A stretch of DNA of 64,000 bases from Bifidobacterium sp. 7101 (lineage in GTDB: Bacteria; Actinomycetota; Actinomycetes; Actinomycetales; Bifidobacteriaceae). Of the stretch, positions 1 through 64,000 are shown piece after piece. The stretch covers positions 124,001 to 188,000 of the forward strand of contig NZ_AWUN01000002.1 in the NCBI RefSeq assembly GCF_000499285.1, given 5' to 3'. The translations under genes and the position numbers were made by a program. The number at the start of each line of letters is the position of its first letter. Position 1 is the stretch's first letter. The notes under the pieces were generated by a model. The model was given only the letters and a program-made list of their open reading frames with translations, was not told the origin of the DNA and searched no databases.

Positions 1-703
1 TGTTGGCCTCGGCCAGGGCCTTCTGAATCTGATCGTTGGCATCCTTCTTGAGCTTGGCGATCTCCTCGTCGCTCTTGCGCCGCTTGTCGGCGATCTCCTT
101 GGCAGCCTTGGCCTTCTGCTCGGACAGCTCCTTGTCCTGGGTGGCCTTGCTGGTGGCCAGTCGCTTCTCATGCTCCTCGCGGGAGTTCTGCAGCTCCAGA
201 TCCAGGGCCTGACGGCGTTCCGCCACGACCTTGTCTGCTGCGGACTTGCTCTGCTCGCTCTGCTGCTTGGCGGTGGTGGTGACGGTCCTGGCTTCGTCGT
301 TTGCTGCCTCGACGATGGACTTGGCCTTGGCGTTGGCCTCGTCCACGATGTGCTTGGCTTCAAGCTGGGCCTCGTTGACCAGGGTCGTCGCCTTCTCCTG
401 GGCGGAGGTCTTGGTGGACGCCGCATCCTGCTTGGCGCGGTTGAGCAGCTCGGTGCTGGTCTGCTCGGCCGAAGCCAACAGCTGCTGGGCATTGGCTCCA
501 AGGGAGGCGAAGGAGTTGCGCGGCTGTTCGACCTTGCGTGACTTGGCCTCCTGAAGCTCAGCCTCCAGCTTCAGAATGCGATCATCATCAGCCTTGATCT
601 GCTGACGCAACCGGGCCAGATTGCTCCGCGAGGCCGCCAGGGCCTGGTCGACCCGCTCCTTGTCATAACCTCGCAGGACAACGGGAAACTGATCTTCGGC
701 CAT
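1..703 (-). CDS. DivIVA-like coiled-coil protein (3' end outside window)
   Basis: The gene starts at ATG 703 and runs off the left edge with 234 codons visible and no stop. The N-terminus (MAEDQFPVVLRGYDKERVDQ) resembles the membrane-binding start of DivIVA/Wag31-family proteins (F..v.RGYd..eVD). It is followed by an almost uninterrupted coiled coil rich in Ala, Glu, Lys and Gln, with repeated A-x-x-x-A heptads and no membrane segment. DivIVA-type proteins mark curved membrane at poles and septa in actinobacteria and organise growth. The assignment rests on the N-terminal motif and the coiled coil. Many actinobacterial coiled-coil proteins share this design, so the exact paralogue cannot be named and the C-terminus is not seen. 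Confidence 0.6.
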   Translation of the reverse strand, partial: MAEDQFPVVLRGYDKERVDQALAASRSNLARLRQQIKADDDRILKLEAELQEAKSRKVEQPRNSFASLGANAQQLLASAEQTSTELLNRAKQDAASTKTSAQEKATTLVNEAQLEAKHIVDEANAKAKSIVEAANDEARTVTTTAKQQSEQSKSAADKVVAERRQALDLELQNSREEHEKRLATSKATQDKELSEQKAKAAKEIADKRRKSDEEIAKLKKDANDQIQKALAEAN

Positions 704-847
704 GGAAACACTCCTCTTCGCCACCAGGACATGCCGGCCCGCGACAAGGTTGTCTTCGGTCCGGTGGATTTACCTCGACTCTACCCCATGGCAGGCCAAA
801 ATTCGCCGTCTGACCTGCCGCCGACACATTGGCCTTACATACCGGTC

Positions 848-1576
848 TCAGGCAATAAGAATAGGGCTGGAGGAGGGCCTGCGGTAGTAGCGAATGGTCT
901 CGTTGACCACCTCGCGCACAGCCTGTATCTGCTGGTTCAGGGGCAGGCCGCACTCCTGACCGCCGCTTTCGTTGACCAGGGGAAGGCTGACGAACCCGGC
1001 CAGGACATCCTTGTGTCCTGCGGCCCATGCCAACAGGTTGTAGAAGAGCGCGTTGCAGACATAAGTCCCCGCGTCCGAGCTCAGCGTGGCGGGAATGCCA
1101 CAGGTGCCGAAATCGTGCAGGATGGCCCTCAAGGGCAGCCGTGTCCAGTAGGCGGCCGGACCCTGGGGGTCGATGGGCTGACGGCTGGCCTCGCGGTCGT
1201 TATCTTGAGGCTCCTGCTCCCCCAAGTTCTCACGGTCATCAGCGTCGTCCTCCTTGAGGTTGACGGCGCAACGCTCCATGGCGATGCCGCGAGCCCGACG
1301 CTTGAGACCTGTGGCGATGATGATATCGGGGCGCACCCGCTCTATGGCCTCATGCAGTATGGGCCAGGCCTTGGCGAAGCTGACTGGCATGGTGACGGAG
1401 GAAATAGCCAGGTCCACGCCCTCCAAAGGGTCCTCCTCGGTGGGGCCGACAGGGCGCATGCCCTCCATGCCATGCTCGGCCAGAGCCTGTGAGACCTCAT
1501 AGGAGGGGTTGACGTCAACACCCTGGTAATGGTCGTATCCGGCTACGATGACCTTGATCTGCTCCATGTGCCCCAT
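848..1576 (-). CDS. pcp: pyroglutamyl-peptidase I family protein (C15), catalytic His apparently missing
   Basis: This 242-aa protein belongs to peptidase family C15, cytosolic cysteine peptidases that remove N-terminal pyroglutamate. The N-terminal G-Y-D-H-Y-Q-G-V-D-V-N-P-S motif, the Glu-containing MERCAVN motif and the nucleophile motif DAGTYVCNALFYN are all present. The usual catalytic histidine lies in a GF(I/V)H(V/L)P motif; here the equivalent reads GFVSLPLV, with Ser in place of His. The protein is about 25 aa longer than typical family members because of an acidic Asp/Glu-rich insert after the Glu motif. ATG 1576 is used here; an internal ATG at 1567 is also possible. The gene ends just before ispD, on the same strand. 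Family membership is clear, but activity is uncertain. Confidence 0.85.
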   Translation of the reverse strand: MGHMEQIKVIVAGYDHYQGVDVNPSYEVSQALAEHGMEGMRPVGPTEEDPLEGVDLAISSVTMPVSFAKAWPILHEAIERVRPDIIIATGLKRRARGIAMERCAVNLKEDDADDRENLGEQEPQDNDREASRQPIDPQGPAAYWTRLPLRAILHDFGTCGIPATLSSDAGTYVCNALFYNLLAWAAGHKDVLAGFVSLPLVNESGGQECGLPLNQQIQAVREVVNETIRYYRRPSSSPILIA

Positions 1577-1589
1577 GGTACACAGGGCT

Positions 1590-2399
1590 TCACCCGGCCA
1601 GGGAGCGCGCTATCCATTCAGCCATGGGCACGTCCGAGGGCAGGGTGATCTTCATGTTGGTCACGCTGCCGGCCACGATGGCCACCGGCTCCTCAGGCAG
1701 GTAGTCCACCACAACCCGGGTGTCATCAGTGGGATGGAAATCGGGGTCCGCGGCAGCCAGGTCGTAGGCCTTGCGGAGCGTGCTGAAACGGAAGGCCTGC
1801 GGGGTCTGGGCCCGGAACATGTTGTCACGGTCGGGCACCTGGCGCACCACCTTGCGTCCGCCCAGGTCACCGCCCATCAGCATGGTGTCGGTCGAGGCCA
1901 CGGCCACGGTTGCGGCGTTGAAGGTATCCAAGGCATCGATGCAGCCATCGATGGACTCCTGGCTGACGAAGGGGCGTACCGCGTCGTGGATGAGCAGCTT
2001 GGCATCCTGGGGGATTTCCGCATCAGCCAGGGTCTGCAGGGCCGCCTCGGTGCTGTCCATGCGCTCGACACCGCCCTGGATGACCGTGCGGACCTTGTCG
2101 TAGGTGTCATCTGCCACAATGGCCTCGACGGCCTCCCGCACCCGATCATTGACCACGACCAGGATGTCGGTGACTCGGGCATTGGACTGGAAGGCGTCGA
2201 TTGACCAGGTGATGATGGGTTTGCCGCCCACCTGCACCAGCTGCTTGGGGTTGCTTTCGTCAAATCGAACGCCCAGCCCGGCCGCAAGAATCACCGCCAC
2301 AACTGGCTGAATCTGCTCCTCCGATTCTGCGCTATCCTGACTGACATCGGACGGGGCTGCTGATGCTCTGCTCTCACTCATAGACTCAACGGTACCCAT
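1590..2399 (-). CDS. ispD: 2-C-methyl-D-erythritol 4-phosphate cytidylyltransferase
   Basis: IspD transfers CMP from CTP to MEP, the third step of the MEP isoprenoid pathway, in the cytosol. The signature AAGLGVRFDESNPKQ (nucleotide-binding loop with the PKQ) begins about 40 residues in, followed by GGKPIITWSIDAF. The middle carries LIHDAVRPFVS and the PQAF segment, both typical of IspD. The 269-aa length exceeds the usual 230 or so because of an acidic, Ser-rich N-terminal extension of roughly 33 residues. An internal ATG seven codons in (MSESRA) is an alternative start. It lies 13 bases upstream of pcp on the same strand. Confidence 0.93.
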   Translation of the reverse strand: MGTVESMSESRASAAPSDVSQDSAESEEQIQPVVAVILAAGLGVRFDESNPKQLVQVGGKPIITWSIDAFQSNARVTDILVVVNDRVREAVEAIVADDTYDKVRTVIQGGVERMDSTEAALQTLADAEIPQDAKLLIHDAVRPFVSQESIDGCIDALDTFNAATVAVASTDTMLMGGDLGGRKVVRQVPDRDNMFRAQTPQAFRFSTLRKAYDLAAADPDFHPTDDTRVVVDYLPEEPVAIVAGSVTNMKITLPSDVPMAEWIARSLAG

Positions 2400-2500
2400 A
2401 CGAAAACACAGATAGGTGCAGACCCGGCGCTATCTGCACCGAACATCTGCACCCGAGGCCTGCTCCTGCTGCCAGGGGCAGGATCAATCAGCACACAACG

Positions 2501-3484
2501 TCAGTCATCGGCCAGAATAAGGGCCAGCATGCGCCCCTCCCCCGACTTGCTGGCCAGTGAGGCCCGGCGGTGTGAGTACCAGAGCGGATTCTCCAGCGTA
2601 CATAACGGTCGGCGCAGATCCTCAAGACGCTTGGACAGGGAGGGACCTTCACCGTCCTGGCTGCACAGCTCTTCCAGGTCCGGGTCCTGACGCAGATAGC
2701 TGGTGGCGGCACCGACCCTGGGGGCGGAGTCCACAATATTGGTCACTCCTGCCGCCTTCAGTTCCATCCTGGCTGCAGCGGCTATGTCGATGGCGATTCC
2801 GCCGAACCGGCACGGTCCGGATGCGCTGGGGAAACGCTTCTCGAAGTCATCGGCCAGATCAGAACCCACCTGATAGCAATCTGCACAGATCCGGGGTCCC
2901 AGGGTTGCCACAATCCTGGACGGGTCGGCACCCTTGTAGGCCATGGCCTGGACTGTGGCCGGAATGACTCCGGCCACCAGACCACGACGGCCGCAGTGGG
3001 CCGCCCCCATCACACCGGTCCGGGGGTCGGCCAGAAGCACGGGAAGGCAATCGGCGGCGAAGATGCCCAAGGCCAGGTCACGACGGGTGGTCACCTGAGC
3101 ATCGGCCTCGCAGCGCCCCTGGGGCTGACCCTGGTCGGCATCCCAGACCCGGGCTGAGTGAACCTGGTCCACCAGAACTATGGGACGCTCCAACTGGCGG
3201 CCCACGGCCTGACGGTTGGCAGCCACCGCCTGCGGGTCGTCGCCCCCCTTGCCGCCTAGATTCAGCTGGGCATAATCCCCTGATGAGACCCCGCCCAGCC
3301 TTGTGGTGTAGACCACCTTGATCCCTGGCGCCAAGGTTATGGGAATGGTGACTGGGATGGGCCGACCCTGTTCGTCCAGCGAGGATAGGGGGCTGCTGTC
3401 CAGCAGGGTTCGTTCCCGATCCCAGGCTTCGCCCTGAAGGCTCTGGGCATCCTGCTCGCTTGATCGGGGCTTGAGACGACTCAT
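2501..3484 (-). CDS. pgeF: YfiH/PgeF-family (laccase-domain, DUF152) protein
   Basis: This 327-aa protein is a member of the former DUF152 or multicopper-oxidoreductase-like family. Members act on purine nucleosides or correct misincorporated amino acids in peptidoglycan precursors. The zinc-site motifs are visible: QVHSARV (His), AADCLPVLL (Cys) and GAAHCGRRGLVAGV (His). The GPRICADCYQVG segment matches the family GP.I...CYEVG pattern. About 40 N-terminal residues precede the conserved core. The start overlaps the end of the aldo-keto reductase gene by four bases (ATGA), so the two are probably translationally coupled. The exact substrate in this organism is not determined by sequence. Confidence 0.85.
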   Translation of the reverse strand: MSRLKPRSSEQDAQSLQGEAWDRERTLLDSSPLSSLDEQGRPIPVTIPITLAPGIKVVYTTRLGGVSSGDYAQLNLGGKGGDDPQAVAANRQAVGRQLERPIVLVDQVHSARVWDADQGQPQGRCEADAQVTTRRDLALGIFAADCLPVLLADPRTGVMGAAHCGRRGLVAGVIPATVQAMAYKGADPSRIVATLGPRICADCYQVGSDLADDFEKRFPSASGPCRFGGIAIDIAAAARMELKAAGVTNIVDSAPRVGAATSYLRQDPDLEELCSQDGEGPSLSKRLEDLRRPLCTLENPLWYSHRRASLASKSGEGRMLALILADD

Positions 3485-4362
3485 GCAGTCGCCGCCCGGT
3501 TCAGACGGTCCATCTCCTCCTCGCTCAGCTCCATATCGGCCGCCTGCAGGGAGTCCAGAATGGTGGCCGCCCTGTGAGCCCCGGGAACCACAAAGACGTT
3601 GCTGTTCTGGGACAGTTCCCAGGCCAGGACCACGCGCTGGTGGGAGACGCAGCGCTCCTGGGCCACCTGCCGGAAGGGGTCATAACGGGTTTCATCCTTG
3701 GGTGCTCGGAAACCTCCCAGAGGGCTCCAGCAGACGAATGCCAGCCCCAGCTCGGCCGCATGGTCCAACTCCTGGCGGGAGCTGGTGAAGGTGGGCGAGA
3801 ACTGGTTCTGCACGGCTACGAGGTCGTCGCCCAGAATCTGGCGAGCCAGGTCCATCCGCTCGATGTCTACGTTGGAGACGCCCAGGGTCCGGGCCACACC
3901 CTGTTTGACCAGCTCGGCCATGGCCTCCAGGGACTCCTGGTAGGGCACCTGCGGGTCAGGACGGTGCATATAGAGCAGATCGATGGTGTCCACACCCAGG
4001 GCCTGGGCAGACTCCTTGGCGTGCCGGATCAGGCTCTCCGGCCGACCGTCCACAGCCCAGGTGGGCCGCCCGTCGGTGAAGTTGCGGTAGTGTCCCACCT
4101 TGGTGGCCACCAGCACATCCTGACGGGGTCCCTGCCAGGAGTCCAAAGCCTGGCGGACCAGTCGCTCGTTGGTCTGTTCGGGACCGCCCGATTCGTAGTA
4201 TGACCAGGCGGTATCCAGATGCCGGCAGCCGGCATCCAGGGCCTGGTGGATGACGTCGATGGCCGTTGCCTGGTCCGGCTTGCCCTCGATGGACAATCCC
4301 ATGCAGCCCAGTCCGACCGCTGTCGTAGTAAAGGGCCCCAAGGCCCGCATCGACGATATCAT
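3481..4362 (-). CDS. aldo/keto reductase
   Basis: A 293-aa NADPH-dependent aldo-keto reductase with a TIM-barrel fold. The catalytic tetrad is readable in order: Asp and Tyr in HLDTAWSYYESGG, Lys in VATKVGHY and His in LLYMHRPDP. The NADP-binding end carries VVPGAHRAATI near the C-terminus. The length is a little under the usual 310-330 aa. The first codon may be the MISS or the internal MRALG methionine. The stop codon overlaps the start of the YfiH-family gene, forming a two-gene unit. The physiological carbonyl substrate cannot be told from sequence. Confidence 0.9.
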   Translation of the reverse strand: MISSMRALGPFTTTAVGLGCMGLSIEGKPDQATAIDVIHQALDAGCRHLDTAWSYYESGGPEQTNERLVRQALDSWQGPRQDVLVATKVGHYRNFTDGRPTWAVDGRPESLIRHAKESAQALGVDTIDLLYMHRPDPQVPYQESLEAMAELVKQGVARTLGVSNVDIERMDLARQILGDDLVAVQNQFSPTFTSSRQELDHAAELGLAFVCWSPLGGFRAPKDETRYDPFRQVAQERCVSHQRVVLAWELSQNSNVFVVPGAHRAATILDSLQAADMELSEEEMDRLNRAATA

Positions 4363-4440
4363 ACATGTACTCCCGTCTTGTAGATTGATGCCAGCTTCAA
4401 TGCCGCCGGCTTCCTATCGAGCTTAGCTTGTGGCCCAGTA

Positions 4441-6693
4441 TCAACGACCGCCGAAGGAGCCACCACCGGAGCCACCACCGGAGCCGCCGAAGGAACCACC
4501 ACCGGAGCCAAACCCACCAATACCACTGCCGGAACTGTTGCCGCTGGCCTGGCCGATCAGGCCGCCGATCTGGTCGAGTCCTTGGGTCAACTGAGTACCC
4601 AGATCAACCACCCCGCCTTGGCCAAGCATTGAATTTGCAGCCAATGTTTCAGGGCCACTCACGGAGGAAGCCACCGGAAGATTCTGGCTGTAAGGCAGGA
4701 AGGTACAGTAGAGTAGGCTCCCGCGCGCATTATTATTCAGCCAGTCGAAGTCGGTCAGTTCAGGGCTGGCCTGTGCCAGCTGAGTGACGACCCGGTCGCT
4801 TATGCCGAAGGCCGCAGCGTAGACCAGGTAGCGGTCCCAGAGCACCAGATCCTCCACGCCCCGATGACTGAAATCGCTGAAGTCCAGCAGATAGCGCCGA
4901 AGCCCTGACACCTGACCAGCCATGAGCTGTCCATTCCTGCTGAGCACTTGCGAACTACCATAACGAATGGAGAATGCTGCAACAGCCACCAGAAGCACGG
5001 CCAAGGGCGCACGTACCAGCACGGTGCCCGGCAGGAATCCGGCCAGCAGGATGAAAGCGGCCAAGAGCACGGCCAGGAAGGGCAAGACCTCTATACCATG
5101 ACGATAGGCACGCAGGTCAGCATTGTTGGTCTCATACTTGACGGCCTTGTCGAAAGTCTCCAGATAGACCTTGCCATGATTAGCTTCGGTGCTGGAGAAG
5201 AGAGCAATCATCTCGTACAGGTCGAAACGTTCATCCTTGGAGCCCATCAGAGTGGAAGCACCTTCCAGCATGGTCAGGCAGGCTTCCTCGCTTAAGGACA
5301 GGGCCAGGGAGGCTCGATCCTGACTGCAGACCGGATTAATGACCACCTCCATGGACTGCCGTTTGCCTTTGTGGAGCAGCGAGCGCATCGCCTTAGTCAG
5401 GGAACCTCCGCCGGAATTCGCCCGGTCCTCATACTTGGCCGGAACCAGAGCGATGGCCCGCTTGGAGGCCAAAGAGAGAATGGTTGCTGACAATTGCCTG
5501 CCAATAGGGGATTCTCGGCTCAGCATCAGATCGTTGATAACGGCGGCCACAGCCGGTGACAGATCAGGAGGCTGACGGTAATAGATGATATCGCCTCGGT
5601 ACTGGGAGTCCCCATAGGTGCGGAAGGTCTGCCAGAGCATCACTACTATCAGCGCGATAGCAGCTAAGACGGTCAGTACACCAGCCAAAAGTCCGATCCG
5701 CGCCCATCTGGTCTGCTCGGCGTGCCAGTGCTCATACTGCTGGCGCTCCTGCTTGATGATGCGGTCACGCGCCGGTTGAGAGTCGGTCCTGACCACCGAG
5801 GAAACCCTCTTCGCATCGAAGAGAGCCACCAAATCCAGATGCTGACCTGGCCCGATCTGGTCAGCTGAAAAGTGGATACTGCTGTCATCGCCCACCTGGT
5901 AGGAACCCTTGCCAGCGAAATGGAGCCAGGCCTTGGCATCCTTGTCCTTCTCTGTTCCTATCTGCTTGGGCAGCTTGACATCGGCGCTTATATGCTCAAT
6001 GGGAATCTGGTTGGTGTCGCCCACGGGCTCCCATTGGAATTCAGCCACATCGGGATGGGCAGTAGTGACACCGTGGAAGGTCATGTCGATGCGGAAGCGC
6101 CGACCTGAATCCTCGGCAATCTGCGGAATGTTCCAACCCAGCTCCACCTGACACCGGTCCCCCTGGGCGCCGCAGGCGGATCCTTGGTCCGAGTCGCCCG
6201 GCTTGTAGGATTCCAATCCTGAGTCCGAGACTGTGCCCATATACCAGGTGCCAGCCATGGTCTTATCCCAGTCGGGAACCTGATCGAGGTTATCAGGATC
6301 CGTCGGCGGATCGGCCTGCCTATATGTAGAGCCATTGGTCAGGTCGCGCACGCTTATGTCACTGATGCCCGTCAGCCGGTCAGGCTTGATCTGATAACGC
6401 TGGTAGAGCTCCCTCCAGGGTCGTTTATCGCCGTTGTCGTCCTCACGGGAGTTCATGGTTACGGTCAGGTCCTGACTGATGCGCAAATCGCCGTTATCCA
6501 GGACCTGGACATCATAATCCACTGAATCGTATACCAGGTCGGGCCGATTCCTATTGAAGACCAGCAGGGCAGCAACCAAGCACGTCGCCAAGCCTGCCAC
6601 AAGAGCCAGGACCAGGGCTCGGAAGAAACGGGAGGTGCTCCAGGAGGGATGGCCTGAGACCGGTTTCCCAGAGGAGGCCACTGGGGCGTTCAC
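4441..6693 (-). CDS. DUF2207 domain membrane protein with Gly/Ser-rich tail
   Basis: A 750-aa membrane protein of the DUF2207 family. A first hydrophobic segment lies at about residues 26-47, followed by an extracytoplasmic beta-rich DUF2207 region to about residue 300 (contains YDSVDYDVQVLDNGDLRISQ). A transmembrane segment follows at about 333-354, then a cytoplasmic region and a transmembrane pair at about 535-575. The C-terminus is almost pure Gly/Ser/Phe repeats (GGSFGGSGGG type). The start codon is GTG at 6693, overlapping the lemA-like stop as GTGA, so the two proteins are coupled. DUF2207 and LemA proteins often occur together, which supports a shared envelope function that remains unknown. 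Confidence 0.88.
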   Translation of the reverse strand: MNAPVASSGKPVSGHPSWSTSRFFRALVLALVAGLATCLVAALLVFNRNRPDLVYDSVDYDVQVLDNGDLRISQDLTVTMNSREDDNGDKRPWRELYQRYQIKPDRLTGISDISVRDLTNGSTYRQADPPTDPDNLDQVPDWDKTMAGTWYMGTVSDSGLESYKPGDSDQGSACGAQGDRCQVELGWNIPQIAEDSGRRFRIDMTFHGVTTAHPDVAEFQWEPVGDTNQIPIEHISADVKLPKQIGTEKDKDAKAWLHFAGKGSYQVGDDSSIHFSADQIGPGQHLDLVALFDAKRVSSVVRTDSQPARDRIIKQERQQYEHWHAEQTRWARIGLLAGVLTVLAAIALIVVMLWQTFRTYGDSQYRGDIIYYRQPPDLSPAVAAVINDLMLSRESPIGRQLSATILSLASKRAIALVPAKYEDRANSGGGSLTKAMRSLLHKGKRQSMEVVINPVCSQDRASLALSLSEEACLTMLEGASTLMGSKDERFDLYEMIALFSSTEANHGKVYLETFDKAVKYETNNADLRAYRHGIEVLPFLAVLLAAFILLAGFLPGTVLVRAPLAVLLVAVAAFSIRYGSSQVLSRNGQLMAGQVSGLRRYLLDFSDFSHRGVEDLVLWDRYLVYAAAFGISDRVVTQLAQASPELTDFDWLNNNARGSLLYCTFLPYSQNLPVASSVSGPETLAANSMLGQGGVVDLGTQLTQGLDQIGGLIGQASGNSSGSGIGGFGSGGGSFGGSGGGSGGGSFGGR

Positions 6694-7274
6694 TGTCCGA
6701 AGTCCACTACGGGCGCCTGGCGGCTACCCTCGTCGGCCTGGAAGTACTGGGCCTGACGGAAGTGGAAAAGTGAGGCGATGATGTTGGAGGGGACCGTCTC
6801 GATGCGGGTGTTGAACTTCTGGACCACGTCATTGTAGAACTGCCTGGCGTAGGCGATCTTGTCCTCCAGGTCCTTGAGCTGACGCTGCAGATCCAGGAAG
6901 TTCTGGTTGGCCTTGAGCTCAGGGTAGGCCTCCGCCCGGGCCATCAGGGTGACCAGGGATTGACCCAGCCGCTGCTCGGCATCGGCACGGGCCTGCATCC
7001 GGTCCCCGCCAGCCGTCTGGGCCTGAGCCACGTCGGCGCGGGCTTTGGTCACCTCCTCCAGAACGGTGGACTCGTGTGAGGCGTAGCCCTTGACCGTCTG
7101 AACCAGGTTGGGCACCAGATCGGCACGCTGCTTGAGCTGGACGTCGATCTGGGCCCAGCCATTGGCCACGCGGTTGCGCAGATTGACCAAGCCGTTGTAG
7201 GCCCCGATTCCCCAGATGACCAGCAACACGACCAGCAGGACAATGACGATAAGCACAATCAGTGATACGGACAT
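6690..7274 (-). CDS. LemA family protein
   Basis: A 194-aa LemA-family protein. It has one N-terminal transmembrane anchor (about residues 4-24, all Ile/Leu/Val) followed by a helical cytoplasmic domain. The family signature is clear: YNGLVNLRNRVANGWAQIDV, then QRADLVPNLVQTVKGYASHE and AEAYPELKANQNF. ATG 7274 is chosen because the hydrophobic anchor follows directly, as in other LemA proteins. The reading frame continues upstream to 7367 but overlaps the pnp terminator, and the extra residues are not conserved in style. The stop overlaps the GTG start of the DUF2207 gene. Confidence 0.92.
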   Translation of the reverse strand: MSVSLIVLIVIVLLVVLLVIWGIGAYNGLVNLRNRVANGWAQIDVQLKQRADLVPNLVQTVKGYASHESTVLEEVTKARADVAQAQTAGGDRMQARADAEQRLGQSLVTLMARAEAYPELKANQNFLDLQRQLKDLEDKIAYARQFYNDVVQKFNTRIETVPSNIIASLFHFRQAQYFQADEGSRQAPVVDFGQ

Positions 7275-7307
7275 GTTCCCAATTCTCTCACGGAAGGGTC
7301 TGCATAC

Positions 7308-7341
7308 AAAACAGGACCCCGCCCATTGGAACGGGGTCCTG
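7308..7341 (-). terminator. Rho-independent terminator after pnp
   Basis: On the minus strand a perfect 10-bp stem (CAGGACCCCG with CGGGGTCCTG, loop of ten) is followed by TTTTG. It lies 43 bases past the pnp stop and before the lemA-like start, so it separates the two transcripts. Confidence 0.85.
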
Positions 7342-7383
7342 TCGGAAAATACCGAATCAATCAACATCCGGCATCAGTGGGAA

Positions 7384-10164
7384 TCAGTCCTCACTGTCGA
7401 AGGGATCGAAGTCCCTGCGCACGCGGCGACGGGGACGCTCGGAACGCTCCTCCCGGTCGGCCCGGTACTCGTCGTAGTGCTCGTCGGCGGCATAGCGCGG
7501 GTTCTCCCTGCGACCACGGTAACCGCCACGCCCGGAAGAGCGACGCTCATGACGACCGCCACGATCACCGCGGTCATCACGCTCGGAACGGCTGCTACGG
7601 CCACGACGCTCGCCACGGCCACGGCCGCCACGATCCTCGTCCTCGTCGCGGGAGGCCCGACGACGATCGCGACGGGAGCCACGGTCCTCGTCCTCGAACC
7701 AGTCTCCGCCATCCTCATAGTCGCGATCGCGGCTCTGACGACGGTGCCGGGGACGATCCTCCTGGTCCTCGTCGTCATAGTAGCGGTCATCACGCTCTGA
7801 GCGGGAGCGGCGTGGGGCCTCATACCGATCCTCACGCTCTGAGGAACGGCTGCGGCGATCACGACGATCACGGTCACCACGGCCGCTGCGCTCACGGCGA
7901 TCACCGCCACGGTCACGACGGTCTGTGCGACCGCCGCGATCACGGCCTCCTGCGGACTCCTGGTCCTCGAAGCCAGGGATGGCCAGGGAAATCTTGCCAC
8001 GGTCGTCCACACCCTGGACGATAACCTCGACGGTGTCGCCCTCCTTGAGGACGTCCTCCACGGAGTCGATACGCTCGCCGTTGGCCAGGTTGCGGATCTG
8101 CGAGATGTGCAGAAGTCCATCGGTGCCAGGGGTCAGGTTGACGAAAGCGCCGAAGCTGGTGATCTTGACCACCTTGCCGTTGAAGGTCTCCCCCGCCTCA
8201 GGCACGTGCGGGTTGGCGATCTGGTCGATGACCTCCTTGGCCTTGGCTGCAGCCTCGCCACCCTCGGAGGCTATGTAGACCGTGCCGTCATCCTCAATGG
8301 AGACGTCAGCGCCGGTGTCCTCCTGGATCTGGTTGATCATCTTGCCCTTGGGTCCGATGACCTCACCGATCTTGTCAACCGGAACCTGGGTGGTGATGAT
8401 GCGCGGCGCATAGGGGCTCATCTCGGCAGGCCCGTCGATGCACTCGTTGATGACGTCCAGGATGGTGGCCCGGGCTTCCTTGGCCTGCTGCAGGGCGGCG
8501 GCCAGGATGTCGGCGGGGATGCCGTCCAGCTTGGTGTCCAGCTGCAGGGAGGTGATGAACTCGGAGGTGCCGGCCACCTTGAAGTCCATGTCGCCGAAAG
8601 CATCCTCGGCGCCCAGAATATCGGTCAGGGTCTTGTAGGTGGGCCGACCGTCGACCTCACCTGTGACCAGGCCCATGGCAATGCCCGCCACAGGTGCCTT
8701 CAGGGGCACGCCGGCAGCCAGCAGAGACAGGGTGGAGGCGCAGACGGAGCCCATGGAGGTGGACCCGTTGGATCCGATGGCCTCGGAGACCTGACGGATG
8801 GCGTAGGGGAACTCCTCGCGGCTGGGCAGAACCGGGATCAGAGCGCGCTCGGCCAGGTTGCCGTGGCCCACCTCGCGGCGCTTAGGCGAACCCACGCGGC
8901 CGGTCTCGCCGGTCGAATAGGGCGGCATCTCGTAGTTGTGCATGTAGCGCTTGGTGGTGGGGCCGGACAGGGCGTCGATGGTCTGCTCCATCTTCAGCAT
9001 GTTCAGGGTAGTGACACCCAGCACCTGGGTCTCACCGCGCTGGAAGAGGGCGGAACCGTGTACGCGGGGCACCACGTCCACCTCAGCGGACAGGGTGCGG
9101 ATGTCGCGCAGGCCACGGCCGTCGATGCGGTAGTCCTGGGTCAGGATGCGGCGACGGACGATCTGGCGCTGGAGCTCCTTAAAGGCATTGCCCAGCTCCT
9201 TGTCCTTCTCGGCATCATCCATGTCGGTGAACTCGTCGGCCAGAGCCTCGCGGACCTTCTCCTTGATCTCGTGGATACGCTCCTGGCGGGGCAGCTTCTC
9301 CGCGATGGACAGGGCCTGGTCCAGGTCGGCGTGGGCCACCTGGTCGATGCGGGCATAGAGCTCGTCGGTGTACTCGGGGAAGAGCTGGAAGTCCTTGGTG
9401 GGCTTGGCAGCCTTGGCCTTGAGCTCGCTCTGGGCCTCGCACAGAACCTTGATGAAGGGCTTGGCAGCCTCGAGACCCTGGGCAACCACCTCTTCGTCGG
9501 GCTTGATCTGGCCCTCGTCATAGATCAGGCTCCAGGCGTTCTTGCCGGCGCCTGCCTCGATCATGGCGATGGCGACATCCCCGCCCTCGACCACACGGCC
9601 GGCCACGACCAGCTCGAAGACGGCGCGCTCGCGCTCGCTCCAGCGGGGGAAGGCCACCCACTGACCATCGATCAGGGCCAGACGCAGACCCGAGACCGGC
9701 CCCTCGAAGGGCAGTCCGGAAATCAGGGTGGAAGCGGAGGCCGCGTTCAGGGCCAGCACGTCGTAGGCATCCTCGGGGTTAACAGCCAGGATGGTCTCCA
9801 CAACCTGGACCTCGTTGCGCAGGGTGTGCGGGAAGAGGGGGCGCAGGGGGCGGTCAATCAACCGGCAGGCCAGGATGGCCTCGTTGGAGGGCCGACCCTC
9901 GCGGCGGAAGAAGGAGCCGGGGATCTTGCCCGCAGCGTACATCTTCTCTTCCACATCGACGGTCAGCGGGAAGAAATCGTAGTTCTCCTTGGGGCTGGAC
10001 CCGGCGGTGGTGGTGGACAGCACCATGGAATCGTCATCAAGATAGGCGGCTACTGCCCCATCCGCCTGCTGGGCGAGACGACCCGTCTCGAAGCGCACCG
10101 TGCGCTTGCCATATGATCCGTTATCGATCGTGGCTTCTACAGCCGTGATTTCGGGACCCTCCAT
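7384..10164 (-). CDS. pnp: polyribonucleotide nucleotidyltransferase (PNPase) with long Arg-rich tail
   Basis: PNPase degrades RNA 3' to 5' phosphorolytically. The 926-aa protein has two RNase PH domains; the second carries [23 protein letters not shown] domain ([13 protein letters not shown]) lies around residue 605 and an S1 domain ([19 protein letters not shown]) around 655-725. After residue 735 there is a tail of about 190 residues made almost wholly of Arg, Asp, Glu, Gly and Ser, with RGG, DRR and RRD repeats, far longer than in E. coli PNPase. ATG 10164 is chosen because AAAAGGAGG lies at ideal spacing; the frame stays open upstream to 10311 but has no ribosome site there. The tail is probably disordered and RNA-binding. 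Confidence 0.95.
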
Positions 10165-10374
10165 AGGGTTCCTCCTTTTGTTTACTGCTTGTTTACTACC
10201 TGATGTCAGGATGCTCGGCATCAATTGACTGCCGGAGATCCTTCTACTTCGGTCTGGTCCTGCCGAACCCCATGTCCGGCTATCTTCATTCCTTGCGGAC
10301 CAACCTTGCATTTCAACTCGGCACCATCTTCTACAACCCCATCCCGGGGTTAACGGTGCCTGGTTCAGTCATGC

Positions 10375-10402
10375 AAAAGCGCCCGAGCGCTAGGCCCGGG
10401 CG
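10375..10402 (-). terminator. Rho-independent terminator after rpsO
   Basis: The minus-strand hairpin CGCCCG...CGGGCG (10380-10402) is followed by CTTTTG, 12 bases beyond the rpsO stop. It separates rpsO from pnp. Confidence 0.7.
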
Positions 10403-10414
10403 AAAGCATGCATA

Positions 10415-10684
10415 TTAGTGGCGCAGTCCAAGACGCTCCACCAGGGAACGGTAGCGGTTGATGTCCACCTTCTTGAGGTAATCCAGCAACCGGCGACGAT
10501 GGCCGACCATGAGCAGCAGACCGCGACGCGAATGATGGTCGTGCTGATGCTGCTTGAGGTGCTCGGTCAGGTCGGAGATGCGCTTGCTCAGCAGAGCCAC
10601 CTGGACCTCGGGGGAACCGGTGTCACCCTCGTGGGTCGCGTATTCCTTGACGATTGCCTGCTTCTGCTCACTCGTAAGAGCCAC
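10415..10684 (-). CDS. rpsO: 30S ribosomal protein S15
   Basis: An 89-aa S15 that binds 16S rRNA helices early in small-subunit assembly. Typical segments are [27 protein letters not shown] near the start (seen as two overlapping motifs), [21 protein letters not shown] and [13 protein letters not shown] at the end. The length matches the family exactly. The start codon is GTG at 10684, preceded by GAGGAGG at good spacing. The rpsO-pnp order is widely conserved; here a terminator lies between them. A TATAAT box lies about 90 bases upstream. Confidence 0.97.
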
Positions 10685-10773
10685 GGCTCCTCCTCTTGCA
10701 TTCTTCCGTTACGCGGTGCACCAGCCCTATGCTGAAGCGCTCTCGATCCGCGGGCGAAACACGCCAAAAGTCT

Positions 10774-10779
10774 ATTATA
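10774..10779 (-). promoter_or_regulatory. -10 box of the rpsO promoter
   Basis: A consensus TATAAT on the minus strand, preceded by TGTG (extended -10 type), lies about 90 bases before the rpsO GTG. No good -35 hexamer is seen (GTTTGT at 17-bp spacing). The predicted leader of about 80 nt could hold the S15 autoregulatory structure, but I did not resolve one. Confidence 0.55.
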
Positions 10780-11002
10780 CACATTTTGCGGACCAAACAA
10801 ACAGCGACGGAATCAACAAAATGAAGGAAAGCATAACGAAAATTGGATTAGTGCCAATGAGGAATGGGCCATTTCACTCCGATGTAACGAAGATGCCGCA
10901 CTGTGTTGCACGAACCGACCGTGATTTACCGTGTAGCCCTACCATAGGTTTTAGAGAAGTTGAAGGAATGTAACTTCATTCATCCACCAAAGAGGGCACC
11001 TA

Positions 11003-11307
11003 ATGAAACAATCCGAGCAGAACTCCATCAAATCAGAAAATATCATTCTTCCTTTGGGATCCGTAGTGAAAACCAGAAGAGACCCTGGTACCCTGCTGGT
11101 TACATGCATGGTACAACGGGTTACTTTGACTATGGTGCCGTACAATTCCCGTATGGCATGACTGATCCGGCCAAGATCGTTTTCTTCAACCGCCAAGACG
11201 TGACGGAAATAGTGTTCATGGGATATATCAACGCCGAGGAACGATCCTATGAACGAAGGTTTGATGAAGTCACCAAATCAACCTCCTACCCCCACCTTCA
11301 TCTCTGA
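11003..11307 (+). pseudogene. frameshifted DUF4176-like gene
   Basis: The N-terminal part, starting at ATG 11003, reads MKQSEQNSIKSENIILPLGS, with the LPLGSVV motif typical of DUF4176. About 30 codons later the conserved C-terminal part (GYFDYGAVQFPYGM, then FFNRQDVTEIVFMGYINAEE) continues in another frame and ends at 11307. The switch lies near 11090-11115. DUF4176 proteins are small accessory proteins often found beside type VII secretion substrates. The gene is broken by a one- or two-base indel, unless the sequence has an error. The surroundings are AT-richer than the flanking core and contain other decayed ORFs. Confidence 0.65.
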
Positions 11308-11408
11308 TTCAGTTACCGGTCACATAGGACATACTCGATAAAAGGGATAGAGGGGAGAAGACCAAAAACGGCCTTGACGGATGCGTTAATGAAGCAACCG
11401 CCTAGGCT

Positions 11409-11751
11409 ATGCAACTCAACACATTGAACCGCTCTTTCATGGTCGGCGATTTTCTTTCTGGCGGTTTTGAATCATTGAACGGCATTGCTGATTCCTTCGG
11501 CACATACTGACAACAGGCAGCTACCCAAGATGCTATGGCTCATGGCCTGATCACTGCCTGTGGTGGTGTTATCGGTGCTGCAGCATGAGCTGCCGCTGGA
11601 GCAGTTGTGGGATTCAATCGCCCCTGGGCCAAGTACGATTGTAGGAGGTGGAATTGGTTTAGCCGTAGGATACCTCGGTACAGTAGCCGGCAACGCTTTT
11701 TACGACGATTCCGTCAATCGCGGGAATGGAGATGACAGTGGGGCCACATGA
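11409..11751 (+). pseudogene. decayed Gly/Ala-rich ORF
   Basis: From ATG 11409 the frame reads MQLNTLNRSFMVGDFLSGGF, meets a TGA, continues with a Gly/Ala-rich hydrophobic run (AHGLITACGGVIGAAA), meets another TGA and continues (AAAGAVVGFN). A further Gly-rich segment (VGGGIGLAVGYLGTVAGNAF) ends at 11751 in a different frame. The composition resembles the hydrophobic Gly-rich part of polymorphic toxins or bacteriocins, but I do not recognise a family. Next to the broken DUF4176 gene it may be the remnant of a secreted effector. Confidence 0.4.
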
Positions 11752-11844
11752 AGGACAATCTATGGTAGCTTTCCCACTGTCTTCTGCATCGCCATGTGCG
11801 CGGCTCGGATTGAAACCGGGGATGACATTAGTGGGGGCGTACTG

Positions 11845-13170
11845 ATGTTGTACCTATTGATAGATGTCGTATTAGGCTCTCCGGCGATGCTGGTCTGGTT
11901 GTTTGTGTTGATGTCGTTCAATGCGTGGAGGTCGAGGCGGCTGATGGACCGCGTCCTGGCGCCCTACCTCCTGGCGCGGGGCCTGTGCCTGCAGACCTTC
12001 CAGGGGCATGTGTGGCGGCGGCGCGGCAGGATCGGCCGGCCCCGGCCTGGGCAGGTCCTACCCCTGGGCTCGCTGGTCGTCCTGGCCGACGGGCCTGCCA
12101 GCGTATCCGGGGCCTACAGAGGTACCGGATGGTTCGACGGTCTGGGAGAGGACGGGCTAGTGGTCCGTCTGGTCGGCCAGTATGTGCAGCCACCCGAACA
12201 GACCACCGGGTCATCCGGTCCATGGTACGCGGGCAGGATCTGCTCCGTTGGCGGCCTTGCCTGCGGACCCGGCGTAGTTCCCGGGGGCGACGCCCCCCTG
12301 CCCGAGGTCGGCGTCGGCCACACCCCCGACCCCGACCTGGTCATCTTCACCCAGGACCAGGTCAGCCTCCTGGCCTGGAAGGGACCCGACAACCCCGTCA
12401 CCAGGCTCCTGCGCGCCCGCCAGGTCCGCGCCCTCGCCCGCGATCACCGGCGGGAGGACCAGGTTCGCCGCCGGACACAGCCGACGCCGAACTGGCACGC
12501 CAGCCGCCCCGCATGGTGGCGCTACGAAGCCATCGGCTTCCTGCCCGACCGGTTCACCCGCGTCTACTGGGACCGCGTCCGCAACCAGCCCGTTAAGGCC
12601 CCCATGCGCTACCGGACCCCGGAAGCCAGGGAATACAACAGAAGACACTACTCTGTCCCCTTATCCATCATCGCGCTGATCGTCATCATCTTCATATCCG
12701 CCTTAAAAATAGCCCGCGCATGGCACCGCTTCGAACCGTACCATCCACTCCAGGGCGGCGATGTCCTCCTGGGCATGCCCCGACGGACCACAGCGATCGT
12801 CAGCTGCGTCCTAGGCCTCGCCATCGGCGTCGGCGCATGGGTTTGGGCCACCCACCGGCAATTCCCCCAACACCAAATGACCCCGGCCAGCAGCCGCGAA
12901 CTCCAAATCGCCCTCGACAATTACTGGATCGGCATGCGATACATCACAGGAACTACCATCCCCTACACCATGCATGTCCTCGGCTACAGCGTTTACATCC
13001 TGGTGCCGCTCATGCTCCTCACTGATTTCTTCACCCTTCCCGAATGGGTCCATACCCTCATGGGCTGGCCCGTGGTCGCTCTGTTTGTGACCTGCGGGAG
13101 CCTAATCATCATAGATACCTCCTACGCCGAGCGGATAGCCAAACGCCTGGATCGGGAATTAGCGGAGTAA
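11845..13170 (+). CDS. hypothetical membrane protein, 441 aa
   Basis: I do not recognise the family. The protein has a hydrophobic N-terminus (about residues 2-24, LIDVVLGSPAMLVWLFVLM). A long soluble segment rich in Arg, Pro and Gly follows, with VIFTQDQVSLLAWKGPDNP near its middle. Four further hydrophobic stretches lie in the C-terminal third (from about residue 268), ending with a short charged tail (ERIAKRLDRELAE). The gene is strongly GC-biased in codon third positions, unlike the AT-richer decayed ORFs before it, so it looks intact and expressed. ATG 11845 is used because the hydrophobic segment follows; the frame is open back to 11794. A role beside the decayed DUF4176 and effector-like ORFs is only a guess. 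Confidence 0.65.
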   Translation: MLYLLIDVVLGSPAMLVWLFVLMSFNAWRSRRLMDRVLAPYLLARGLCLQTFQGHVWRRRGRIGRPRPGQVLPLGSLVVLADGPASVSGAYRGTGWFDGLGEDGLVVRLVGQYVQPPEQTTGSSGPWYAGRICSVGGLACGPGVVPGGDAPLPEVGVGHTPDPDLVIFTQDQVSLLAWKGPDNPVTRLLRARQVRALARDHRREDQVRRRTQPTPNWHASRPAWWRYEAIGFLPDRFTRVYWDRVRNQPVKAPMRYRTPEAREYNRRHYSVPLSIIALIVIIFISALKIARAWHRFEPYHPLQGGDVLLGMPRRTTAIVSCVLGLAIGVGAWVWATHRQFPQHQMTPASSRELQIALDNYWIGMRYITGTTIPYTMHVLGYSVYILVPLMLLTDFFTLPEWVHTLMGWPVVALFVTCGSLIIIDTSYAERIAKRLDRELAE

Positions 13171-13329
13171 AGCCCATATGCATCAACCCCATCCCCGTGA
13201 TCAATTGCGCTCTGGCCTTACGCTCGCGCCTCTTGACAGCGTGCAGACAGGAATCAACCCAAAACAACAACTGACAGTTACCGACACCCATCGTGCAGCA
13301 TATTCTGGTAAATTCAGCGATCCTATGAT

Positions 13330-14046
13330 TCATGCCGCGGTGATGAGGCCTCCGAAGAGGACGATGGCGATGGCCGCCAGCTCGATGATGAAGAATAAGG
13401 AGAGGGCCGACCAGCTGTGGGTCAGCGTGTTCCAGGGGGAATCCTTGCGCACGCAGACCAGGATGGCAACGAAAACGACCGCAAAGACCGCCACGCCCAG
13501 ACCGGCCGCGATGATGCCCAAGTTGGCCGCGTTGGCCAGGATGGCCTGATGCTGGTAGACGACAAAGGTGCTGTACCAGAAGTTCATCTTGAGCAGGCAG
13601 AGTCCGGCGATCAGCTGTTCTGCAGCCAGGCCCAGCACGAAGACCACCCGCCAGAACCATGAGGACGACTCGATGATGGACATGCCGATGCCCATAAAGG
13701 TCAGCACGGTCACTGTCCAGGCAATCAGGGCTATGCCTCGCGGGTCCAGGACCGAGGCATAGTGGAGAACGCCCTGGGTGTGGTTGATGGCCAGCGAGCG
13801 GCCATATCCATAAGGAATGACGATGGCCAGGAGGACCGCCAGCGCGAAGACAACCCAGCGAACCGGACGGGCACGGCGCTGCTCGATCTCAGCCAACGAG
13901 TACTCCGAATCCGGAATGGTCGCCTCAGGATGAGCCGAGACCTTGTTCACCGCAGTCGCCTCATCCGGGTGCGATGGTACGGCTGTGGAACCAGTTGAAT
14001 CGCTTTTGCCGGGTTCCGCGCCATCCGCATCGTCGAATTGCTCCAT
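13330..14046 (-). CDS. hypothetical membrane protein, 238 aa
   Basis: I do not recognise the family. The first 70 residues are soluble, acidic and Ser/Pro-rich (MEQFDDADGAEPGKSDSTGS). They lead into ARPVRWVVFALAVLLAI, the first of five predicted transmembrane segments. The rest is mostly hydrophobic, with short loops (SIIESSSWFWRVVFVLGLA, LLKMNFWYSTFVVYQH). ATG 14046 follows GGAGGTG at good spacing; the open frame to 14085 is not needed. It stands alone, convergent with the 441-aa gene. It could be a small transporter-like or envelope-stress protein; no catalytic motif is visible. Confidence 0.7.
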   Translation of the reverse strand: MEQFDDADGAEPGKSDSTGSTAVPSHPDEATAVNKVSAHPEATIPDSEYSLAEIEQRRARPVRWVVFALAVLLAIVIPYGYGRSLAINHTQGVLHYASVLDPRGIALIAWTVTVLTFMGIGMSIIESSSWFWRVVFVLGLAAEQLIAGLCLLKMNFWYSTFVVYQHQAILANAANLGIIAAGLGVAVFAVVFVAILVCVRKDSPWNTLTHSWSALSLFFIIELAAIAIVLFGGLITAA

Positions 14047-14336
14047 CGGCGACCACACCTCCAAGTCCGCTGCTCGTGGACACATCGCCTACAAGCTTAT
14101 ACCGGGAGGCGCATCCGCACCCAGGAACACCCGGGCCGCATCTTCTGCCCAACCAATCATGCGCATCTGAAAACCATGACAATCCGTATTCAAACACCCC
14201 GCTAGTCATCTGCTAAGCGGTAATGGACGCCTTGAAGGCAGAAGCAACCTTCAATCAGGGCGCACCAATGCGATTGCTGGGGCTGAAGGAGAATCAAACA
14301 CTCATGTTCGAACCATGAAGCGGTGATGGATGCTCC

Positions 14337-14391
14337 CCGGCGCTCCTATAGCGCTCCATTTACCGATTGCAACAACCTATAGGAGCCCCGG
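14337..14391. repeat. 15-bp inverted repeat
   Basis: The arms CCGGCGCTCCTATAG (14337-14351) and CTATAGGAGCCCCGG (14377-14391) pair with one mismatch across a 25-base loop. It lies just past the stop of the 94-aa gene. No T-run follows on either strand, so it may be a weak terminator or a mobile-element scar. Confidence 0.5.
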
Positions 14392-14397
14392 AATGAG

Positions 14398-14682
14398 TCA
14401 GTCGAACTGCCTGATGCCGAGGACATCGTAGAAACTCACCTTGCTATTGCCGCCGAAGCCAGCACCATAGTTCGTCCCATAGTATGTACGATCAGGCTGG
14501 ATCATTTTCCTGTCCTCATCATCCAGCGAATCCCAGACCCGGCGTTCGGTCTCATCCATATCATCAGTGATGGGATACCATGACGCGTAACTGTTGATCC
14601 GGTCATCAGGAATATGGTCATGAGTGGTGCAGGCCTTATCCTTGGATGCCATTTTTCTCATGAAATCCTCATCCATAGCCAT
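14398..14682 (-). CDS. small acidic hypothetical protein, 94 aa
   Basis: An unrecognised soluble protein rich in Asp, Met, Tyr and Gly. It contains SYASWYPITDDMDETERRVW followed by DSLDDEDRKM, then a C-terminal aromatic/Gly segment (YYGTNYGAGFGGNSK). There is no signal peptide or membrane segment. ATG 14682 has GAGGAG five bases upstream; the methionine two codons later is equally placed. It is bounded by an inverted repeat downstream and lies between core-like genes and the CRISPR array. A cargo or phage-type origin is possible, but nothing in the sequence proves it. Confidence 0.5.
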   Translation of the reverse strand: MAMDEDFMRKMASKDKACTTHDHIPDDRINSYASWYPITDDMDETERRVWDSLDDEDRKMIQPDRTYYGTNYGAGFGGNSKVSFYDVLGIRQFD

Positions 14683-14948
14683 TCATCTCCTCTCATATTT
14701 GTGTTCCTGAAAGGCATCATCCGATGGCCCGTAGAACCATTCCTGCAGATGCAGGGGAGCACGGCACTTTCGGGGGCTAGTAACAAGCAAATGGTATAAA
14801 AACGACTGACACAATACCGAAGCAACAACTCGTAATCCTGCTTAGTAGGAGTACAATTTATCACGGAGTTTTGGTGAAAGAACTGATTTGATACGTGTTA
14901 CCGATAGAAAACAGTGCTGTCTGGATAATTCAAAGTAACGCAATCAGT

Positions 14949-14980
14949 TTTCCAATTCAGGCTTCTATGAAAGGGGCTAC
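14949..14980. repeat. fossil CRISPR repeat beyond the array end
   Basis: This stretch matches the array consensus at about 22 of 31 positions, keeping the TGAA core and the terminal AC. It lies 35 bases before the first clear repeat, the same spacing as a spacer. It is best read as a decayed 31st repeat at the old (leader-distal) end. Confidence 0.6.
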
Positions 14981-15015
14981 GCATTTACCGCAGGTAGAGA
15001 ACCATCGTAGTGGTA

Positions 15016-16972
15016 TTCCCAACCCACGCTCCCGTGAAGGGAGCGACGCCGCACCCTCCATATCAGCTCCATCCGAACACATTTCAATCCACGCTCCCGT
15101 GAAGGGAGCGACCCGGGGCCTGCCTGCGGTCGTTGGCCTGGTCGATATTTCAATCCACGCTCCCGTGAAGGGAGCGACAGACGGGCCGGATTGCACTGTC
15201 GTACAGCCAATGATTTCAATCCACGCTCCCGTGAAGGAAGCGACGTCTGTCAACTGAGATAAGGACGCAGATGCAGTGGGCATTTCAATCCACGCTCCCG
15301 TGAAGGGAGCGACACATCACGCCCGTTGGCAGCAACGGCTTGGATATATTTCAATCCACGCTCCCGTGAAGGGAGCGACTGCTATGCGATAGTCGCCTAC
15401 CGGCTGGCATCAGAATTTCAATCCACGCTCCCGTGAAGGGAGCGACGATCGCGTGAACGTCCTCGAAGCCGGTCCAGGTATTTCAATCCACGCTCCCGTG
15501 AAGGGAGCGACGGCCAGGCAAGTAGGGTGCCCGCAGGGAGATATATTTCAATCCACGCTCCCGTGAAGGGAGCGACCACAGTGGGCAAACTGGCAGACCA
15601 TGTATCAAAGATTTCAATCCACGCTCCCGTGAAGGGAGCGACTAGTCGATGCGCCGCTCCTGCGGGCTCCCCTTGTCATTTCAATCCACGCTCCCGTGAA
15701 GGGAGCGACCTACATAGAGCACCTCCTTTCAGGTGTGTATCTCATTTCAATCCACGCTCCCGTGAAGGGAGCGACCTGACCGGGACGTGTGACATGCCCA
15801 AGGTCACACCAATTTCAATCCACGCTCCCGTGAAGGGAGCGACCGGGTACACCAGGCCGAAACCCTTATCCCCGTAGAATTTCAATCCACGCTCCCGTGA
15901 AGGGAGCGACCGCGACGAGGTCGTCACAGTCCGTCTTCCTCATTGATTTCAATCCACGCTCCCGTGAAGGGAGCGACCGGCCTCGATGCAAGTGGCCGGC
16001 AGCCGCTCGGGATTTCAATCCACGCTCCCGTGAAGGGAGCGACGGCAGCTCCAGGCCCAGACTGCCGTCGAAGCAGATATTTCAATCCACGCTCCCGTGA
16101 AGGGAGCGACTTCTGCCTTCGACTTCCTGCGCGTCTTTGGGGCTATTTCAATCCACGCTCCCGTAAAGGGAGCGACGGGCATGACCACCTCGCCCAGGCT
16201 GTCGACGTTGCCATTTCAATCCACGCTCCCGTGAAGGGAGCGACCAGCGAAGCCCTGCTGGAAAAACTCCTGGTCAGATTTCAATCCACGCTCCCGTGAA
16301 GGGAGCGACCGTCATAACCCTGGTGCAGCCAGCCGCGCGTGGTATTTCAATCCACGCTCCCGTGAAGGGAGCGACTTGCGGGTCTGCTCCTGGTAATCGG
16401 CATCTTTGATATTTCAATCCACGCTCCCGTGAAGGGAGCGACTCATTCATGACACCAAGCGCCGACACTAACCCGATTTCAATCCACGCTCCCGTGAAGG
16501 GAGCGACCTGACCTGCCCTGAGGGCAGCTGGGCGCTGACGATATTTCAATCCACGCTCCCGTGAAGGGAGCGACACCTGGATGATAGGCCGGATCAGCAG
16601 TACTATGCGATTTCAATCCACGCTCCCGTGAAGGGAGCGACCGGAAATCAACGTCTCCAGGAACAAAAAGGGGCGATTTCAATCCACGCTCCCGTGAAGG
16701 GAGCGACCCTCGCAGGATGTTGCAGATTCGGTGCGCGTGCCTATTTCAATCCACGCTCCCGTGAAGGGAGCGACGTTATCTACCAGACGACACCAGACCA
16801 AAACCCGCCAATTTCAATCCACGCTCCCGTGAAGGGAGCGACCCCCCTTGGCCTTCCATTGGGCGAGCGTATCGGTATTTCAATCCACGCTCCCGTGAAG
16901 GGAGCGACCAAGAGGAGAAGCGCGATTTTACGGACGAGGAATTTCAATCCACGCTCCCGTGAAGGGAGCGAC
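15016..16972 (-). CRISPR. type I-C CRISPR array, 30 repeats and 29 spacers
   Basis: The repeat is 32 nt. Read in crRNA orientation (minus strand) it starts GTCGCTCCC, has the loop TTCAC, closes with GGGAGCG and ends TGGATTGAAAT, which is the classic I-C form with a 7-bp stem. I count 30 units with starts every 64-69 bases; spacers are 33-37 nt. The leader-proximal end is at 16972 next to cas2; the oldest end is at 15016. That end repeat is degenerate (TTCCCAAC where the others have TTTCAAT before CCACGC). Single-base variants occur at 15213-15244 (GGAAG for GGGAG) and 16145-16176 (GTAAA for GTGAA). All the rest appear identical. No spacer matched elsewhere in the window by eye. Confidence 0.98.
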
Positions 16973-17432
16973 AGCGCAATGATACATCCAATGGCCAATA
17001 TATGGTCGGCCTTTAATGGCCGACGACTTCCAAAAGCCTAACCCAACTACCTAGTTTCTATCACTAGTCGCGGAATTGAAACAGTGCTTTAAGTCGATAA
17101 CATCACTATTCAGTTATCAAACAACCGTTCATCCGTTTCACTAAAATTCTAGCTTTTTTCGCACCTATAGCTTTCCGCTTGTAACTTTGAAAAGAACACT
17201 GACCACAAAAACATGCGAAATTTAGCTCGGATGTTGTCATAAAGCAACGATCTGCAGCGCGAAGGATCAGACGAATACATGATTGCTAGAGTTTCGCGTC
17301 AACTATGGTCCAGAACATCAGTCAGCATAATGCACTGTTTACAGAATTACACCAACCACTTAACCAGCGTCTAATTTCAGTGACTCAAACAATACAAGAC
17401 AATCAAAATCATATAACCAAAGTCCCATGATT
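16973..17432 (-). promoter_or_regulatory. CRISPR leader region
   Basis: These 460 bases lie between cas2 and the newest repeat, on the side expected for the leader (transcription toward lower coordinates). The stretch is AT-rich with no ORF. A perfect 7-bp palindrome, GTCGGCC-TTTAAT-GGCCGAC (17005-17024), starts 33 bases from the first repeat and may be a binding site for the integration complex or a host factor. I could not place a single convincing promoter. Confidence 0.7.
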
Positions 17433-17723
17433 CTATAGCATCATCACTTGATCAACAGGGATATGGCGCCTCACCCCGTAGTAATGGATCCTTCGGGAAT
17501 ACCTGGCACCCAGGTCGTACATAATCAAGCTGTCTTCCTGAGGATTGATCAACGTCATCAGCCGCTGTTTTAGGAGCTCACGGTCTGCAGGAGTAACCAC
17601 GCATTCAAACACACTATTTTGCACACGCTGCCCAAACTTCATGCACTCATGGCCGACCTGTCGCAACCGCTTCCGCCCAGCCGCCTCACAGGTGTCGACA
17701 TCATAGGCAACAACCACCATCAT
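17433..17723 (-). CDS. cas2: CRISPR-associated endonuclease Cas2
   Basis: A 96-aa Cas2 with the ferredoxin-like start MMVVVAYDVDT, containing the conserved Asp of the first strand. The central VQNSVFECVV and the YDLGARYSRRIHYYGV segment are typical of subtype I-C. It bridges two Cas1 dimers in the spacer-integration complex. It starts 12 bases after the cas1 stop, is the last gene of the cas operon and directly faces the leader. Length and motifs are intact. Confidence 0.96.
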   Translation of the reverse strand: MMVVVAYDVDTCEAAGRKRLRQVGHECMKFGQRVQNSVFECVVTPADRELLKQRLMTLINPQEDSLIMYDLGARYSRRIHYYGVRRHIPVDQVMML

Positions 17724-17735
17724 GATTCTTCCACC

Positions 17736-18767
17736 CTACTTCCAGAACATTGGAGGATAGGCATCCATATCCCCACGTATGTATCTAGCCAGCAATAATG
17801 CCTGCACATAGGGCACCAACCCCCATGGCACTTTCTCCTTAAGAAAGGGGTGCATGATTTGCTCATTTTTGCGCTTCTGCCAGGCTGAAAGCACCTGCTT
17901 CCTCCCCTTGTCGTTAAGGTAAGTTCCTCCGTTCTCTCGAATCTCGAAATCTCCGGCCTTAACCATATGGGTGTTGACCAGGGACAAAGCCAGCCGATCC
18001 GCAAAGACAGGGCGCAATTCCTCAACAAGGTCCAGAGCCAGCGAAGATCTGCCTGGCCTGTCTGTATGTAAGAAACCGACATAAGGATCAAGGCCGACAC
18101 CTTGAAGTGCAGAACGACAATCTCCTGAAAGTAGCACGTAGATAAATGAGAGCAGGGCATTCATCCTATCCATCGGTGGCCTCCGGCTGCGCTGCTCGAA
18201 GTAGAAATCATCCTTATTTGTGAGGATGAGATCATCAAAGGCATAAAAGTAGCACTTCGCGGCCTCCCCCTCCACACCACGAACCGAATCCGCTGTTAGG
18301 CAACCGTCCAATTCCTGCAAGGCTGCCAACAGACGGGCACTCTGCTTTTTGACACGAGGCACATTGATCCGTAAAGCATGGTCTCTGGTAGCACGCTCCA
18401 ACACCTGTCGGGCATTGAATATCTTGCCCATGACGAACGAAGCTGCAATCGAACAGACCTCATTATCATCATCGGCCATGTGATACTGACGGCGTCGCAA
18501 AAGCACATTTCTGTTAGCTTCTCCAAGCATAGACCCGTAGTACTTGCCCTGAGGAGAATAGAAGGCAAATGAGACTCCAAATTCATTGCACTTACCCAGC
18601 AAGGCCGGCGAGGCACCCTTGTAACTGAAGCAAAGAATAGACTCCAAGGCACGTAGAGGAATCCGCCCCATGACGTGGTCCCCCTCATTCACCACGACGT
18701 TCTCCTGCTCCAGGGAAAGGTAGGCATCCTCTGTAGTGACAAACAAGGTGTTCAACATCTGTCTCAA
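17736..18767 (-). CDS. cas1: CRISPR-associated integrase Cas1 (I-C)
   Basis: A 343-aa Cas1, the spacer integrase. The I-C N-terminus LNTLFVTTEDAYLSLEQENV is clear. The all-helical C-terminal half carries MDRMNALLSFIYVLLSGDC and GFLHTDRPGRSSLALDLVEE, which contain the metal-binding His and acidic residues. A TTG start at 18767 gives the MRQMLNTL N-terminus; ATG 18758 is the alternative three codons later. It lies between cas4 (59-base gap) and cas2 (12-base gap). No frameshift is seen, so adaptation looks intact. Confidence 0.96.
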   Translation of the reverse strand: MRQMLNTLFVTTEDAYLSLEQENVVVNEGDHVMGRIPLRALESILCFSYKGASPALLGKCNEFGVSFAFYSPQGKYYGSMLGEANRNVLLRRRQYHMADDDNEVCSIAASFVMGKIFNARQVLERATRDHALRINVPRVKKQSARLLAALQELDGCLTADSVRGVEGEAAKCYFYAFDDLILTNKDDFYFEQRSRRPPMDRMNALLSFIYVLLSGDCRSALQGVGLDPYVGFLHTDRPGRSSLALDLVEELRPVFADRLALSLVNTHMVKAGDFEIRENGGTYLNDKGRKQVLSAWQKRKNEQIMHPFLKEKVPWGLVPYVQALLLARYIRGDMDAYPPMFWK

Positions 18768-18826
18768 TGGATCATCGCTTCCCTCTGGTGTTTTCCCTCA
18801 ATAGACTCTCATTGCTCAAATTACCC

Positions 18827-19546
18827 CTACAATTCTTTCAAGGTCTTTCGAATGTAGTCAGCAGCGGAAGACTTATGCACAAGTTCGGGCAGGCAGATAT
18901 CCTTCAATGAGCATGACCGGCATCCTGTCTTTGGCTTCACCTTTGGAGTACGGCCTCGCCGATAAAGGTCCCGCATCTGCGCCAGATCATCGACTACCTG
19001 AGCGCGAAGATCATCGTTGAGTTCGACCACTTCACGGCGCTTGGTCCGCTGGTAGAACAAGGCCCCCTGGCTGATGCTGCAGGAGAGCATTTCTTCCAGA
19101 CACATGGCTTCGCCGCACAATTGCAAACGGTCAGCATTATTGACTTTGCTGGAACCATGCTTGTACTCAATAGGATAGGGTGTCCACCGTCCTCTTCTGC
19201 CTGTCAATGCAACTCCATCCTGAGCTGCATGAAATTCAACGATGTCACAATCGCCGACCACTCCCAGCCTTCGGGAGAATACACGCAGGTCGCGCAGTAT
19301 CAAGGTGTCGCCACGTTTTTCTGAAGCATGGTAGTCGTGAGCACGCCGATGTTCGAAGTCTCCTGCATATGTTCTGGTGTTGTCATGCCATTGCTCCTCT
19401 ATGTGGATCAATGCCCATTGGCGCTTGCAGAATTCGAAATGCTGAATGCCAGACAGGGCCAGCCATTCATCCTCAGGATATTCGGCCGGCCCTGTGGCCA
19501 TGGACAAGTCCATGGAATTATCACTCATTGCAGCAGACTCAGCCAT
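18827..19546 (-). CDS. cas4: CRISPR-associated Cas4 exonuclease
   Basis: A 239-aa RecB-family nuclease that trims prespacers and selects the PAM. The iron-sulfur cysteines are visible: one in HFEFCKRQWALIHIEEQW and three near the end in TGCRSCSLKDICLPEL. Nuclease motifs include GDCDIVEFH (Asp) and PIEYKHGSSK (Glu, Lys), followed by LQLCGEAMCLEEM. A 20-residue N-terminal extension precedes the conserved core, so an internal start is possible. The start overlaps the cas7c stop by eight bases. Confidence 0.95.
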   Translation of the reverse strand: MAESAAMSDNSMDLSMATGPAEYPEDEWLALSGIQHFEFCKRQWALIHIEEQWHDNTRTYAGDFEHRRAHDYHASEKRGDTLILRDLRVFSRRLGVVGDCDIVEFHAAQDGVALTGRRGRWTPYPIEYKHGSSKVNNADRLQLCGEAMCLEEMLSCSISQGALFYQRTKRREVVELNDDLRAQVVDDLAQMRDLYRRGRTPKVKPKTGCRSCSLKDICLPELVHKSSAADYIRKTLKEL

Positions 19547-20471
19547 CCACCATTTCAGTCAGTTCGACCGACTGCGGAATAGCTGAAGTATCGACCGTCA
19601 CATCGTAATCCGAGAAGCTGCGCGGGGTCTCAACCTCAGGCTTATGAGCCACATGAATGCTATCGAACAGCTTGTAGGAGGGAGCATCGCCAAGATCGTT
19701 GCTGTGCTTGAAGACGTAGAGTTTGCGAACGGCCATCTTGCCCCTAGCTGCAGAATGATCGAACTCGAACATGTTGAGAATGGCCTGCCAAAGCATAGCC
19801 AGGTCCTCCTCGCTAAATCCGGTGGTCTTTTGTGCAAGCTTGGCATTCACATAGCCATCAGCGCGGTATAGACCGTAAGGAACAATGGACTTGTTGCCCA
19901 TCTCGTTATTCTTGTTCTCTTGGTCTTTTTCCGTAGTAATGGCCACTCTGGTTATGGTGACAGACTGCGGGAAAATCGGATCGATGGACCTCGAGAATCC
20001 AAGTTGCACAGGGCCGCGCACCTGGCCACAGGCCAACCCGCCCTTGACGAAGGTGGTCATCACCGCGCCAAAGGTCCTGATATCGAAGAAATTGGAGCAC
20101 ATGTAATCGAGGATTAATCTATCCAGCTCGCCGTTTTCCTTCTTGGCCTTCTTTAAAGCCTTCCCGATACTGTCCACATCGGGATCCCCATTGACGCCAA
20201 CCGCTTTCAGCGCCTCAGCATCAAGACGGTTCAGCGGAACCTGCTGCTTGATATAGATACGCCAGGGCGCCTTATCCCCATTAATCAGCTGCACATAGTT
20301 ACGTATCTTCCTCTTCAGGCAAACATCGGTAACAATTCCAATTCCGGTCTCACTATCGGTTCGTGGCATATTGCCTGATTCCGGATCTCCGTTGGGATTG
20401 CCATTCTCAACATCGTAAAGAATGGAGAAATCGTACCTATTTTGGATAGCCTTGGCTGTTTGCTCACTCAT
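19539..20471 (-). CDS. cas7c: Cascade backbone protein Cas7c (Csd2)
   Basis: A 310-aa Cas7 of subtype I-C that polymerises along the crRNA guide. The family start RYDFSILYDVENGNPNGDPE and NMPRTDSETGIGIVTDVCLK are clear. Later motifs include FFDIRTFGAVMTTF, GQVRGPVQLGFSRSIDPIFP and FDHSAARGKMAVRKLYVFKH. ATG 20471 has GGAG six bases upstream; a TTG two codons earlier is also open. Start and stop overlap cas8c and cas4, so the Cascade subunits are translationally coupled. It appears intact. Confidence 0.97.
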   Translation of the reverse strand: MSEQTAKAIQNRYDFSILYDVENGNPNGDPESGNMPRTDSETGIGIVTDVCLKRKIRNYVQLINGDKAPWRIYIKQQVPLNRLDAEALKAVGVNGDPDVDSIGKALKKAKKENGELDRLILDYMCSNFFDIRTFGAVMTTFVKGGLACGQVRGPVQLGFSRSIDPIFPQSVTITRVAITTEKDQENKNNEMGNKSIVPYGLYRADGYVNAKLAQKTTGFSEEDLAMLWQAILNMFEFDHSAARGKMAVRKLYVFKHSNDLGDAPSYKLFDSIHVAHKPEVETPRSFSDYDVTVDTSAIPQSVELTEMVDG

Positions 20472-22257
20472 TTGCAACTCCTTCTTCCTTGTTGGTTTCC
20501 TTATTGTCGTCCTTGTTTTTGCCCTTGTAGCGCTCCTGAGTCTCGAAATAGTATCCGAGCTGGAAAGCCCCTTGTTCAGGCAGCGATAACCTCGTTGGGA
20601 AGTTCTCGCCGATTCTGGTCATCAGATCTGCGATACGCTTGGTATAGTAAATCTGCGTTCCAGTTGATAGTTTTCGTAGGTGCTTTTTCGCCAAATCACC
20701 CAAGTGCGGGAAAACCACGGCTGGCATGGTCGATGCGTTAGTAAAGAAGCGGTCACCAATCGTGGTATTGATACCGGGATTCGCAGCATGTTGTATGTCC
20801 TCATATAGGGCGAACAGTCGTCCTAGGACATAGGGCACATTAGTGCTTTCTTTGTTGATGGACACTTGCAATACCTCCTTAGGGCATTGGTTGTTTGGGT
20901 GACGAAGAAAATACGCTTTGATGATTGCAGCCTTGGCGCGGGGCACGTCATGCTCAACGCCTATGCGGTTCTCAACAGCAGTCAGGAGCGACGTAGGATA
21001 GGGCGCACCTGTAAGAATGGCCTTAAAAAGGTCGGAAACTGTATGGGGGGAAGCTGGGATCCTCTTTTTCCCACCATTGGCGGGCGGTACAGTTTGCGCA
21101 AGCAGCATCCACACAGGTAGGTCACGACGCTTGTCAAATTTCGGGCGTTCGATATCCAGATCTTCATAATGCCGACGTACATGCTCCATGTAACTGCCAT
21201 AGGTGTCCTTCAAGAAGAAGGACACCGAAAGTCTGGCGGCGTTGGGGGCAAGTCCAAGGATGTAGAAATGCTCATCCGGATTAAGCCTGACACCATTGAA
21301 ATCAACTGGGTTTCCTTTAGACAAGGCCGTGACAGTGGCTATCAGATCCTGTTGATCAACCCCTACGGCGCCTTCAATACACATGTTCATCTCGGCTGAG
21401 TACTCAGCCTGTCCTGATTCTGCCCAGGAGACAATCGTCAAGGAACCATCATTGATAGTTCTTGTGTACTGATCGTCCTTCAACACAGTATTTAAGGCTG
21501 TGGTGTAAGCGAAAGCTTCACGCTTGCTCATAGGAGCATTTTGGTCCTGCTTTTTGTTGTAGGAAAGATACGCTGGAGCATTGAAAGACACCAGTGCGGA
21601 TCCGCTGGATTGTGCGTTGCGGACGCCTCTGATATTTGGATGAGTAAGAGCGGGAACGACGGCTTGGCCTGAAACAACACTTTGCATGGTTTCAGAACCA
21701 GCGGCCGGATCATCACCGTCCTCGTCACCCGAAGAGAACCATGAATCCCAGTATCTTTGCATGGTTGGGTTTTCAGATAAAGGTAAGCCGCTGCGGCAGA
21801 GGACGAAATTACCGGTCAAGGCCTTCTTCCAGTCCCCTTCGCCTAATTTCTCCTCGACAACTGCCGCTTGAGGCGTCCGGGAAAAGAAAGCGAGCACTGC
21901 ACGGGCTTCAGCATCTTCGGCATTTGCAAGCACTTGCCGATGCAATTTAGCAGCAGCTGCAAAGCGCTTGGCCGCCTTGTCTGTTGCACCGTTGGCATCT
22001 GCACCTAGCAGGTAAGAGGAGTTGTCGCAGAGGAAATTGGCCTGAATTTTCACCGTTCGTAATGCATGTGCCGGAACAGGCATCATACGTCTGAACTGCT
22101 TGTTCTTTGTCAATGTCCCAAACGGAATGACATGGGTTATGGCCCCGTCATCCGCTATGTCCAGTCCCCACGGAACATTTTCAACGCTGTATCCATACCG
22201 CGGTGCCTGACCAGCCTCCACCAGCCGGTCGTAAAGTCTGACTAGTTCGCCAATCAT
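20464..22257 (-). CDS. cas8c: Cascade large subunit Cas8c (Csd1)
   Basis: A 597-aa Cas8c/Csd1, the subunit that recognises the PAM. In I-C it also yields the small Cas11c subunit from an internal start within the C-terminal part of this gene. The N-terminus (LVRLYDRLVEAGQAPRYGYS) and motifs such as AYLSYNKKQDQNAPMSKREAF, written here in part, and FFLKDTYGSYMEHVRRHYED fit the family. The C-terminal region ends with a Lys/Glu/Asn-rich tail (KGKNKDDNKETNKEEG). ATG 22257 overlaps the cas5c stop by four bases. I did not identify the internal Cas11c start with certainty. Confidence 0.95.
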   Translation of the reverse strand: MIGELVRLYDRLVEAGQAPRYGYSVENVPWGLDIADDGAITHVIPFGTLTKNKQFRRMMPVPAHALRTVKIQANFLCDNSSYLLGADANGATDKAAKRFAAAAKLHRQVLANAEDAEARAVLAFFSRTPQAAVVEEKLGEGDWKKALTGNFVLCRSGLPLSENPTMQRYWDSWFSSGDEDGDDPAAGSETMQSVVSGQAVVPALTHPNIRGVRNAQSSGSALVSFNAPAYLSYNKKQDQNAPMSKREAFAYTTALNTVLKDDQYTRTINDGSLTIVSWAESGQAEYSAEMNMCIEGAVGVDQQDLIATVTALSKGNPVDFNGVRLNPDEHFYILGLAPNAARLSVSFFLKDTYGSYMEHVRRHYEDLDIERPKFDKRRDLPVWMLLAQTVPPANGGKKRIPASPHTVSDLFKAILTGAPYPTSLLTAVENRIGVEHDVPRAKAAIIKAYFLRHPNNQCPKEVLQVSINKESTNVPYVLGRLFALYEDIQHAANPGINTTIGDRFFTNASTMPAVVFPHLGDLAKKHLRKLSTGTQIYYTKRIADLMTRIGENFPTRLSLPEQGAFQLGYYFETQERYKGKNKDDNKETNKEEGVANE

Positions 22258-22910
22258 GAGCTCACCCTCGGATCAGTTGCATCCAGCACGCCGTTAATCA
22301 ATTCAGCTCTGAAAAACATAGGTTGCGGGTCCGCAGGGTCTCGATAGTCCATGTCGTATAACATGTACCCCAGATCCCGATGACCATTTTCGAATCCCTT
22401 GGGCTGACCCTTATCGACATCCCAAAGCCGAAAATCGACAGGGAACTCCCGTGTTCCGAAATAAGGGTGGTGATAGTACTGCCCGTTCTGAGCTCGTCTA
22501 TTGAACATGCTGATGAACTTAGCCGGCGTATCCCCTGCAGCAGCTTTGCTATTCATTTCAAAGTGTGCCTCAATCACATAGTGAACATCCCGCAGAATGG
22601 TGGAGGCACGCTGCTGAATGTCTGAGGAAGCATAGATCGCGCTGTCTTTGGACGGATCATTGATCATCGACCGGATAGTATCGGCCGATATCACGCTGCT
22701 GACCTCATTGCGACGAACACTGGTGAATCTGATGGGATTCATAACCACGATCCTGTCAATCCGCCAGACCATGCCCGGATGCCAGAACACCGCCTCCAAA
22801 ATTCCCCGTGCCGCCGACGGCGTCATCACGTCGTACGAGACCCTCTCTACTTTCATTTCCGGTCTGGTGAAGAGGGCGTACGGACCCCAGACCTCAAGTT
22901 GTACTGTCAT
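22254..22910 (-). CDS. cas5c: Cascade subunit and crRNA-processing nuclease Cas5c (Cas5d)
   Basis: A 218-aa Cas5 of subtype I-C. In this subtype Cas5 replaces Cas6: it cuts the repeat hairpin and stays on the 5' handle (about 11 nt). The family start VQLEVWGPYALFTRPEMKVE and the SYDVMTPSAARGILEAVFWH motif with its conserved Tyr are clear, as is RDLGYMLYDMDYRDPADPQP near the end. It lies 45 bases after cas3 and overlaps cas8c by four bases. As the only processing enzyme here, it would also have to recognise the shorter stem of the crRNA-like gene at 25602-25690. Confidence 0.96.
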   Translation of the reverse strand: MTVQLEVWGPYALFTRPEMKVERVSYDVMTPSAARGILEAVFWHPGMVWRIDRIVVMNPIRFTSVRRNEVSSVISADTIRSMINDPSKDSAIYASSDIQQRASTILRDVHYVIEAHFEMNSKAAAGDTPAKFISMFNRRAQNGQYYHHPYFGTREFPVDFRLWDVDKGQPKGFENGHRDLGYMLYDMDYRDPADPQPMFFRAELINGVLDATDPRVSS

Positions 22911-22955
22911 TGGTCTCCTTTCCTGTTGCCGGTATTACTAATTACGATTCAGCCA

Positions 22956-25100
22956 TCAATACAGCAGACCGTTTTGAGGCAACTGATCTTCATCGACCTG
23001 CAGACCTGTAGCACTGTCGTACATGCCCATGTCCAGCAGAACAAATGCATCGTCATCCGACCTGGCACCGTGCTCAGCCAAAGCGGATATCTTCCCAGCC
23101 TCTTTGAGTCTGTCCAGCTGTCTAGGCCAGACATTGACCGCGTACCGGCCCAATCTGCGGAACAGCCCTCGCGTATAGCAACGAGGATCAGTCAGCTGGG
23201 CACACAGGGCGCTCGCTTCTTCATTGACCGGTATATAGACGGGAACAGTTGGCGTATCAATCAGCTTGAAAAGCTCAGCAATCTGAGCGAACGGCATACG
23301 GCATCCTGATATTCCACGCTCATGAGCCTTAAGAATCTGACGCTGATCGAGACTCTCGTCCCCTCGCATTCCAAAGAGCCTGGTGAAATATTCATGAATC
23401 GCTTTTGAAGATGCCAGGTCAGCATTGCCTTCCCGTACCAACTCGAAAGCCAGCATATTCTGTTTCAAAAACGAAACCTGGCCCTCATCAGTCGAAAAAA
23501 CATGAACCAACGAGGCATCCGCTTCACGTCGACCTTCTCTATTGCAACGGCCTGCTGTCTGAAGAATCGAATCAAGACCGGTCTGTTCCCTATATGCCTC
23601 AGGAAAATCGACATCCACTCCTGCCTCTATCAGAGACGTGGATACGACCCTGCAAGATTCTCCCTGGGCGAGGCGATCCCGTATCTGCTTCAGCAACCGT
23701 TCCCTGTCATAGGCACATTGCAGTGTAGTCAGGCAGAAAGTGCCGTCTTCAAAGCCATGCTTTCGCACCATTCCGGAGATGTACTGCGCCTCCTTACGTG
23801 TGTTGACCACGCACAGAACCTGATTATGGCCTTCTACTGCTTCAGCCATCTCATCCATGTTCTTATGACCGTCATCGACGATTCGGTTGCGCCTGAATTC
23901 CGAGCGCTCCTTTTCACTCAATGGTGCAATTTCAGGGATGGTCAGATTTGGGCATTGAAGAGCCTGAGCAAACAATTCCTGCAAGGCCGGCTGTGTTGCT
24001 GTGCACAGCACCGCGGTGACGTGATAGTTGGCAACCAGTTCAGCTATGGCCTGTACACATGGTTTCAGCTGAGGCAAGGGCAAGGTCTGGGCCTCATCGA
24101 AGATCACAACAGAGTTAGCTATGTTATGAATCTTCCTGAGTTTAGAGGCCTTGTTGGCGAACAGGCTTTCGAAAAACTGCACAGCAGTGGTTACGATAAC
24201 CGGCATATTCCAGTTTTCGGCCGCAAAACTGCGATGCAAATCGTTTGCTGTAAGCTCGTCTTCCTCTTTTAATTGAAAAGCAGCATCTGCATAGTGTGGT
24301 AGAACCGCATCTGGCCCAAGGAGGGTTTCGAATTCCTTTACCGTCTGGTCGATGATTGACGTGTAGGGCACGACGTAAATAACCCTATCCATATGATGCG
24401 TTTTGGCGTGTTCTAGCGCGAACGTAAGCGAGGAATCAGTCTTGCCGCCGCCTGTGGGAGCGGTCAGCGTGTATAGACCTGGTTTCCATTCAGGATCGGC
24501 TCCGTGAGTAAGGCAGTCACGCAATATGGCATTGCGTTTTTCATTCAATGACGTACTTGCCTTTGCCGACAGGAAGGACTCAGCCCTGCGCTCCATGATT
24601 TCAGCAAGCGCCTTGATTCTGATCGACTGATGGTCACGCAGCTGCCCAGCCAGCGCTTTGCTTATTTCGCGTAATTCCTGTGGAGGCGGCATAATAGAAC
24701 TGGACAGACGATCAGGACCGAGATCCTGAAGCAGCTGCTCGAGAAATGGCGATTCATCGCGCTCTACTTTGCCATTGACAAAGAACTCAGCATCCAGCCG
24801 ATCCGCATCCACTAGCGCTGATTCGTGCATACGGATACGCATCATGTCCGAGAAATGTGAGCCCAAAGAAGCAAGCGGCTTGACTTCGGGAAGAGTGATC
24901 TCATCCTTCCAATGCGATGCATCAGGGTTGGGACGCTTCATTCTGCCGACCAAGGTGCTTGAATTCTCGGTATCAATACGATTGCCAAAATCCGGCAACC
25001 CAGCATGATGCCCTGCAATGGCAAATGTGGCTTCTTGAAGATGGAGCTTATAGGCTACTTTCATCCCGTATGAAGAGTGATTGACACTACTGCTCATCAT
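22956..25100 (-). CDS. cas3: Cas3 helicase part, with the C-terminal half of the HD domain
   Basis: This 714-aa frame carries the second half of the HD nuclease (NHSSYGMKVAYK, AIAGHHAGLPDFG) and the full superfamily 2 helicase. Walker A is in LTAPTGGGKTDSS and motif II is VIFDEAQTLP. Motif VI is recognisable in QTAGRCNREGR. The metal-binding HD pair itself (LLHDIGKYS) lies in the preceding frame. The two frames join naturally if one T is skipped at the TAG stop near 25087, giving ...DEQ-SVNHSSYG. The second frame also has its own ATGATG with GGGAGG upstream at 25100, so coupled re-initiation is possible. Otherwise Cas3 is inactivated by a one-base insertion. Confidence 0.92.
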   Translation of the reverse strand: MMSSSVNHSSYGMKVAYKLHLQEATFAIAGHHAGLPDFGNRIDTENSSTLVGRMKRPNPDASHWKDEITLPEVKPLASLGSHFSDMMRIRMHESALVDADRLDAEFFVNGKVERDESPFLEQLLQDLGPDRLSSSIMPPPQELREISKALAGQLRDHQSIRIKALAEIMERRAESFLSAKASTSLNEKRNAILRDCLTHGADPEWKPGLYTLTAPTGGGKTDSSLTFALEHAKTHHMDRVIYVVPYTSIIDQTVKEFETLLGPDAVLPHYADAAFQLKEEDELTANDLHRSFAAENWNMPVIVTTAVQFFESLFANKASKLRKIHNIANSVVIFDEAQTLPLPQLKPCVQAIAELVANYHVTAVLCTATQPALQELFAQALQCPNLTIPEIAPLSEKERSEFRRNRIVDDGHKNMDEMAEAVEGHNQVLCVVNTRKEAQYISGMVRKHGFEDGTFCLTTLQCAYDRERLLKQIRDRLAQGESCRVVSTSLIEAGVDVDFPEAYREQTGLDSILQTAGRCNREGRREADASLVHVFSTDEGQVSFLKQNMLAFELVREGNADLASSKAIHEYFTRLFGMRGDESLDQRQILKAHERGISGCRMPFAQIAELFKLIDTPTVPVYIPVNEEASALCAQLTDPRCYTRGLFRRLGRYAVNVWPRQLDRLKEAGKISALAEHGARSDDDAFVLLDMGMYDSATGLQVDEDQLPQNGLLY

Positions 25101-25335
25101 AGGCCTCCCTGATCATCCTCTGGAATTCCTCCGAATACTTGCCTATGTCGTGAAGAAGGCCTGTATCCAGACCCATATCAGCCTGATCTTGGTCATACAG
25201 ATAACCAGCCAGCCTGCCGGCGAAGGCTGCATCAAGACATCCAGTCATCACCAGATGCTGCACGCAGACCTCGAAACCATGATCTTTCGAAGTGCGGGCC
25301 AGATACTCGTCTATCTCATCGCCTTCGGTCGTCAT
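25087..25335 (-). CDS. cas3: Cas3 HD-domain N-terminal fragment
   Basis: This 82-aa frame is the start of Cas3 (DEYLARTSKDHGFEVCVQHL, then GLLHDIGKYSEEFQRM), with the HD motif of the nuclease. It ends at TAG 25087, 14 bases inside the next frame, where the rest of the HD domain begins. Full-length I-C Cas3 has these parts in one chain of about 800 aa; the summed length here is about 795. The ATG at 25335 overlaps the stop of a 41-codon upstream ORF as ATGA. Whether the split is a mutation, a sequence error or a real two-protein arrangement cannot be told from this window. Confidence 0.85.
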   Translation of the reverse strand: MTTEGDEIDEYLARTSKDHGFEVCVQHLVMTGCLDAAFAGRLAGYLYDQDQADMGLDTGLLHDIGKYSEEFQRMIREAYDEQ

Positions 25336-25457
25336 GCGATCATCTCTTCCTGACTTCGGTCACTGTTGAGCGGTTGCGTTGTATTGACCTGAATCCAAGG
25401 CGTCAATCGCCATACACAGACCGGCTTCCCGCATATAAACACAGAATCATCAACCAT
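25332..25457 (-). CDS. 41-aa leader ORF coupled to cas3
   Basis: An ORF of 41 codons begins at ATG 25457 with AAGGAG placed eight bases upstream, the best ribosome site of the operon. It starts MVDDSVFICGKPVCVWRLTP and ends QEEMIA, with its TGA overlapping the cas3 ATG as ATGA. It is the first ORF after the predicted cas promoter (about 40 nt of leader). I recognise no family. It may be a small regulatory protein or simply a translation-coupling leader. Two Cys and the lack of a membrane segment are the only features seen. Confidence 0.5.
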   Translation of the reverse strand: MVDDSVFICGKPVCVWRLTPWIQVNTTQPLNSDRSQEEMIA

Positions 25458-25504
25458 CGCCCCATCTCCTTCGTATAGGCGATTAACTCATGTACTAAAG
25501 TAAA

Positions 25505-25531
25505 AATATATCTATACTTCCAGAAAGTCAA
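25505..25531 (-). promoter_or_regulatory. cas operon promoter
   Basis: On the minus strand TTGACT (25531-25526) is followed by TATTTT at 17-bp spacing (25508-25503) or TATATT at 15 bp (25510-25505), in AT-rich DNA. Transcription would start near 25497, about 40 nt before the 41-codon ORF. Confidence 0.65.
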
Positions 25532-25532
25532 C

Positions 25533-25551
25533 TTCGGTTAAGTTGTAATTA
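25533..25551 (+). promoter_or_regulatory. predicted Cascade target site at the cas promoter
   Basis: The plus strand carries the I-C PAM TTC (25533-25535) followed by GGTTAAGTTGTAATTA. The guide of the crRNA-like gene at 25602-25690 reads GGTTATGTTGTTATTT. The first 15 positions match except 6 and 12. The PAM lies one base from the -35 box, so a bound Cascade would cover the promoter edge. The match ends after position 15, too short for efficient interference, as expected for repression without cleavage. Confidence 0.75.
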
Positions 25552-25601
25552 AGAAAATTACGAAGTTTTATTAATCAAAAGCGAGAAAAAGGCCCTCGCT
25601 C

Positions 25602-25642
25602 AAAAAAACAAGAGGCTCATCGAACATAGCCGATGAGCCCTC
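25602..25642 (-). terminator. terminator of the crRNA-like gene
   Basis: The minus-strand stem GAGGGCTCATCG / CGATGAGCCTC (one bulged base, 8-nt loop, 25612-25642) is followed by TTGTTTTTTT. It ends the crRNA-like transcript and isolates the cas promoter from upstream reading. The hairpin may stand in for the 3' repeat stem of a normal crRNA. Confidence 0.85.
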
Positions 25643-25690
25643 TATACAGAAATAACAACATAACCGTTTCAACCCACGCCTCACGGCGAC
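25602..25690 (-). ncRNA. creR: CreR-like crRNA-type regulatory RNA gene
   Basis: Read on the minus strand, the gene starts with a degenerate repeat (25690-25666). It begins GTCGC, keeps a 4-bp stem CGCC-GTGA-GGCG instead of the array's 7-bp stem, and ends TGGGTTGAAAC, close to the array's TGGATTGAAAT handle. A guide of 23 nt follows (25665-25643, starting GGTTATGTTGTTATTT), then a terminator hairpin and TTTTTTT. Array spacers are 33-37 nt, so this is a dedicated mini-crRNA. It points the same way as the cas operon and lies about 70 bases upstream of the cas promoter. The guide targets that promoter (see 25533-25551). Such RNAs (CreR) are known to repress cas genes through Cascade; the assignment here is inference from architecture and match. 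No clear promoter for it was found. Confidence 0.75.
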
Positions 25691-25915
25691 TATCCCTCCA
25701 TACATATCAATGCCTGCAAACACCATAAATGATGGAAAATGGAACACAAACCGACTGCAAACATGAGCATGCGACTAGGTCCGCCCCGTTTGAACCGATC
25801 TGTATCACATTACGGATACGCTCTACTCTACTCTCCACAGCACAAGCACTTGATATGTTCATTGACCTTATCCGCTATCTACAAAGTACGGCGATGGATC
25901 TACATAGGAGACTCT

Positions 25916-26530
25916 CTACTTTGGATTTAGGAGCGCTGCAAAAGACGGAGGCTTGGAACATCCGCAATTCAGAGCTATCTGCTCGACAGGCTTAGAAGAA
26001 TTGTTGAGTATGCTTCGAGTTGCATTGGTTAGCGCGTCCATAGCATAGGCATGAGGCGTATAACCGGTTGCCTTTTTGAATACCCTAATGAAGCTAAGCT
26101 CACCGAGACCAGTCATAGCGGCTAGCTGATGATTGGCAATATATGTCATCACCATTTGAATGTCATGGCCGCTCCTGTCAATGTCACCCTGCCCCACCGG
26201 CGCATCAACGAACCAGGTCAGAATGTCCGTCACATATTTCGCAAGCATTGTTTCGGATAAATAGGTGCCGAACCGAAATATGTTGTAAATGGTCTTTAGC
26301 GGATGCAATGCCTTTTCAACCTGCTCCAGGGCGAAGATCGGCCCCCGCTTGGCAATTATCTGCTGATAATAAAATCGGGCCGTCTGACCATCGAAGTGCA
26401 TCCAAAGCTTCCCTGTCGGCCCCACAGACCGATAGCGATGGTATTGGTAACAATCCAAAAGCACAAACTGACCACCATGGGCAACGCCCCACATAGCATT
26501 GGTACGCGGTGTGAGCTCGCCTGATTTCAA
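25916..26530 (-). pseudogene. decayed AraC-family regulator
   Basis: The 204-aa frame contains the sensing-domain motif GGQFVLLDCYQYHRYRSVGP and a linker. An AraC-type helix-turn-helix follows (ELSFIRVFKKATGYTPHAYA, then PVEQIALNCG). The second HTH breaks off: after CSKPPSF the conserved continuation (FC.A.KSKV) is in another frame. Upstream, the first part of the sensing domain is missing or frameshifted. It sits directly upstream of the crRNA-like gene, same strand. It looks non-functional, though the DNA-binding part could still be made. Confidence 0.7.
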
Positions 26531-26643
26531 ATACGTGATTTGAAAACTGGGATAGGTGTCGCGCTAGGTGCAATGACCGTTGAGCCTATAGTAAGACCTT
26601 CTTGGCATTGAGACTGCGAGCAAGAGTCAGAAATGCTTGGTAT

Positions 26644-26973
26644 TTACTTATTCATGAAGCCGAGGCCCTGCAGAAGAGTGCTAAGGAATCCGGGGATTAC
26701 CCTATTCAGGATGGCAAAGCCGATGATAACGACCGCTATGAAGACGACGACCCCTATTAGCTCGTCACGCTGCTGCTGACGGCGTTCAGCCTCACGCGCC
26801 GCAGCCATCCTCTTGCGGTAAACCACCGGACACGTCGTCCCTGGACGATGACGATGTACAGGACACTCTGGATCATACTGACACACACCATTAGCATAAG
26901 CCTTCTCACCGGGTCCATTCATTGGTACTAGCACGTAAGTTCCATTAGCTTCATCCTTGTCTGGCCACACCAC
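26644..26973 (-). CDS. small Cys/His-rich membrane protein, 109 aa
   Basis: An unrecognised protein. The first half has CQYDPECPVHRHRPGTTC, an arrangement C-x5-C-x2-H-x-H-x5-C that could bind zinc. A basic, helical stretch follows (RMAAAREAERRQQQRDEL), then one C-terminal transmembrane segment (GVVVFIAVVIIGFAIL). It therefore looks like a tail-anchored protein with a small metal-binding head. The start is uncertain; an internal methionine (MNGPGEK) is also possible. Neighbours are decayed ORFs. Confidence 0.5.
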   Translation of the reverse strand: MVWPDKDEANGTYVLVPMNGPGEKAYANGVCQYDPECPVHRHRPGTTCPVVYRKRMAAAREAERRQQQRDELIGVVVFIAVVIIGFAILNRVIPGFLSTLLQGLGFMNK

Positions 26974-26978
26974 ACAAC

Positions 26979-27320
26979 CTCAAGATTGGGCGTGATCCCA
27001 TCAAAACATATTTAGCAGGGTTATACGCTAGCCAAACCAATCGCCCAAAACCGTTTACCTCCTTCAAAGACAAGGCTGAAGATGTAAAGTTGGCTGCACT
27101 TATCGCGGTATTCCCTATGCCTGCCCTCATCGATGAGCTCAGAGACACCAGCAGCGACCCCATATATGCGAGCACTGAAGTCAAAGACAAAGGGCGAAAG
27201 ACATACCTGCTGCACTCTCACGCGACGACAGAACGATTCGAAATCACTCTGGTTGTTGGTTTTGAATTATCGTGGCGAACCTGTCAGCCATCCGTTCTGA
27301 AATCTTTGAACCCAGAGTAA
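26979..27320 (+). pseudogene. possible gene fragment without a start
   Basis: One frame is open from about 26979 to TAA 27320. It reads LKIGRDPIKTYLAGLYASQT, then FKDKAEDVKLAALIAVFPMP, then protein-like sequence (RKTYLLHSHATTERFEITLV). No start codon or ribosome site fits, and the upstream part overlaps the opposite-strand gene. I recognise no family; it may be the 3' end of a lost gene. Confidence 0.3.
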
Positions 27321-27558
27321 GCGAAGAGGTTTGGACCAATGACAACGATGTTCCTCTTGATGGAATCACGCCCGCGGATGCAGGGAACGCATGAAGTCCA
27401 GTCCGGCGAGCCTGCTACAAATGTGATTATTCACACGTATGCGGGGAATGCGCGTAGTATGCACAAAAAAGTTTGCATCAGTAAGGATTATCTTCGAGGA
27501 TGCAGGCGTTCTGTCGCAGACCATACAAGGCCTGCACCATGAGGGAAGGGAATCAGTC

Positions 27559-28563
27559 ATGGCATGGAAGGGGAATGCGCAGGGCGCATCGGCGAAGGCC
27601 GACCATTGGCATTTCATCGTCGGCCTCGTGGCCGTCCTGGTGGTTGCCGCGGGCCTGTTGCTAGGGGTGTGGGCTTGGTCTTCGCACGTCAAGGCGGAAT
27701 CCCTGGCCGACTGCCGGTCGCAAGCGGCTTCAGCGGCTCGGAATGTGAAGGCCTACAAGACGGACCGGGCTGCGGCGCAGCGGCGGGCCCGGGCCATACC
27801 CCAGGGCGACGTGTCCGACGTCAAGGTCGTGGCCGCCGTGGACAAGGCCGCCAAGCCCTCCGTCCCCGCAGTGCCTTCGTGCAGCGTGGACGACTCGTGG
27901 AGTTCGTTGAGAGCCTTGGCACAGCAGGCCGACCAAGTTGCCGCCAAGGCTGATGCCGCCGACCGCGGCGTCAAAGCGGCCTCGGAGAAGGTGGCCCATG
28001 ACGAGGCCAGGACGGTCAAGGCGCACCTGGACAAGGCAATCGCTGACGGGGACTCGCTGCTCTCGGGCAGCGACGGACAGGTGGCGGACAACGCTGTGCG
28101 CGACGCCCTGAAGACGGTGCTCGACCAGGCCAAGGCCGTGCAGGCCGACGCCAAGGCAGACGCCAACGTGCGGCGCAAGGCCATCCAGGACCTCGCCAAC
28201 CAGATGCAGGCAGTCAGTGACTCGAAGACCGCCAAGGCCAAAGCCGACCAGGAGGCCGCCGATCAGCAGGCCCAGCAGGCGGCTGTTGTGGCTCCGGCGC
28301 CTTCCTCGGGCCACACACGAAGCGGCTCTGCCAGCACTTCGGCCCGTTCCAACGGCTCCAGATATGCACGAGGCGGATTCCGCAGCGGCCAGACCGCTCG
28401 TCGGGGAGGCGGATCAGGAGGCGGCTATACCGCTCCCGCGCCTTCGTCGGGAGGTAGCGGCTCCAGCTACGCTCCCGCCCCTGATCACTACACCCAGGAG
28501 CAGATCGACGGGGCCCATCATTATCTGTGCATAATGCAACCTGACATTACCAGCGGATGCTGA
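27559..28563 (+). CDS. membrane-anchored helical protein with Gly/Ser-rich tail, 334 aa
   Basis: I recognise no named family. After MAWKGNAQGASAKADHWHF comes one transmembrane anchor (about residues 19-41, VGLVAVLVVAAGLLLGVW). An extracytoplasmic helical region of about 200 residues rich in Ala, Lys, Asp and Gln follows (AKADAADRGVKAASEKVAHD). A Ser/Gly/Arg-rich low-complexity segment precedes a short conserved-looking end (YTQEQIDGAHHYLCIMQPD). The layout suggests a surface-exposed stalk. ATG 27559 follows GGGAAGGG; an upstream frame to 27439 is open but AT-rich. A clear terminator follows. Confidence 0.65.
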   Translation: MAWKGNAQGASAKADHWHFIVGLVAVLVVAAGLLLGVWAWSSHVKAESLADCRSQAASAARNVKAYKTDRAAAQRRARAIPQGDVSDVKVVAAVDKAAKPSVPAVPSCSVDDSWSSLRALAQQADQVAAKADAADRGVKAASEKVAHDEARTVKAHLDKAIADGDSLLSGSDGQVADNAVRDALKTVLDQAKAVQADAKADANVRRKAIQDLANQMQAVSDSKTAKAKADQEAADQQAQQAAVVAPAPSSGHTRSGSASTSARSNGSRYARGGFRSGQTARRGGGSGGGYTAPAPSSGGSGSSYAPAPDHYTQEQIDGAHHYLCIMQPDITSGC

Positions 28564-28580
28564 GCTTCCCGTGCATGCAA

Positions 28581-28615
28581 AAGGGCCGTCCCTCCGGCTT
28601 CGGAGGACGGCCCTT
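28581..28615 (+). terminator. Rho-independent terminator
   Basis: The stem AAGGGCCGTCCCTCCG / CGGAGGACGGCCCTT (one bulge, GCTT loop) starts 17 bases after the stop of the 334-aa gene. A short A-run on its left also lets it act on the minus strand. Confidence 0.8.
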
Positions 28616-28935
28616 CGCGTCTTCGATCATCACGCCCCTGCCATGCCGCACCTGAATTCCTTGCGGACCCACAACCTAACGCTACGCTGGGATCATCTCC
28701 ACGTGAGCAGGGAACACGCATCAAGAAGAGGCTGTATGTAGTCTACACGCGAACCGCAGTCAACCCTTGGAGCGAGGCATGTAATACATGTGCTGACTAC
28801 ATCTGAAGCCTTGAAGATCGAATTCGACTTCGACACAGTCAAAGTATCGCCTCACATGCCGAAGACTTCATATTTAGCCACCTAAGGCTATAGCCAGGGA
28901 TTAACGCCACATGCGTCACATGTCCTTGTCTAGTT
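28616..28935. other. intergenic stretch, 320 bases
   Basis: I see no gene, tRNA or clear regulatory motif here. It lies between two convergent genes (the 334-aa protein and acpS), and no acpS terminator with a T-run is apparent. Confidence 0.5.
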
Positions 28936-29427
28936 TCAGACACGCCTGCACAAAAGTACAACCGCCGAAGCCATCGGTCCATCATGGCTGAGAGCGATGT
29001 GCCAGCACAACTGCACTCGATCGACCTGACCACCGGTTAGAGGCAAGGAATCGTAAAGCTTGGCTTCCACGGAGGACTCTAGATTGACGCTCGGCCGACC
29101 TCGGCTGTCGTCCAAGATTTCCACCCCGCTCCAGGGGAAATCATCCAAATCATAGGGCGACGGCTCAGACCCCAGGGCCTGCGACCAGGCCTTGAGCACC
29201 GACTCCTTACCGGCCCAGCGCACCGCCAAGTGCGCCGTTATGTCGTCACGCTTGAGCAGGGACCGCTGCCCGGCCTGCCGCCGCTCTCGTGGCGAGAACA
29301 AGCTCGTCATGCGCGTGCCCGGCATGGCCAGTTGCCGGCCGAACTCCTTCAGGTCGACCAGGTCATGTCCCAACCCCAGCACTTGTCCAAACCCGGCATC
29401 TTCCATAGGCCCGAGTATGCCCCTCAT
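28936..29427 (-). CDS. acpS: holo-[acyl-carrier-protein] synthase
   Basis: AcpS attaches 4'-phosphopantetheine from CoA to the Ser of acyl carrier proteins. The two family motifs are present: GLGHDLVDLKEFGRQL (metal-binding Asp) and LAVRWAGKESVLKAWSQALG (Glu of the KE.x.KA signature). The C-terminus has the usual CWHIALSHDGPMASAVVL strand. At about 163 aa it is somewhat longer than the typical 125. The type I synthase at 33551-42910 lacks its own transferase domain, so this enzyme is the likely activator. Starts at 29427 (with AGGGG upstream) or 29406 are both plausible. Four kilobases of accessory DNA separate it from fas. Confidence 0.92.
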   Translation of the reverse strand: MRGILGPMEDAGFGQVLGLGHDLVDLKEFGRQLAMPGTRMTSLFSPRERRQAGQRSLLKRDDITAHLAVRWAGKESVLKAWSQALGSEPSPYDLDDFPWSGVEILDDSRGRPSVNLESSVEAKLYDSLPLTGGQVDRVQLCWHIALSHDGPMASAVVLLCRRV

Positions 29428-30070
29428 CGGCCCCTGCAGCAAATCATCCGGTCAGAAGCTTGAAGACTACAGAACCTATGGTCCTAATGAACAATCACTG
29501 CAATCGTGCACAAATAGCCCGAGGAAGGAATAAACCATAAGGAACAAGAGGTTAGCAAGAAGGGAAGGTATGGATAGGAATAGATAGAGTGAGAGTCTGC
29601 CGCATCTCATAGCGCGCAGTCGGCAACCTACTCGGAAGTCAGCGGGATGGGCCAACCGCACACAAATCATTGAGGAACATTCAGAGCAGCAACTCAGAGA
29701 CTCTTCGCAGGACCTGAGGCCACAGGAATCCAATCCATGCGACGATGAGTACACATTGTCCTTAGCTTGTCACGTACCTGCGAACGGAGGTACAGAAACC
29801 AGTGGCAAAAGAATCATGAGCGGCTGGACATTGATCAGGAGTTCAAATCACTCGGTCATGCTCTTATGCCTATGCGTGAATCCCGGACAGTGCGGTTCAC
29901 GCCTGTTTGTTTGTTCGGGAAGCACTGCGACCTTTTCCAGCTCGGAGTGGAGTTGCTTGAGTCCCTCGCTCTCGATGCGCAGCCCAGAGAACGTCATCAT
30001 AGACAATGCAGGACTACGCTTGTCGTACCGAAAATAAAAGCAAGAGAGTGGTGTTGAGAGGAGGGTAATA
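29428..30070. other. mostly non-coding stretch before the RDD gene
   Basis: Short frames occur, such as 29767-30057 on the plus strand (96 aa, LDIDQEFKSLGHALMP), but none has a good ribosome site or a recognisable domain. The last bases contain GGAGGG, which serves the RDD gene. A decayed gene is possible. Confidence 0.4.
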
Positions 30071-30472
30071 ATGTCAGCTTTATGGTGGCGCAGAGTGGCG
30101 TCATACCTGCTTCGCATAGTATTGCCTGCGTCGTTGCTATCGCAGTTGGTGGGGACCATTGCATTTGGAAGATCTTCGCCAGGCGGATCTGCTCAATCCT
30201 GGATCGATTGCGCTTCTGTGGCTGTTGCCTGCGTGATTTCCGCATGGTCCGCGCACAATGGGCAATCCTGGGCGCACCGTCTCCTCAAGCTTCAGGTATG
30301 CGATCAGGATTCCAACCTGCCCATATCCGGTCTGAGAATGGGCGTGCGGGAGATAGCGCATCTTGCTGATTTCCCATCGCTTTTCATTGGTTTTCTTCGG
30401 CCTTTATGGGATGGCAGAGGGCAGACCTTCGCCGATAAGATCATGGGAACAACAGTGACCAGAAAACAATAG
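30071..30472 (+). CDS. RDD family membrane protein
   Basis: A 133-aa RDD-family integral membrane protein of unknown function. It has two or three hydrophobic segments (RRVASYLLRIVLPASLLSQL first). Family motifs are HNGQSWAHRLLKLQVCD and the end GQTFADKIMGTTVTRKQ, equivalent to the usual G.Sl.krllgl.Vv and r.rQtl.D...gT.v. The family's namesake Asp in the first helix appears replaced (LLRIVL). ATG 30071 has GGAGGG six bases upstream. It stands alone on the plus strand and is followed by an 11-bp inverted repeat. Confidence 0.8.
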   Translation: MSALWWRRVASYLLRIVLPASLLSQLVGTIAFGRSSPGGSAQSWIDCASVAVACVISAWSAHNGQSWAHRLLKLQVCDQDSNLPISGLRMGVREIAHLADFPSLFIGFLRPLWDGRGQTFADKIMGTTVTRKQ

Positions 30473-30522
30473 GCATGCCTGCAATGCCGCGACGACACCC
30501 TGTACCTATCGTGCAGGCATGC
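30473..30522. repeat. perfect 11-bp inverted repeat after the RDD gene
   Basis: GCATGCCTGCA (30473-30483) and TGCAGGCATGC (30512-30522) are perfectly inverted around a 28-base loop directly after the stop codon. GAAAAAG follows, not a T-run. It may be a weak terminator or a recombination scar. Confidence 0.55.
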
Positions 30523-30584
30523 GAAAAAGATACGGCTTCCAACAGCAAGCACGCTGCAGGCATTAGTGCGCATGGCGCAGCAAA

Positions 30585-30929
30585 CTATAGCTGGTTTTCA
30601 TCCGTATCCTGCTGGCCGCTATGTATCTGCTTGACAATGGCGACCGCCGACCGTATAGCCACGTATATCACCAGCAGTGCTATAGCGATAATCCAGTTAG
30701 TCATGGGAATCGAACCCTTAGGGCCACTCATGAAATGCAGTGAGACAAACCCCAGAATTATCAACGCCAGGCATAGCAGAACAACAAAGACTGCCCGGCC
30801 AGTGGTCACTCCTTTGGGGAATAGACGAGTCACACACTCGACCAGGCAGATAATTGACAGCGCAAAACCGACGGATGCCACAATACTCACTATCATCACC
30901 TTGCCAATCCCTTGAACAATGCCCGACAA
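30585..30929 (-). CDS. small membrane protein, 103-114 aa
   Basis: An unrecognised protein of three predicted transmembrane segments. The first is in MIVSIVASVGFALSIICLVE, the second in AVFVVLLCLALIILGFVSLH and the third in NWIIAIALLVIYVAIRSAVA. A short polar tail follows (KQIHSGQQDTDENQL). The longest frame uses a TTG start at 30929; ATG 30896, with AAGGTG just upstream, is more likely. The gene is convergent with the RDD gene. No metal or catalytic motif is visible. Confidence 0.55.
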   Translation of the reverse strand: MSGIVQGIGKVMIVSIVASVGFALSIICLVECVTRLFPKGVTTGRAVFVVLLCLALIILGFVSLHFMSGPKGSIPMTNWIIAIALLVIYVAIRSAVAIVKQIHSGQQDTDENQL

Positions 30930-31373
30930 CCATCAACACCGAGGGCTGCCAGCAGTGTCTTTCCTAAAGTGTTCTCGAAATTCTTTCAATCCTTAAGGAA
31001 GCGGCAACTTTCTTGCCAAGCTTATTACCTCGTAATGCACCAAGCATACTTGACTGGATATAACAACTCAATTAGCTTTCCATTCTTGGCGGTCCGTTTT
31101 ATTGACTGTCCAACCTGGTCATAGGGCCCAAAAATGGTTCCAGTGGAAATACCAGTAGCCTCTCCCGTCCTGGACGATTACGATACCTATGCAGCATTTG
31201 GAAGCTCTTGTCGTTGTAGTCAGCTGAGCATCTCCGATGCGTATCCTATCGTGTACCCATTTAACCAGTAAAGCGCCGAATGCTGGGGAAGATTTCGCTC
31301 AGTCAGGCCCGATCCTGACCGCTCCAAGTTGTTGGAAAACCCGCCGAGAATGGCGGAATATCAACGATAATCA

Positions 31374-31447
31374 TGGAGCGGGCGACGGGAATCGAACCCG
31401 CGTAATCAGTTTGGAAGACTGAGGCTCTACCATTGAGCTACGCCCGC
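31374..31447 (-). tRNA. tRNA-Gly (anticodon TCC), CCA encoded
   Basis: The minus strand gives a full cloverleaf. The acceptor arms are GCGGGCG and CGCCCGC. The D-arm contains AGCTCAATGGTAGAGC, the anticodon stem TCAGT/ACTGA encloses CTTCCAA (anticodon TCC), and the T-arm contains GGTTCGATTCC. The 3' CCA is encoded. tRNA genes are common integration sites, but no matching attachment repeat was found nearby. Confidence 0.96.
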
Positions 31448-32388
31448 AAAGCCGTTGGCTCGGTAAAGAGCATAGCACACGGGCCAGCCGGAACATGCAG
31501 CAAATTGGTCATCCGAGGTTTTATTCAGCGCGAAACCTATGTAGACATCTCTGGACCGAATCCCTGTGCGACATGGAGACCTGCGCCGATTACCCCTCCC
31601 CAACAAATAGCCGTGAAGATTCATACAGAAATTCTGGCCCTTGCCGACCGAACTAATATCAGGCAGTTCATCCACATTGAATAAAACCCTCTCTCGCCAG
31701 TATCGCTTCATTGGGTATGCATGGATCAATCCCGTGGATTCGAGGAACATCTTGCGTGTACCCGCGACTGCCTGAGCACTGCGGAATCATTCATGCTAAC
31801 GCGGTAGCCACTCATTACTGAATACTATGTATGGAAAAGAAAAAATATTCCGCAAGATCTTTCATTTTTACAGAGCGAGGCGAATAGGACTGATATCGAG
31901 CCGCCATTCGATCTTGAAGAAAGAAAATAATAGGGAATTGACATTGACAGCGGCAAGTTCGCCGCGCACATCAGCCTCGTCTTTCGACGATGGAAATTCC
32001 ACTATGCCCGAGCATCGATTGCAATGGCTGAAATCATGCGGACGATAACAGTATGAGCATTAATTCTTCTGATACCATCTAAAGCAACGTCAACAGATAT
32101 TTATTAAACAGTTCTCAAAAACGAGAACAGCGGGAAACAAGTAGTTGGCCACAGTTGAGAAGGGAACTATAGCCAAACATAATTGCCGAGTAGTTAGCCT
32201 AAGTTCTTCTGCTTTGATTAACGAAGAGATGAGATTTGTTTGCAGATGAGGTCAGATGTCAGCTTGTTGCTGCGGAGCTAGCATCATAACCTATGCGACA
32301 ACTTGTTCTGCTTCAGTATCGACAGATTGACCCTACCTGATTTTGGCAGCTTTTCATCTTGCAGCTCCTTCTCAAGAAAGGAAATGAA
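31448..32388. other. AT-rich stretch without a convincing gene
   Basis: About 940 bases upstream of tRNA-Gly hold only short frames (for example 31827-32048, plus) without ribosome sites or domains. Nothing else was recognised. Confidence 0.5.
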
Positions 32389-32544
32389 ATGATATTAGCC
32401 ATTAAACATTTTCTGTCACTATGTTCAGATGACCTCAAGAACAATTGGTGCGAGCCAGATTACATGAAGCACCTCGTTGGGGCTACGATATTCGGATTGT
32501 GCGGTGTAGCTTTTGGTGTCGCGATGTTCGTTTTATTTCCTTAG
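32389..32544 (+). CDS. small single-span membrane protein, 51 aa
   Basis: A short ORF beginning MILAIKHFLSLCSDDLKNNW and ending in one transmembrane segment (VGATIFGLCGVAFGVAMFVL). AAAGGAAATGAA precedes ATG 32389 at good spacing. No family is recognised. The good ribosome site and clean hydrophobic segment favour a real small gene, but the surroundings are mostly decayed DNA. Confidence 0.4.
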   Translation: MILAIKHFLSLCSDDLKNNWCEPDYMKHLVGATIFGLCGVAFGVAMFVLFP

Positions 32545-33366
32545 ACATGCACGATACCTCGCTGCAATATAGTTATATCTACGAGCGCAGCAAACACCGA
32601 TGAGTGCGGTGTCTTTGCGGAAACGCCGAGTCAGTACGAGCTACCATTATTCACTGGCTGTCGCTTCCCATCAGGGACACCTATCCGTGGGGCAACAATA
32701 ATCAGTGAGGTTTAGACGACAACATCGTGCACACACGGGGCATGCCTGTCTTTGTTCTGAAAGATAAAGCGGTACTCCTTACAAATCCCTCCAGTCAGCA
32801 TAGGAACCTTCCAGTCCCTAGGCCCTGCCTCAGGCATAAGGACTCATGTCTAGGAAACCAACTCGAATAGGCAACTGGAAACAGGCGATCCCCTCAATGC
32901 AGTAAATCGCCCGATCCGACACCACCAACAACCAGTACCTGCGTCAGCTTTTAAGGGTCCCACCCACAGCATAAGGGGAAAAATATCGGCGTGGCTATGG
33001 TGGTCGGGCTTCTTGGCATGAGTATTATGGCAACAAACCTCAGCCGCAGGAATCCCATAGCAGCGGCCACTAACACTAACACTTCGCACGAGTAAGCGGC
33101 CGGACGACTCCCCCAAGACAAGTTCGGCCATTCTGGTGGCCCAGCAATAATCCCAAGTAAAACCTGGGCCACCCATCTACTTTTTTATACCTTTTCATGA
33201 ATGGGGTCCAACCATGTTCAGGTTGTAAGGGCCACCTGTCCCTCAAGCAGCTTTGAAGCAACCCAATGCACGCCCTTCTTAATCGTACTGAAACCAGATA
33301 CAGATCGTATGCCTGTGTGGGACAAGACAAGTGAAGGCCATAACCAAGCCTGACGTACCCAGAATC
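32545..33366. other. stretch with possible decayed membrane-protein gene
   Basis: On the minus strand between about 33330 and 32850, protein-like pieces lie in three overlapping frames: MKRYKKVDGWPRFYLGLLLG, then EVLVLVAAAMGFLRLRFVAI, then ADIFPLMLWVGPLKADAG. Together they suggest a small membrane protein broken by frameshifts. No family is recognised. The remaining bases show nothing I can support. Confidence 0.3.
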
Positions 33367-33398
33367 ATTTCAATCCACGCTCCCGTGAAGAGAGCAAT
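33367..33398 (-). repeat. orphan CRISPR repeat, 16 kb from the array
   Basis: This 32-base unit matches the array repeat at 29 positions. In crRNA orientation it keeps the loop TTCAC, the 3' arm GGGAGCG and the intact TGGATTGAAAT handle. The three changes are in the first half, and two of them turn G-C stem pairs into G-U pairs, so the 7-bp RNA stem still forms. It stands alone; no second repeat lies at one spacer distance on either side, and no terminator follows. Confidence 0.85.
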
Positions 33399-33436
33399 CA
33401 CCCGAGTACGAGCAGTTGATGAGATCTATCCATAAC

Positions 33437-33468
33437 AAAAGAGGAGGTGAGCCGTCTGGCCCACCTCC
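33437..33468 (-). terminator. Rho-independent terminator after fas
   Basis: The minus-strand stem GGAGGTG-GGC / GCC-CACCTCC with loop AGAC (33443-33468) is followed by TCTTTTG. It lies 80 bases after the fas stop and ends the fatty-acid operon. Confidence 0.85.
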
Positions 33469-33550
33469 TTGATCAGCGCAGTGATTGAACGCTCACCGAT
33501 TTCCTATTTCCCACTGCAGAGAATAAGAAACCAACCAACTCAGGCTGCTT

Positions 33551-36500
33551 TCAGCTCCGGTCGTAGTAGCCGTCGGCACCCAGTCGGGCCTGGGGATCCA
33601 GCAGCATGGCCTTCTCGATCTCATGGCCCACATACCCGTGGCCGTCCTCATGGAAGCGGCGGTTGTCGATGGGCTCATAGAGCGGGGCCCGACCCATGCG
33701 GCCCTCCTCCAAACGGCGCTGGCCAGCGGCCAGACGGTCGTTGGCCCGGCGACGCCACTCGTCCAGGGCCTCCTGGCCGGAGGTCTTGAGCACGGCTGCT
33801 TCGAAGGCTCCGGGGTTGACAATGACCCCGATGCCGGAGACATGGCCGAAGCCCAGGGAGGTGACCAGCCCGGCCTTGACCTTACCCACCTTCAGGGGCT
33901 GTTCCAGCCAGACCAGATGGTCGTCGCGTCTCAGGACCGGATCCACGCAGTCCAGGGAGGCATTGACCGGGATGATCCCGGACCGGAAGAGCTGGGTGAG
34001 CCCGTTGATCTGGAAGATGCAGGCACCGCCCTTGGCATGGCCGGTCAGGCTCTTCTGGGAGATGACGTAGAGCGGGTTGCCGTCCGTCCGCCCGATGGCG
34101 TGGGCCAGGGTGTTATGCAGCTCGGACTCGTTTGGGTCGTTGGCGTTGGTGGAGGTGTCATGCTTGGAGACCACGGCGATGTCGTCGGGGTCCACGCCCA
34201 GCTTGGCCAGCGAGCGCACCAGGTCCGAGTCCTTGCCGCCCATGCCGGCAGCCAGAGCCCCCAGTCCGGGTGCAGGGATGGAGGTGTGGGCACCGTCCGC
34301 GAAGGAGTGGATGTACCCTACCACACCAGCCACAGGCAGACCCATGCGCAGGGCGATGTCGCCACGGGTCAGCAGGATGGTTCCGCCGCCCTGGGACTCC
34401 AGGAAGCCGCCGCGCCGACGGTCGTTGGCCCGGGAGAAGAACCGAGGCTGGATGCCCTTGGAGTACATCTCGGCGGAATCGGCGGTGGCGTTCATGTTGC
34501 CGAAGCCGATGACAGACTCCACGCCGATGTCGTCGATGGCGCCCGTGACCACGAAGTCAGCCTTGCCCAGGGCGATCTTGTCGGCGCCCTCCTCAAGGGA
34601 GACCGCGGCCGTGGCGCAGGCCGAGACCGGCTGGACCATGTTGCCGTAGCCGCCGATGTAGGACTGCATGACGTGCGCGGCCACCACGTTGGGCAGAGCC
34701 TCCTGAAGGATGTCCGTGGGGATCTCCTTACCCAGGAAGCGGTCCAGGTAGAGCTTGCGCATGGAGGCCATGCCACCGAAGCCGGTCCCCTGGGTGGAGG
34801 CAACCTTGGAGGGATGCACGGCCTGCAGGATCTCCACAGGGGTGAATCCGGCCGACAGGTAGGCGTCCACGGTGGTCACGATGTTCCAGAGGGCGATCGG
34901 ATCCACGTCCCCGACCATGGAGGCGGGAATGCCCCACTTGACCGGGTCGAAGCCCTTGGGGAACTGGCCGCCCACGGTCCTGGACATGGTGGCCCGGCGC
35001 GGCACGCGGATGCGGGAGCCAGGCAGGCGGGTGACGGTCCACTCGCCGGACTGCTCATCGCGGGCGACGCTGGTGTGGTCCGGATCCTGGGCCACGTACT
35101 CCTGAGCCATGTCCCTGGTGGGCACCGAGAAGGCCACGTCGTGATCCAGGAAGACGTCCACCTCCTCCTCGTTGGTGCCCTGGCGGTAGTCGGAGCCCAT
35201 GCCGTCGTCGAAGGGACGGATGCCGGAGCGGGCCACCACCTGGTCGTGGTAGCGCTCGGCGATGTCCTGCTCGGGGACCAGCTCGCCGTCGGTGTCGTAC
35301 CAGCCCGGCTTGGGGCTGTCCTGCCACTCGACCAGACCCATGTTCCAGGCCAGTTCGAGGACGGCGGCGGCGCTCAGGTCGACCTGGCCATCCGAGTGGA
35401 TGCCCATCTCGGCCTCGAAGCGGGTGCGGCCGGAACCCCAGGGACCCATCTCGCCGATGGAGACGATGACGATCTGATCCTCGGGCCGAGCGGTCACGCC
35501 CTGCCAATCCTGCAGATCCACCGGGGCCTGGGCGGGCACCCGGGGTGTGGGCAGGGCCTTGATGACCCGGTCCGGATCCTTGCCGGCATCTGCGGGCGCA
35601 TCACCGGACTTTCCGGCTGGGGCCGGTGTCGACGGATCGTCATCCTGGGCAGCCTCGGCCTTCAGGGCCTTGAGGTCCAGAGGGCTGGAACCCAGCCCAC
35701 CGGTCAGGTCGGCCTTAAGCGGGGCCTGGAGAGCCTGCTGACGAGCCTGAACAGTGCAGAGATCCAGCAGGGAATCAGCCATCTGCTCGGTGGAGTAGGT
35801 GTGGACGCCGTGGCGCTCCACCACCTTGACCAGCGGATCGTTGCCGCCCATGAGCCCGGTGCCACGCACCCAGCCGATCAGCGGATGGGCGAAGGTGACC
35901 CGGCCGGACCAGTCCTGCTCGGGGCGGGACCGGTTGACGATGGCGTCCAGGGCGGCCTTGACCTCCCCGTAGGCTCCGTCGCCGCCGAACATGCCGCGGT
36001 TGGGCGAACCGGGCAGGACCACATGCAGACGGTGGTCGACGTCCGTGTCCGCCCCGATGCCGGCGAACCCGACGATCTGGCGTTCCAGGCTCCAGAGCAT
36101 GAGCCGGGCTTGGGACTCGAAGAGCCGGCCCGAGTCGGCCATGGTCCCGTGCATGGCGGGGGCTGCGAAGGGCAACAGCAGGGTGGGCTCGTAGGCGGGC
36201 TTGAGCACGGTGGTCGTGGCCCCCGTGGTCTTGCGCTGCTCATTGCCGACCCAGTCGACCAGGGCATCCACATCCCGGTAGCTGGACAGATTGGCGGACA
36301 CGATCCAGAGACGGGCACCGCCCACGGCATGGCGACGGTAGAGGTCGCGGGCCCAGATGACGGTCTGCGGCTTCAGGGAATGGCAGACGGCGATGACCGT
36401 CGCCCCACCCTCCAGGAGGCCCGCAGTCAGCGATCCCGCGATGGACTTGGGGGCCACGCCGGTGACCACGGCTACGTCCTTGGCGAATCGTGCTGCGGTC

Positions 36501-39500
36501 TGGTCCGAGTCGGCAGGGGTCATGGCCTGGTCGGCGATGCCGCTGAAGACCCGTGCCAGATCCTGCTCGCCGCGTTTGCCTGCCTGGTCGGCGTACCAGA
36601 CGGCCTGATCGTGCACCTCGCGTCCGGCTCCTACGAAGCTCAGGCGGCTGCGGTCGTCATCATGCTCGTGGTAGATGTGAGCCAGATCCTCGCGGGCGCT
36701 GGCCCAGCGATCGTCGAAGAGGACGGCGCGCGAGGCCTCGAAGCGTGGCGCCACCTGCTCGGGCCAGTCGCTGCCCAGCTCGGCATCAACGGCGGCCACA
36801 ACGGCGGCATCCTCATTCTCGCCAGGCTGGACAACCGGAGGCTTAAGCCCCAACTTGTCCAGGAGGAAGCGTGCGGTAGAGGCCAGCACACCCTCAGAGC
36901 CGGTCACCTGGGCTGCGAAGGCATCCAGGGCGGCGGAGTCAACCACGGCACCGCCAGCAGCACCGCCTGCAGAAGGCATGGAGACCGTGACGCCGTGACG
37001 CTGGGCCACCTGCTGAACAGCCTGGTCGATCAGCGCATTGGCCGCAGGCACGGTGGAGACGGCTTCGGTGGGCAGGAGCGCCAGGTCGCCGCCACGCGAG
37101 GAAGCACCCTCACGGGTGTCCAGGACCAGGCTGGCCACGGTGGCCGAGACCCAGCCTGCACCCAGCTGCCAGACGTCGGAGACCCGTTGCTCGACCTGCT
37201 GCAGCTTGAGGCCGGAGGGGCCGAAGAGGTCACGGATGCGCTCACGCACGATGTCGGAGAGCACCGGACCGAAGGGCCGATAGTTGGGGGCCACCTTGTT
37301 CACCAGGGCACTCAGGTCGGTCATGCTGGCCTCGGCGGCACCGTCCACGCTGGCCACACCCAGCTCGGAGCTGATGTCCATCAGCAGCTGGTTGCGCCTG
37401 GAGGAGACACCGTTGGTCAGGGTGTCGGTGGTGTCGGTCTGCCCAATCTGTTCGGGGCGGATCTTGGTGGAGTAAGCCAGCAGGACGGCGATGGCATCCG
37501 AGGCCTTGAAGGGCAGGTCGGCCACATCGGCACCCGATGGACCGCCGGTCACCGCGGCCGGAACGGGAACCGAATCCTCGGCTGCTGCAGGGGCAGAGGC
37601 AGGGGCTGGAGTTGGCTCCGATGCCGGTGCAGGTGCAGCAGCAGGAGAAGGTTCAGGGCTGGAATCCTGGACCGGAGCTGCGGGCTCCTCCTCCACTGGG
37701 GCCATGGGATCGGTGTCGGTCAGATAGACCCGGCTCTCGTCCCTGCCCAGGTTGTAGACGCTCACGTGACGCTCGCGGAAGTCGGGCAGCTTCAGGGTCT
37801 TGGTGCCCAGGTTGGCCAGGGTGGGCGAATGGCCCAGCCCTACCTCGATCAGCTGCTCCACGCCCAGTCCGCCCTGCTCGGGGGCATCGAACATGATCGC
37901 CTGGGTCTCGATCCAGCGCACCGGGGAGGCGAACTGCCAAGAGAGCAGCTCGGTCAGCAGCAGACGGCCCAGCCTCTGGTCGTCGGCCGCATACCGGTCC
38001 CAGACCTTGGGATCGTCCAGAGCCTTCTTGATGCGTTCGGAAGGAACCACCTCCAGGATGGAGGCCGCGAACTCCTTGGTCATCTGGAAGGGCCGTGCAA
38101 CCAGGTTGGGTATGTAGCGACCCTCCAGGCGGGAGTAGTCGATATGCTCGGGCAACAGGGCATCCAGGGTGTCACGGAACTCGGGCACACCCTTGCGCAG
38201 CAGGGTGGAGTGGAAGGGCACGTCGATGCCGGGCACGTACATGAAGGCCGGCTTGCCGCCCGCCTCCTTGGCCCGACGGTTGGCGTCGGCACGCAGATAC
38301 TCCAGGCCTGCGATGGTTCCGGCTATGGCGTACTGCTGGCCGGCCAGGTTGTAGTTGACGATCTCCAGGAATTCGCCGCACTCCTTGGATACGGACTCCA
38401 CATACTGCTTGACACCGGAGTCCCCCACGCCGAACTGGTTGGGACGCAGGGCGCCCATCCGGTAGTTGCTGCGCCCCTGCTCGTCGCGTTCGATCAGGGA
38501 GTGCATGGTGGATCCGCGGTGGAAGACCAGCTCCAGGACCGTCTCCAGGGACATGACCCCGGCGAAGGAGCTCAGAGCATTGTACTCGCCCAGGGAGTGG
38601 CCGGCGAAGTAGGCGGGCCAGATGTCCATGCCGGACTCACGCAGGCGGGCGGTCTGGGCGAAGGCCACGGTGGCCAGGGCCACCTGGGTGAACTGGGTCA
38701 GGTTGAGCAGACCCTCCGGATGATGGTAGGTGACTCCCTTGGCCGTCAGGGTGTGCGGGTTATCACGCACCACGGCTAGGATGGAGAACCCAAGCTTGCT
38801 GCGGGTCAGGGCATCGGCCCGTTCCCAGGTCTCGCGGGCGGCGGGCGACTTGGCCCGCTCGTCCAGAACCATGCCCTGCTGCTGGATTCCCTGGCCGGGA
38901 TAGACATAGGCGGTCCGTGGGGCGCGCGCAATCGCCGTGCCGCGGGAGACCAGCTGGCCGTCGATCCTGCAGGTGACCTCCAGGACCAAGCCGTCATGGC
39001 GCACCTTGCCCACACGCTCCAGGCTGATCTCCACCTTGTCGCCCAGCTGGACCATGCCGTACATGTTGTAGGTCCATCCGGCGATCTCATAGTGGACGCC
39101 CTGCTCGTCGGTGGCCTGGGCCGCGTACTGGGCGGTGGCCGACAGCCACATGCCGTGCACCAGCGGCGCAGACAGGCCGGAGACCGCAGCGCCTCGCTTG
39201 GAGGTGTGGATTGGGTTGAAGTCCCCGGAAGTGCGCGCAAAGGCGGTCATATCCGTGGGGGCGGTGACGGTGACGCGGCGCAGCAGCCTGCGGGGTGTGT
39301 CCACCGTGTCGGCGTGGATGCCGCCGTACTCGGGAGCCTCCTGGGGCAGCTGGTCGCTGTATGCGCGGCCACGGATGGCGAAGCGCTCGACCTCGCGGGC
39401 CAGCACGGTTCCGTCCTGGGCGGCGTGGACCACATGGATGGTCACCACCCGACCGGAGGCGGACTCCTGGTAAGGCTCGGCCCAGCTGGTCAGTCCGATC

Positions 39501-42500
39501 CGCTGGCCGGTATGCTCCAGCAGGCGCTTCTCGGGGACCTCCAGCTCAATCAGATGGTCCAGGTGGACCGCGTTGAGCAGTCCCTCGATGATGGGGAAGC
39601 CATCCACATAGACGGACCCCAGGGCTGCATAGATGGCCGGCCAGGCCGGACCCACCAGAGCGTCGGGGGCGAAGCCGGAGGGGATCAGCGCATCGGGCAG
39701 GGCGCCTCCGGTGGCCGCCTCATGGTCGAAGCCCAGGTTGGCCGCCAGGGTGTAGCCGCTGTGGGCCAGACCGAAGGGGTGGTCCTGGTCGTCATCGTCC
39801 TTCTCGATGACAGGCATGGCCTCCAGCTTGTCGCCGGTGATGGTGGTGTTGCCGATGCCGGCCGTGTCGGCCAGCATGGCGTAGACATCCTTGGGCAGGC
39901 GGCTACGGTCGACCACCGGGAAGAGACCGACCTGGTCGCTCTTGAGGGTCAGCGGCACGACGATGTCGCGCACCGCATGCCGGTCCAGGCCGCCGTCGGG
40001 ATCGTCGTCCCAGTAGGTGTCCAGGTGGATGTCCAGGTCATAGTGCTCGCCCTGGTCGTCCTGGCCGGTGGCGGTGATGGTGTAGTTGGGGTCGTCCATG
40101 GCCGTGCCGTAGGCCGGATTGGCCATCAGGTGGCCCACCCAGGAGATGTTGGGGCTGCGGCGGATGAACTCCTGCGCGTCAGCGGCGCCTGCCAGCTGGC
40201 TGTAGGCCTTGGCGGGACTGCTGTCCAGGTCGCGCACCCCGTCTATGGCCGCCTGCTCGAACCGTCCCAGAATGGAGGCCACCGGCTCGTCCACCGTGGT
40301 GATGCCCGCCACGGAGATGGGCCCGGGGATGGCCCTGACCGAGTCGGCGCCGTAACGGGGGTCCTCGGACTGCCAGAGCTGATCCTGGCCCCACCAGCGC
40401 AGCAGATCGTTGTCGATGACCGGCACAAAGGGCATAGGCTTGGGGTACTCGCGCACCAGGACGGGGAACCAGGCCACGTCGGTGGGCACTACCTTGAGCT
40501 CGGCTGCCTGGGGGTAGGCCTCATGCAGTCGGCGAAGCGCCTGCTTCGGCTCGGCCACATCCTGCCTGGAGGCGAAGATGGAGTCGAACTCGCCGCTCTG
40601 ACGCTCGCAGACACGGGCCTCGATCCGCCGCAGCAGGTGCAGGAAGCGGTCGATGTAGGTTTCGTCGGCCCAGGGGTAGGCCAGGTCGGCGAAGCGCTGG
40701 GCCCAGTCCTGGTAGGTCATGGTCTCCAGATCGCCGAAGTAGGGCTTGGCGGTCTTGTTCAGAGCCTCAATGATTTCCCCGCGGCGGGTCTCCAGCTCCT
40801 CGGGGTGCTTCATGACCCGGACCAGCAGACGGCCGCACTCGGCGGAGGAGTTCTCCATCTCGTAGATGTCCGCGTGCAGATGGCTCAGGCCGGAACCCAC
40901 GCCTCCCACGGACTTGCCGCTGGGCACCCACTTTTCGCCCATGGGGGCGAAGGGGTCCGGATCGGGGGTGGAGGTGTCGATGCCGGGGGTGGCCACCAGA
41001 GCCCGCTTGATCTCGGGGTTGGTGTGGGCCTCCTTGGCGGTCATGGCAGCCGTGCCGATCATGACACCGTCCACAGGCATGTCCGGCAGGTTGTAGGCAC
41101 GGGACCACTGGCCGCTGATGTAGTCGGCCGCCCGCTCAGGGGTGCCGATACCGCCGCCGGCCACCAGAACGATGTTGGGGCAGGCGCGGACCTCGGCATA
41201 GGTGGTCGAAAGCAGGTCGTCCAGGGACTCCCAGGAGTGGTGGCCGCCTGCGGCCCCGCCCTCGACCTCCATGAGGATGTGGGTGGGGGCGACCTTACGG
41301 GCGATGGCCACGACCTGGCGGATCTGGTCCACCGTGCCGGGCTTGAAGGCCACGTAGGGGAAACCCTCTTCGTTGAGCTGATGGATCAGGGTCACGGCCT
41401 CGTCCAGCTCGGGAATACCGGCAGAGATGACCACCCCGTCGATGGGGGTGCCGGAGGCGCGCTTCTTGGGCACGATGTGCTGGCTGCCGAACTGGAGATT
41501 CCACAGGTAGCGGTCCATGAACATGGCGTTGAACTCGACCGTGCGGCCCTCCTGCAGCTGGTCCTCCAGCTGGGACACATGGCGGTCGAAGACCTCGGCG
41601 GTCACCTGGCCGCCGCCGGCCAGTTCGGCCCAGTAGCCGGCGTTTGCGGCCGCAGCCACAATCTCGGGCTCCACGGTGGTCGGGGTCATACCGGCCAACA
41701 TGACCGGGGGCTTGCCGGTCAACCGGCTGAAAGCCGTCTCCACCCGGGGACCGGCAGGAGTCTCAAGCAGACGGGGAGCCAGCTTGGACCAATCCTGGGT
41801 GCGGGCCGGATCCTCCTCCATGGTGGACAACTGTGCGCGCCGGGCCTGGTTGGAGGCCTCGACCACGCCCACGCCGGTGCCCTGGACCAGGTTGTCCACC
41901 AGCTTGCCCAGGGTCTCGCCCGGGCCCAGATCCACCAGCCAGAGGGAGGCGGCATTTTGCTGGTCCATGACCTCGGCAATCCGGCCGGCCCAGTCGGCAT
42001 GGTTGAGCAGAACCTCTTCAGACAGAACCCGGGCACGCTCGGTGTCCAGACCGCAGCGGGCGGCCCAGTCCACGCTCAGATCCACGGCCTCCCTCATGAG
42101 CGGCGAGTGGAAGGGCAGGGTCACATCCAGGTACTCCAGAACAGGTGAGAAGGCGGTTCCGCCACGGACCTTGTCCTCGCGCAGTTGGCGCTGGTGCTCG
42201 CTCTCCTTGCCTGCCTCGATGGCGAAGGCGGCCAGATCCTCCGGATAGCCGGACAGAACCAGGTTGCGATCCGAGTTGGTCACGGCCACGCTGATGGGAC
42301 CACGAGCGCCAGGAACCCGGTCAACCAGGACCTCCACCTGATGGCGGGTGGCACCGCGCACCGACAGCATAGGGGTGGCCTCACCCTGGCGGTGGATGCC
42401 CAGACGACGAGCCTGGCGGGTGCCGGCCGCACCGATCAGCATAGCGGTGGCCAGAATCTGATCGATGGCACCTTGGGCAGCCTTGAGAGACCCTGCAGCC

Positions 42501-42910
42501 TGAATCTCCTGGACCATGTGGACACCGATGATGCCCTGGGAGTGCCCCAGCAGGGCCACCGGACGAGCCTGGGCTGCGTCGTAGCCCAGCTGGTCCATGT
42601 CCATGAGGGCGCCCAGCTGCACCAGGGCTATGCCTGGCACGCTGACAGCCGCGTCGGCCGCCGGCCCCAGCCTGACCGGGTCTGGCCTGTAGCCGAACAG
42701 GTCCAGCTGACGGCCGTTGGTGGCCAGCAGATCGGGCTTGACCGCCCTGAGCAGGTCGGTGGCCGCCGCCATGCGCTCCCTCAGGGCCTTGTCGATGTCG
42801 GGATCGCCCTGCAGATCGGCCAGAGCCACGGTCCAGGGGTTGGACTGACCGGCGAACATGAGTGCGTGCGGCTGCTCAGCGAGACGGTTGATGAAGAATG
42901 TACTGGTCAT
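33551..42910 (-). CDS. fas: type I fatty-acid synthase (single chain)
   Basis: A 3,119-aa multidomain synthase of the actinobacterial FAS-I type that makes fatty acids from acetyl- and malonyl-CoA. Domains in order: acyltransferase (ALLGHSQGI, Ser about 124), enoyl reductase (about 400-700, VMLAGMTPTTVEP), and a MaoC-type dehydratase (FNPIHTSKRG, about 1234). Next come the malonyl/palmitoyl transferase (FAGHSLGEYN, Ser about 1439), an Ala/Pro-rich linker (about 1740-1800) and the ACP (GVSSRRNQLL, Ser about 1838). Last are the ketoreductase (VVTGVAPKSIAGSL, about 2150) and ketosynthase (VSACATAAVS, Cys about 2765; later HDTSTNANDPNES and GHAKGG). There is no phosphopantetheinyl transferase domain; acpS supplies it. 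ATG 42910 follows AGGAC. It is the last gene after birA-accC-accD. Confidence 0.97.
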   Translation of the reverse strand: MTSTFFINRLAEQPHALMFAGQSNPWTVALADLQGDPDIDKALRERMAAATDLLRAVKPDLLATNGRQLDLFGYRPDPVRLGPAADAAVSVPGIALVQLGALMDMDQLGYDAAQARPVALLGHSQGIIGVHMVQEIQAAGSLKAAQGAIDQILATAMLIGAAGTRQARRLGIHRQGEATPMLSVRGATRHQVEVLVDRVPGARGPISVAVTNSDRNLVLSGYPEDLAAFAIEAGKESEHQRQLREDKVRGGTAFSPVLEYLDVTLPFHSPLMREAVDLSVDWAARCGLDTERARVLSEEVLLNHADWAGRIAEVMDQQNAASLWLVDLGPGETLGKLVDNLVQGTGVGVVEASNQARRAQLSTMEEDPARTQDWSKLAPRLLETPAGPRVETAFSRLTGKPPVMLAGMTPTTVEPEIVAAAANAGYWAELAGGGQVTAEVFDRHVSQLEDQLQEGRTVEFNAMFMDRYLWNLQFGSQHIVPKKRASGTPIDGVVISAGIPELDEAVTLIHQLNEEGFPYVAFKPGTVDQIRQVVAIARKVAPTHILMEVEGGAAGGHHSWESLDDLLSTTYAEVRACPNIVLVAGGGIGTPERAADYISGQWSRAYNLPDMPVDGVMIGTAAMTAKEAHTNPEIKRALVATPGIDTSTPDPDPFAPMGEKWVPSGKSVGGVGSGLSHLHADIYEMENSSAECGRLLVRVMKHPEELETRRGEIIEALNKTAKPYFGDLETMTYQDWAQRFADLAYPWADETYIDRFLHLLRRIEARVCERQSGEFDSIFASRQDVAEPKQALRRLHEAYPQAAELKVVPTDVAWFPVLVREYPKPMPFVPVIDNDLLRWWGQDQLWQSEDPRYGADSVRAIPGPISVAGITTVDEPVASILGRFEQAAIDGVRDLDSSPAKAYSQLAGAADAQEFIRRSPNISWVGHLMANPAYGTAMDDPNYTITATGQDDQGEHYDLDIHLDTYWDDDPDGGLDRHAVRDIVVPLTLKSDQVGLFPVVDRSRLPKDVYAMLADTAGIGNTTITGDKLEAMPVIEKDDDDQDHPFGLAHSGYTLAANLGFDHEAATGGALPDALIPSGFAPDALVGPAWPAIYAALGSVYVDGFPIIEGLLNAVHLDHLIELEVPEKRLLEHTGQRIGLTSWAEPYQESASGRVVTIHVVHAAQDGTVLAREVERFAIRGRAYSDQLPQEAPEYGGIHADTVDTPRRLLRRVTVTAPTDMTAFARTSGDFNPIHTSKRGAAVSGLSAPLVHGMWLSATAQYAAQATDEQGVHYEIAGWTYNMYGMVQLGDKVEISLERVGKVRHDGLVLEVTCRIDGQLVSRGTAIARAPRTAYVYPGQGIQQQGMVLDERAKSPAARETWERADALTRSKLGFSILAVVRDNPHTLTAKGVTYHHPEGLLNLTQFTQVALATVAFAQTARLRESGMDIWPAYFAGHSLGEYNALSSFAGVMSLETVLELVFHRGSTMHSLIERDEQGRSNYRMGALRPNQFGVGDSGVKQYVESVSKECGEFLEIVNYNLAGQQYAIAGTIAGLEYLRADANRRAKEAGGKPAFMYVPGIDVPFHSTLLRKGVPEFRDTLDALLPEHIDYSRLEGRYIPNLVARPFQMTKEFAASILEVVPSERIKKALDDPKVWDRYAADDQRLGRLLLTELLSWQFASPVRWIETQAIMFDAPEQGGLGVEQLIEVGLGHSPTLANLGTKTLKLPDFRERHVSVYNLGRDESRVYLTDTDPMAPVEEEPAAPVQDSSPEPSPAAAPAPASEPTPAPASAPAAAEDSVPVPAAVTGGPSGADVADLPFKASDAIAVLLAYSTKIRPEQIGQTDTTDTLTNGVSSRRNQLLMDISSELGVASVDGAAEASMTDLSALVNKVAPNYRPFGPVLSDIVRERIRDLFGPSGLKLQQVEQRVSDVWQLGAGWVSATVASLVLDTREGASSRGGDLALLPTEAVSTVPAANALIDQAVQQVAQRHGVTVSMPSAGGAAGGAVVDSAALDAFAAQVTGSEGVLASTARFLLDKLGLKPPVVQPGENEDAAVVAAVDAELGSDWPEQVAPRFEASRAVLFDDRWASAREDLAHIYHEHDDDRSRLSFVGAGREVHDQAVWYADQAGKRGEQDLARVFSGIADQAMTPADSDQTAARFAKDVAVVTGVAPKSIAGSLTAGLLEGGATVIAVCHSLKPQTVIWARDLYRRHAVGGARLWIVSANLSSYRDVDALVDWVGNEQRKTTGATTTVLKPAYEPTLLLPFAAPAMHGTMADSGRLFESQARLMLWSLERQIVGFAGIGADTDVDHRLHVVLPGSPNRGMFGGDGAYGEVKAALDAIVNRSRPEQDWSGRVTFAHPLIGWVRGTGLMGGNDPLVKVVERHGVHTYSTEQMADSLLDLCTVQARQQALQAPLKADLTGGLGSSPLDLKALKAEAAQDDDPSTPAPAGKSGDAPADAGKDPDRVIKALPTPRVPAQAPVDLQDWQGVTARPEDQIVIVSIGEMGPWGSGRTRFEAEMGIHSDGQVDLSAAAVLELAWNMGLVEWQDSPKPGWYDTDGELVPEQDIAERYHDQVVARSGIRPFDDGMGSDYRQGTNEEEVDVFLDHDVAFSVPTRDMAQEYVAQDPDHTSVARDEQSGEWTVTRLPGSRIRVPRRATMSRTVGGQFPKGFDPVKWGIPASMVGDVDPIALWNIVTTVDAYLSAGFTPVEILQAVHPSKVASTQGTGFGGMASMRKLYLDRFLGKEIPTDILQEALPNVVAAHVMQSYIGGYGNMVQPVSACATAAVSLEEGADKIALGKADFVVTGAIDDIGVESVIGFGNMNATADSAEMYSKGIQPRFFSRANDRRRGGFLESQGGGTILLTRGDIALRMGLPVAGVVGYIHSFADGAHTSIPAPGLGALAAGMGGKDSDLVRSLAKLGVDPDDIAVVSKHDTSTNANDPNESELHNTLAHAIGRTDGNPLYVISQKSLTGHAKGGACIFQINGLTQLFRSGIIPVNASLDCVDPVLRRDDHLVWLEQPLKVGKVKAGLVTSLGFGHVSGIGVIVNPGAFEAAVLKTSGQEALDEWRRRANDRLAAGQRRLEEGRMGRAPLYEPIDNRRFHEDGHGYVGHEIEKAMLLDPQARLGADGYYDRS

Positions 42911-42961
42911 GATGTCCTATTCATAGAGAGTTGGGGATTGCTGATAATGACGAAGGAAAGC

Positions 42962-44533
42962 TCATAGAGGCTGGTTGCCGTGGTGCTTGTCGTTGACCCT
43001 GACGCGCTGCTTGTCCGCCAGGAGGTCCATGGCCTGGACCAGGACCGGTCTGGTCTGCTCCGGGTCGATCATGGCGTCCAGCTCGCCCATCTCCAGGGAG
43101 AGATTGGCGTTGACAGTGCTGGTTTCATACTCCTGGGCCAGCTTGTTCCGCAGCTCATCCACGTCCCGGCCGGCCTCCTTGGCCTCCTGCAGGTCGCGCC
43201 GGTGGATGATGTTGACCGCGCCCTGGGCTCCCAGCACTGCTATCTGCGAGGAGGGCCAGGCATAGTTGAGGTCCGCGCCAATGGCCTTGGAGCCCATGAC
43301 GATGTAGGAGCCGCCGAAGGCCTTGCGCAGCACAATGGTGACCATGGGCACCTGGGCGTTGGCGTAGGCGTAGATGACCTTGGCCCCCCGGCGGATGATG
43401 CCGGCATGCTCCTGGTCCGAGCCCGGCTTGTAGCCAGGGGTGTCCACCAGGGTGATGACCGGCAGGTTGAAAGCGTCGCAGAGGCGGACGAAACGGGCCA
43501 GCTTCTCGGAGGATTCCACATCCAGGCTGCCCGCGTCCACCATGGGCTGGTTGGCCACGATTCCCACCGGTCGACCCTCCAGGCAGGCGAAGCCCACCAC
43601 GATGGACCGGGCATAGAGCTCCTGGACCTGGACCAGCTCGCCGTAGTCGACGATGGCATGGATGACGTCCAGCACGTCGTAGGGCTGCCGGTCATTCTCG
43701 GGGATGACCGTGGCCAGGCGCTTGGCGGCCTGACGCTCGGCATGACCGGAGATGAAGGCATAGCGGGGAGGCTCCTGTCCGCTGTTGGCAGGCAGGTAGG
43801 CCAGGACGGTCCTGGCATAGTCGATGGCATCGGCCTCGTCCTCCCCCAAGTAGTGGGCCACGCCGGAACGGGTGTTGTGCACGTAGCCGCCGCCCAACTG
43901 GTCCATGCTGATGGTCTCGCCGGTGGCCGCCTTGACCACGTCGGGACCGGTGACGAACATGTCCGAGTTCTCCTTGGTCATGATGATCAGGTCGGTCAGG
44001 GCCGGGCAGTAGACGGCACCGCCGGCGCAAGGGCCCAGGATTAGGGAGATCTGCGGGACGAAACCGCTGGCCTGGCAGGTCTTGCGGAAGATGCGGCCGT
44101 ACTGGGTCAGGGCGGCCACACCCTCCTGGATGCGGGCGCCTCCCGAGTCGATCATGGCCACGATGGGGACCTTGATCCGCAGGGCCATATCCATGAGCCG
44201 GCAGATCTTCTCGCCCTCGGCCCGGCCCAAGGTCCCGCCGCGAACGGAGAAGTCCTGGGCGTAGACGCCGACCTTGCGCCCGTAGACCAGACCGAAGCCG
44301 GTGATGACAGCAGATCCCGCCCGGTCCCCGGCGATGTCGCCGCCGGCGAAGCGGCCCACCTCCTCGAAGGTGTCCTTGTCGAAGAGCAGATCCAGACGCT
44401 CACGGGCGGTCTGCTTGCCCTTGGCGTGCTGACGGTCACGGGCGTGCTCCTCGGCCTGCTTGGCCAGGGCGGCGGCCCGGTGGATGCCCTGTCGTACCGG
44501 CTGGGAGCCCAGGGTGGATTCGGTGACGCTCAT
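42962..44533 (-). CDS. accD: acetyl-/propionyl-CoA carboxylase carboxyltransferase (beta) subunit
   Basis: A 523-aa carboxyltransferase of the AccD/PccB type. It moves the carboxyl group from biotin to acetyl-CoA (or propionyl-CoA) to form malonyl-CoA for the synthase. It carries the two crotonase-like halves with the oxyanion-hole motifs: DSGGARIQEGVAALTQYGRI in the first half and TLVDTPGYKPGSDQEHAGII plus RKAFGGSYIVMGSKAIGAD in the second. It overlaps accC by four bases (ATGA) and precedes fas by about 50 bases. The length is typical for this family. Acyl preference cannot be read with certainty. Confidence 0.95.
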   Translation of the reverse strand: MSVTESTLGSQPVRQGIHRAAALAKQAEEHARDRQHAKGKQTARERLDLLFDKDTFEEVGRFAGGDIAGDRAGSAVITGFGLVYGRKVGVYAQDFSVRGGTLGRAEGEKICRLMDMALRIKVPIVAMIDSGGARIQEGVAALTQYGRIFRKTCQASGFVPQISLILGPCAGGAVYCPALTDLIIMTKENSDMFVTGPDVVKAATGETISMDQLGGGYVHNTRSGVAHYLGEDEADAIDYARTVLAYLPANSGQEPPRYAFISGHAERQAAKRLATVIPENDRQPYDVLDVIHAIVDYGELVQVQELYARSIVVGFACLEGRPVGIVANQPMVDAGSLDVESSEKLARFVRLCDAFNLPVITLVDTPGYKPGSDQEHAGIIRRGAKVIYAYANAQVPMVTIVLRKAFGGSYIVMGSKAIGADLNYAWPSSQIAVLGAQGAVNIIHRRDLQEAKEAGRDVDELRNKLAQEYETSTVNANLSLEMGELDAMIDPEQTRPVLVQAMDLLADKQRVRVNDKHHGNQPL

Positions 44534-46366
44534 GCCTGCTCCTCCCCGCCCAGATCCAGGGTGACCAGGGTCTGGCCCGGATCAACCCCCTGGGCCACGG
44601 ACACGTCGATGGTCTTCACACGGCCCTTGGCCGGGGCATAGACGTAGTTCTCCATCTTCATGGACTCCAGAACCACCAGCAGGTCGCCCTTGTCCACCTC
44701 CTGGTCGGGGGCCACGTTGATGCGGGTGACCACAGCCTGCATGGTGGCCACGATGACCCCGGACCGGGCTGCATCCTGCCGGGGTGCGCCCGGCTCCTGA
44801 TCGCGCAGCCCACGCCCGCGCAGGGGCTGCCGAGGCCTGGAAATGCCGCCGTGGCCGCCGGCGCCACCCATGCCGCCCAGCAGTGACTGGGGCAGGGACA
44901 GCTTGACCCGCTTGTCATCGATCTCCACGTTGTAGGTCTCCATGGGATCGCTGTCCCGGTCCTGTTCCTGGGCGGAGGCGCCGGAGACCGAAGCGGGCTG
45001 ACCACTGCCGTTGGAGGCAGGCTCCACATTCAGGTAGACCCGTTCCAGCCACTTGGTGGACACGTCGAAGGAGTGACCGCCCTCGGCGGTGAACTCGGGG
45101 TTGGTGAAAATCTTCTGGAAGAGGCCGGCCGGAGTGGGGACCCCGCTGATGCTCATCTCGCGCAGGGCCCGACGGACCCTGGCCACGGCCGACGGACGGT
45201 CCTGGGCGGTCACGATCAGCTTGCCCATCATGGAGTCGTCCCTGGGCGAGACCGTGTCGCCCACCTCGACGCCCGAATCCACGCGGATGCCGGGGCCGGA
45301 GGGCCATTGAATCGCCTCGATGGTCCCTGAGCTGGGGGTCAGGTTGGTGGCAGGATCCTCACTGGTGATGCGTAGCTCGAAGCTGTGGCCTCGGGGCGGA
45401 GGCGCCACGTTCAGGGAGCCGCCGTCGGCGATCCGCAGCTGCTCGCGGACCAGGTCCAGTCCGCAGACCTGCTCGCTGACCGTATGCTCCACCTGCAGCC
45501 GGGGGTTGACCTCCATGAAGTAGACGTCATCCCTGGGGGTGACCAGGAACTCACAGGTGCCCAGGCCCACGTAGCCCACCGTGTCGAACAGGCGGCGGGA
45601 GAATCCCTCCAGCTGGGCGATCACATCGTCGGACAGGAAGGGGGCCGGGGCCTCCTCCACCAGCTTCTGGTTGCGGCGCTGGACCGAGCAGTCCCTGGTG
45701 GAGTAGACGGTGAACTGGCCGTGGCTGTCCCTGCCGGACTGGGTCTCCACGTGCCGGGCCCGGTCCACGAACTTCTCTATGAAGTAGTCACCCAGGTCGC
45801 CGCCCTGAAGGGCATCATGGTTCATGTAGAAGGTACGCAGCTCATCGCTGTCGTTGATCAGGGTGATTCCCCGGCCGCCGCCGCCGTCAGCCTTCTTCAT
45901 CATGACCGGATAACCGTGCTCGTCGGCGAAGTCCAGCAGGGGACGCATGTCGGTGACGGGCTCGCTCAGGCCCGGCACCACAGGCACCCGGGCCCGCTCG
46001 GCCACCTTGCAGGCGGTGATCTTGTCGCCCAGCTCGTCCAGGACCTCCGGATCAGGCCCCACCCAGGTGATGCCCGCCTCAATCACCTTTCGCGCGAAGG
46101 AGGAGAACTCGGACAGGAAGCCATAGCCCGGGTGGAGGGCGTCGGCGCCGGCCCGGCGGGCGATGGAGACGATCAGATCCTCATTCAGATAGGTCTCCAT
46201 GTTGGTGTCCCCAGGCAGTAGGTAGGCCTCGTCCGCCATCTGGGCATAGGGGGCGTCCCGATCCTGGTCGGCGTAGACGGCCACGGTGGCGATGCCCATC
46301 TCCTGGGCGGTGCGCACAACCCGTAGGGCTATCTCGCCGCGGTTGGCGATCAGCAGTTTTTTTCAT
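44530..46366 (-). CDS. accC: biotin carboxylase/BCCP fusion (alpha subunit), frameshift at the start
   Basis: A biotin carboxylase fused to a biotin carrier domain, the alpha subunit of the acyl-CoA carboxylase. Visible are the ATP-grasp motif KKADGGGGRGITLI, the active region FMEVNPRLQVEHTVSE and the biotinylation site VVLESMKMENYV near the C-terminus. The expected N-terminus (KKLLIANRGEIALRVVRTAQ) is encoded in frame, but its natural ATG at 46366, with GAGGAGAGGGG in front, is one base out of phase because of a seven-A run at 46357-46363. With six A the protein is 611 aa. The first start in the long frame, GTG 46317, would drop the conserved N-terminal strand. Possible causes are slippage during transcription, phase variation or a sequence error. 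Confidence 0.92.
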
Positions 46367-46431
46367 TCCCCTCTCCTCACTGGTTGCTCAAGGGTGATTC
46401 GGACTGACGGAAAGCACGAACAGTTGGGGGT

Positions 46432-47559
46432 TTAGACCCCCACAGCAGCTACTTCAGGCAGGACGCCCACGTCTGCCGTGGAAACGTCAACTTGGCTGCC
46501 GTCGGGCAACCGCACGCGCAGGGAGGCGTCCGGATTGATCTCCAGGGCACGGCCCTCCACGGGCTCACCGGCCACGGGAACGACCCTGACCCGCCTGCCC
46601 AGCGTCCAGCTGAGCGCGGCAATCCGCGAGCGCAGCCCCTGCGGCCCGTTCAAAGTCCTGTCCAGCGACCCGTCAACGCCGAGGGGGGCCATCTCCCCAC
46701 TCAGGTGCCAGCTGATGGCGTCGACCAGGTCGTCGCGCAGGGTCTGGTAGTCGGGCAGGTCCCGGTAATGGAGCTGCAGGGAGGTGGACTCCGCAATAGG
46801 CAGCGCCTGCCGGGGCAGGAAGAGGTTGATGCCGATGCCGACAGCCAGGGCCGACCAGTCCTGATCCACCCGGACCAGCTCGCAGAGGATGCCCCCCAGC
46901 TTGGCTCCGCGGCAGAACAAGTCGTTGGGCCACTTGAGGGTCAGGACCCCGTCAGGGTCGCCGCCGTCAGCCAGTCGGCAGCCGTGGTACTCAAGCACGT
47001 CCTGCAGGCCTTCCAGAGCAGCCAGTCCCGCCACCATAGGCATCCATCCGCCAAAGGGTCCAGTCAGCAGGCTGGTGGGCAGCGGCAGTGCCCAAGTGGC
47101 CAGCAGGGAGCGTCGGGGCTGATTGACCCAGGTTCGGGCGAGACGACCGCGGCACCGGGACTGCGCATCGGCAACCGCTACGCTCAGCGGCATGGTGCTC
47201 CCCCCGGCGCCCGGCCATCGCCGAATACCTTTACTTGCGACTCTTCCCTCGTATCGTGTAGTCGTAGAAACACCCTGACGGGCATTTTTTCGAGGCGTAT
47301 CTTCGGCTTTTCCCCTTGTGCCAGAGGCCAGTCCCTTCACGGCCTCCGTGCTCGTTGTCGCTTCACCGCCCCCAAACAGCCGCTCGACCCGGTCGCGCGC
47401 ATCCGAATACGTCGAGGCTTCCAGAGCATGAGCCACGAGCGTATTGGTCGAATCGACGGTGTCGAGCACCACGATCGAGGAGAGTACGCCACTGTCCAGC
47501 GATGCCGATGGCTGCCACTTGATATTCTGATGAGGCACGCGTTCCACTATACGGCACAA
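46432..47559 (-). CDS. birA: biotin-[acetyl-CoA-carboxylase] ligase
   Basis: The ligase attaches biotin to the carrier domain of the adjacent accC product. The core motifs are VLDTVDSTNTLVAHAL, then RCRGRLARTWVNQPRRSLLA (the biotin-binding GRGR.gR.W loop) and LKWPNDLFCRGAKLGGILCE. The C-terminal SH3-like domain ends near VDVSTADVGVLPEV. There is no N-terminal helix-turn-helix, so it is a ligase, not a repressor. An extra segment of about 60 residues, rich in Arg, Thr and Gly, lies between the first two motifs. The start is unclear (TTG 47559 or GTG 47538). It heads the birA-accC-accD-fas group. Confidence 0.93.
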   Translation of the reverse strand: MCRIVERVPHQNIKWQPSASLDSGVLSSIVVLDTVDSTNTLVAHALEASTYSDARDRVERLFGGGEATTSTEAVKGLASGTRGKAEDTPRKNARQGVSTTTRYEGRVASKGIRRWPGAGGSTMPLSVAVADAQSRCRGRLARTWVNQPRRSLLATWALPLPTSLLTGPFGGWMPMVAGLAALEGLQDVLEYHGCRLADGGDPDGVLTLKWPNDLFCRGAKLGGILCELVRVDQDWSALAVGIGINLFLPRQALPIAESTSLQLHYRDLPDYQTLRDDLVDAISWHLSGEMAPLGVDGSLDRTLNGPQGLRSRIAALSWTLGRRVRVVPVAGEPVEGRALEINPDASLRVRLPDGSQVDVSTADVGVLPEVAAVGV

Positions 47560-47715
47560 GGGGTCAGCCCCGGTAGCGAACCACCCACAAAAGCGAAGGC
47601 CGGTTTTTGTATCTTTTCACAGGGGACCCCTGGACAGCTCTGAGCGCATCCTCGGATGGGCACTGGATAAAATGGGGAAGCCGTACACCAGGCATGACCC
47701 GCGAAAGGGGTTCTT

Positions 47716-49608
47716 TTGAGCGCAGACAGCGGAAGGGCGCAAGCGAGAGAGGCGGGCGAACAACCTGTGCAAACATCGGCCTTGCAGACCAGGAGGCCTG
47801 GTTCCCGTGCTTCCCGGACCATCGGCCTGGTCCTGGCCCTGCTGGCCTGCCTCTGGATCGCCTGCTGCACCGGTCTGGGCCCCATCTACCGTCAGCAGGG
47901 TTCGCTGACACAGTTGGGTCTGCCCCAGGTGCTGATCATGCTGGGAACCCTGGCCGTCTGCCTGGCCCTGGTCCTGGCCTTTCGCCGGATTCTGCTGGGC
48001 TCCGAACCCCTCAGGATGCCGCAGCGGCTGACAGCCCTGGCACAGCGCCCACGGATGCGTGCCTACGCGACCTTCATCACCCGGCAGACCAGCGGCTGGC
48101 GACCCATCATGCGCCTGCTCCTGCTGGGCTGGGCCTGGGCCTTTCTCACCCTGCTGGCCGCCTACGGGGCCGACCTGTATGCGCAGGCCCAGGAATGCGC
48201 CAACTTCCTGGCCCAGCTGCAGGGCGATCAGCCCCCCTACGGCGGCAATGCCTTCACCCAGATGGACGTCTACCCCATCGGCCATTACCTGTGGCCGGGG
48301 CACCCCACCTTCCTGACCGACCAGCACAACATGGTGCTGACCCTGGTCTACGGGATGACCATCATGGCCTCCAACCATCTGACCGGATCCTATGATGCAG
48401 GCATCGTGCTCCTGGCAGGGTTGCAGGTGATCTTCGCGGCCTTCTGTTGCGCCGTCACTGCCGACCGCTTCCTGCGCGGCAGCGGAACCGGGCAGGTCGG
48501 TGCCCTGGCCCGCACCCTGGTCGTGCTCTTCTTCCTCTTCTCCCCCTTCGTGGTCTTCAGCACCTTCAGCCTGACCAAGTCCCCCCTCTTCGCCTTCGCC
48601 TTCATCTGGTGGTTCGGCATCTGGCACCAGCTGGAATCGGGGGACAAGAACTCGCCGCTCTACGCCAGCCAAGCGGCCCGGTTGTGGCCCGGCCTCGCCT
48701 TGAGCACCCTGATCATGCTGATCAGCGCCAAGTACGCCCTCTACATCGTCCTGGCCCAGCTGGTCCTGGCCCTGATCATCCACCGTCGCCAGTGGGCCAC
48801 CATCCTGATAGGACTCCTGCTGCCCCTGCTCCTGTTCACTGGAGTGACCGGGGCTCTGACGGCCACGGGAACAGTCATCCAGGGTGACCCTGTGGAGAGC
48901 CGCAGCATCCAGCTGCAGCAGATCGCCCGGGTGGCCAAGCTCAACCCCCAGGGGATTCCGGCCCAGGCAAGGGCCGACCTTGAGCCCATCATGGACCTGG
49001 ACAATGCCGCCATCCAATACACCCCCTGGGAGGCCGACCGGGTCAAGTCCTCGGGCAACCAGCCCAAACTGATCGTCTATCGCTGGAGGACCGTCACACC
49101 CGAGCAGCTGTCCCGGCTGAATCGGGCCTGGCTCCAGGTTGGAATGCGCAACCCGGTGATCTACCTCGATGCCTTCATGGCCGAGTCCTACGGCTACTTC
49201 GACCCCGGCGACCCTGCCTACGTGGCCATGTCCTACTACCTCAACAACGGCTACGTGCAGAACTCGGGCTCCTGGCTGGCGGCCTGGTGCCACGACTGGC
49301 GCAACGGGGTGACCGGATTCGTCAGAACCTGGGCCGACACCCCCCTGCTAGGCCTGGTGGCACGGGCCAACTTCTGGGTGGTGGCCGCCCTGCTGCTGAT
49401 AGTCGCACGCCTGGCAGCCGGTCACTGGCGCGGGGCCCTCTGCTGGTTCCCCCTCCTGCTGATCATGGGGGTCATGATCACCGCACCAGCCAACAACTTC
49501 GAACGGCACATGCTCCCTGTGGACATGGTGGTGCCCTTCCTGATCCTGGACATGGTCCGGCAGAGCCGCCGCGCCCGCGCCGAAAACCTGATGGACCGGC
49601 CGACATGA
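47716..49608 (+). CDS. polytopic membrane protein, DUF6020-like (630 aa)
   Basis: A 630-aa protein with about a dozen predicted transmembrane segments, starting ASRTIGLVLALLACLWIACC. A loop with DQPPYGGNAFTQMDVYPIGH and PTFLTDQHNMVLTLVYGMTI follows. Such Asp- and His-bearing loops after the first helices recall GT-C type glycosyltransferases and the bifidobacterial DUF6020 group, but I cannot assign an activity. A large soluble region lies at about residues 395-500. The start appears to be TTG 47716 after AAGGGG. It is divergent from birA and overlaps the regulator gene by four bases (ATGA). Confidence 0.7.
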   Translation: MSADSGRAQAREAGEQPVQTSALQTRRPGSRASRTIGLVLALLACLWIACCTGLGPIYRQQGSLTQLGLPQVLIMLGTLAVCLALVLAFRRILLGSEPLRMPQRLTALAQRPRMRAYATFITRQTSGWRPIMRLLLLGWAWAFLTLLAAYGADLYAQAQECANFLAQLQGDQPPYGGNAFTQMDVYPIGHYLWPGHPTFLTDQHNMVLTLVYGMTIMASNHLTGSYDAGIVLLAGLQVIFAAFCCAVTADRFLRGSGTGQVGALARTLVVLFFLFSPFVVFSTFSLTKSPLFAFAFIWWFGIWHQLESGDKNSPLYASQAARLWPGLALSTLIMLISAKYALYIVLAQLVLALIIHRRQWATILIGLLLPLLLFTGVTGALTATGTVIQGDPVESRSIQLQQIARVAKLNPQGIPAQARADLEPIMDLDNAAIQYTPWEADRVKSSGNQPKLIVYRWRTVTPEQLSRLNRAWLQVGMRNPVIYLDAFMAESYGYFDPGDPAYVAMSYYLNNGYVQNSGSWLAAWCHDWRNGVTGFVRTWADTPLLGLVARANFWVVAALLLIVARLAAGHWRGALCWFPLLLIMGVMITAPANNFERHMLPVDMVVPFLILDMVRQSRRARAENLMDRPT

Positions 49609-50837
49609 TCGGCAAGTCGAAGCGGCCCAGACCGAAGGACGACGACCCTGCCGAGGCGCAGGAAACTCACCGGACACCTGCCGCCTCCGATGCCGCCATG
49701 GAGCAGATTCTCCTGAAGACACTGGATCATCTGGAGGAGGCACTGCCCTGGACCGGGTCCCTGCCCGCCGATGGGCGCAGAACCTTGGAGGGGGCCATTC
49801 GAACCGCTCTGGACGACCTGCTCTCCCGACTTAACACCAAGGGCACGGAAGACAGCGAAGTCCCCTCCCCCGTGCCAGCCGAGCTCTCCCGGAGCCTGGG
49901 CCCGCACCGGGCCATGGAGCTGACCCGGGTCATTCTGGACATGCTTGAGGATGCTGGCCGGACCATGGGTGCCGAGGGGGAACGGTCCACGCTGGTCTAC
50001 ACCCGTCATGCCGCCACCGCAGCAGCCGCTCTCTATGCCGACCTGGCCGAGGCAAGGAACGGACGCAAGGCCGCAACGGAGTCCAGAATCATCCGGCACT
50101 TGATTGAACAAACGGCAGATACACGGACCGTTGACGATCTGGCACGGCTGGGATGGCCGACCGAATTCGACTGCTTCGCCGTCGTTGGCGAGGCCCGGGG
50201 CAACGATGACGGACAGGGCATGGAGAACGCCCGCCAGCCCATCCACACTACGATGGCCCGTCAAGGCGGCAGGGCATTGATAGGCGAGAGCGAGGGACTG
50301 ATGGTGGTCCTGATCGACCCCAACCGGTCGGGCACTCCGACCGACTTCTGCGCGTCCATCCTACGCTTCTTCTCCGACGAGTCAGCTGTCTGCCTGGGGC
50401 CGCTGAACCACGGGATCCCCGGTGCGGGAGCCTCCATTCGAGCCGCCCTGAGCACACACGCGGCGGCCCCGGCTGTTGCCGACCCCATCACCGCCGCCCT
50501 GCCCAGGCCACTGCACGCCGATGACCTGCTTCCCGAACGAGCCCTGAACGGGGACAGGGACGCTGCCGATCAGCTCTACCAGGAGGTCTATCTGAGCCTG
50601 GCCGGCCAGGATCCGGACGGGCCCCTGCCGACCACCCTGCTGACCTTCCTGCGCTCGGGCAACTCGCTGGAGGTCACCGCCAAGAAGCTGGGAATCCATC
50701 CCAACACCGTACGCTACCGGCTCAGGCGCTGTGTGGAGGTAACCGGCTGGGATGCCATGGACCCACGAGAATCCTTCGTCCTCCAGGCAGCCCTGATCAT
50801 CGGCAGAATCCGAAGGCCGCATCCGGGTGCCGACTGA
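49605..50837 (+). CDS. PucR-type helix-turn-helix regulator
   Basis: A 410-aa regulator whose C-terminus is the PucR-type HTH (LPTTLLTFLRSGNSLEVTAK, KLGIHPNTVRYRLRRCVEVT). The central part (about residues 70-300) resembles the GGDEF-like or sensor region of PucR/CdaR proteins. Streptomyces FasR, which controls fatty-acid synthesis genes, is of this type. The place beside the birA-acc-fas group makes a lipid-control role plausible here, but that is inference. It is coupled to the upstream membrane-protein gene by ATGA; the open frame continues to 49287 but is a shadow of that gene. Confidence 0.82.
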   Translation: MIGKSKRPRPKDDDPAEAQETHRTPAASDAAMEQILLKTLDHLEEALPWTGSLPADGRRTLEGAIRTALDDLLSRLNTKGTEDSEVPSPVPAELSRSLGPHRAMELTRVILDMLEDAGRTMGAEGERSTLVYTRHAATAAAALYADLAEARNGRKAATESRIIRHLIEQTADTRTVDDLARLGWPTEFDCFAVVGEARGNDDGQGMENARQPIHTTMARQGGRALIGESEGLMVVLIDPNRSGTPTDFCASILRFFSDESAVCLGPLNHGIPGAGASIRAALSTHAAAPAVADPITAALPRPLHADDLLPERALNGDRDAADQLYQEVYLSLAGQDPDGPLPTTLLTFLRSGNSLEVTAKKLGIHPNTVRYRLRRCVEVTGWDAMDPRESFVLQAALIIGRIRRPHPGAD

Positions 50838-50873
50838 CTGAGGCCTGTCCAACTGCTGCCTGGCCAAGATATG

Positions 50874-50904
50874 AAAAGGGCGGGGACCCGAAGGTCTCCC
50901 GCCC
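50874..50904 (-). terminator. Rho-independent terminator after rplA
   Basis: The minus-strand stem GGGCGGGAGACC / GGTCCCCGCCC with loop TTCG is followed by TTTTC. It lies between the convergent regulator gene and rplA. Confidence 0.88.
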
Positions 50905-50927
50905 TGGAAGTATACAGCCGAACCGGC

Positions 50928-51617
50928 TTAGAGCACCGCGATGTCCAGGGGGACGCCCGGACCCATGGTGGTGGTGACGGTGGCCTTGGTGATGTAGCGG
51001 CCCTTGACCGTGGCCGGCTTCAGGCGCTTGATCTCCTCGTCGACCGCGTGGAAGTTCTCCTCCAGAGCCTGCTGCTCGAAGGAAACCTTGCCAACCGGGA
51101 AGCTCAGGTTGCCGTTCTTGTCCACACGGAACTCGATACGTCCGGCCTTGATCTCGGTGACCGCCTTGGCCACATCCATGGTCACGGTGCCGGTCTTGGG
51201 GTTGGGCATGAGGCCACGGGGACCCAGCACACGGCCCAGACGGCCGACCTTGCCCATCATGTCGGGGGTAGCCACCACGGCATCGAAGTCCAGATAGCCG
51301 CCGGCGACCCTGGTCACCAGCTCGTCGTCGCCCACCTCGTCGGCTCCGGCCTCGGCGGCTGCAGTCGCCTGGGGACCACGGGCGAAGACCAGGACGCGCA
51401 CGGTTTTGCCGGTGCCGTTGGGCAGGCTGACGGTGCCGCGGACCAGCTGGTCGGCCTTGCGGGGATCCACGTTCAGGCGGTAGACGGCCTCCACGGTCTC
51501 GTCAAACCCGCGCTTGGGCATGCTCTTGAGCAGGGCGATACCCTCCTCGGGGGTGTACAGGTTGGTGCGATCGACCTTCTCGGCCGCCTCGCGGTACTTC
51601 TTGGAACGCTTGGTCAT
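50928..51617 (-). CDS. rplA: 50S ribosomal protein L1
   Basis: A 229-aa L1 of the ribosomal stalk base. Typical motifs are [40 protein letters not shown] and [14 protein letters not shown]. The length matches the family. It follows rplK on the same strand; L1 commonly represses its own operon by binding the mRNA leader, though no L1 site was resolved. A terminator follows. Confidence 0.98.
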
Positions 51618-51681
51618 CTGCTTCTCCTATCAGCAGTCGCGGTGCGGGCAAGCGTATGCCCTACCGCTCACAACGAAAATT

Positions 51682-52113
51682 TCAGTCGGTGACGGTGATG
51701 CCCATGGAACGGGCGGTGCCTTCGATGATCTTCATCCCGGCCTCGACGTCACGGGCCGACAGGTCCTCCATCTTGGTCTGGGCGATCTCGCGGACCTGGG
51801 CCTTGGTGACGGATCCCACCTTGGTGGTCAGCGGGTTGCCGGCACCCTTGGAGACACCGGCCGCCTTGCGCAGCAGGTCGGCTGCCGGCGGAGTCTTGGT
51901 GATGAAGGTGAAGGAACGATCCTCGTAGACGGTGATGATGCAGGGGATGACCTGGCCCATCTTGTCCTTGGTGGCATCGTTGTACTGCTTGCAGAAGTCC
52001 ATGATGTTCACGCCGTGGGAACCCAGTGCAGGACCCAGCGGGGGCGCGGGGTTGGCCTTGCCGGCCTCTATCTGCACCTTGATCAGCGCGGTGACTTTCT
52101 TCTTTGCAGCCAT
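51682..52113 (-). CDS. rplK: 50S ribosomal protein L11
   Basis: A 143-aa L11 that binds 23S rRNA at the GTPase centre. The start [20 protein letters not shown], then [20 protein letters not shown] and [20 protein letters not shown] are canonical. The length is normal. ATG 52113 follows GAAAGAAGAA. It is cotranscribed with rplA, 64 bases downstream. Confidence 0.98.
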
Positions 52114-52187
52114 ATGCTGGTTCTTCTTTCTACGAAGCGGTGATGTCGGAGATCATAAATCCCCTCCCGCAACCTGTTCTTTCCAAA

Positions 52188-52208
52188 TGTGCTCCACAAG
52201 GGAGCACA
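52188..52208 (-). terminator. hairpin between nusG and rplK
   Basis: A perfect 8-bp inverted repeat, TGTGCTCC-CTTGT-GGAGCACA on the minus strand, lies 44 bases after the nusG stop, followed by TTTGG. The short T-run makes it a weak terminator or attenuator. Confidence 0.45.
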
Positions 52209-52251
52209 AGCTTGACGATTATCGCATCGACCGAGAACCGGCCGACGGCAC

Positions 52252-53109
52252 TCAGACGATCTTTTCCACCTGGTCGAAGCCCAGCTCCACAGGAGTGTCC
52301 CTGCCGAAGATGGAGACCAGAACGGTCAGCTTCTGCGTGGTGGGCTCCACGTCGGAGACCACGGCGGCCATGGTGGCGAAGGGTCCTTCGGTGACGGTGA
52401 CCTGGTCGCCGACGGCGTAGGAGACCTCCACCGTGCGCTTCTTGGCTGCCTCAGGCTTGTCCCCAGCGGCCTTCAGTGCCTCGGAGGCAATCATGGGGGC
52501 CATCATCTGCACGACCTCCTTGCGGGTCAGCGGCGCCGGCTCCTTGCTGGGGCCGACGAACCCGGTGACACCCTCGGTGTCGCGGATGATACGGCGGGCA
52601 TTCTCGTCGGGCCACATGCGAATCAGCACATAACCGGGCACACGCACACGGGTGACGACCTTCTTGCCCTTGTCGGTGTGCTTCTCGACCTCCTCCATGG
52701 GAATCTCCACCTGGAAGACCTTGTCCTCCAAGCCGAAGGAGGCCACGCGGGACTCCACGTTGGCCTTGACGCGCTTCTCGTAGCCGGAATAGGTGTGCAG
52801 AACGTACCACTTGCCCTCAAGGGTGCGCAGCTTCTTGGAGAACTCGTCCACGGCACGCTGACCGGGGTCCTCCTGATCAGCCTGGTCATCGTCAGAGGAG
52901 CCGTCGGAATCGGAAGAATCGGCCTGAGTCTGCTCGGTCTGTCCGGATTCGGCGGGTGTGCCGTCCTGCTCGGCCTGCTCCGAAGAAGTTCCGAGCTGCT
53001 GATCCTGGACCTGGGCATCCTCCTGCGTGGGGGCATCATCGGACGCCGACGGGACCGACTCTGCGGCCTGATCGGGGTCCAATCCCTCTCTGGTCAGATC
53101 ATCACTCAT
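52252..53109 (-). CDS. nusG: transcription antitermination/termination factor NusG
   Basis: A 285-aa NusG. The NGN domain starts near residue 97 ([20 protein letters not shown]) and includes [19 protein letters not shown]. The C-terminal KOW domain ([20 protein letters not shown]) ends the protein. The first 95 residues are an acidic, Gln/Ser-rich low-complexity extension ([17 protein letters not shown] type), usual in actinobacterial NusG but absent from E. coli NusG. It lies downstream of secE, in the conserved secE-nusG-rplK-rplA order. Confidence 0.97.
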
Positions 53110-53139
53110 GGATCACTCCACCTTCTACCTTGTCACGGC

Positions 53140-53370
53140 TCAGCCAAATATCAGGAAGGCCAGTTTGCCCAGCCCGAAGTCCATCACGGTCACGAAGACC
53201 ATCAGCAGCAACACAAAGATGAAGACGGCCACGGACCAGCCCACCAGTTCCTTGCCCGTGGGGGTCACGACCTTGCGGATCTCATCGATGACCTGCTTGA
53301 TGAAGAGCCCGATACGCATGAAGAAGTTCGGCTTGGCTTCCTCAGCCCCATCCTTCTGTGCCATGGTCAT
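53140..53370 (-). CDS. secE: preprotein translocase subunit SecE
   Basis: A 76-aa SecE with a polar N-terminus, then the conserved amphipathic helix FFMRIGLFIKQVIDEIRKVV and TPTGKELVGWSVAVFIFVLL leading into a single transmembrane segment. It stabilises SecY in the plasma membrane. Position between tRNA-Trp and nusG is the standard order. The 30-base gap to nusG suggests cotranscription. Confidence 0.97.
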   Translation of the reverse strand: MTMAQKDGAEEAKPNFFMRIGLFIKQVIDEIRKVVTPTGKELVGWSVAVFIFVLLLMVFVTVMDFGLGKLAFLIFG

Positions 53371-53408
53371 CCGTCCTTCGTTTGTTCTGCATCATCTGCT
53401 GCAAGCCT

Positions 53409-53484
53409 TGGCAGGGAAGGCGGGATTCGAACCCACAACCTACGGTTTTGGAGACCGTTGCGCTACCAATTGCGCCACTTCCCT
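53409..53484 (-). tRNA. tRNA-Trp (anticodon CCA), CCA encoded
   Basis: The minus strand forms a cloverleaf with acceptor arms AGGGAAG and CTTCCCT. The D-arm contains GCGCAATTGGTAGCGC and the anticodon stem ACGGT/ACCGT encloses CTCCAAA (anticodon CCA). The T-arm contains GGTTCGAATCC and the 3' CCA is encoded. It lies directly upstream of secE. Confidence 0.97.
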
Positions 53485-53603
53485 ATCGGAACTTCCCCCA
53501 GCCTACTCGACAGGGAGGAAAAACCGCCAAATCGCAAGTCTAGCCTAAAGGGTGGATTGCGTCCAACCGTGTTGCCCCGAGAGCATTTTGCCCGGAAGCC
53601 GGA

Positions 53604-54818
53604 TCAGGCGCTGACCCAGTCCCCAAGACGCCGCATGCCCTCGGCCAGATCGTCGTCGGCCAGCGCGTAGGAGAAGCGCAAGCAGCCGGGCGCGCCGAAG
53701 GCCTCACCAGGCACGGCCGCCACCTGGATCTGCTCCAGGATGACCTCGGCCAACTCACCCGAGGTGGTACAGACCGTGCCTTGCGGACCCACTGGCCGAT
53801 TCAGCAGACCAGTCACGTCGGCAAAGGCGTAGAAGGCACCCAGGGGTTCAGGGCAGGTCACCCCATCCATGTCATTCAGCGCATCCACAATGGCCCGTCG
53901 ACGCAGGGCAAAGGCCGACCGCATGGCCTCAACGTCCTCCAGACCGCCGGTCAGGGCTGCCAGGGCCGCCTGTTGGGAGACGTTGGCCACGTTGGAGGTC
54001 ATATGCCCCTGAAGCTTGGCAGCCGCCTGGGCCACCGGCAGGGGTGCAACCAGCCAGCCCACCCGCCAGCCGGTCATGGCATAGGTCTTGGCCACACCGT
54101 TGACCACGATCAGCTGATCGCGCACCTGGGGCACCAGAGCGCCAGGATAGGGGGTGCGCGCCCCCTGGTAGGTCAGGTGCTCATAGATTTCGTCACTGAT
54201 CACCCAGATCTGGTGCTCCATGGCCCAACGGTCCACGGCAGCCACCAGGTCGTCGTCCCAGACCGCCCCGGTGGGATTGGCAGGCAGATTGAGGATGATG
54301 GCACGGGTATGCTCGGTTCGGGCCGCCTCCAGCTGCTCCAGGCTGGGGATATAGCCCTGGTCGGCTCCACTGAGCACCGGGACCGGCCGACCACCAGCCA
54401 GCAGAACCATCTGGGGATAGCTGGTCCAGTAGGGCGCGGGAATGATGACCTCATCGCCGGGGTTCAAGAGGATCTGGAAGGTCTCGTAGACCGCCTGCTT
54501 GCCGCCGTTGGTGACCACCACCTGATCCGGGTCGATTTGATAGCCCGAGTCGCGCAGGGTCTTGTCGGCGATGGCCTGCTTCAATTGGGGCAGGCCCGCT
54601 GTGGGCGTATAGCGGTGGTTGCGCGGATCCAGACAGGCGCGGGCCGCAGCCTGAACGATGTGGTCAGGTGTGGGGAAGTTGGGTTCGCCGGCACCGAAGC
54701 TGATCACATTCATGCCTTGGGCCTTCATGGCCTTGGCTTTTGAATCCACAGCCAGAGTGGCACTGGGGGCCACCGCATCTATGCGTCTGCTCAGGGTCTG
54801 CCATTGCGCCATAGTCAT
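53604..54818 (-). CDS. class I pyridoxal-phosphate aminotransferase (aspartate-type)
   Basis: A 404-aa fold-type I aminotransferase similar to bacterial Ib aspartate aminotransferases. The N-terminal VISFGAGEPNFPTPDHIVQA is the hallmark of this group. Others are NGGKQAVYETFQILLNPGDE, NLPANPTGAVW (Asn of the cofactor site) and VVNGVAKTYAMTGWRVGWLV, whose Lys at about 244 binds the cofactor. The C-terminal Arg that holds the substrate carboxylate is in GCLRFSYAL. The substrate is most likely aspartate/glutamate, but related enzymes take alanine or aromatic acids. The start may be MTMAQ or the MAQ two codons later. Confidence 0.92.
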   Translation of the reverse strand: MTMAQWQTLSRRIDAVAPSATLAVDSKAKAMKAQGMNVISFGAGEPNFPTPDHIVQAAARACLDPRNHRYTPTAGLPQLKQAIADKTLRDSGYQIDPDQVVVTNGGKQAVYETFQILLNPGDEVIIPAPYWTSYPQMVLLAGGRPVPVLSGADQGYIPSLEQLEAARTEHTRAIILNLPANPTGAVWDDDLVAAVDRWAMEHQIWVISDEIYEHLTYQGARTPYPGALVPQVRDQLIVVNGVAKTYAMTGWRVGWLVAPLPVAQAAAKLQGHMTSNVANVSQQAALAALTGGLEDVEAMRSAFALRRRAIVDALNDMDGVTCPEPLGAFYAFADVTGLLNRPVGPQGTVCTTSGELAEVILEQIQVAAVPGEAFGAPGCLRFSYALADDDLAEGMRRLGDWVSA

Positions 54819-54855
54819 GTGGCCATGCTACCGCCCAGCACCCCCAGGGCTGTGT

Positions 54856-55998
54856 TCAGACCAGGACCAGAGAGTCCCGATGCACCAGCGGGTGGGCATA
54901 GTGGGCGCCCAGTCGGCTGCGGAGCTCCTTGGTGTTTAGGCCCAGCATGTCCTGGGCCTCCTCGGAGTCGTAGCCGGACAGGCCCTTGGCCACCTGGTGG
55001 CCAGACTCATCGTGGATCCAGACAGGATCGCCGGCCGAAAACTCACCCTGAACCGATCTGGCGCCAGCCGCCAGCAGGCTGGCCCGGCCGCCGCGCAGGG
55101 CTTTGACAGCCCCCTGATCCACCAGATAGCCACCCCGGGGACGGGAGGCGAACTTGATCCAGAGCCGATGCGAGGAACCACGCGGACGGATGGGGGCGAA
55201 GAGGGTGCCCACCCGGTCGCCGGCCAGGGCAGGACCTGCAAGGTCGGCACGGGTCAGAACCACGGGCATTCCGGAGGACGCAGCAATCCGGGCCGCCTCC
55301 AGCTTGGTGGACATGCCTCCGGTCCCCAGCCCGGAGACGGATCCCTGGGCATCCACCTGGTCCATGATGGCCGCCACATCGGGCACGAAGCCGATCTTGC
55401 GCGCCCCTGGCCTGGATGGGGGCTCGGTGTAGAGGGCATCCACATCAGTCAGCAGGACCAGGGCATCGGCGCTGACGATGTTGGCGATCAGGGCCGAAAG
55501 GTGGTCGTTGTCACCGAAACGGATCTCGTTGCTGGCCAGGGCATCGTTCTCGTTGACGATGGGGATGACCCCCAGATCCATCAGACGGCAGAGGGTGCGC
55601 CGGGCGTTGCGGTACTGGACGGCATGGGTGGTGTCACGGGCTGTGATCAGAATCTGGCCAACACGCAGGCCATAGCGGGCGAAGGCAGTCTCATACTGGG
55701 CCATGAGCAGCCCCTGGCCCACCGAGGCCGTAGCCTGCTGGGTGGCCACATCATCAGGGCGTTGGTCAAACCCCAGGGTGCCGAAGCCGGCAGCAATGGC
55801 TCCGGAGGTGACCAGGACCAGGCGAGCACCATTGACGGCCGCAGAGGCCAGGGCGCCCACCAGCGAACGCAGGCGGCCAAGGTCCAAGTGCCCGTGAGAA
55901 TCAGTCAGAGAGCTGGAACCTACCTTGACCACCATGGTGCGGGCCTGGGCCACCCGGGAACGGACCGCGGCCTCGTCGGATCCCTCCCCTCCGGTCAT
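54856..55998 (-). CDS. proB: glutamate 5-kinase
   Basis: A 380-aa ProB that phosphorylates glutamate, the first step to proline. The amino-acid kinase domain has [11 protein letters not shown] at the start, [17 protein letters not shown] and [20 protein letters not shown], then [24 protein letters not shown] domain closes the chain (about residues 290-370, [20 protein letters not shown]). It overlaps obg by four bases (ATGA), so it is coupled to it. Confidence 0.97.
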
Positions 55999-57674
55999 TG
56001 CCCGGCCTCCTTCGAACTGGCGGACTCAGTGTCCCCGCGCCCCAGCAGACCCTGCCTGTCGTGGGGATCGTCGTCCACGGAGGGGTCGGCCCAGTGCCCC
56101 TGACGCCGCTCCTGCTCCATGACCTGTCGGACCGCTTGCCGTGCATCCATCATCTGGTGGTACTGCCGGCGACGTTCACTGTTGGTGCGTCGGCGGTTGA
56201 GCCCCTGGCTCTCCTCCAGACGCAGGTCACGGCCCCGGGCCACCTGGGGGGTGCCGTCCAGCATTTCAGCGCCGGCCGCCACGCTTGGATCCCAGTCGAA
56301 GGCCACCGCATCGTCGCCAGGACCGATGCGGACCTCGTCACCTGGCCTGGCTCCGGCCTTGCGCAGGGCATCCTCCACGCCCATCCGTGCCAGACAATCG
56401 GCCAGATAGCCCACGGCCTCCTCGTTGTCGAAGTTGGTCTGGCGAACCCAGCGCTCGGGCTTGGCTCCGCAGACCCTGAACCAGGTCTGTCCGGACCGGG
56501 TCTGATGCCGCTCAAGGGTGAAGTCCCCGGACTGGTCGGCATTCCTGCGCCGACGCTCCAGGGGGCGGATGACCACACGCTCCTCCTGCCTGGCTTCCTG
56601 CTGCTCCTGCAGCTGCCTGCGCAGGCGGTCCACCAGCCCGGCCAGGTAGTAGCCCAGCTCCTTGAGCCCCTGATGCGAGGCCGTGGAGACTATGAAGACC
56701 TTGAGGCCCAGGGCCTCGAAGTCGGGACGGACGAATTCGGCCAGTTCACGGGCCTCCGGCAGGTCGGCCTTGTTGAGGATGATCACCCTGGGCCGCTCGG
56801 CCATGGGGATGACCCCCAGCGGAAGCTCCAGGCGATCGGCATAGCGGGAAAGCTCCTCCTCCAGGGCCCGATAGTCGCTCATGGGGTCCCGATCAGGCTC
56901 CAAGGTGGCGCAATCGATGACATGGGCGATGATCTCGGTGCGCTCGATGTGCCTCAGAAACTCCAGCCCAAGGCCCTTGCCCTGGGAGGCCCCCGGAATC
57001 AGCCCTGGCACGTCGGCCATGGTGAAGCGGCTCTCCCCTGCCTGGACCACGCCCAGGTTGGGCACCAGGGTAGTGAATGGGTAGTCGGCGATCTTGGGAC
57101 GGGCCGCGCTCATGGCCGCCACCAGGCTGGACTTGCCCGCGCTGGGGAAACCGACCAGGGCCACGTCGGCGATGGATTTGAGCTCCAGCACCAGGTCGCG
57201 CTCCTGCCCGGGGTCCCCAAGCAGTGCGAAGCCGGGAGCCCGCCTGGCCTTGGTGGCCAGGGAGCGGTTGCCCAGGCCGCCCACGCCACCCTGGGCCGCC
57301 ACGAACCGGTCCCCCACATGAGCCAGGTCGGCCAGGCGTTTACCCGGCTGCTTGCGCTCGCCTTGGCCTCCCTTGGCGGTAAAGACCACGGTGCCCACCG
57401 GCACCGGCAGAATCAGATCCTGGCCACGACTGCCGTCCTTGTCGCCGCCCAGACCCATGGTGCCCGATCCGGCCTGGCGGTGGGGCAGGAAGCGGTAATC
57501 CAGCAGACTGGTGGCGTTGGCATCGGCCTGAAGAATGACCGAACCGCCCTGGCCGCCGTCGCCCCCATCGGGCCCGGCCAGGGGCTTGTACTTCTCGCGG
57601 CGGATGGAGGAAGCCCCATTGCCGCCATCGCCACCCTTGACATGGACGGTGACCTGATCCACAAATGCGCTCAT
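55995..57674 (-). CDS. obg: ribosome-assembly GTPase Obg/CgtA
   Basis: A 559-aa Obg. The Gly-rich Obg fold ([20 protein letters not shown]) fills the first 160 residues. The GTPase domain has [20 protein letters not shown] (P-loop), [20 protein letters not shown] (G3) and [12 protein letters not shown] (G4). A C-terminal OCT domain and a further charged tail follow ([16 protein letters not shown]), longer than in most bacteria. Obg assists 50S assembly and stress signalling. It follows rpmA after a terminator and precedes proB. Confidence 0.97.
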
Positions 57675-57749
57675 AGGGGCCCATGGTACTCAATCCGGCC
57701 TGACATGCGGCCCCTGAGAGCTGAATGCCCGGCATCTCCATACATATGC

Positions 57750-57780
57750 AAAAAGGCCACCCATGACAGGGATGGCCTTT
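57750..57780 (-). terminator. Rho-independent terminator after rpmA
   Basis: The minus-strand stem AAAGGCCATCCC / GGGTGGCCTTT with loop TGTCAT is followed by TTTTTG, 20 bases past the rpmA stop. It separates rplU-rpmA from obg. Confidence 0.85.
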
Positions 57781-57800
57781 GACTGATGCCGATAAGGCAA

Positions 57801-58052
57801 TCAGGCGGTAAGCACGTCAACGACCTTGCGGTCACGCCGGTTGGCGAACCGAACCGTTCCGTCCGTCAGGGCGAAGAGGGTGTGGTCCTTGCCCAGGCCG
57901 ACGTTCTGGCCGGGGTGGAACTTGGTGCCACGCTGGCGAACGATGATGTTGCCGGCCACTACGGCCTCGCCGCCGAACTTCTTGACGCCCAGGTACTGTG
58001 CATTCGAATCGCGCCCGTTGCGTGAGCTGGACGCGCCCTTCTTATGTGCCAT
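57801..58052 (-). CDS. rpmA: 50S ribosomal protein L27
   Basis: An 83-aa L27 with the conserved start [20 protein letters not shown], then [20 protein letters not shown] and [16 protein letters not shown]. There is no N-terminal cleavage extension of the Firmicutes type. Its tail contacts the peptidyl-transferase centre. It follows rplU by 32 bases. Confidence 0.98.
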
Positions 58053-58084
58053 GTCTGGTTCCTTTCCTACCTCGACCTAGGCCC

Positions 58085-58393
58085 TCAGGCGATGGCCGTG
58101 ATCTTGACCACGGTCTGCTTCTGGCGGTGGCCCTTGCGGCGCGCCACGCCGGTCTTGTTCTTGAACTTCTGAATGTTGATCTTGGGACCCTTGGCCTCGT
58201 CATCCACGACCTCGCCCTTGACGGAGATCTTGGCCAGATCCTTGGCGGCCATGGTCACCTTGGATCCATCGACGACCAGCGCGACCGGAAACTCGACCGA
58301 CTCGCCCTTCCTGGCAGCCAGACGGTTGACCGTGATCTGGTCACCGACCTCGACCTTCTCCTGATGGCCTCCGGCCTTCACAATCGCGTACAT
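58085..58393 (-). CDS. rplU: 50S ribosomal protein L21
   Basis: A 102-aa L21 beginning [20 protein letters not shown] and ending [23 protein letters not shown] 58393 is used because the family start MYAIV lies there; the frame is open to 58501 but the extra residues are not L21-like. AAGGTAGGG lies upstream. It heads the rplU-rpmA unit. Confidence 0.97.
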
Positions 58394-58548
58394 AGCCCTA
58401 CCTTGCCTGTTGTCCAAAGCTGTATGCGCCCGGCAACCGAATCCCGCCATGCGATTGACGGACCCGTCCAGACACCAGCTAACCAGTATAGAAGCAAACA
58501 CACCGCGTCGTCAAATGTGCCTGCCCCGCCGACAAAACGAGATTAAGT

Positions 58549-61200
58549 TTATGACTCCTTGGCGACATCCGCCGTCCCAGCCTGGGCATCGTCCTCGTCC
58601 GATGCCGCCTGGGCCGCCGCAGCGATCCTGGCCAGCTTGGCCTTGACAGCAGGTGTCGAGCCGGTGGACAAGGTCTCCTTGGCAGAGGAGCCATGCCCAT
58701 GCTTGTTGGTCTTGACGAAGGGGTCGCCGCCCTTGACCGCGTACGGATCGGCATAGGAGGCGGAGATGGTCGGCTTGTCGTGGAGGATGAAGCCTCGGCC
58801 ATGGCAGGTGGGGCACTCCTCGGAGAAGGCCTCGACCAAACCCTGGCCCACCCGTTTGCGGGTCATCTGCACCAGACCCAGGGAGGTGACCTCGGCCACC
58901 TGATGCTTGGTGCGGTCCCGGGCCAGGCACTCCACCAAGCGGCGCAGGACCAGGTCGCGGTTGGCGGGCATGACCATATCCACATAGTCGATCATGATCA
59001 TGCCGCCGATGTCGCGCAGACGCAGCTGCCTGGCGATCTCCTCGGAGGCCTCCAGGTTGCAGCGGGTCACCGTCTCCTCCAGGGACTTGCCCTTGCCTAT
59101 GAAGCGGCCTGTGTTCACATCGATGGTGGTCATGGCCTCGGTGCGGTCGATGACCAGGGAGCCACCGGAGGGCAGGTAGACCTGACGCTCCATGCCCTTG
59201 CGCAGCTGGCTGTCGATGCTCCAGCGGTCGAAGACATCCTTGCCCTGGTGCTCGGCCGGATCCCAGTGCTCAAGCTTCTCCTCCAGGTCGGGCGCCATGG
59301 TCTCCAGGTAGTTGCGGACCCTCTCGTAGACCCCCTCGCCCTGGACCACCAGCTTGGCGAAGTCGTCGTTAAAGATGTCACGGACCACGCGGATGGCCAC
59401 GTCCGGCTCGCCCTGCAGAAGCTTGGGGCGTTTGCCGTGCAGAAACTCCTTGCGCTTGTCCTCGATCTTGCTCCACTGACGCTGCAGGTTCTCCAGGTCC
59501 TTGGTCAGAGCCTCCTCGCTGGCCCCCTCGGCCGCGGTTCGGATGATGACACCCATGTCCTTGGGAGCCACCCTGGAGACGATGCTCTTGAGGCGGGAAC
59601 GCTCGCGGTCGGGCAGCTTTCGGCTGACGCCGGTCATGCCGCCCGAGGGTACCAGGACCAGGAAGCGGCCGGCCAGAGTGACCTGTGAAGTCAGCCGGGC
59701 GCCCTTGTGACCGATGGGATCCTTGGTGACCTGGACCAGCACGGGATCGCCGGACTTGAAGGCCAGCTCGATCCGGCGGGGCTGACCTTCCAGACGGGTG
59801 GAGTCCCAGTTGACCTCGCCGGCGTAGAGCACGCCGTTGCGGGCCTGGCCGATGTCCACGAAGGCAGCCTCCATGCTGGGCAGGACGTTCTGGACCCGGC
59901 CCAGGTAGATGTTGCCGACAGTGGAGACCTCCTGGATGTCGGAGACGTAGTGCTCGACCAGGATGTCGTCCTCGATGACCGAGATCTGGGTGTGGTGCTC
60001 CTTCTCGCGCACCACCATCAGACGGTTGACGTTTTCGCGGCGGGCCAGGAAGTCCTGCTCGACCAGCTGGGACTGGCGGGAGCGCTCGCGGCGGTTGTCC
60101 CGCCGACGCTGCTTCTTGGCCTCCAGGCGGGTGGAACCCTCCACGTCGGTGATCTCATCGATATATTGCTGCTTGCGCGAACGGCGGGTGCCGGACTCCT
60201 CGGACTCGCCCTCAGCGGACTTGGAACCCCTGCGACGGCGGCGACGACGGGTCAGCGGGGCCTCGTCCTCGTCATCCTTCTCCTTGTCTTTCTCCTGCTC
60301 GTGCCCGCGACGGCGGCGACGAGTGGAAACGGATTTCTCAGTGTCCTCGTCATCACTCTTGGAACGGCGGCGACGACGGGTGCGTGTACTGGACTCATTC
60401 TGATCCTCGTCCTGCTCCTGGTCCTCGTCGACCACGAAGGTGATGCCCTCGTGATCCAGATCCTCCTCGATCCGCTCCACCTCGTCAGCGGCCCTGCGCT
60501 CCTCGGCGTTGAGCCTGCGGGAACGGCGTGAACCGCCCTCCGAAGTGCTCCTGGATCTGCTGCGGCGGGAGGTATTGGGCGATTGCTCGGCATCCTCGTC
60601 TTCGTCATCCCGTTCTTCGCGCTCATCCTGCTCAGGCCGGGAGGTGGGTATGACGGGCTCCTGGAAGAGCAGGGATGTCATGGGCCGGGGGCGGGAGGCG
60701 CGCGGACGCTCATCCTGTTCCTCGGCCTTCCGGCCTGCCCTCTGGCTGCGACTCGAGGTCAGAGCCTCCACAGCCTCAAGGGCACGTTCCTGACGGTCTT
60801 GATCAGGTTCGCCCTCCTGAGCATGCTCCTCGGTGTGTCGACGGGCAGTAGTTCGGGTGCGACGACGAGTGGTCGCCCTGGCCGGCTTGGACTCGCTCTC
60901 ATCCTCCTGGGCGCTCTGATCGGCCGCCTGATCCTCCTTGGGCTTGCGGGTGCGACGGCGACGGGTGGCGGAGGGCTTGGACTCGTCGTCCTCCTCCTTG
61001 GCCTTGCGGGAGGCCTTGCGCTTGTCGGCCTCGACCTTCACAGGTACGTCGGCACCGGCGGCGCCGGCCACCCTGACCACACGTCGTCCAGTGCGGCGGC
61101 GGGTGCCGGAACTGGCAGTCTCCTCGACCTGCCGCTCCCGCCCATCACCGATGGTGGACCTATTATCCTGGGTATCCTCAGTATTCGTTTTTTCGGGCAC
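58549..61200 (-). CDS. rne: ribonuclease E/G family protein
   Basis: An 883-aa RNase E/G. The N-terminal 380 residues are a charged, low-complexity extension packed with Arg, Glu, Ser and Asp (RRRRGHEQEKDKEKDDEDE type). The catalytic part begins near residue 390: the S1 domain has VGNIYLGRVQNVLPSMEAAF and the nuclease core has YDYVDMV-like IMIDYVDMVMPANRDLVL with DVNTGRF, giving the magnesium-binding Asp residues. A CPTCHG zinc-link motif follows (ECPTCHGRGFILHDK). GTG 61200 is chosen because AAGGAG lies six bases before it; the open frame to 61257 is not needed. It likely starts mRNA decay with PNPase. Confidence 0.95.
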   Translation of the reverse strand: MPEKTNTEDTQDNRSTIGDGRERQVEETASSGTRRRTGRRVVRVAGAAGADVPVKVEADKRKASRKAKEEDDESKPSATRRRRTRKPKEDQAADQSAQEDESESKPARATTRRRTRTTARRHTEEHAQEGEPDQDRQERALEAVEALTSSRSQRAGRKAEEQDERPRASRPRPMTSLLFQEPVIPTSRPEQDEREERDDEDEDAEQSPNTSRRSRSRSTSEGGSRRSRRLNAEERRAADEVERIEEDLDHEGITFVVDEDQEQDEDQNESSTRTRRRRRSKSDDEDTEKSVSTRRRRRGHEQEKDKEKDDEDEAPLTRRRRRRRGSKSAEGESEESGTRRSRKQQYIDEITDVEGSTRLEAKKQRRRDNRRERSRQSQLVEQDFLARRENVNRLMVVREKEHHTQISVIEDDILVEHYVSDIQEVSTVGNIYLGRVQNVLPSMEAAFVDIGQARNGVLYAGEVNWDSTRLEGQPRRIELAFKSGDPVLVQVTKDPIGHKGARLTSQVTLAGRFLVLVPSGGMTGVSRKLPDRERSRLKSIVSRVAPKDMGVIIRTAAEGASEEALTKDLENLQRQWSKIEDKRKEFLHGKRPKLLQGEPDVAIRVVRDIFNDDFAKLVVQGEGVYERVRNYLETMAPDLEEKLEHWDPAEHQGKDVFDRWSIDSQLRKGMERQVYLPSGGSLVIDRTEAMTTIDVNTGRFIGKGKSLEETVTRCNLEASEEIARQLRLRDIGGMIMIDYVDMVMPANRDLVLRRLVECLARDRTKHQVAEVTSLGLVQMTRKRVGQGLVEAFSEECPTCHGRGFILHDKPTISASYADPYAVKGGDPFVKTNKHGHGSSAKETLSTGSTPAVKAKLARIAAAAQAASDEDDAQAGTADVAKES

Positions 61201-61436
61201 AATGCTCCTTGCGGCACGCCGCCTCGCGCCGCTCTCACGGTTCCGATCCGTCCTCACGCTGCACTCTCACTGCAACCGCGCACCTACGTACGCCCGATCG
61301 AAACGCCTTGGCAAAAAGTCTTCCTGACGCAGGCGGACACCGACGCCCACACGGATCACTGGGTCTCCGTCCGGGGGGATCAACGCCTACGCTGCAAGTG
61401 GTCAGGCAGAACCACCGTCCTCTAGTATGACACAGA

Positions 61437-62666
61437 TCAGCGGCCTTCAGGTCCATTGAGCCACTCGACCAGTATTGCCTCCAGCCGGACCAGGTCATCC
61501 AGGGGCACTTGTTCGTCGGCCTTGTGGGCCAGCAGGGGGTTCCCTGCACCTAGGTTGACGGCTGGTAGGCCAAGGGCTGAAAAACGAGCCACATCGGTCC
61601 ATCCCAGCTTGGCGCGAGGCTGCTTGCCCGTGGTCCGGGCGACCAGGTCCGCCAGCGAACGTGCCCAAGGCGAATCCAGACCTGGACGAGCTGCGGGCGA
61701 TTCGTCACACATGCGCACCGAGAACCCCTGGAAGACCCCGCCCAAGGCCATATGCTCGCCATTGCCCAGCTCAGCGCCTGTCCCCTGACCCATCATCAGC
61801 TCCTTGGCCTGGTCCAGACTCTTGTCGGGGGCGAACCGGTAGTTGACGTGCACCCGGCAGCGATCGGGAATGACGTTGGTGCCCAGGCCGCCCTCAATCA
61901 TGGTGGCGTTGAGCCCCTCCCGATAGTCCAGGCCGTCCACCCGTACCGTGGCCGGCCGGTACTGCTCCAGACGATCCAGAATGGGCGCGGCCGCGTGGAT
62001 GGCGTTGCTGCCCATCCAGGCCCGGGCGGAGTGGGCCGTCGTGCCGTGGGTAATCAGGTCGAAGCGCATGGTTCCGTTGCAGCCGGCCTCTATGGCGCAG
62101 TCGGTGGGCTCGCCGATGATGGCGAAATCCCCCCGTACCCAGTCAGGATGGGCAGCCACCACCCGGCCCAGCCCGTTCAGGTCGGCCTGGACCTCCTCAT
62201 GGTCGTAGAAGACGAAGGTCAGGTCATAGACCGGCTCCCGCAGGGTGAGTGCCAGATGGAGAAAAACGGCATCCGAGGCCTTCATATCGGCTGTGCCCCG
62301 GCCGTAGAGCACCCGGGATCCAGGGTGGGCGACGGACAGGTCGGTGCGGATGGCCGGGTCGCCGGGCTCCAGCCAGCTCGGGGGCAGGTTCCCATCCACG
62401 GGTACGGTGTCCAAATGCCCGGCAAGGACGATGCGGTGGGGGCGACCCAGCTGGGTGGAGGCCACGACCGTGTCGCCCAGCCGACGGACCAAGAGGTCAG
62501 CCCGTGAGGACAGGGCCCTCTGGACGGCATCGGCCAAGGCGGTTTCCTGACCGCTGACCGAGGGCAGGGCGGTCATGGACTCCAGTATCCTTGCCAGGGC
62601 CTGGGCAGGTTCAGACCCCCGGACGCCGGCGAGAAGATCAATATCCGTCTGTGTGTTCTTGGCCAT
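61437..62666 (-). CDS. dapE: succinyl-diaminopimelate desuccinylase
   Basis: A 409-aa M20-family zinc hydrolase. DapE removes succinate from N-succinyl-diaminopimelate in lysine and peptidoglycan synthesis. Metal ligands are visible in VLAGHLDTVPVDGN (His, Asp), GTADMKASDAVFLHLAL (Asp), YDHEEVQADLNG (Glu-Glu) and near the C-terminus NPLLAHKADEQVPL (His). The lid domain lies in between (GCNGTMRFDLITHGTTAHSA). The length fits actinobacterial DapE. It is divergent from the permease gene at 62811. Confidence 0.93.
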   Translation of the reverse strand: MAKNTQTDIDLLAGVRGSEPAQALARILESMTALPSVSGQETALADAVQRALSSRADLLVRRLGDTVVASTQLGRPHRIVLAGHLDTVPVDGNLPPSWLEPGDPAIRTDLSVAHPGSRVLYGRGTADMKASDAVFLHLALTLREPVYDLTFVFYDHEEVQADLNGLGRVVAAHPDWVRGDFAIIGEPTDCAIEAGCNGTMRFDLITHGTTAHSARAWMGSNAIHAAAPILDRLEQYRPATVRVDGLDYREGLNATMIEGGLGTNVIPDRCRVHVNYRFAPDKSLDQAKELMMGQGTGAELGNGEHMALGGVFQGFSVRMCDESPAARPGLDSPWARSLADLVARTTGKQPRAKLGWTDVARFSALGLPAVNLGAGNPLLAHKADEQVPLDDLVRLEAILVEWLNGPEGR

Positions 62667-62810
62667 AGTGCCATGCTAGCGGGCCGAGGAAGCGCGGATG
62701 GACCTGGAGCCGCAAGCAAGAGGTCCGGGTGGCACAATGGGGACGACGGAAGCGGTGGCCCTCCGCCCGGGAGGCCGCCGTCCACCATGCGAGACGAGGA
62801 GGATGCCGGA

Positions 62811-63755
62811 GTGCCTGGACTGCTTAGTGCCATGGAAGGGTTCTTCATCATCGGCGTGGTCATCGCCGTGGGCTATGTGGCCGCCCGCTTCCATGTAGGC
62901 GGTCCCACGGCCCAGCTGGTGCTCAACAAATACTCTTTCTTTGTGTCAACGCCCTGCCTGATGTTTGCCATCCTCTCCAAGCAGAAGCTGTCGGTCATCT
63001 TCCACCCCAGCATCATCGTGGCCTTCCTGTCGGCAGCGGCTGTGGGCCTGCTCTTCGTGGCCCTGAACGCAACCAGCTTCCACCTGCCGGCCGCCGAAAC
63101 CACCATCGGCGCTCTGGACTCCCTCTATTTGAACTCCAACAACATCGGATTGCCCGTAGCCACCTATATTCTGGGCAATCCCACACTGGTGGCACCCATC
63201 CTGGTCATGCAACAGGCCCTGTTCACCCCAATTGGACTGACCGTTCTGGACGCGACCACCTCCGGCAAACTCTCGGTCAAGACCATCCTCAAACAGCCCC
63301 TGAAGCAGCCCATCCTCATCGGCTCCATAGGCGGCATAGTGATTTCGGCCATCAGTGCCCAGGCCGGACATTTCATCATTCCCGACTTCGTCTACAAACC
63401 CATCGACATGATCGGGCAGTCGGCCGTGCCCATGATCCTCATGGCCTTCGGCATGTCCCTGCGGGGTTCACGGCCCATGGGCCAGGGCACCGACCGTCGT
63501 GCCACCCTCTGCGCGGTGATTCTGAAGAATCTGATCATGCCGATAATCGCCTACCTGCTGGCCCGGTTCATGATGGGTTTCAGCGGAGCGGAACTGTACG
63601 GATGCGTGGTTCTTGCGGCCCTGCCTACCGGCCAGAACGTCTACAACTATGCGGCCCGCTACGAGGTGGGAACCACCTTCGCCAGGGACGGCATCCTGCT
63701 GAGCACAATCAGCTCGCCCGTAGTCATCGCCCTGATCGCTCTGCTCCTGAGTTGA
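62811..63755 (+). CDS. auxin-efflux-carrier (AEC) family permease
   Basis: A 314-aa inner-membrane protein of the AEC family with about ten transmembrane segments. The start EGFFIIGVVIAVGYVAARFH, the LNSNNIGLPVATYILGNPTL segment with its conserved NNxGLPV, and ALPTGQNVYNYAARYEVGTT (family P.g.Nvy..A) are characteristic. Family members export small organic anions such as malate. GTG 62811 follows GAGGAGG at eight-base spacing; ATG 62832 is an alternative. The substrate is unknown. Confidence 0.88.
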   Translation: MPGLLSAMEGFFIIGVVIAVGYVAARFHVGGPTAQLVLNKYSFFVSTPCLMFAILSKQKLSVIFHPSIIVAFLSAAAVGLLFVALNATSFHLPAAETTIGALDSLYLNSNNIGLPVATYILGNPTLVAPILVMQQALFTPIGLTVLDATTSGKLSVKTILKQPLKQPILIGSIGGIVISAISAQAGHFIIPDFVYKPIDMIGQSAVPMILMAFGMSLRGSRPMGQGTDRRATLCAVILKNLIMPIIAYLLARFMMGFSGAELYGCVVLAALPTGQNVYNYAARYEVGTTFARDGILLSTISSPVVIALIALLLS

Positions 63756-63777
63756 TGAGCCCGGACAGGCCTTCCAC

Positions 63778-64000
63778 TCAGCCTTCGGCCGCCAGGGCCT
63801 TCAAGCGTTGCCGGAAGTGCGGCCAATCCTGACCGAAGGCCTTCAGAAGGGGCAGGTCCGCGACCTTGTCCAGATCCACCCATTCCAAGGCAATGCTCTC
63901 ATCGTCATTCATGTGGGGATCGACCTGGTGGCCGGGACGCTCGAAGGCCAGGATGGTCGTGTAACCCCAGGGACCATGGTCCTCCAGGTAGGAACCCACC
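63778..64000 (-). CDS. NUDIX hydrolase, C-terminal part (start outside window)
   Basis: About 73 C-terminal residues are in the window, running in from beyond the right edge. They read SYLEDHGPWGYTTILAFERP, then DPHMNDDESIALEWVDLDKV, the pattern at the end of actinobacterial MutT/NUDIX proteins (E-x-x-W-v). The NUDIX box itself is outside. The gene is convergent with the permease. The assignment is therefore tentative. Confidence 0.7.
   Translation of the reverse strand, partial: VGSYLEDHGPWGYTTILAFERPGHQVDPHMNDDESIALEWVDLDKVADLPLLKAFGQDWPHFRQRLKALAAEG

What the first reader, a model, noticed from the sequence alone, without database searches (positions are those of the whole stretch)
25533..25690. 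CreR-like mini-crRNA aimed at its own type I-C cas promoter
A degenerate repeat with the crRNA handle (25666-25690), a 23-nt guide and a strong terminator form a stand-alone RNA gene on the cas strand. The guide starts GGTTATGTTGTTATTT. The plus strand at 25536-25551 reads GGTTAAGTTGTAATTA: 13 of the first 15 bases agree, and the two mismatches are at positions 6 and 12, the ones not read in Cascade-type complexes. The three bases before it are TTC, the I-C PAM, and one base further on lies the -35 box TTGACT of the cas promoter. Matching this well by chance in the roughly 230 bases between the two genes is about 1 in 10,000 under uniform base use, even allowing any two mismatches; AT-richness raises that somewhat. 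The natural reading is autorepression of cas genes by Cascade, released when crRNA is scarce or an anti-CRISPR blocks Cascade. Autoregulating crRNA-like RNAs (CreR, CreA) are known for other CRISPR subtypes; whether one is known in bifidobacterial I-C I cannot say.
Basis: partly seen in the sequence, partly recalled or inferred. Interest (0 to 1): 0.93.

Follow-up and report, generated by a model that had tools for sequence, protein, structure and literature searches.

The report
RNA-guided self-repression of CRISPR genes
A bacterium related to honeybee-gut Bifidobacterium carries, next to its CRISPR immune genes, a tiny guide-RNA gene that appears to point the CRISPR complex at the promoter of those same genes to keep them turned down; guide and target change together in its relatives.

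Summary
A solitary, shortened type I-C repeat (25666-25691, minus strand), a 25-nt guide and a terminator form a stand-alone RNA gene. Guide bases 1-15 match 25536-25550 except at positions 6 and 12, behind a TTC PAM and one base from the cas -35 box. In the 2.1-Mb genome the pattern with 6 and 12 free occurs exactly only at guide and target; no other site has fewer than two mismatches.

In six genomes (window plus five relatives) the guides differ, yet each fits its own promoter; 1 of 720 pairings, the true one, reaches the score. In a survey of 74 loci, 20 of 75 target-blind repeat calls had an own-locus TTC site scoring at least 11/13, against 5 of 5475 cross-locus comparisons. Over 21 pairs, read positions match, 6 and 12 mostly do not, and matching ends near 15-17. 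Phage protospacers support TTC as this lineage's PAM.

Best reading: a CreR-type autorepressor in subtype I-C. CreR is described for I-B, I-E and V-A; two key papers could not be read. Repression itself is inferred.

The parts
25666..25691 (-). Psi-repeat: solitary degenerate I-C repeat, 26 nt, stem shortened from 7 bp to 4 bp, crRNA 5' handle TGGGTTGAAAC kept
   Evidence: fold of psi-repeat and of array repeat; shortened forms also in L003, L004, L005 and L031, a 32-nt form in L002
25641..25665 (-). Guide, 25 nt; positions 1-15 match the cas promoter site except 6 and 12, the rest does not
25602..25640 (-). Intrinsic terminator of the small RNA; its hairpin may stand in for the 3' repeat hairpin of an I-C crRNA (inference)
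   Evidence: 11 pairs, 6 G-C, loop 6, then T run; fold of the 90-nt RNA z = -2.9
25536..25550 (+). Target (protospacer-like site) at the cas promoter
   Evidence: 13 of 15 match, mismatches at 6 and 12; only exact site in the genome besides the guide
25533..25535 (+). PAM TTC of the target
   Evidence: TTC at 12 of the 13 spacers with a phage match of at most 4 mismatches, 268 spacers examined
25526..25531 (-). -35 box TTGACT of the cas promoter
   Evidence: TTGACA at the same place in L002, L003, L005 and L031, TTGACT in L004
25503..25508 (-). -10 box TATTTT of the cas promoter
   Evidence: TATATT in L002 and L005
25332..25457 (-). 41-aa open frame with a ribosome-binding-site-like sequence, first frame behind the targeted promoter, overlapping the next ORF by ATGA
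   Evidence: similar frames in L004 and L005 (41 aa) and L002 (35 aa), a frame of like length but unrelated sequence in L003, none listed in L031; no Pfam match
25087..25335 (-). N-terminal part of the Cas3 HD domain, separate 82-aa ORF
   Evidence: (TIGR01596, 3.8e-07, below its curated cut-off)
22956..25100 (-). Cas3 remainder (714 aa), in another frame, overlapping the HD ORF by 14 nt
22254..22910 (-). cas5c (repeat-processing nuclease of I-C; role recalled)
   Evidence: TIGR01876, 2.2e-50
20464..22257 (-). cas8c/csd1
   Evidence: TIGR01863
19539..20477 (-). cas7/csd2
   Evidence: TIGR02589
18827..19546 (-). cas4
   Evidence: TIGR00372
17736..18767 (-). cas1c
   Evidence: TIGR03640
17433..17723 (-). 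cas2
   Evidence: TIGR01573
15016..16972 (-). CRISPR array, 30 repeats of 32 nt, spacers mostly 34-35 nt

Best explanation
This is a cas-regulating, crRNA-like RNA gene (CreR type) of a type I-C system. The minus-strand RNA starts near the psi-repeat and ends at the terminator at about 25602. Cas5c would cut the psi-repeat to leave the 11-nt handle, and the RNA would load into the I-C Cascade. Its guide then binds a 15-nt site with PAM TTC next to the -35 box of the cas promoter, so the complex blocks RNA polymerase. Because pairing stops near base 15-17, where array spacers are mostly 34-35 nt, Cas3 would not cut. Repression would ease when array crRNAs outcompete this RNA for Cas proteins, or when an anti-CRISPR disables Cascade. 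Shown: RNA-gene anatomy, unique genome target, PAM, 6-nt register, co-variation. Inferred: transcription, processing, loading, repression, release.
For: Anatomy and coordinates. Sole genome target at 0-1 mismatches. Co-variation in six genomes: each guide fits its own promoter at 12 or 13 of 13 read positions (L003 with one missing base); 1 of 720 pairings, the true one, reaches the score of 75 of 78, next best 73; relative to the window, read positions changed on both sides match again in 5 of 5 (L002), 7 of 7 (L003), 1 of 1 (L004), 5 of 6 (L005) and 7 of 8 (L031). Survey: 20 of 75 target-blind psi-repeat calls (L071 among them) reach 11/13 or more at a TTC site in their own locus, against 5 of 5475 cross-locus comparisons. 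Register over 21 pairs: positions 1-5 match in 20-21 of 21, position 6 in 3, 7-11 in 18-21, position 12 in 6, 13-14 in 20-21, and 18-24 in 36 of 147; positions 6, 12 and 16-24 were not used for selection. PAM TTC from phage matches. PAM 0-2 bases from the -35 box in all six close genomes.
Against: No expression or binding data. The scan found no promoter for the small RNA, and the cas promoter hit alone is at chance level. L004 and L080 have PAM TTT. L003's target lacks one base. In L090 the best TTC site lies directly before the RNA gene itself, not at cas3. Only 13 of the 30 Bifidobacteriaceae genomes with Cas5c yielded a pair; eight loci of the window-like Cas3 lineage (L032-L039) gave no convincing one.
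Confidence: 0.88

Rival explanations
1. The guide-target pair is real and acts through Cascade, but its main purpose is to hold down a small gene behind the promoter (the 41-aa frame in the window), as CreA does for CreT or CreP, with cas genes only carried along.
For: A small frame with a ribosome-binding-site-like sequence lies between target and cas3 in five of the six close genomes. In other loci (L059, L080, L084, and L090 for its second-best site) a small ORF of 28-55 aa lies between a target and cas3.
Against: The 41-aa frame overlaps the cas3 HD frame by ATGA in the window, and I saw no separate cas promoter, so cas would be co-repressed. In L031, L092, L095 and L096 the target lies directly before the cas3 frame without a plausible extra gene. 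No Pfam match for the 41-aa frame.
Confidence: 0.07
2. Plain antisense or trans-acting RNA pairing with the cas mRNA or DNA without Cascade.
For: Complementarity exists and the RNA has a terminator.
Against: In the six close genomes the target lies upstream of the -35 box, so it is not in the cas mRNA. The unread sixth positions, the PAM and the repeat handle have no role in such a model.
Confidence: 0.02
3. Remnant of a decayed array, or a spacer that matches by chance.
For: The psi-repeat is degenerate; L002 has a further repeat fragment upstream; another solitary repeat without a detectable target lies at window 33367-33398.
Against: Guide and target stay matched while both change; 20 of 75 against 5 of 5475; hairpins with T runs directly follow the guides of the close genomes, by eye.
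Confidence: 0.01
4. A repeat-mimic decoy that inhibits Cascade (Racr-like, phage derived) rather than guiding it.
For: Solitary repeats in phages can inhibit I-C systems, including RacrIC1 from Bifidobacterium pseudocatenulatum (PMC10651486, passages).
Against: It sits at the host cas promoter in six genomes and has a co-varying guide, which a decoy does not need.
Confidence: 0.02

Closest known systems
CreR, cas-regulating RNA (types I-B, I-E and V-A; PMC13131331 and PMC12737573, passages)
   Same: crRNA-like RNA with limited complementarity to the own cas promoter; effector binding without cutting; release by crRNA competition or anti-CRISPR
   Different: Subtype I-C, which has no Cas6 (recalled) and would need Cas5c to process a repeat with a 4-bp stem; a single repeat followed by a terminator; not shown experimentally
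CreA of CreTA and CrePA (PMC12737573 and PMC12948488, passages)
   Same: crRNA-like RNA steering Cascade to a promoter through partial complementarity
   Different: The target here is the promoter in front of cas genes; no toxin shown, although small frames of unknown function lie in between in several genomes
Predicted CRISPR-derived regulatory elements (Shmakov et al. 2023; seen only as a reference-list entry, content recalled)
   Same: Stand-alone repeats with guides partly complementary to cas promoters
   Different: Whether subtype I-C in Actinomycetota is among its predictions could not be checked
Racr, RNA anti-CRISPRs (PMC10651486, passages)
   Same: Solitary repeat-like RNA; an I-C example exists from Bifidobacterium
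   Different: Phage-borne inhibitors, not guides to a host promoter
Cas9 autoregulation by a natural single-guide RNA (Workman et al. 2021; reference-list entry, content recalled)
   Same: A natural RNA turns the effector on its own promoter
   Different: Type II, tracrRNA-derived, unrelated parts

Membership tests
CreR | Solitary degenerate repeat with crRNA handle near the cas genes | tested here: met
CreR | Guide partly complementary to the promoter of its own cas operon, next to the right PAM | tested here: met
CreR | Complementarity limited in length | tested here: met
   Matching falls to 36 of 147 at positions 18-24 over 21 pairs; that this prevents cutting is inference
CreR | Guide-target pairing kept by evolution | tested here: met
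   one relative (L003) only with a missing base, one (L004) with PAM TTT
CreR | Transcribed and processed by the Cas nuclease | not testable with these tools
   Needs small-RNA sequencing; terminator present, no promoter recognised by the scan
CreR | Represses cas transcription through the effector complex | not testable with these tools
   Needs reporter and Cascade mutants
CreTA / CrePA | Adjacent toxin repressed by the guide | tested here: inconclusive
   41-aa frame behind the promoter, no Pfam match; toxicity not testable here
Racr | Carried by a phage or plasmid and acting without a guide | tested here: not met
   In six genomes it lies at the host cas promoter with a co-varying guide

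The most novel reading that the evidence does not exclude
Type I-C Cascade reads the promoter site as separate five-base blocks so strictly that the base between blocks may even be absent from the DNA, and the guide-target pair turns over as a locked unit, perhaps because phage-borne decoy guides punish a fixed site. Three sites in two loci (L003; two tandem sites in L060) lack bases, and every missing base can be placed at position 6 or 12. Between the window and L005 the first 2.1 kb of Cas3 DNA are 97.8% identical but guide and target only 54% each at read positions; the non-coding flanks differ too (78-85%), so faster turnover than the flanks is only suggestive, and two decoy searches gave nothing above chance. 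I lowered this probability from 0.3 to 0.25 on rechecking the flanks.
Probability: 0.25. Interest if true: 0.8.

Novelty: new member of a known kind. Interest (0 to 1): 0.66.

Why it matters
It extends RNA-guided self-control of CRISPR to subtype I-C, where Cas5c instead of Cas6 makes the guides (recalled), with guide-target pairs in 24 loci that can be tested directly. The pairs show the six-base reading register of Cascade as an evolutionary signal, and they offer a natural, mismatch-tolerant repression code for dialling CRISPR expression in gut bacteria. Regulated cas expression would change how anti-CRISPRs act on these hosts.

Tried and rejected
Rfam search of the region gave one match, below its threshold and irrelevant. 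Phage decoys with the window's or L002's guide: 3 and 5 IMG/VR stretches matched 17-base patterns, about what I estimate for chance in a collection of that size; not followed. Array searches: no plasmid match for the window, no phage match for L002. L071 scored 12/13 but has guide and target on the same strand and another repeat type, so it is in the 20 of 75 but left out of the register table and of the 24 loci. First-pass pairs with poor handles, palindromes or arrays (for example L034, L060's array, L077) were set aside as chance. The second solitary repeat at 33367-33398 was tested for a target: none with TTC above 9 of 13 in the window, and in the genome no site better than 2 mismatches, with as many control hits (11 against 11). 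Literature: searches were judged from listings (one search showed 15 of 76 papers) and from passages of four papers; these show no CreR in type I-C or in Bifidobacterium. The two most relevant papers (Liu et al. 2023, Shmakov et al. 2023) are not held, so absence from print is not claimed.

Full report
What is in the sequence. The cas operon on the minus strand is type I-C: split Cas3, Cas5c, Cas8c/Csd1, Csd2, Cas4, Cas1c, Cas2, followed by an array of 30 repeats. About 565 bases upstream of the main cas3 frame a solitary repeat-like sequence ends in the crRNA handle. It is followed by a 25-nt guide and a terminator. The array repeat folds with a 7-bp stem, the psi-repeat with a 4-bp stem. The guide matches plus-strand 25536-25550 except at positions 6 and 12, behind TTC, one base from the -35 box.

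Is it chance? With positions 6 and 12 free, the pattern occurs exactly twice in the 2.1-Mb genome, at guide and target; the other 14 sites found have two mismatches (the control pattern gave 12 sites).

Co-variation in close relatives. Five relatives were compared: L002 (B. apousia), L003 (B. choladohabitans), L004 and L005 (B. asteroides ESL0200 and ESL0199), and unnamed G002 (L031). They are six of the seven genomes of the window's genus, window included, that have Cas5c among 27 searched; the seventh, G015 (L044), gave no pair. All six carry the element upstream of cas3 with different guides. Each guide fits its own promoter at 12-13 of 13 read positions; for L003 this needs one missing base in the target. 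Of 720 ways to pair guides and targets only the true one reaches the score of 75 of 78; the next best, 73, reflects that the window and L004 have similar pairs. Against the window, read positions that changed on both sides match again in 5 of 5, 7 of 7, 1 of 1, 5 of 6 and 7 of 8 cases (L002, L003, L004, L005, L031). At the unread positions 6 and 12, changes on both sides did not restore a match (L004 and L005 at 6, L003 at 12). Exceptions: L004 has PAM TTT, and its position 15 changed on the target side only. Between the window and L005 the first 2.1 kb of Cas3 DNA are 97.8% identical, guide and target 54% each at read positions; psi-repeat, terminator and promoter stretch are 85, 78 and 79% identical, so the whole non-coding stretch diverges, the pair somewhat more.

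Wider survey. Cas5c (TIGR01876) was found in 30 of 189 Bifidobacteriaceae genomes, 5 of 396 of the order, 24 of 396 of the phylum, and 16 of 138 and 21 of 140 of two further, unnamed families; these sets overlap. I did not fetch G969 and G1172 (below cut-off) or G1124 and G1125 (too little upstream DNA); G044, found by Cas3 only, was added. Of 81 loci, seven were dropped before the count for lack of a located cas3 or of 900 upstream bases (L057, L072, L074, L086, L094, L106, L107), leaving 74. Psi-repeats were called without looking at targets: 75 in 46 loci. Their best TTC site in the own upstream region scored at least 11 of 13 in 20 of 75 cases, against 5 of 5475 comparisons with other loci; the single cross score of 12 is the L004 guide, which fits the window's similar target equally well. 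Leaving out L071 and adding L004 and L080 (PAM TTT), L065 (not called by the blind rule, presumably for its weak stem) and L003 and L060 (missing bases), 24 of 74 loci carry a guide-target pair. In Bifidobacteriaceae this is 13 of the 30 genomes with Cas5c, one of which (G154) could not be tested. In the second I-C lineage of that family the RNA gene points away from cas.

Register. Over 21 pairs the match is 20-21 of 21 at positions 1-5, 3 of 21 at 6, 18-21 at 7-11, 6 of 21 at 12, 20-21 at 13-14, 14 at 15, 11 at 16, 9 at 17 and 36 of 147 over 18-24. Positions 6, 12 and 16-24 were not used to select the pairs. This is the pattern expected if Cas7 flips every sixth base (recalled structural knowledge) and argues for Cascade rather than plain antisense pairing.

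PAM. Of 268 spacers from the window and from L002-L005 as far as the fetched stretches reach, 13 match one or both of two bee-gut Bifidobacterium phages (BlindUri1, BlindBasel1) with at most 4 mismatches; two of the 13 share one site. Twelve of the 13 have TTC before the protospacer in at least one phage; the exception, a window spacer, has CTC. Five spacers with 5-7 mismatches gave TTC twice and TGT, TCC and TTT once each (phages found). TTC is also named in the opening of an abstract on type I-C of Xanthomonas oryzae (PMC8406640, search listing).

Target geometry. In the six close genomes the PAM lies 0-2 bases from the -35 box. In other loci the target overlaps the presumed core promoter or the start of the first gene, judged by eye. 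L090 is an exception: its best TTC site lies directly before the RNA gene itself, and only a weaker, gapped site lies towards cas3. In L059, L080, L084 and L090 a small ORF of 28-55 aa lies between a target and cas3; the L059 one has a helix-turn-helix match.

Missing bases. L003's target lacks one base that can be placed at position 6. L060 has two tandem sites 25 bases apart, one lacking the base at 12 (13 of 14 otherwise), the other lacking those at 6 and 12 (14 of 14). With gaps allowed anywhere, the only other gapped match among psi-repeats without an ungapped TTC site was 11 of 14 in L039, at chance level; cross controls reached 12 of 14 in 1898 comparisons and, with two gaps anywhere, 13 of 14 in 335. 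This may mean tolerance, or in L003 early decay.

Mechanism. Shown: anatomy, uniqueness of the target, PAM, register, co-variation. Inferred: transcription, Cas5c processing, loading, promoter blocking, release by crRNA competition or anti-CRISPR as described for CreR (PMC12737573, PMC13131331, passages).

Known or new. CreR is described for I-B, I-E and V-A and said to be widespread in type I. The listings and passages I saw do not report it in I-C, but Liu et al. 2023 and Shmakov et al. 2023 could not be read. I therefore file it as a new member of a known kind, with the missing-base sites as the part that would most surprise specialists.

Noticed in passing
window 25087-25335 and 22956-25100 (minus); same in L002-L005 and L031: Cas3 is split inside its HD domain into two overlapping frames (82 aa, then 714 aa, 14-nt overlap) in all six close genomes, with GGGAGG before ATGATG, so it looks fixed rather than a sequencing error; the cas3 frame is open 240-495 nt further upstream in L032-L039. 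Either two polypeptides complete one nuclease domain or ribosomes shift frame.
   Followed up: partly
window 33367-33398 (minus); L005 at 1679-1710: A second solitary CRISPR repeat (3 differences from the array repeat), about 8 kb upstream of cas3, kept with its flank in L005; no convincing target was found in the window or genome.
   Followed up: partly
window 25332-25457 (minus): A 41-aa frame directly behind the targeted promoter overlaps the cas3 HD frame by ATGA; similar frames in L002, L004 and L005; no Pfam match.
   Followed up: partly
L080, L084, L090, L059 upstream of cas3: Small ORFs (29, 28, 32 and 55 aa) sit between a guide target and cas3; the L080 and L084 peptides resemble each other. 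Possible CRISPR-repressed small genes.
   Followed up: no
L060 around -320 to -290 relative to the cas3 match: Two tandem target sites 25 bases apart, each lacking bases at unread positions.
   Followed up: partly
window array 15016-16972: Three of 28 spacers examined match bee-gut Bifidobacterium phages BlindUri1 and/or BlindBasel1 with one mismatch each.
   Followed up: yes
L002 about 670 bases upstream of the cas3 match: A second repeat fragment without handle lies upstream of the B. apousia psi-repeat, a possible trace of a former two-repeat mini-array.
   Followed up: no
window 33551-42910 (minus): A 3119-aa open frame, with a 1718-aa open frame on the opposite strand inside its span.
   Followed up: no
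window 31374-31447 (minus); L003 3877-3950: A tRNA-Gly (TCC) gene; the L003 copy is identical over 75 bases to a gut phage record and about 89% to many mycobacteriophage records.
   Followed up: partly
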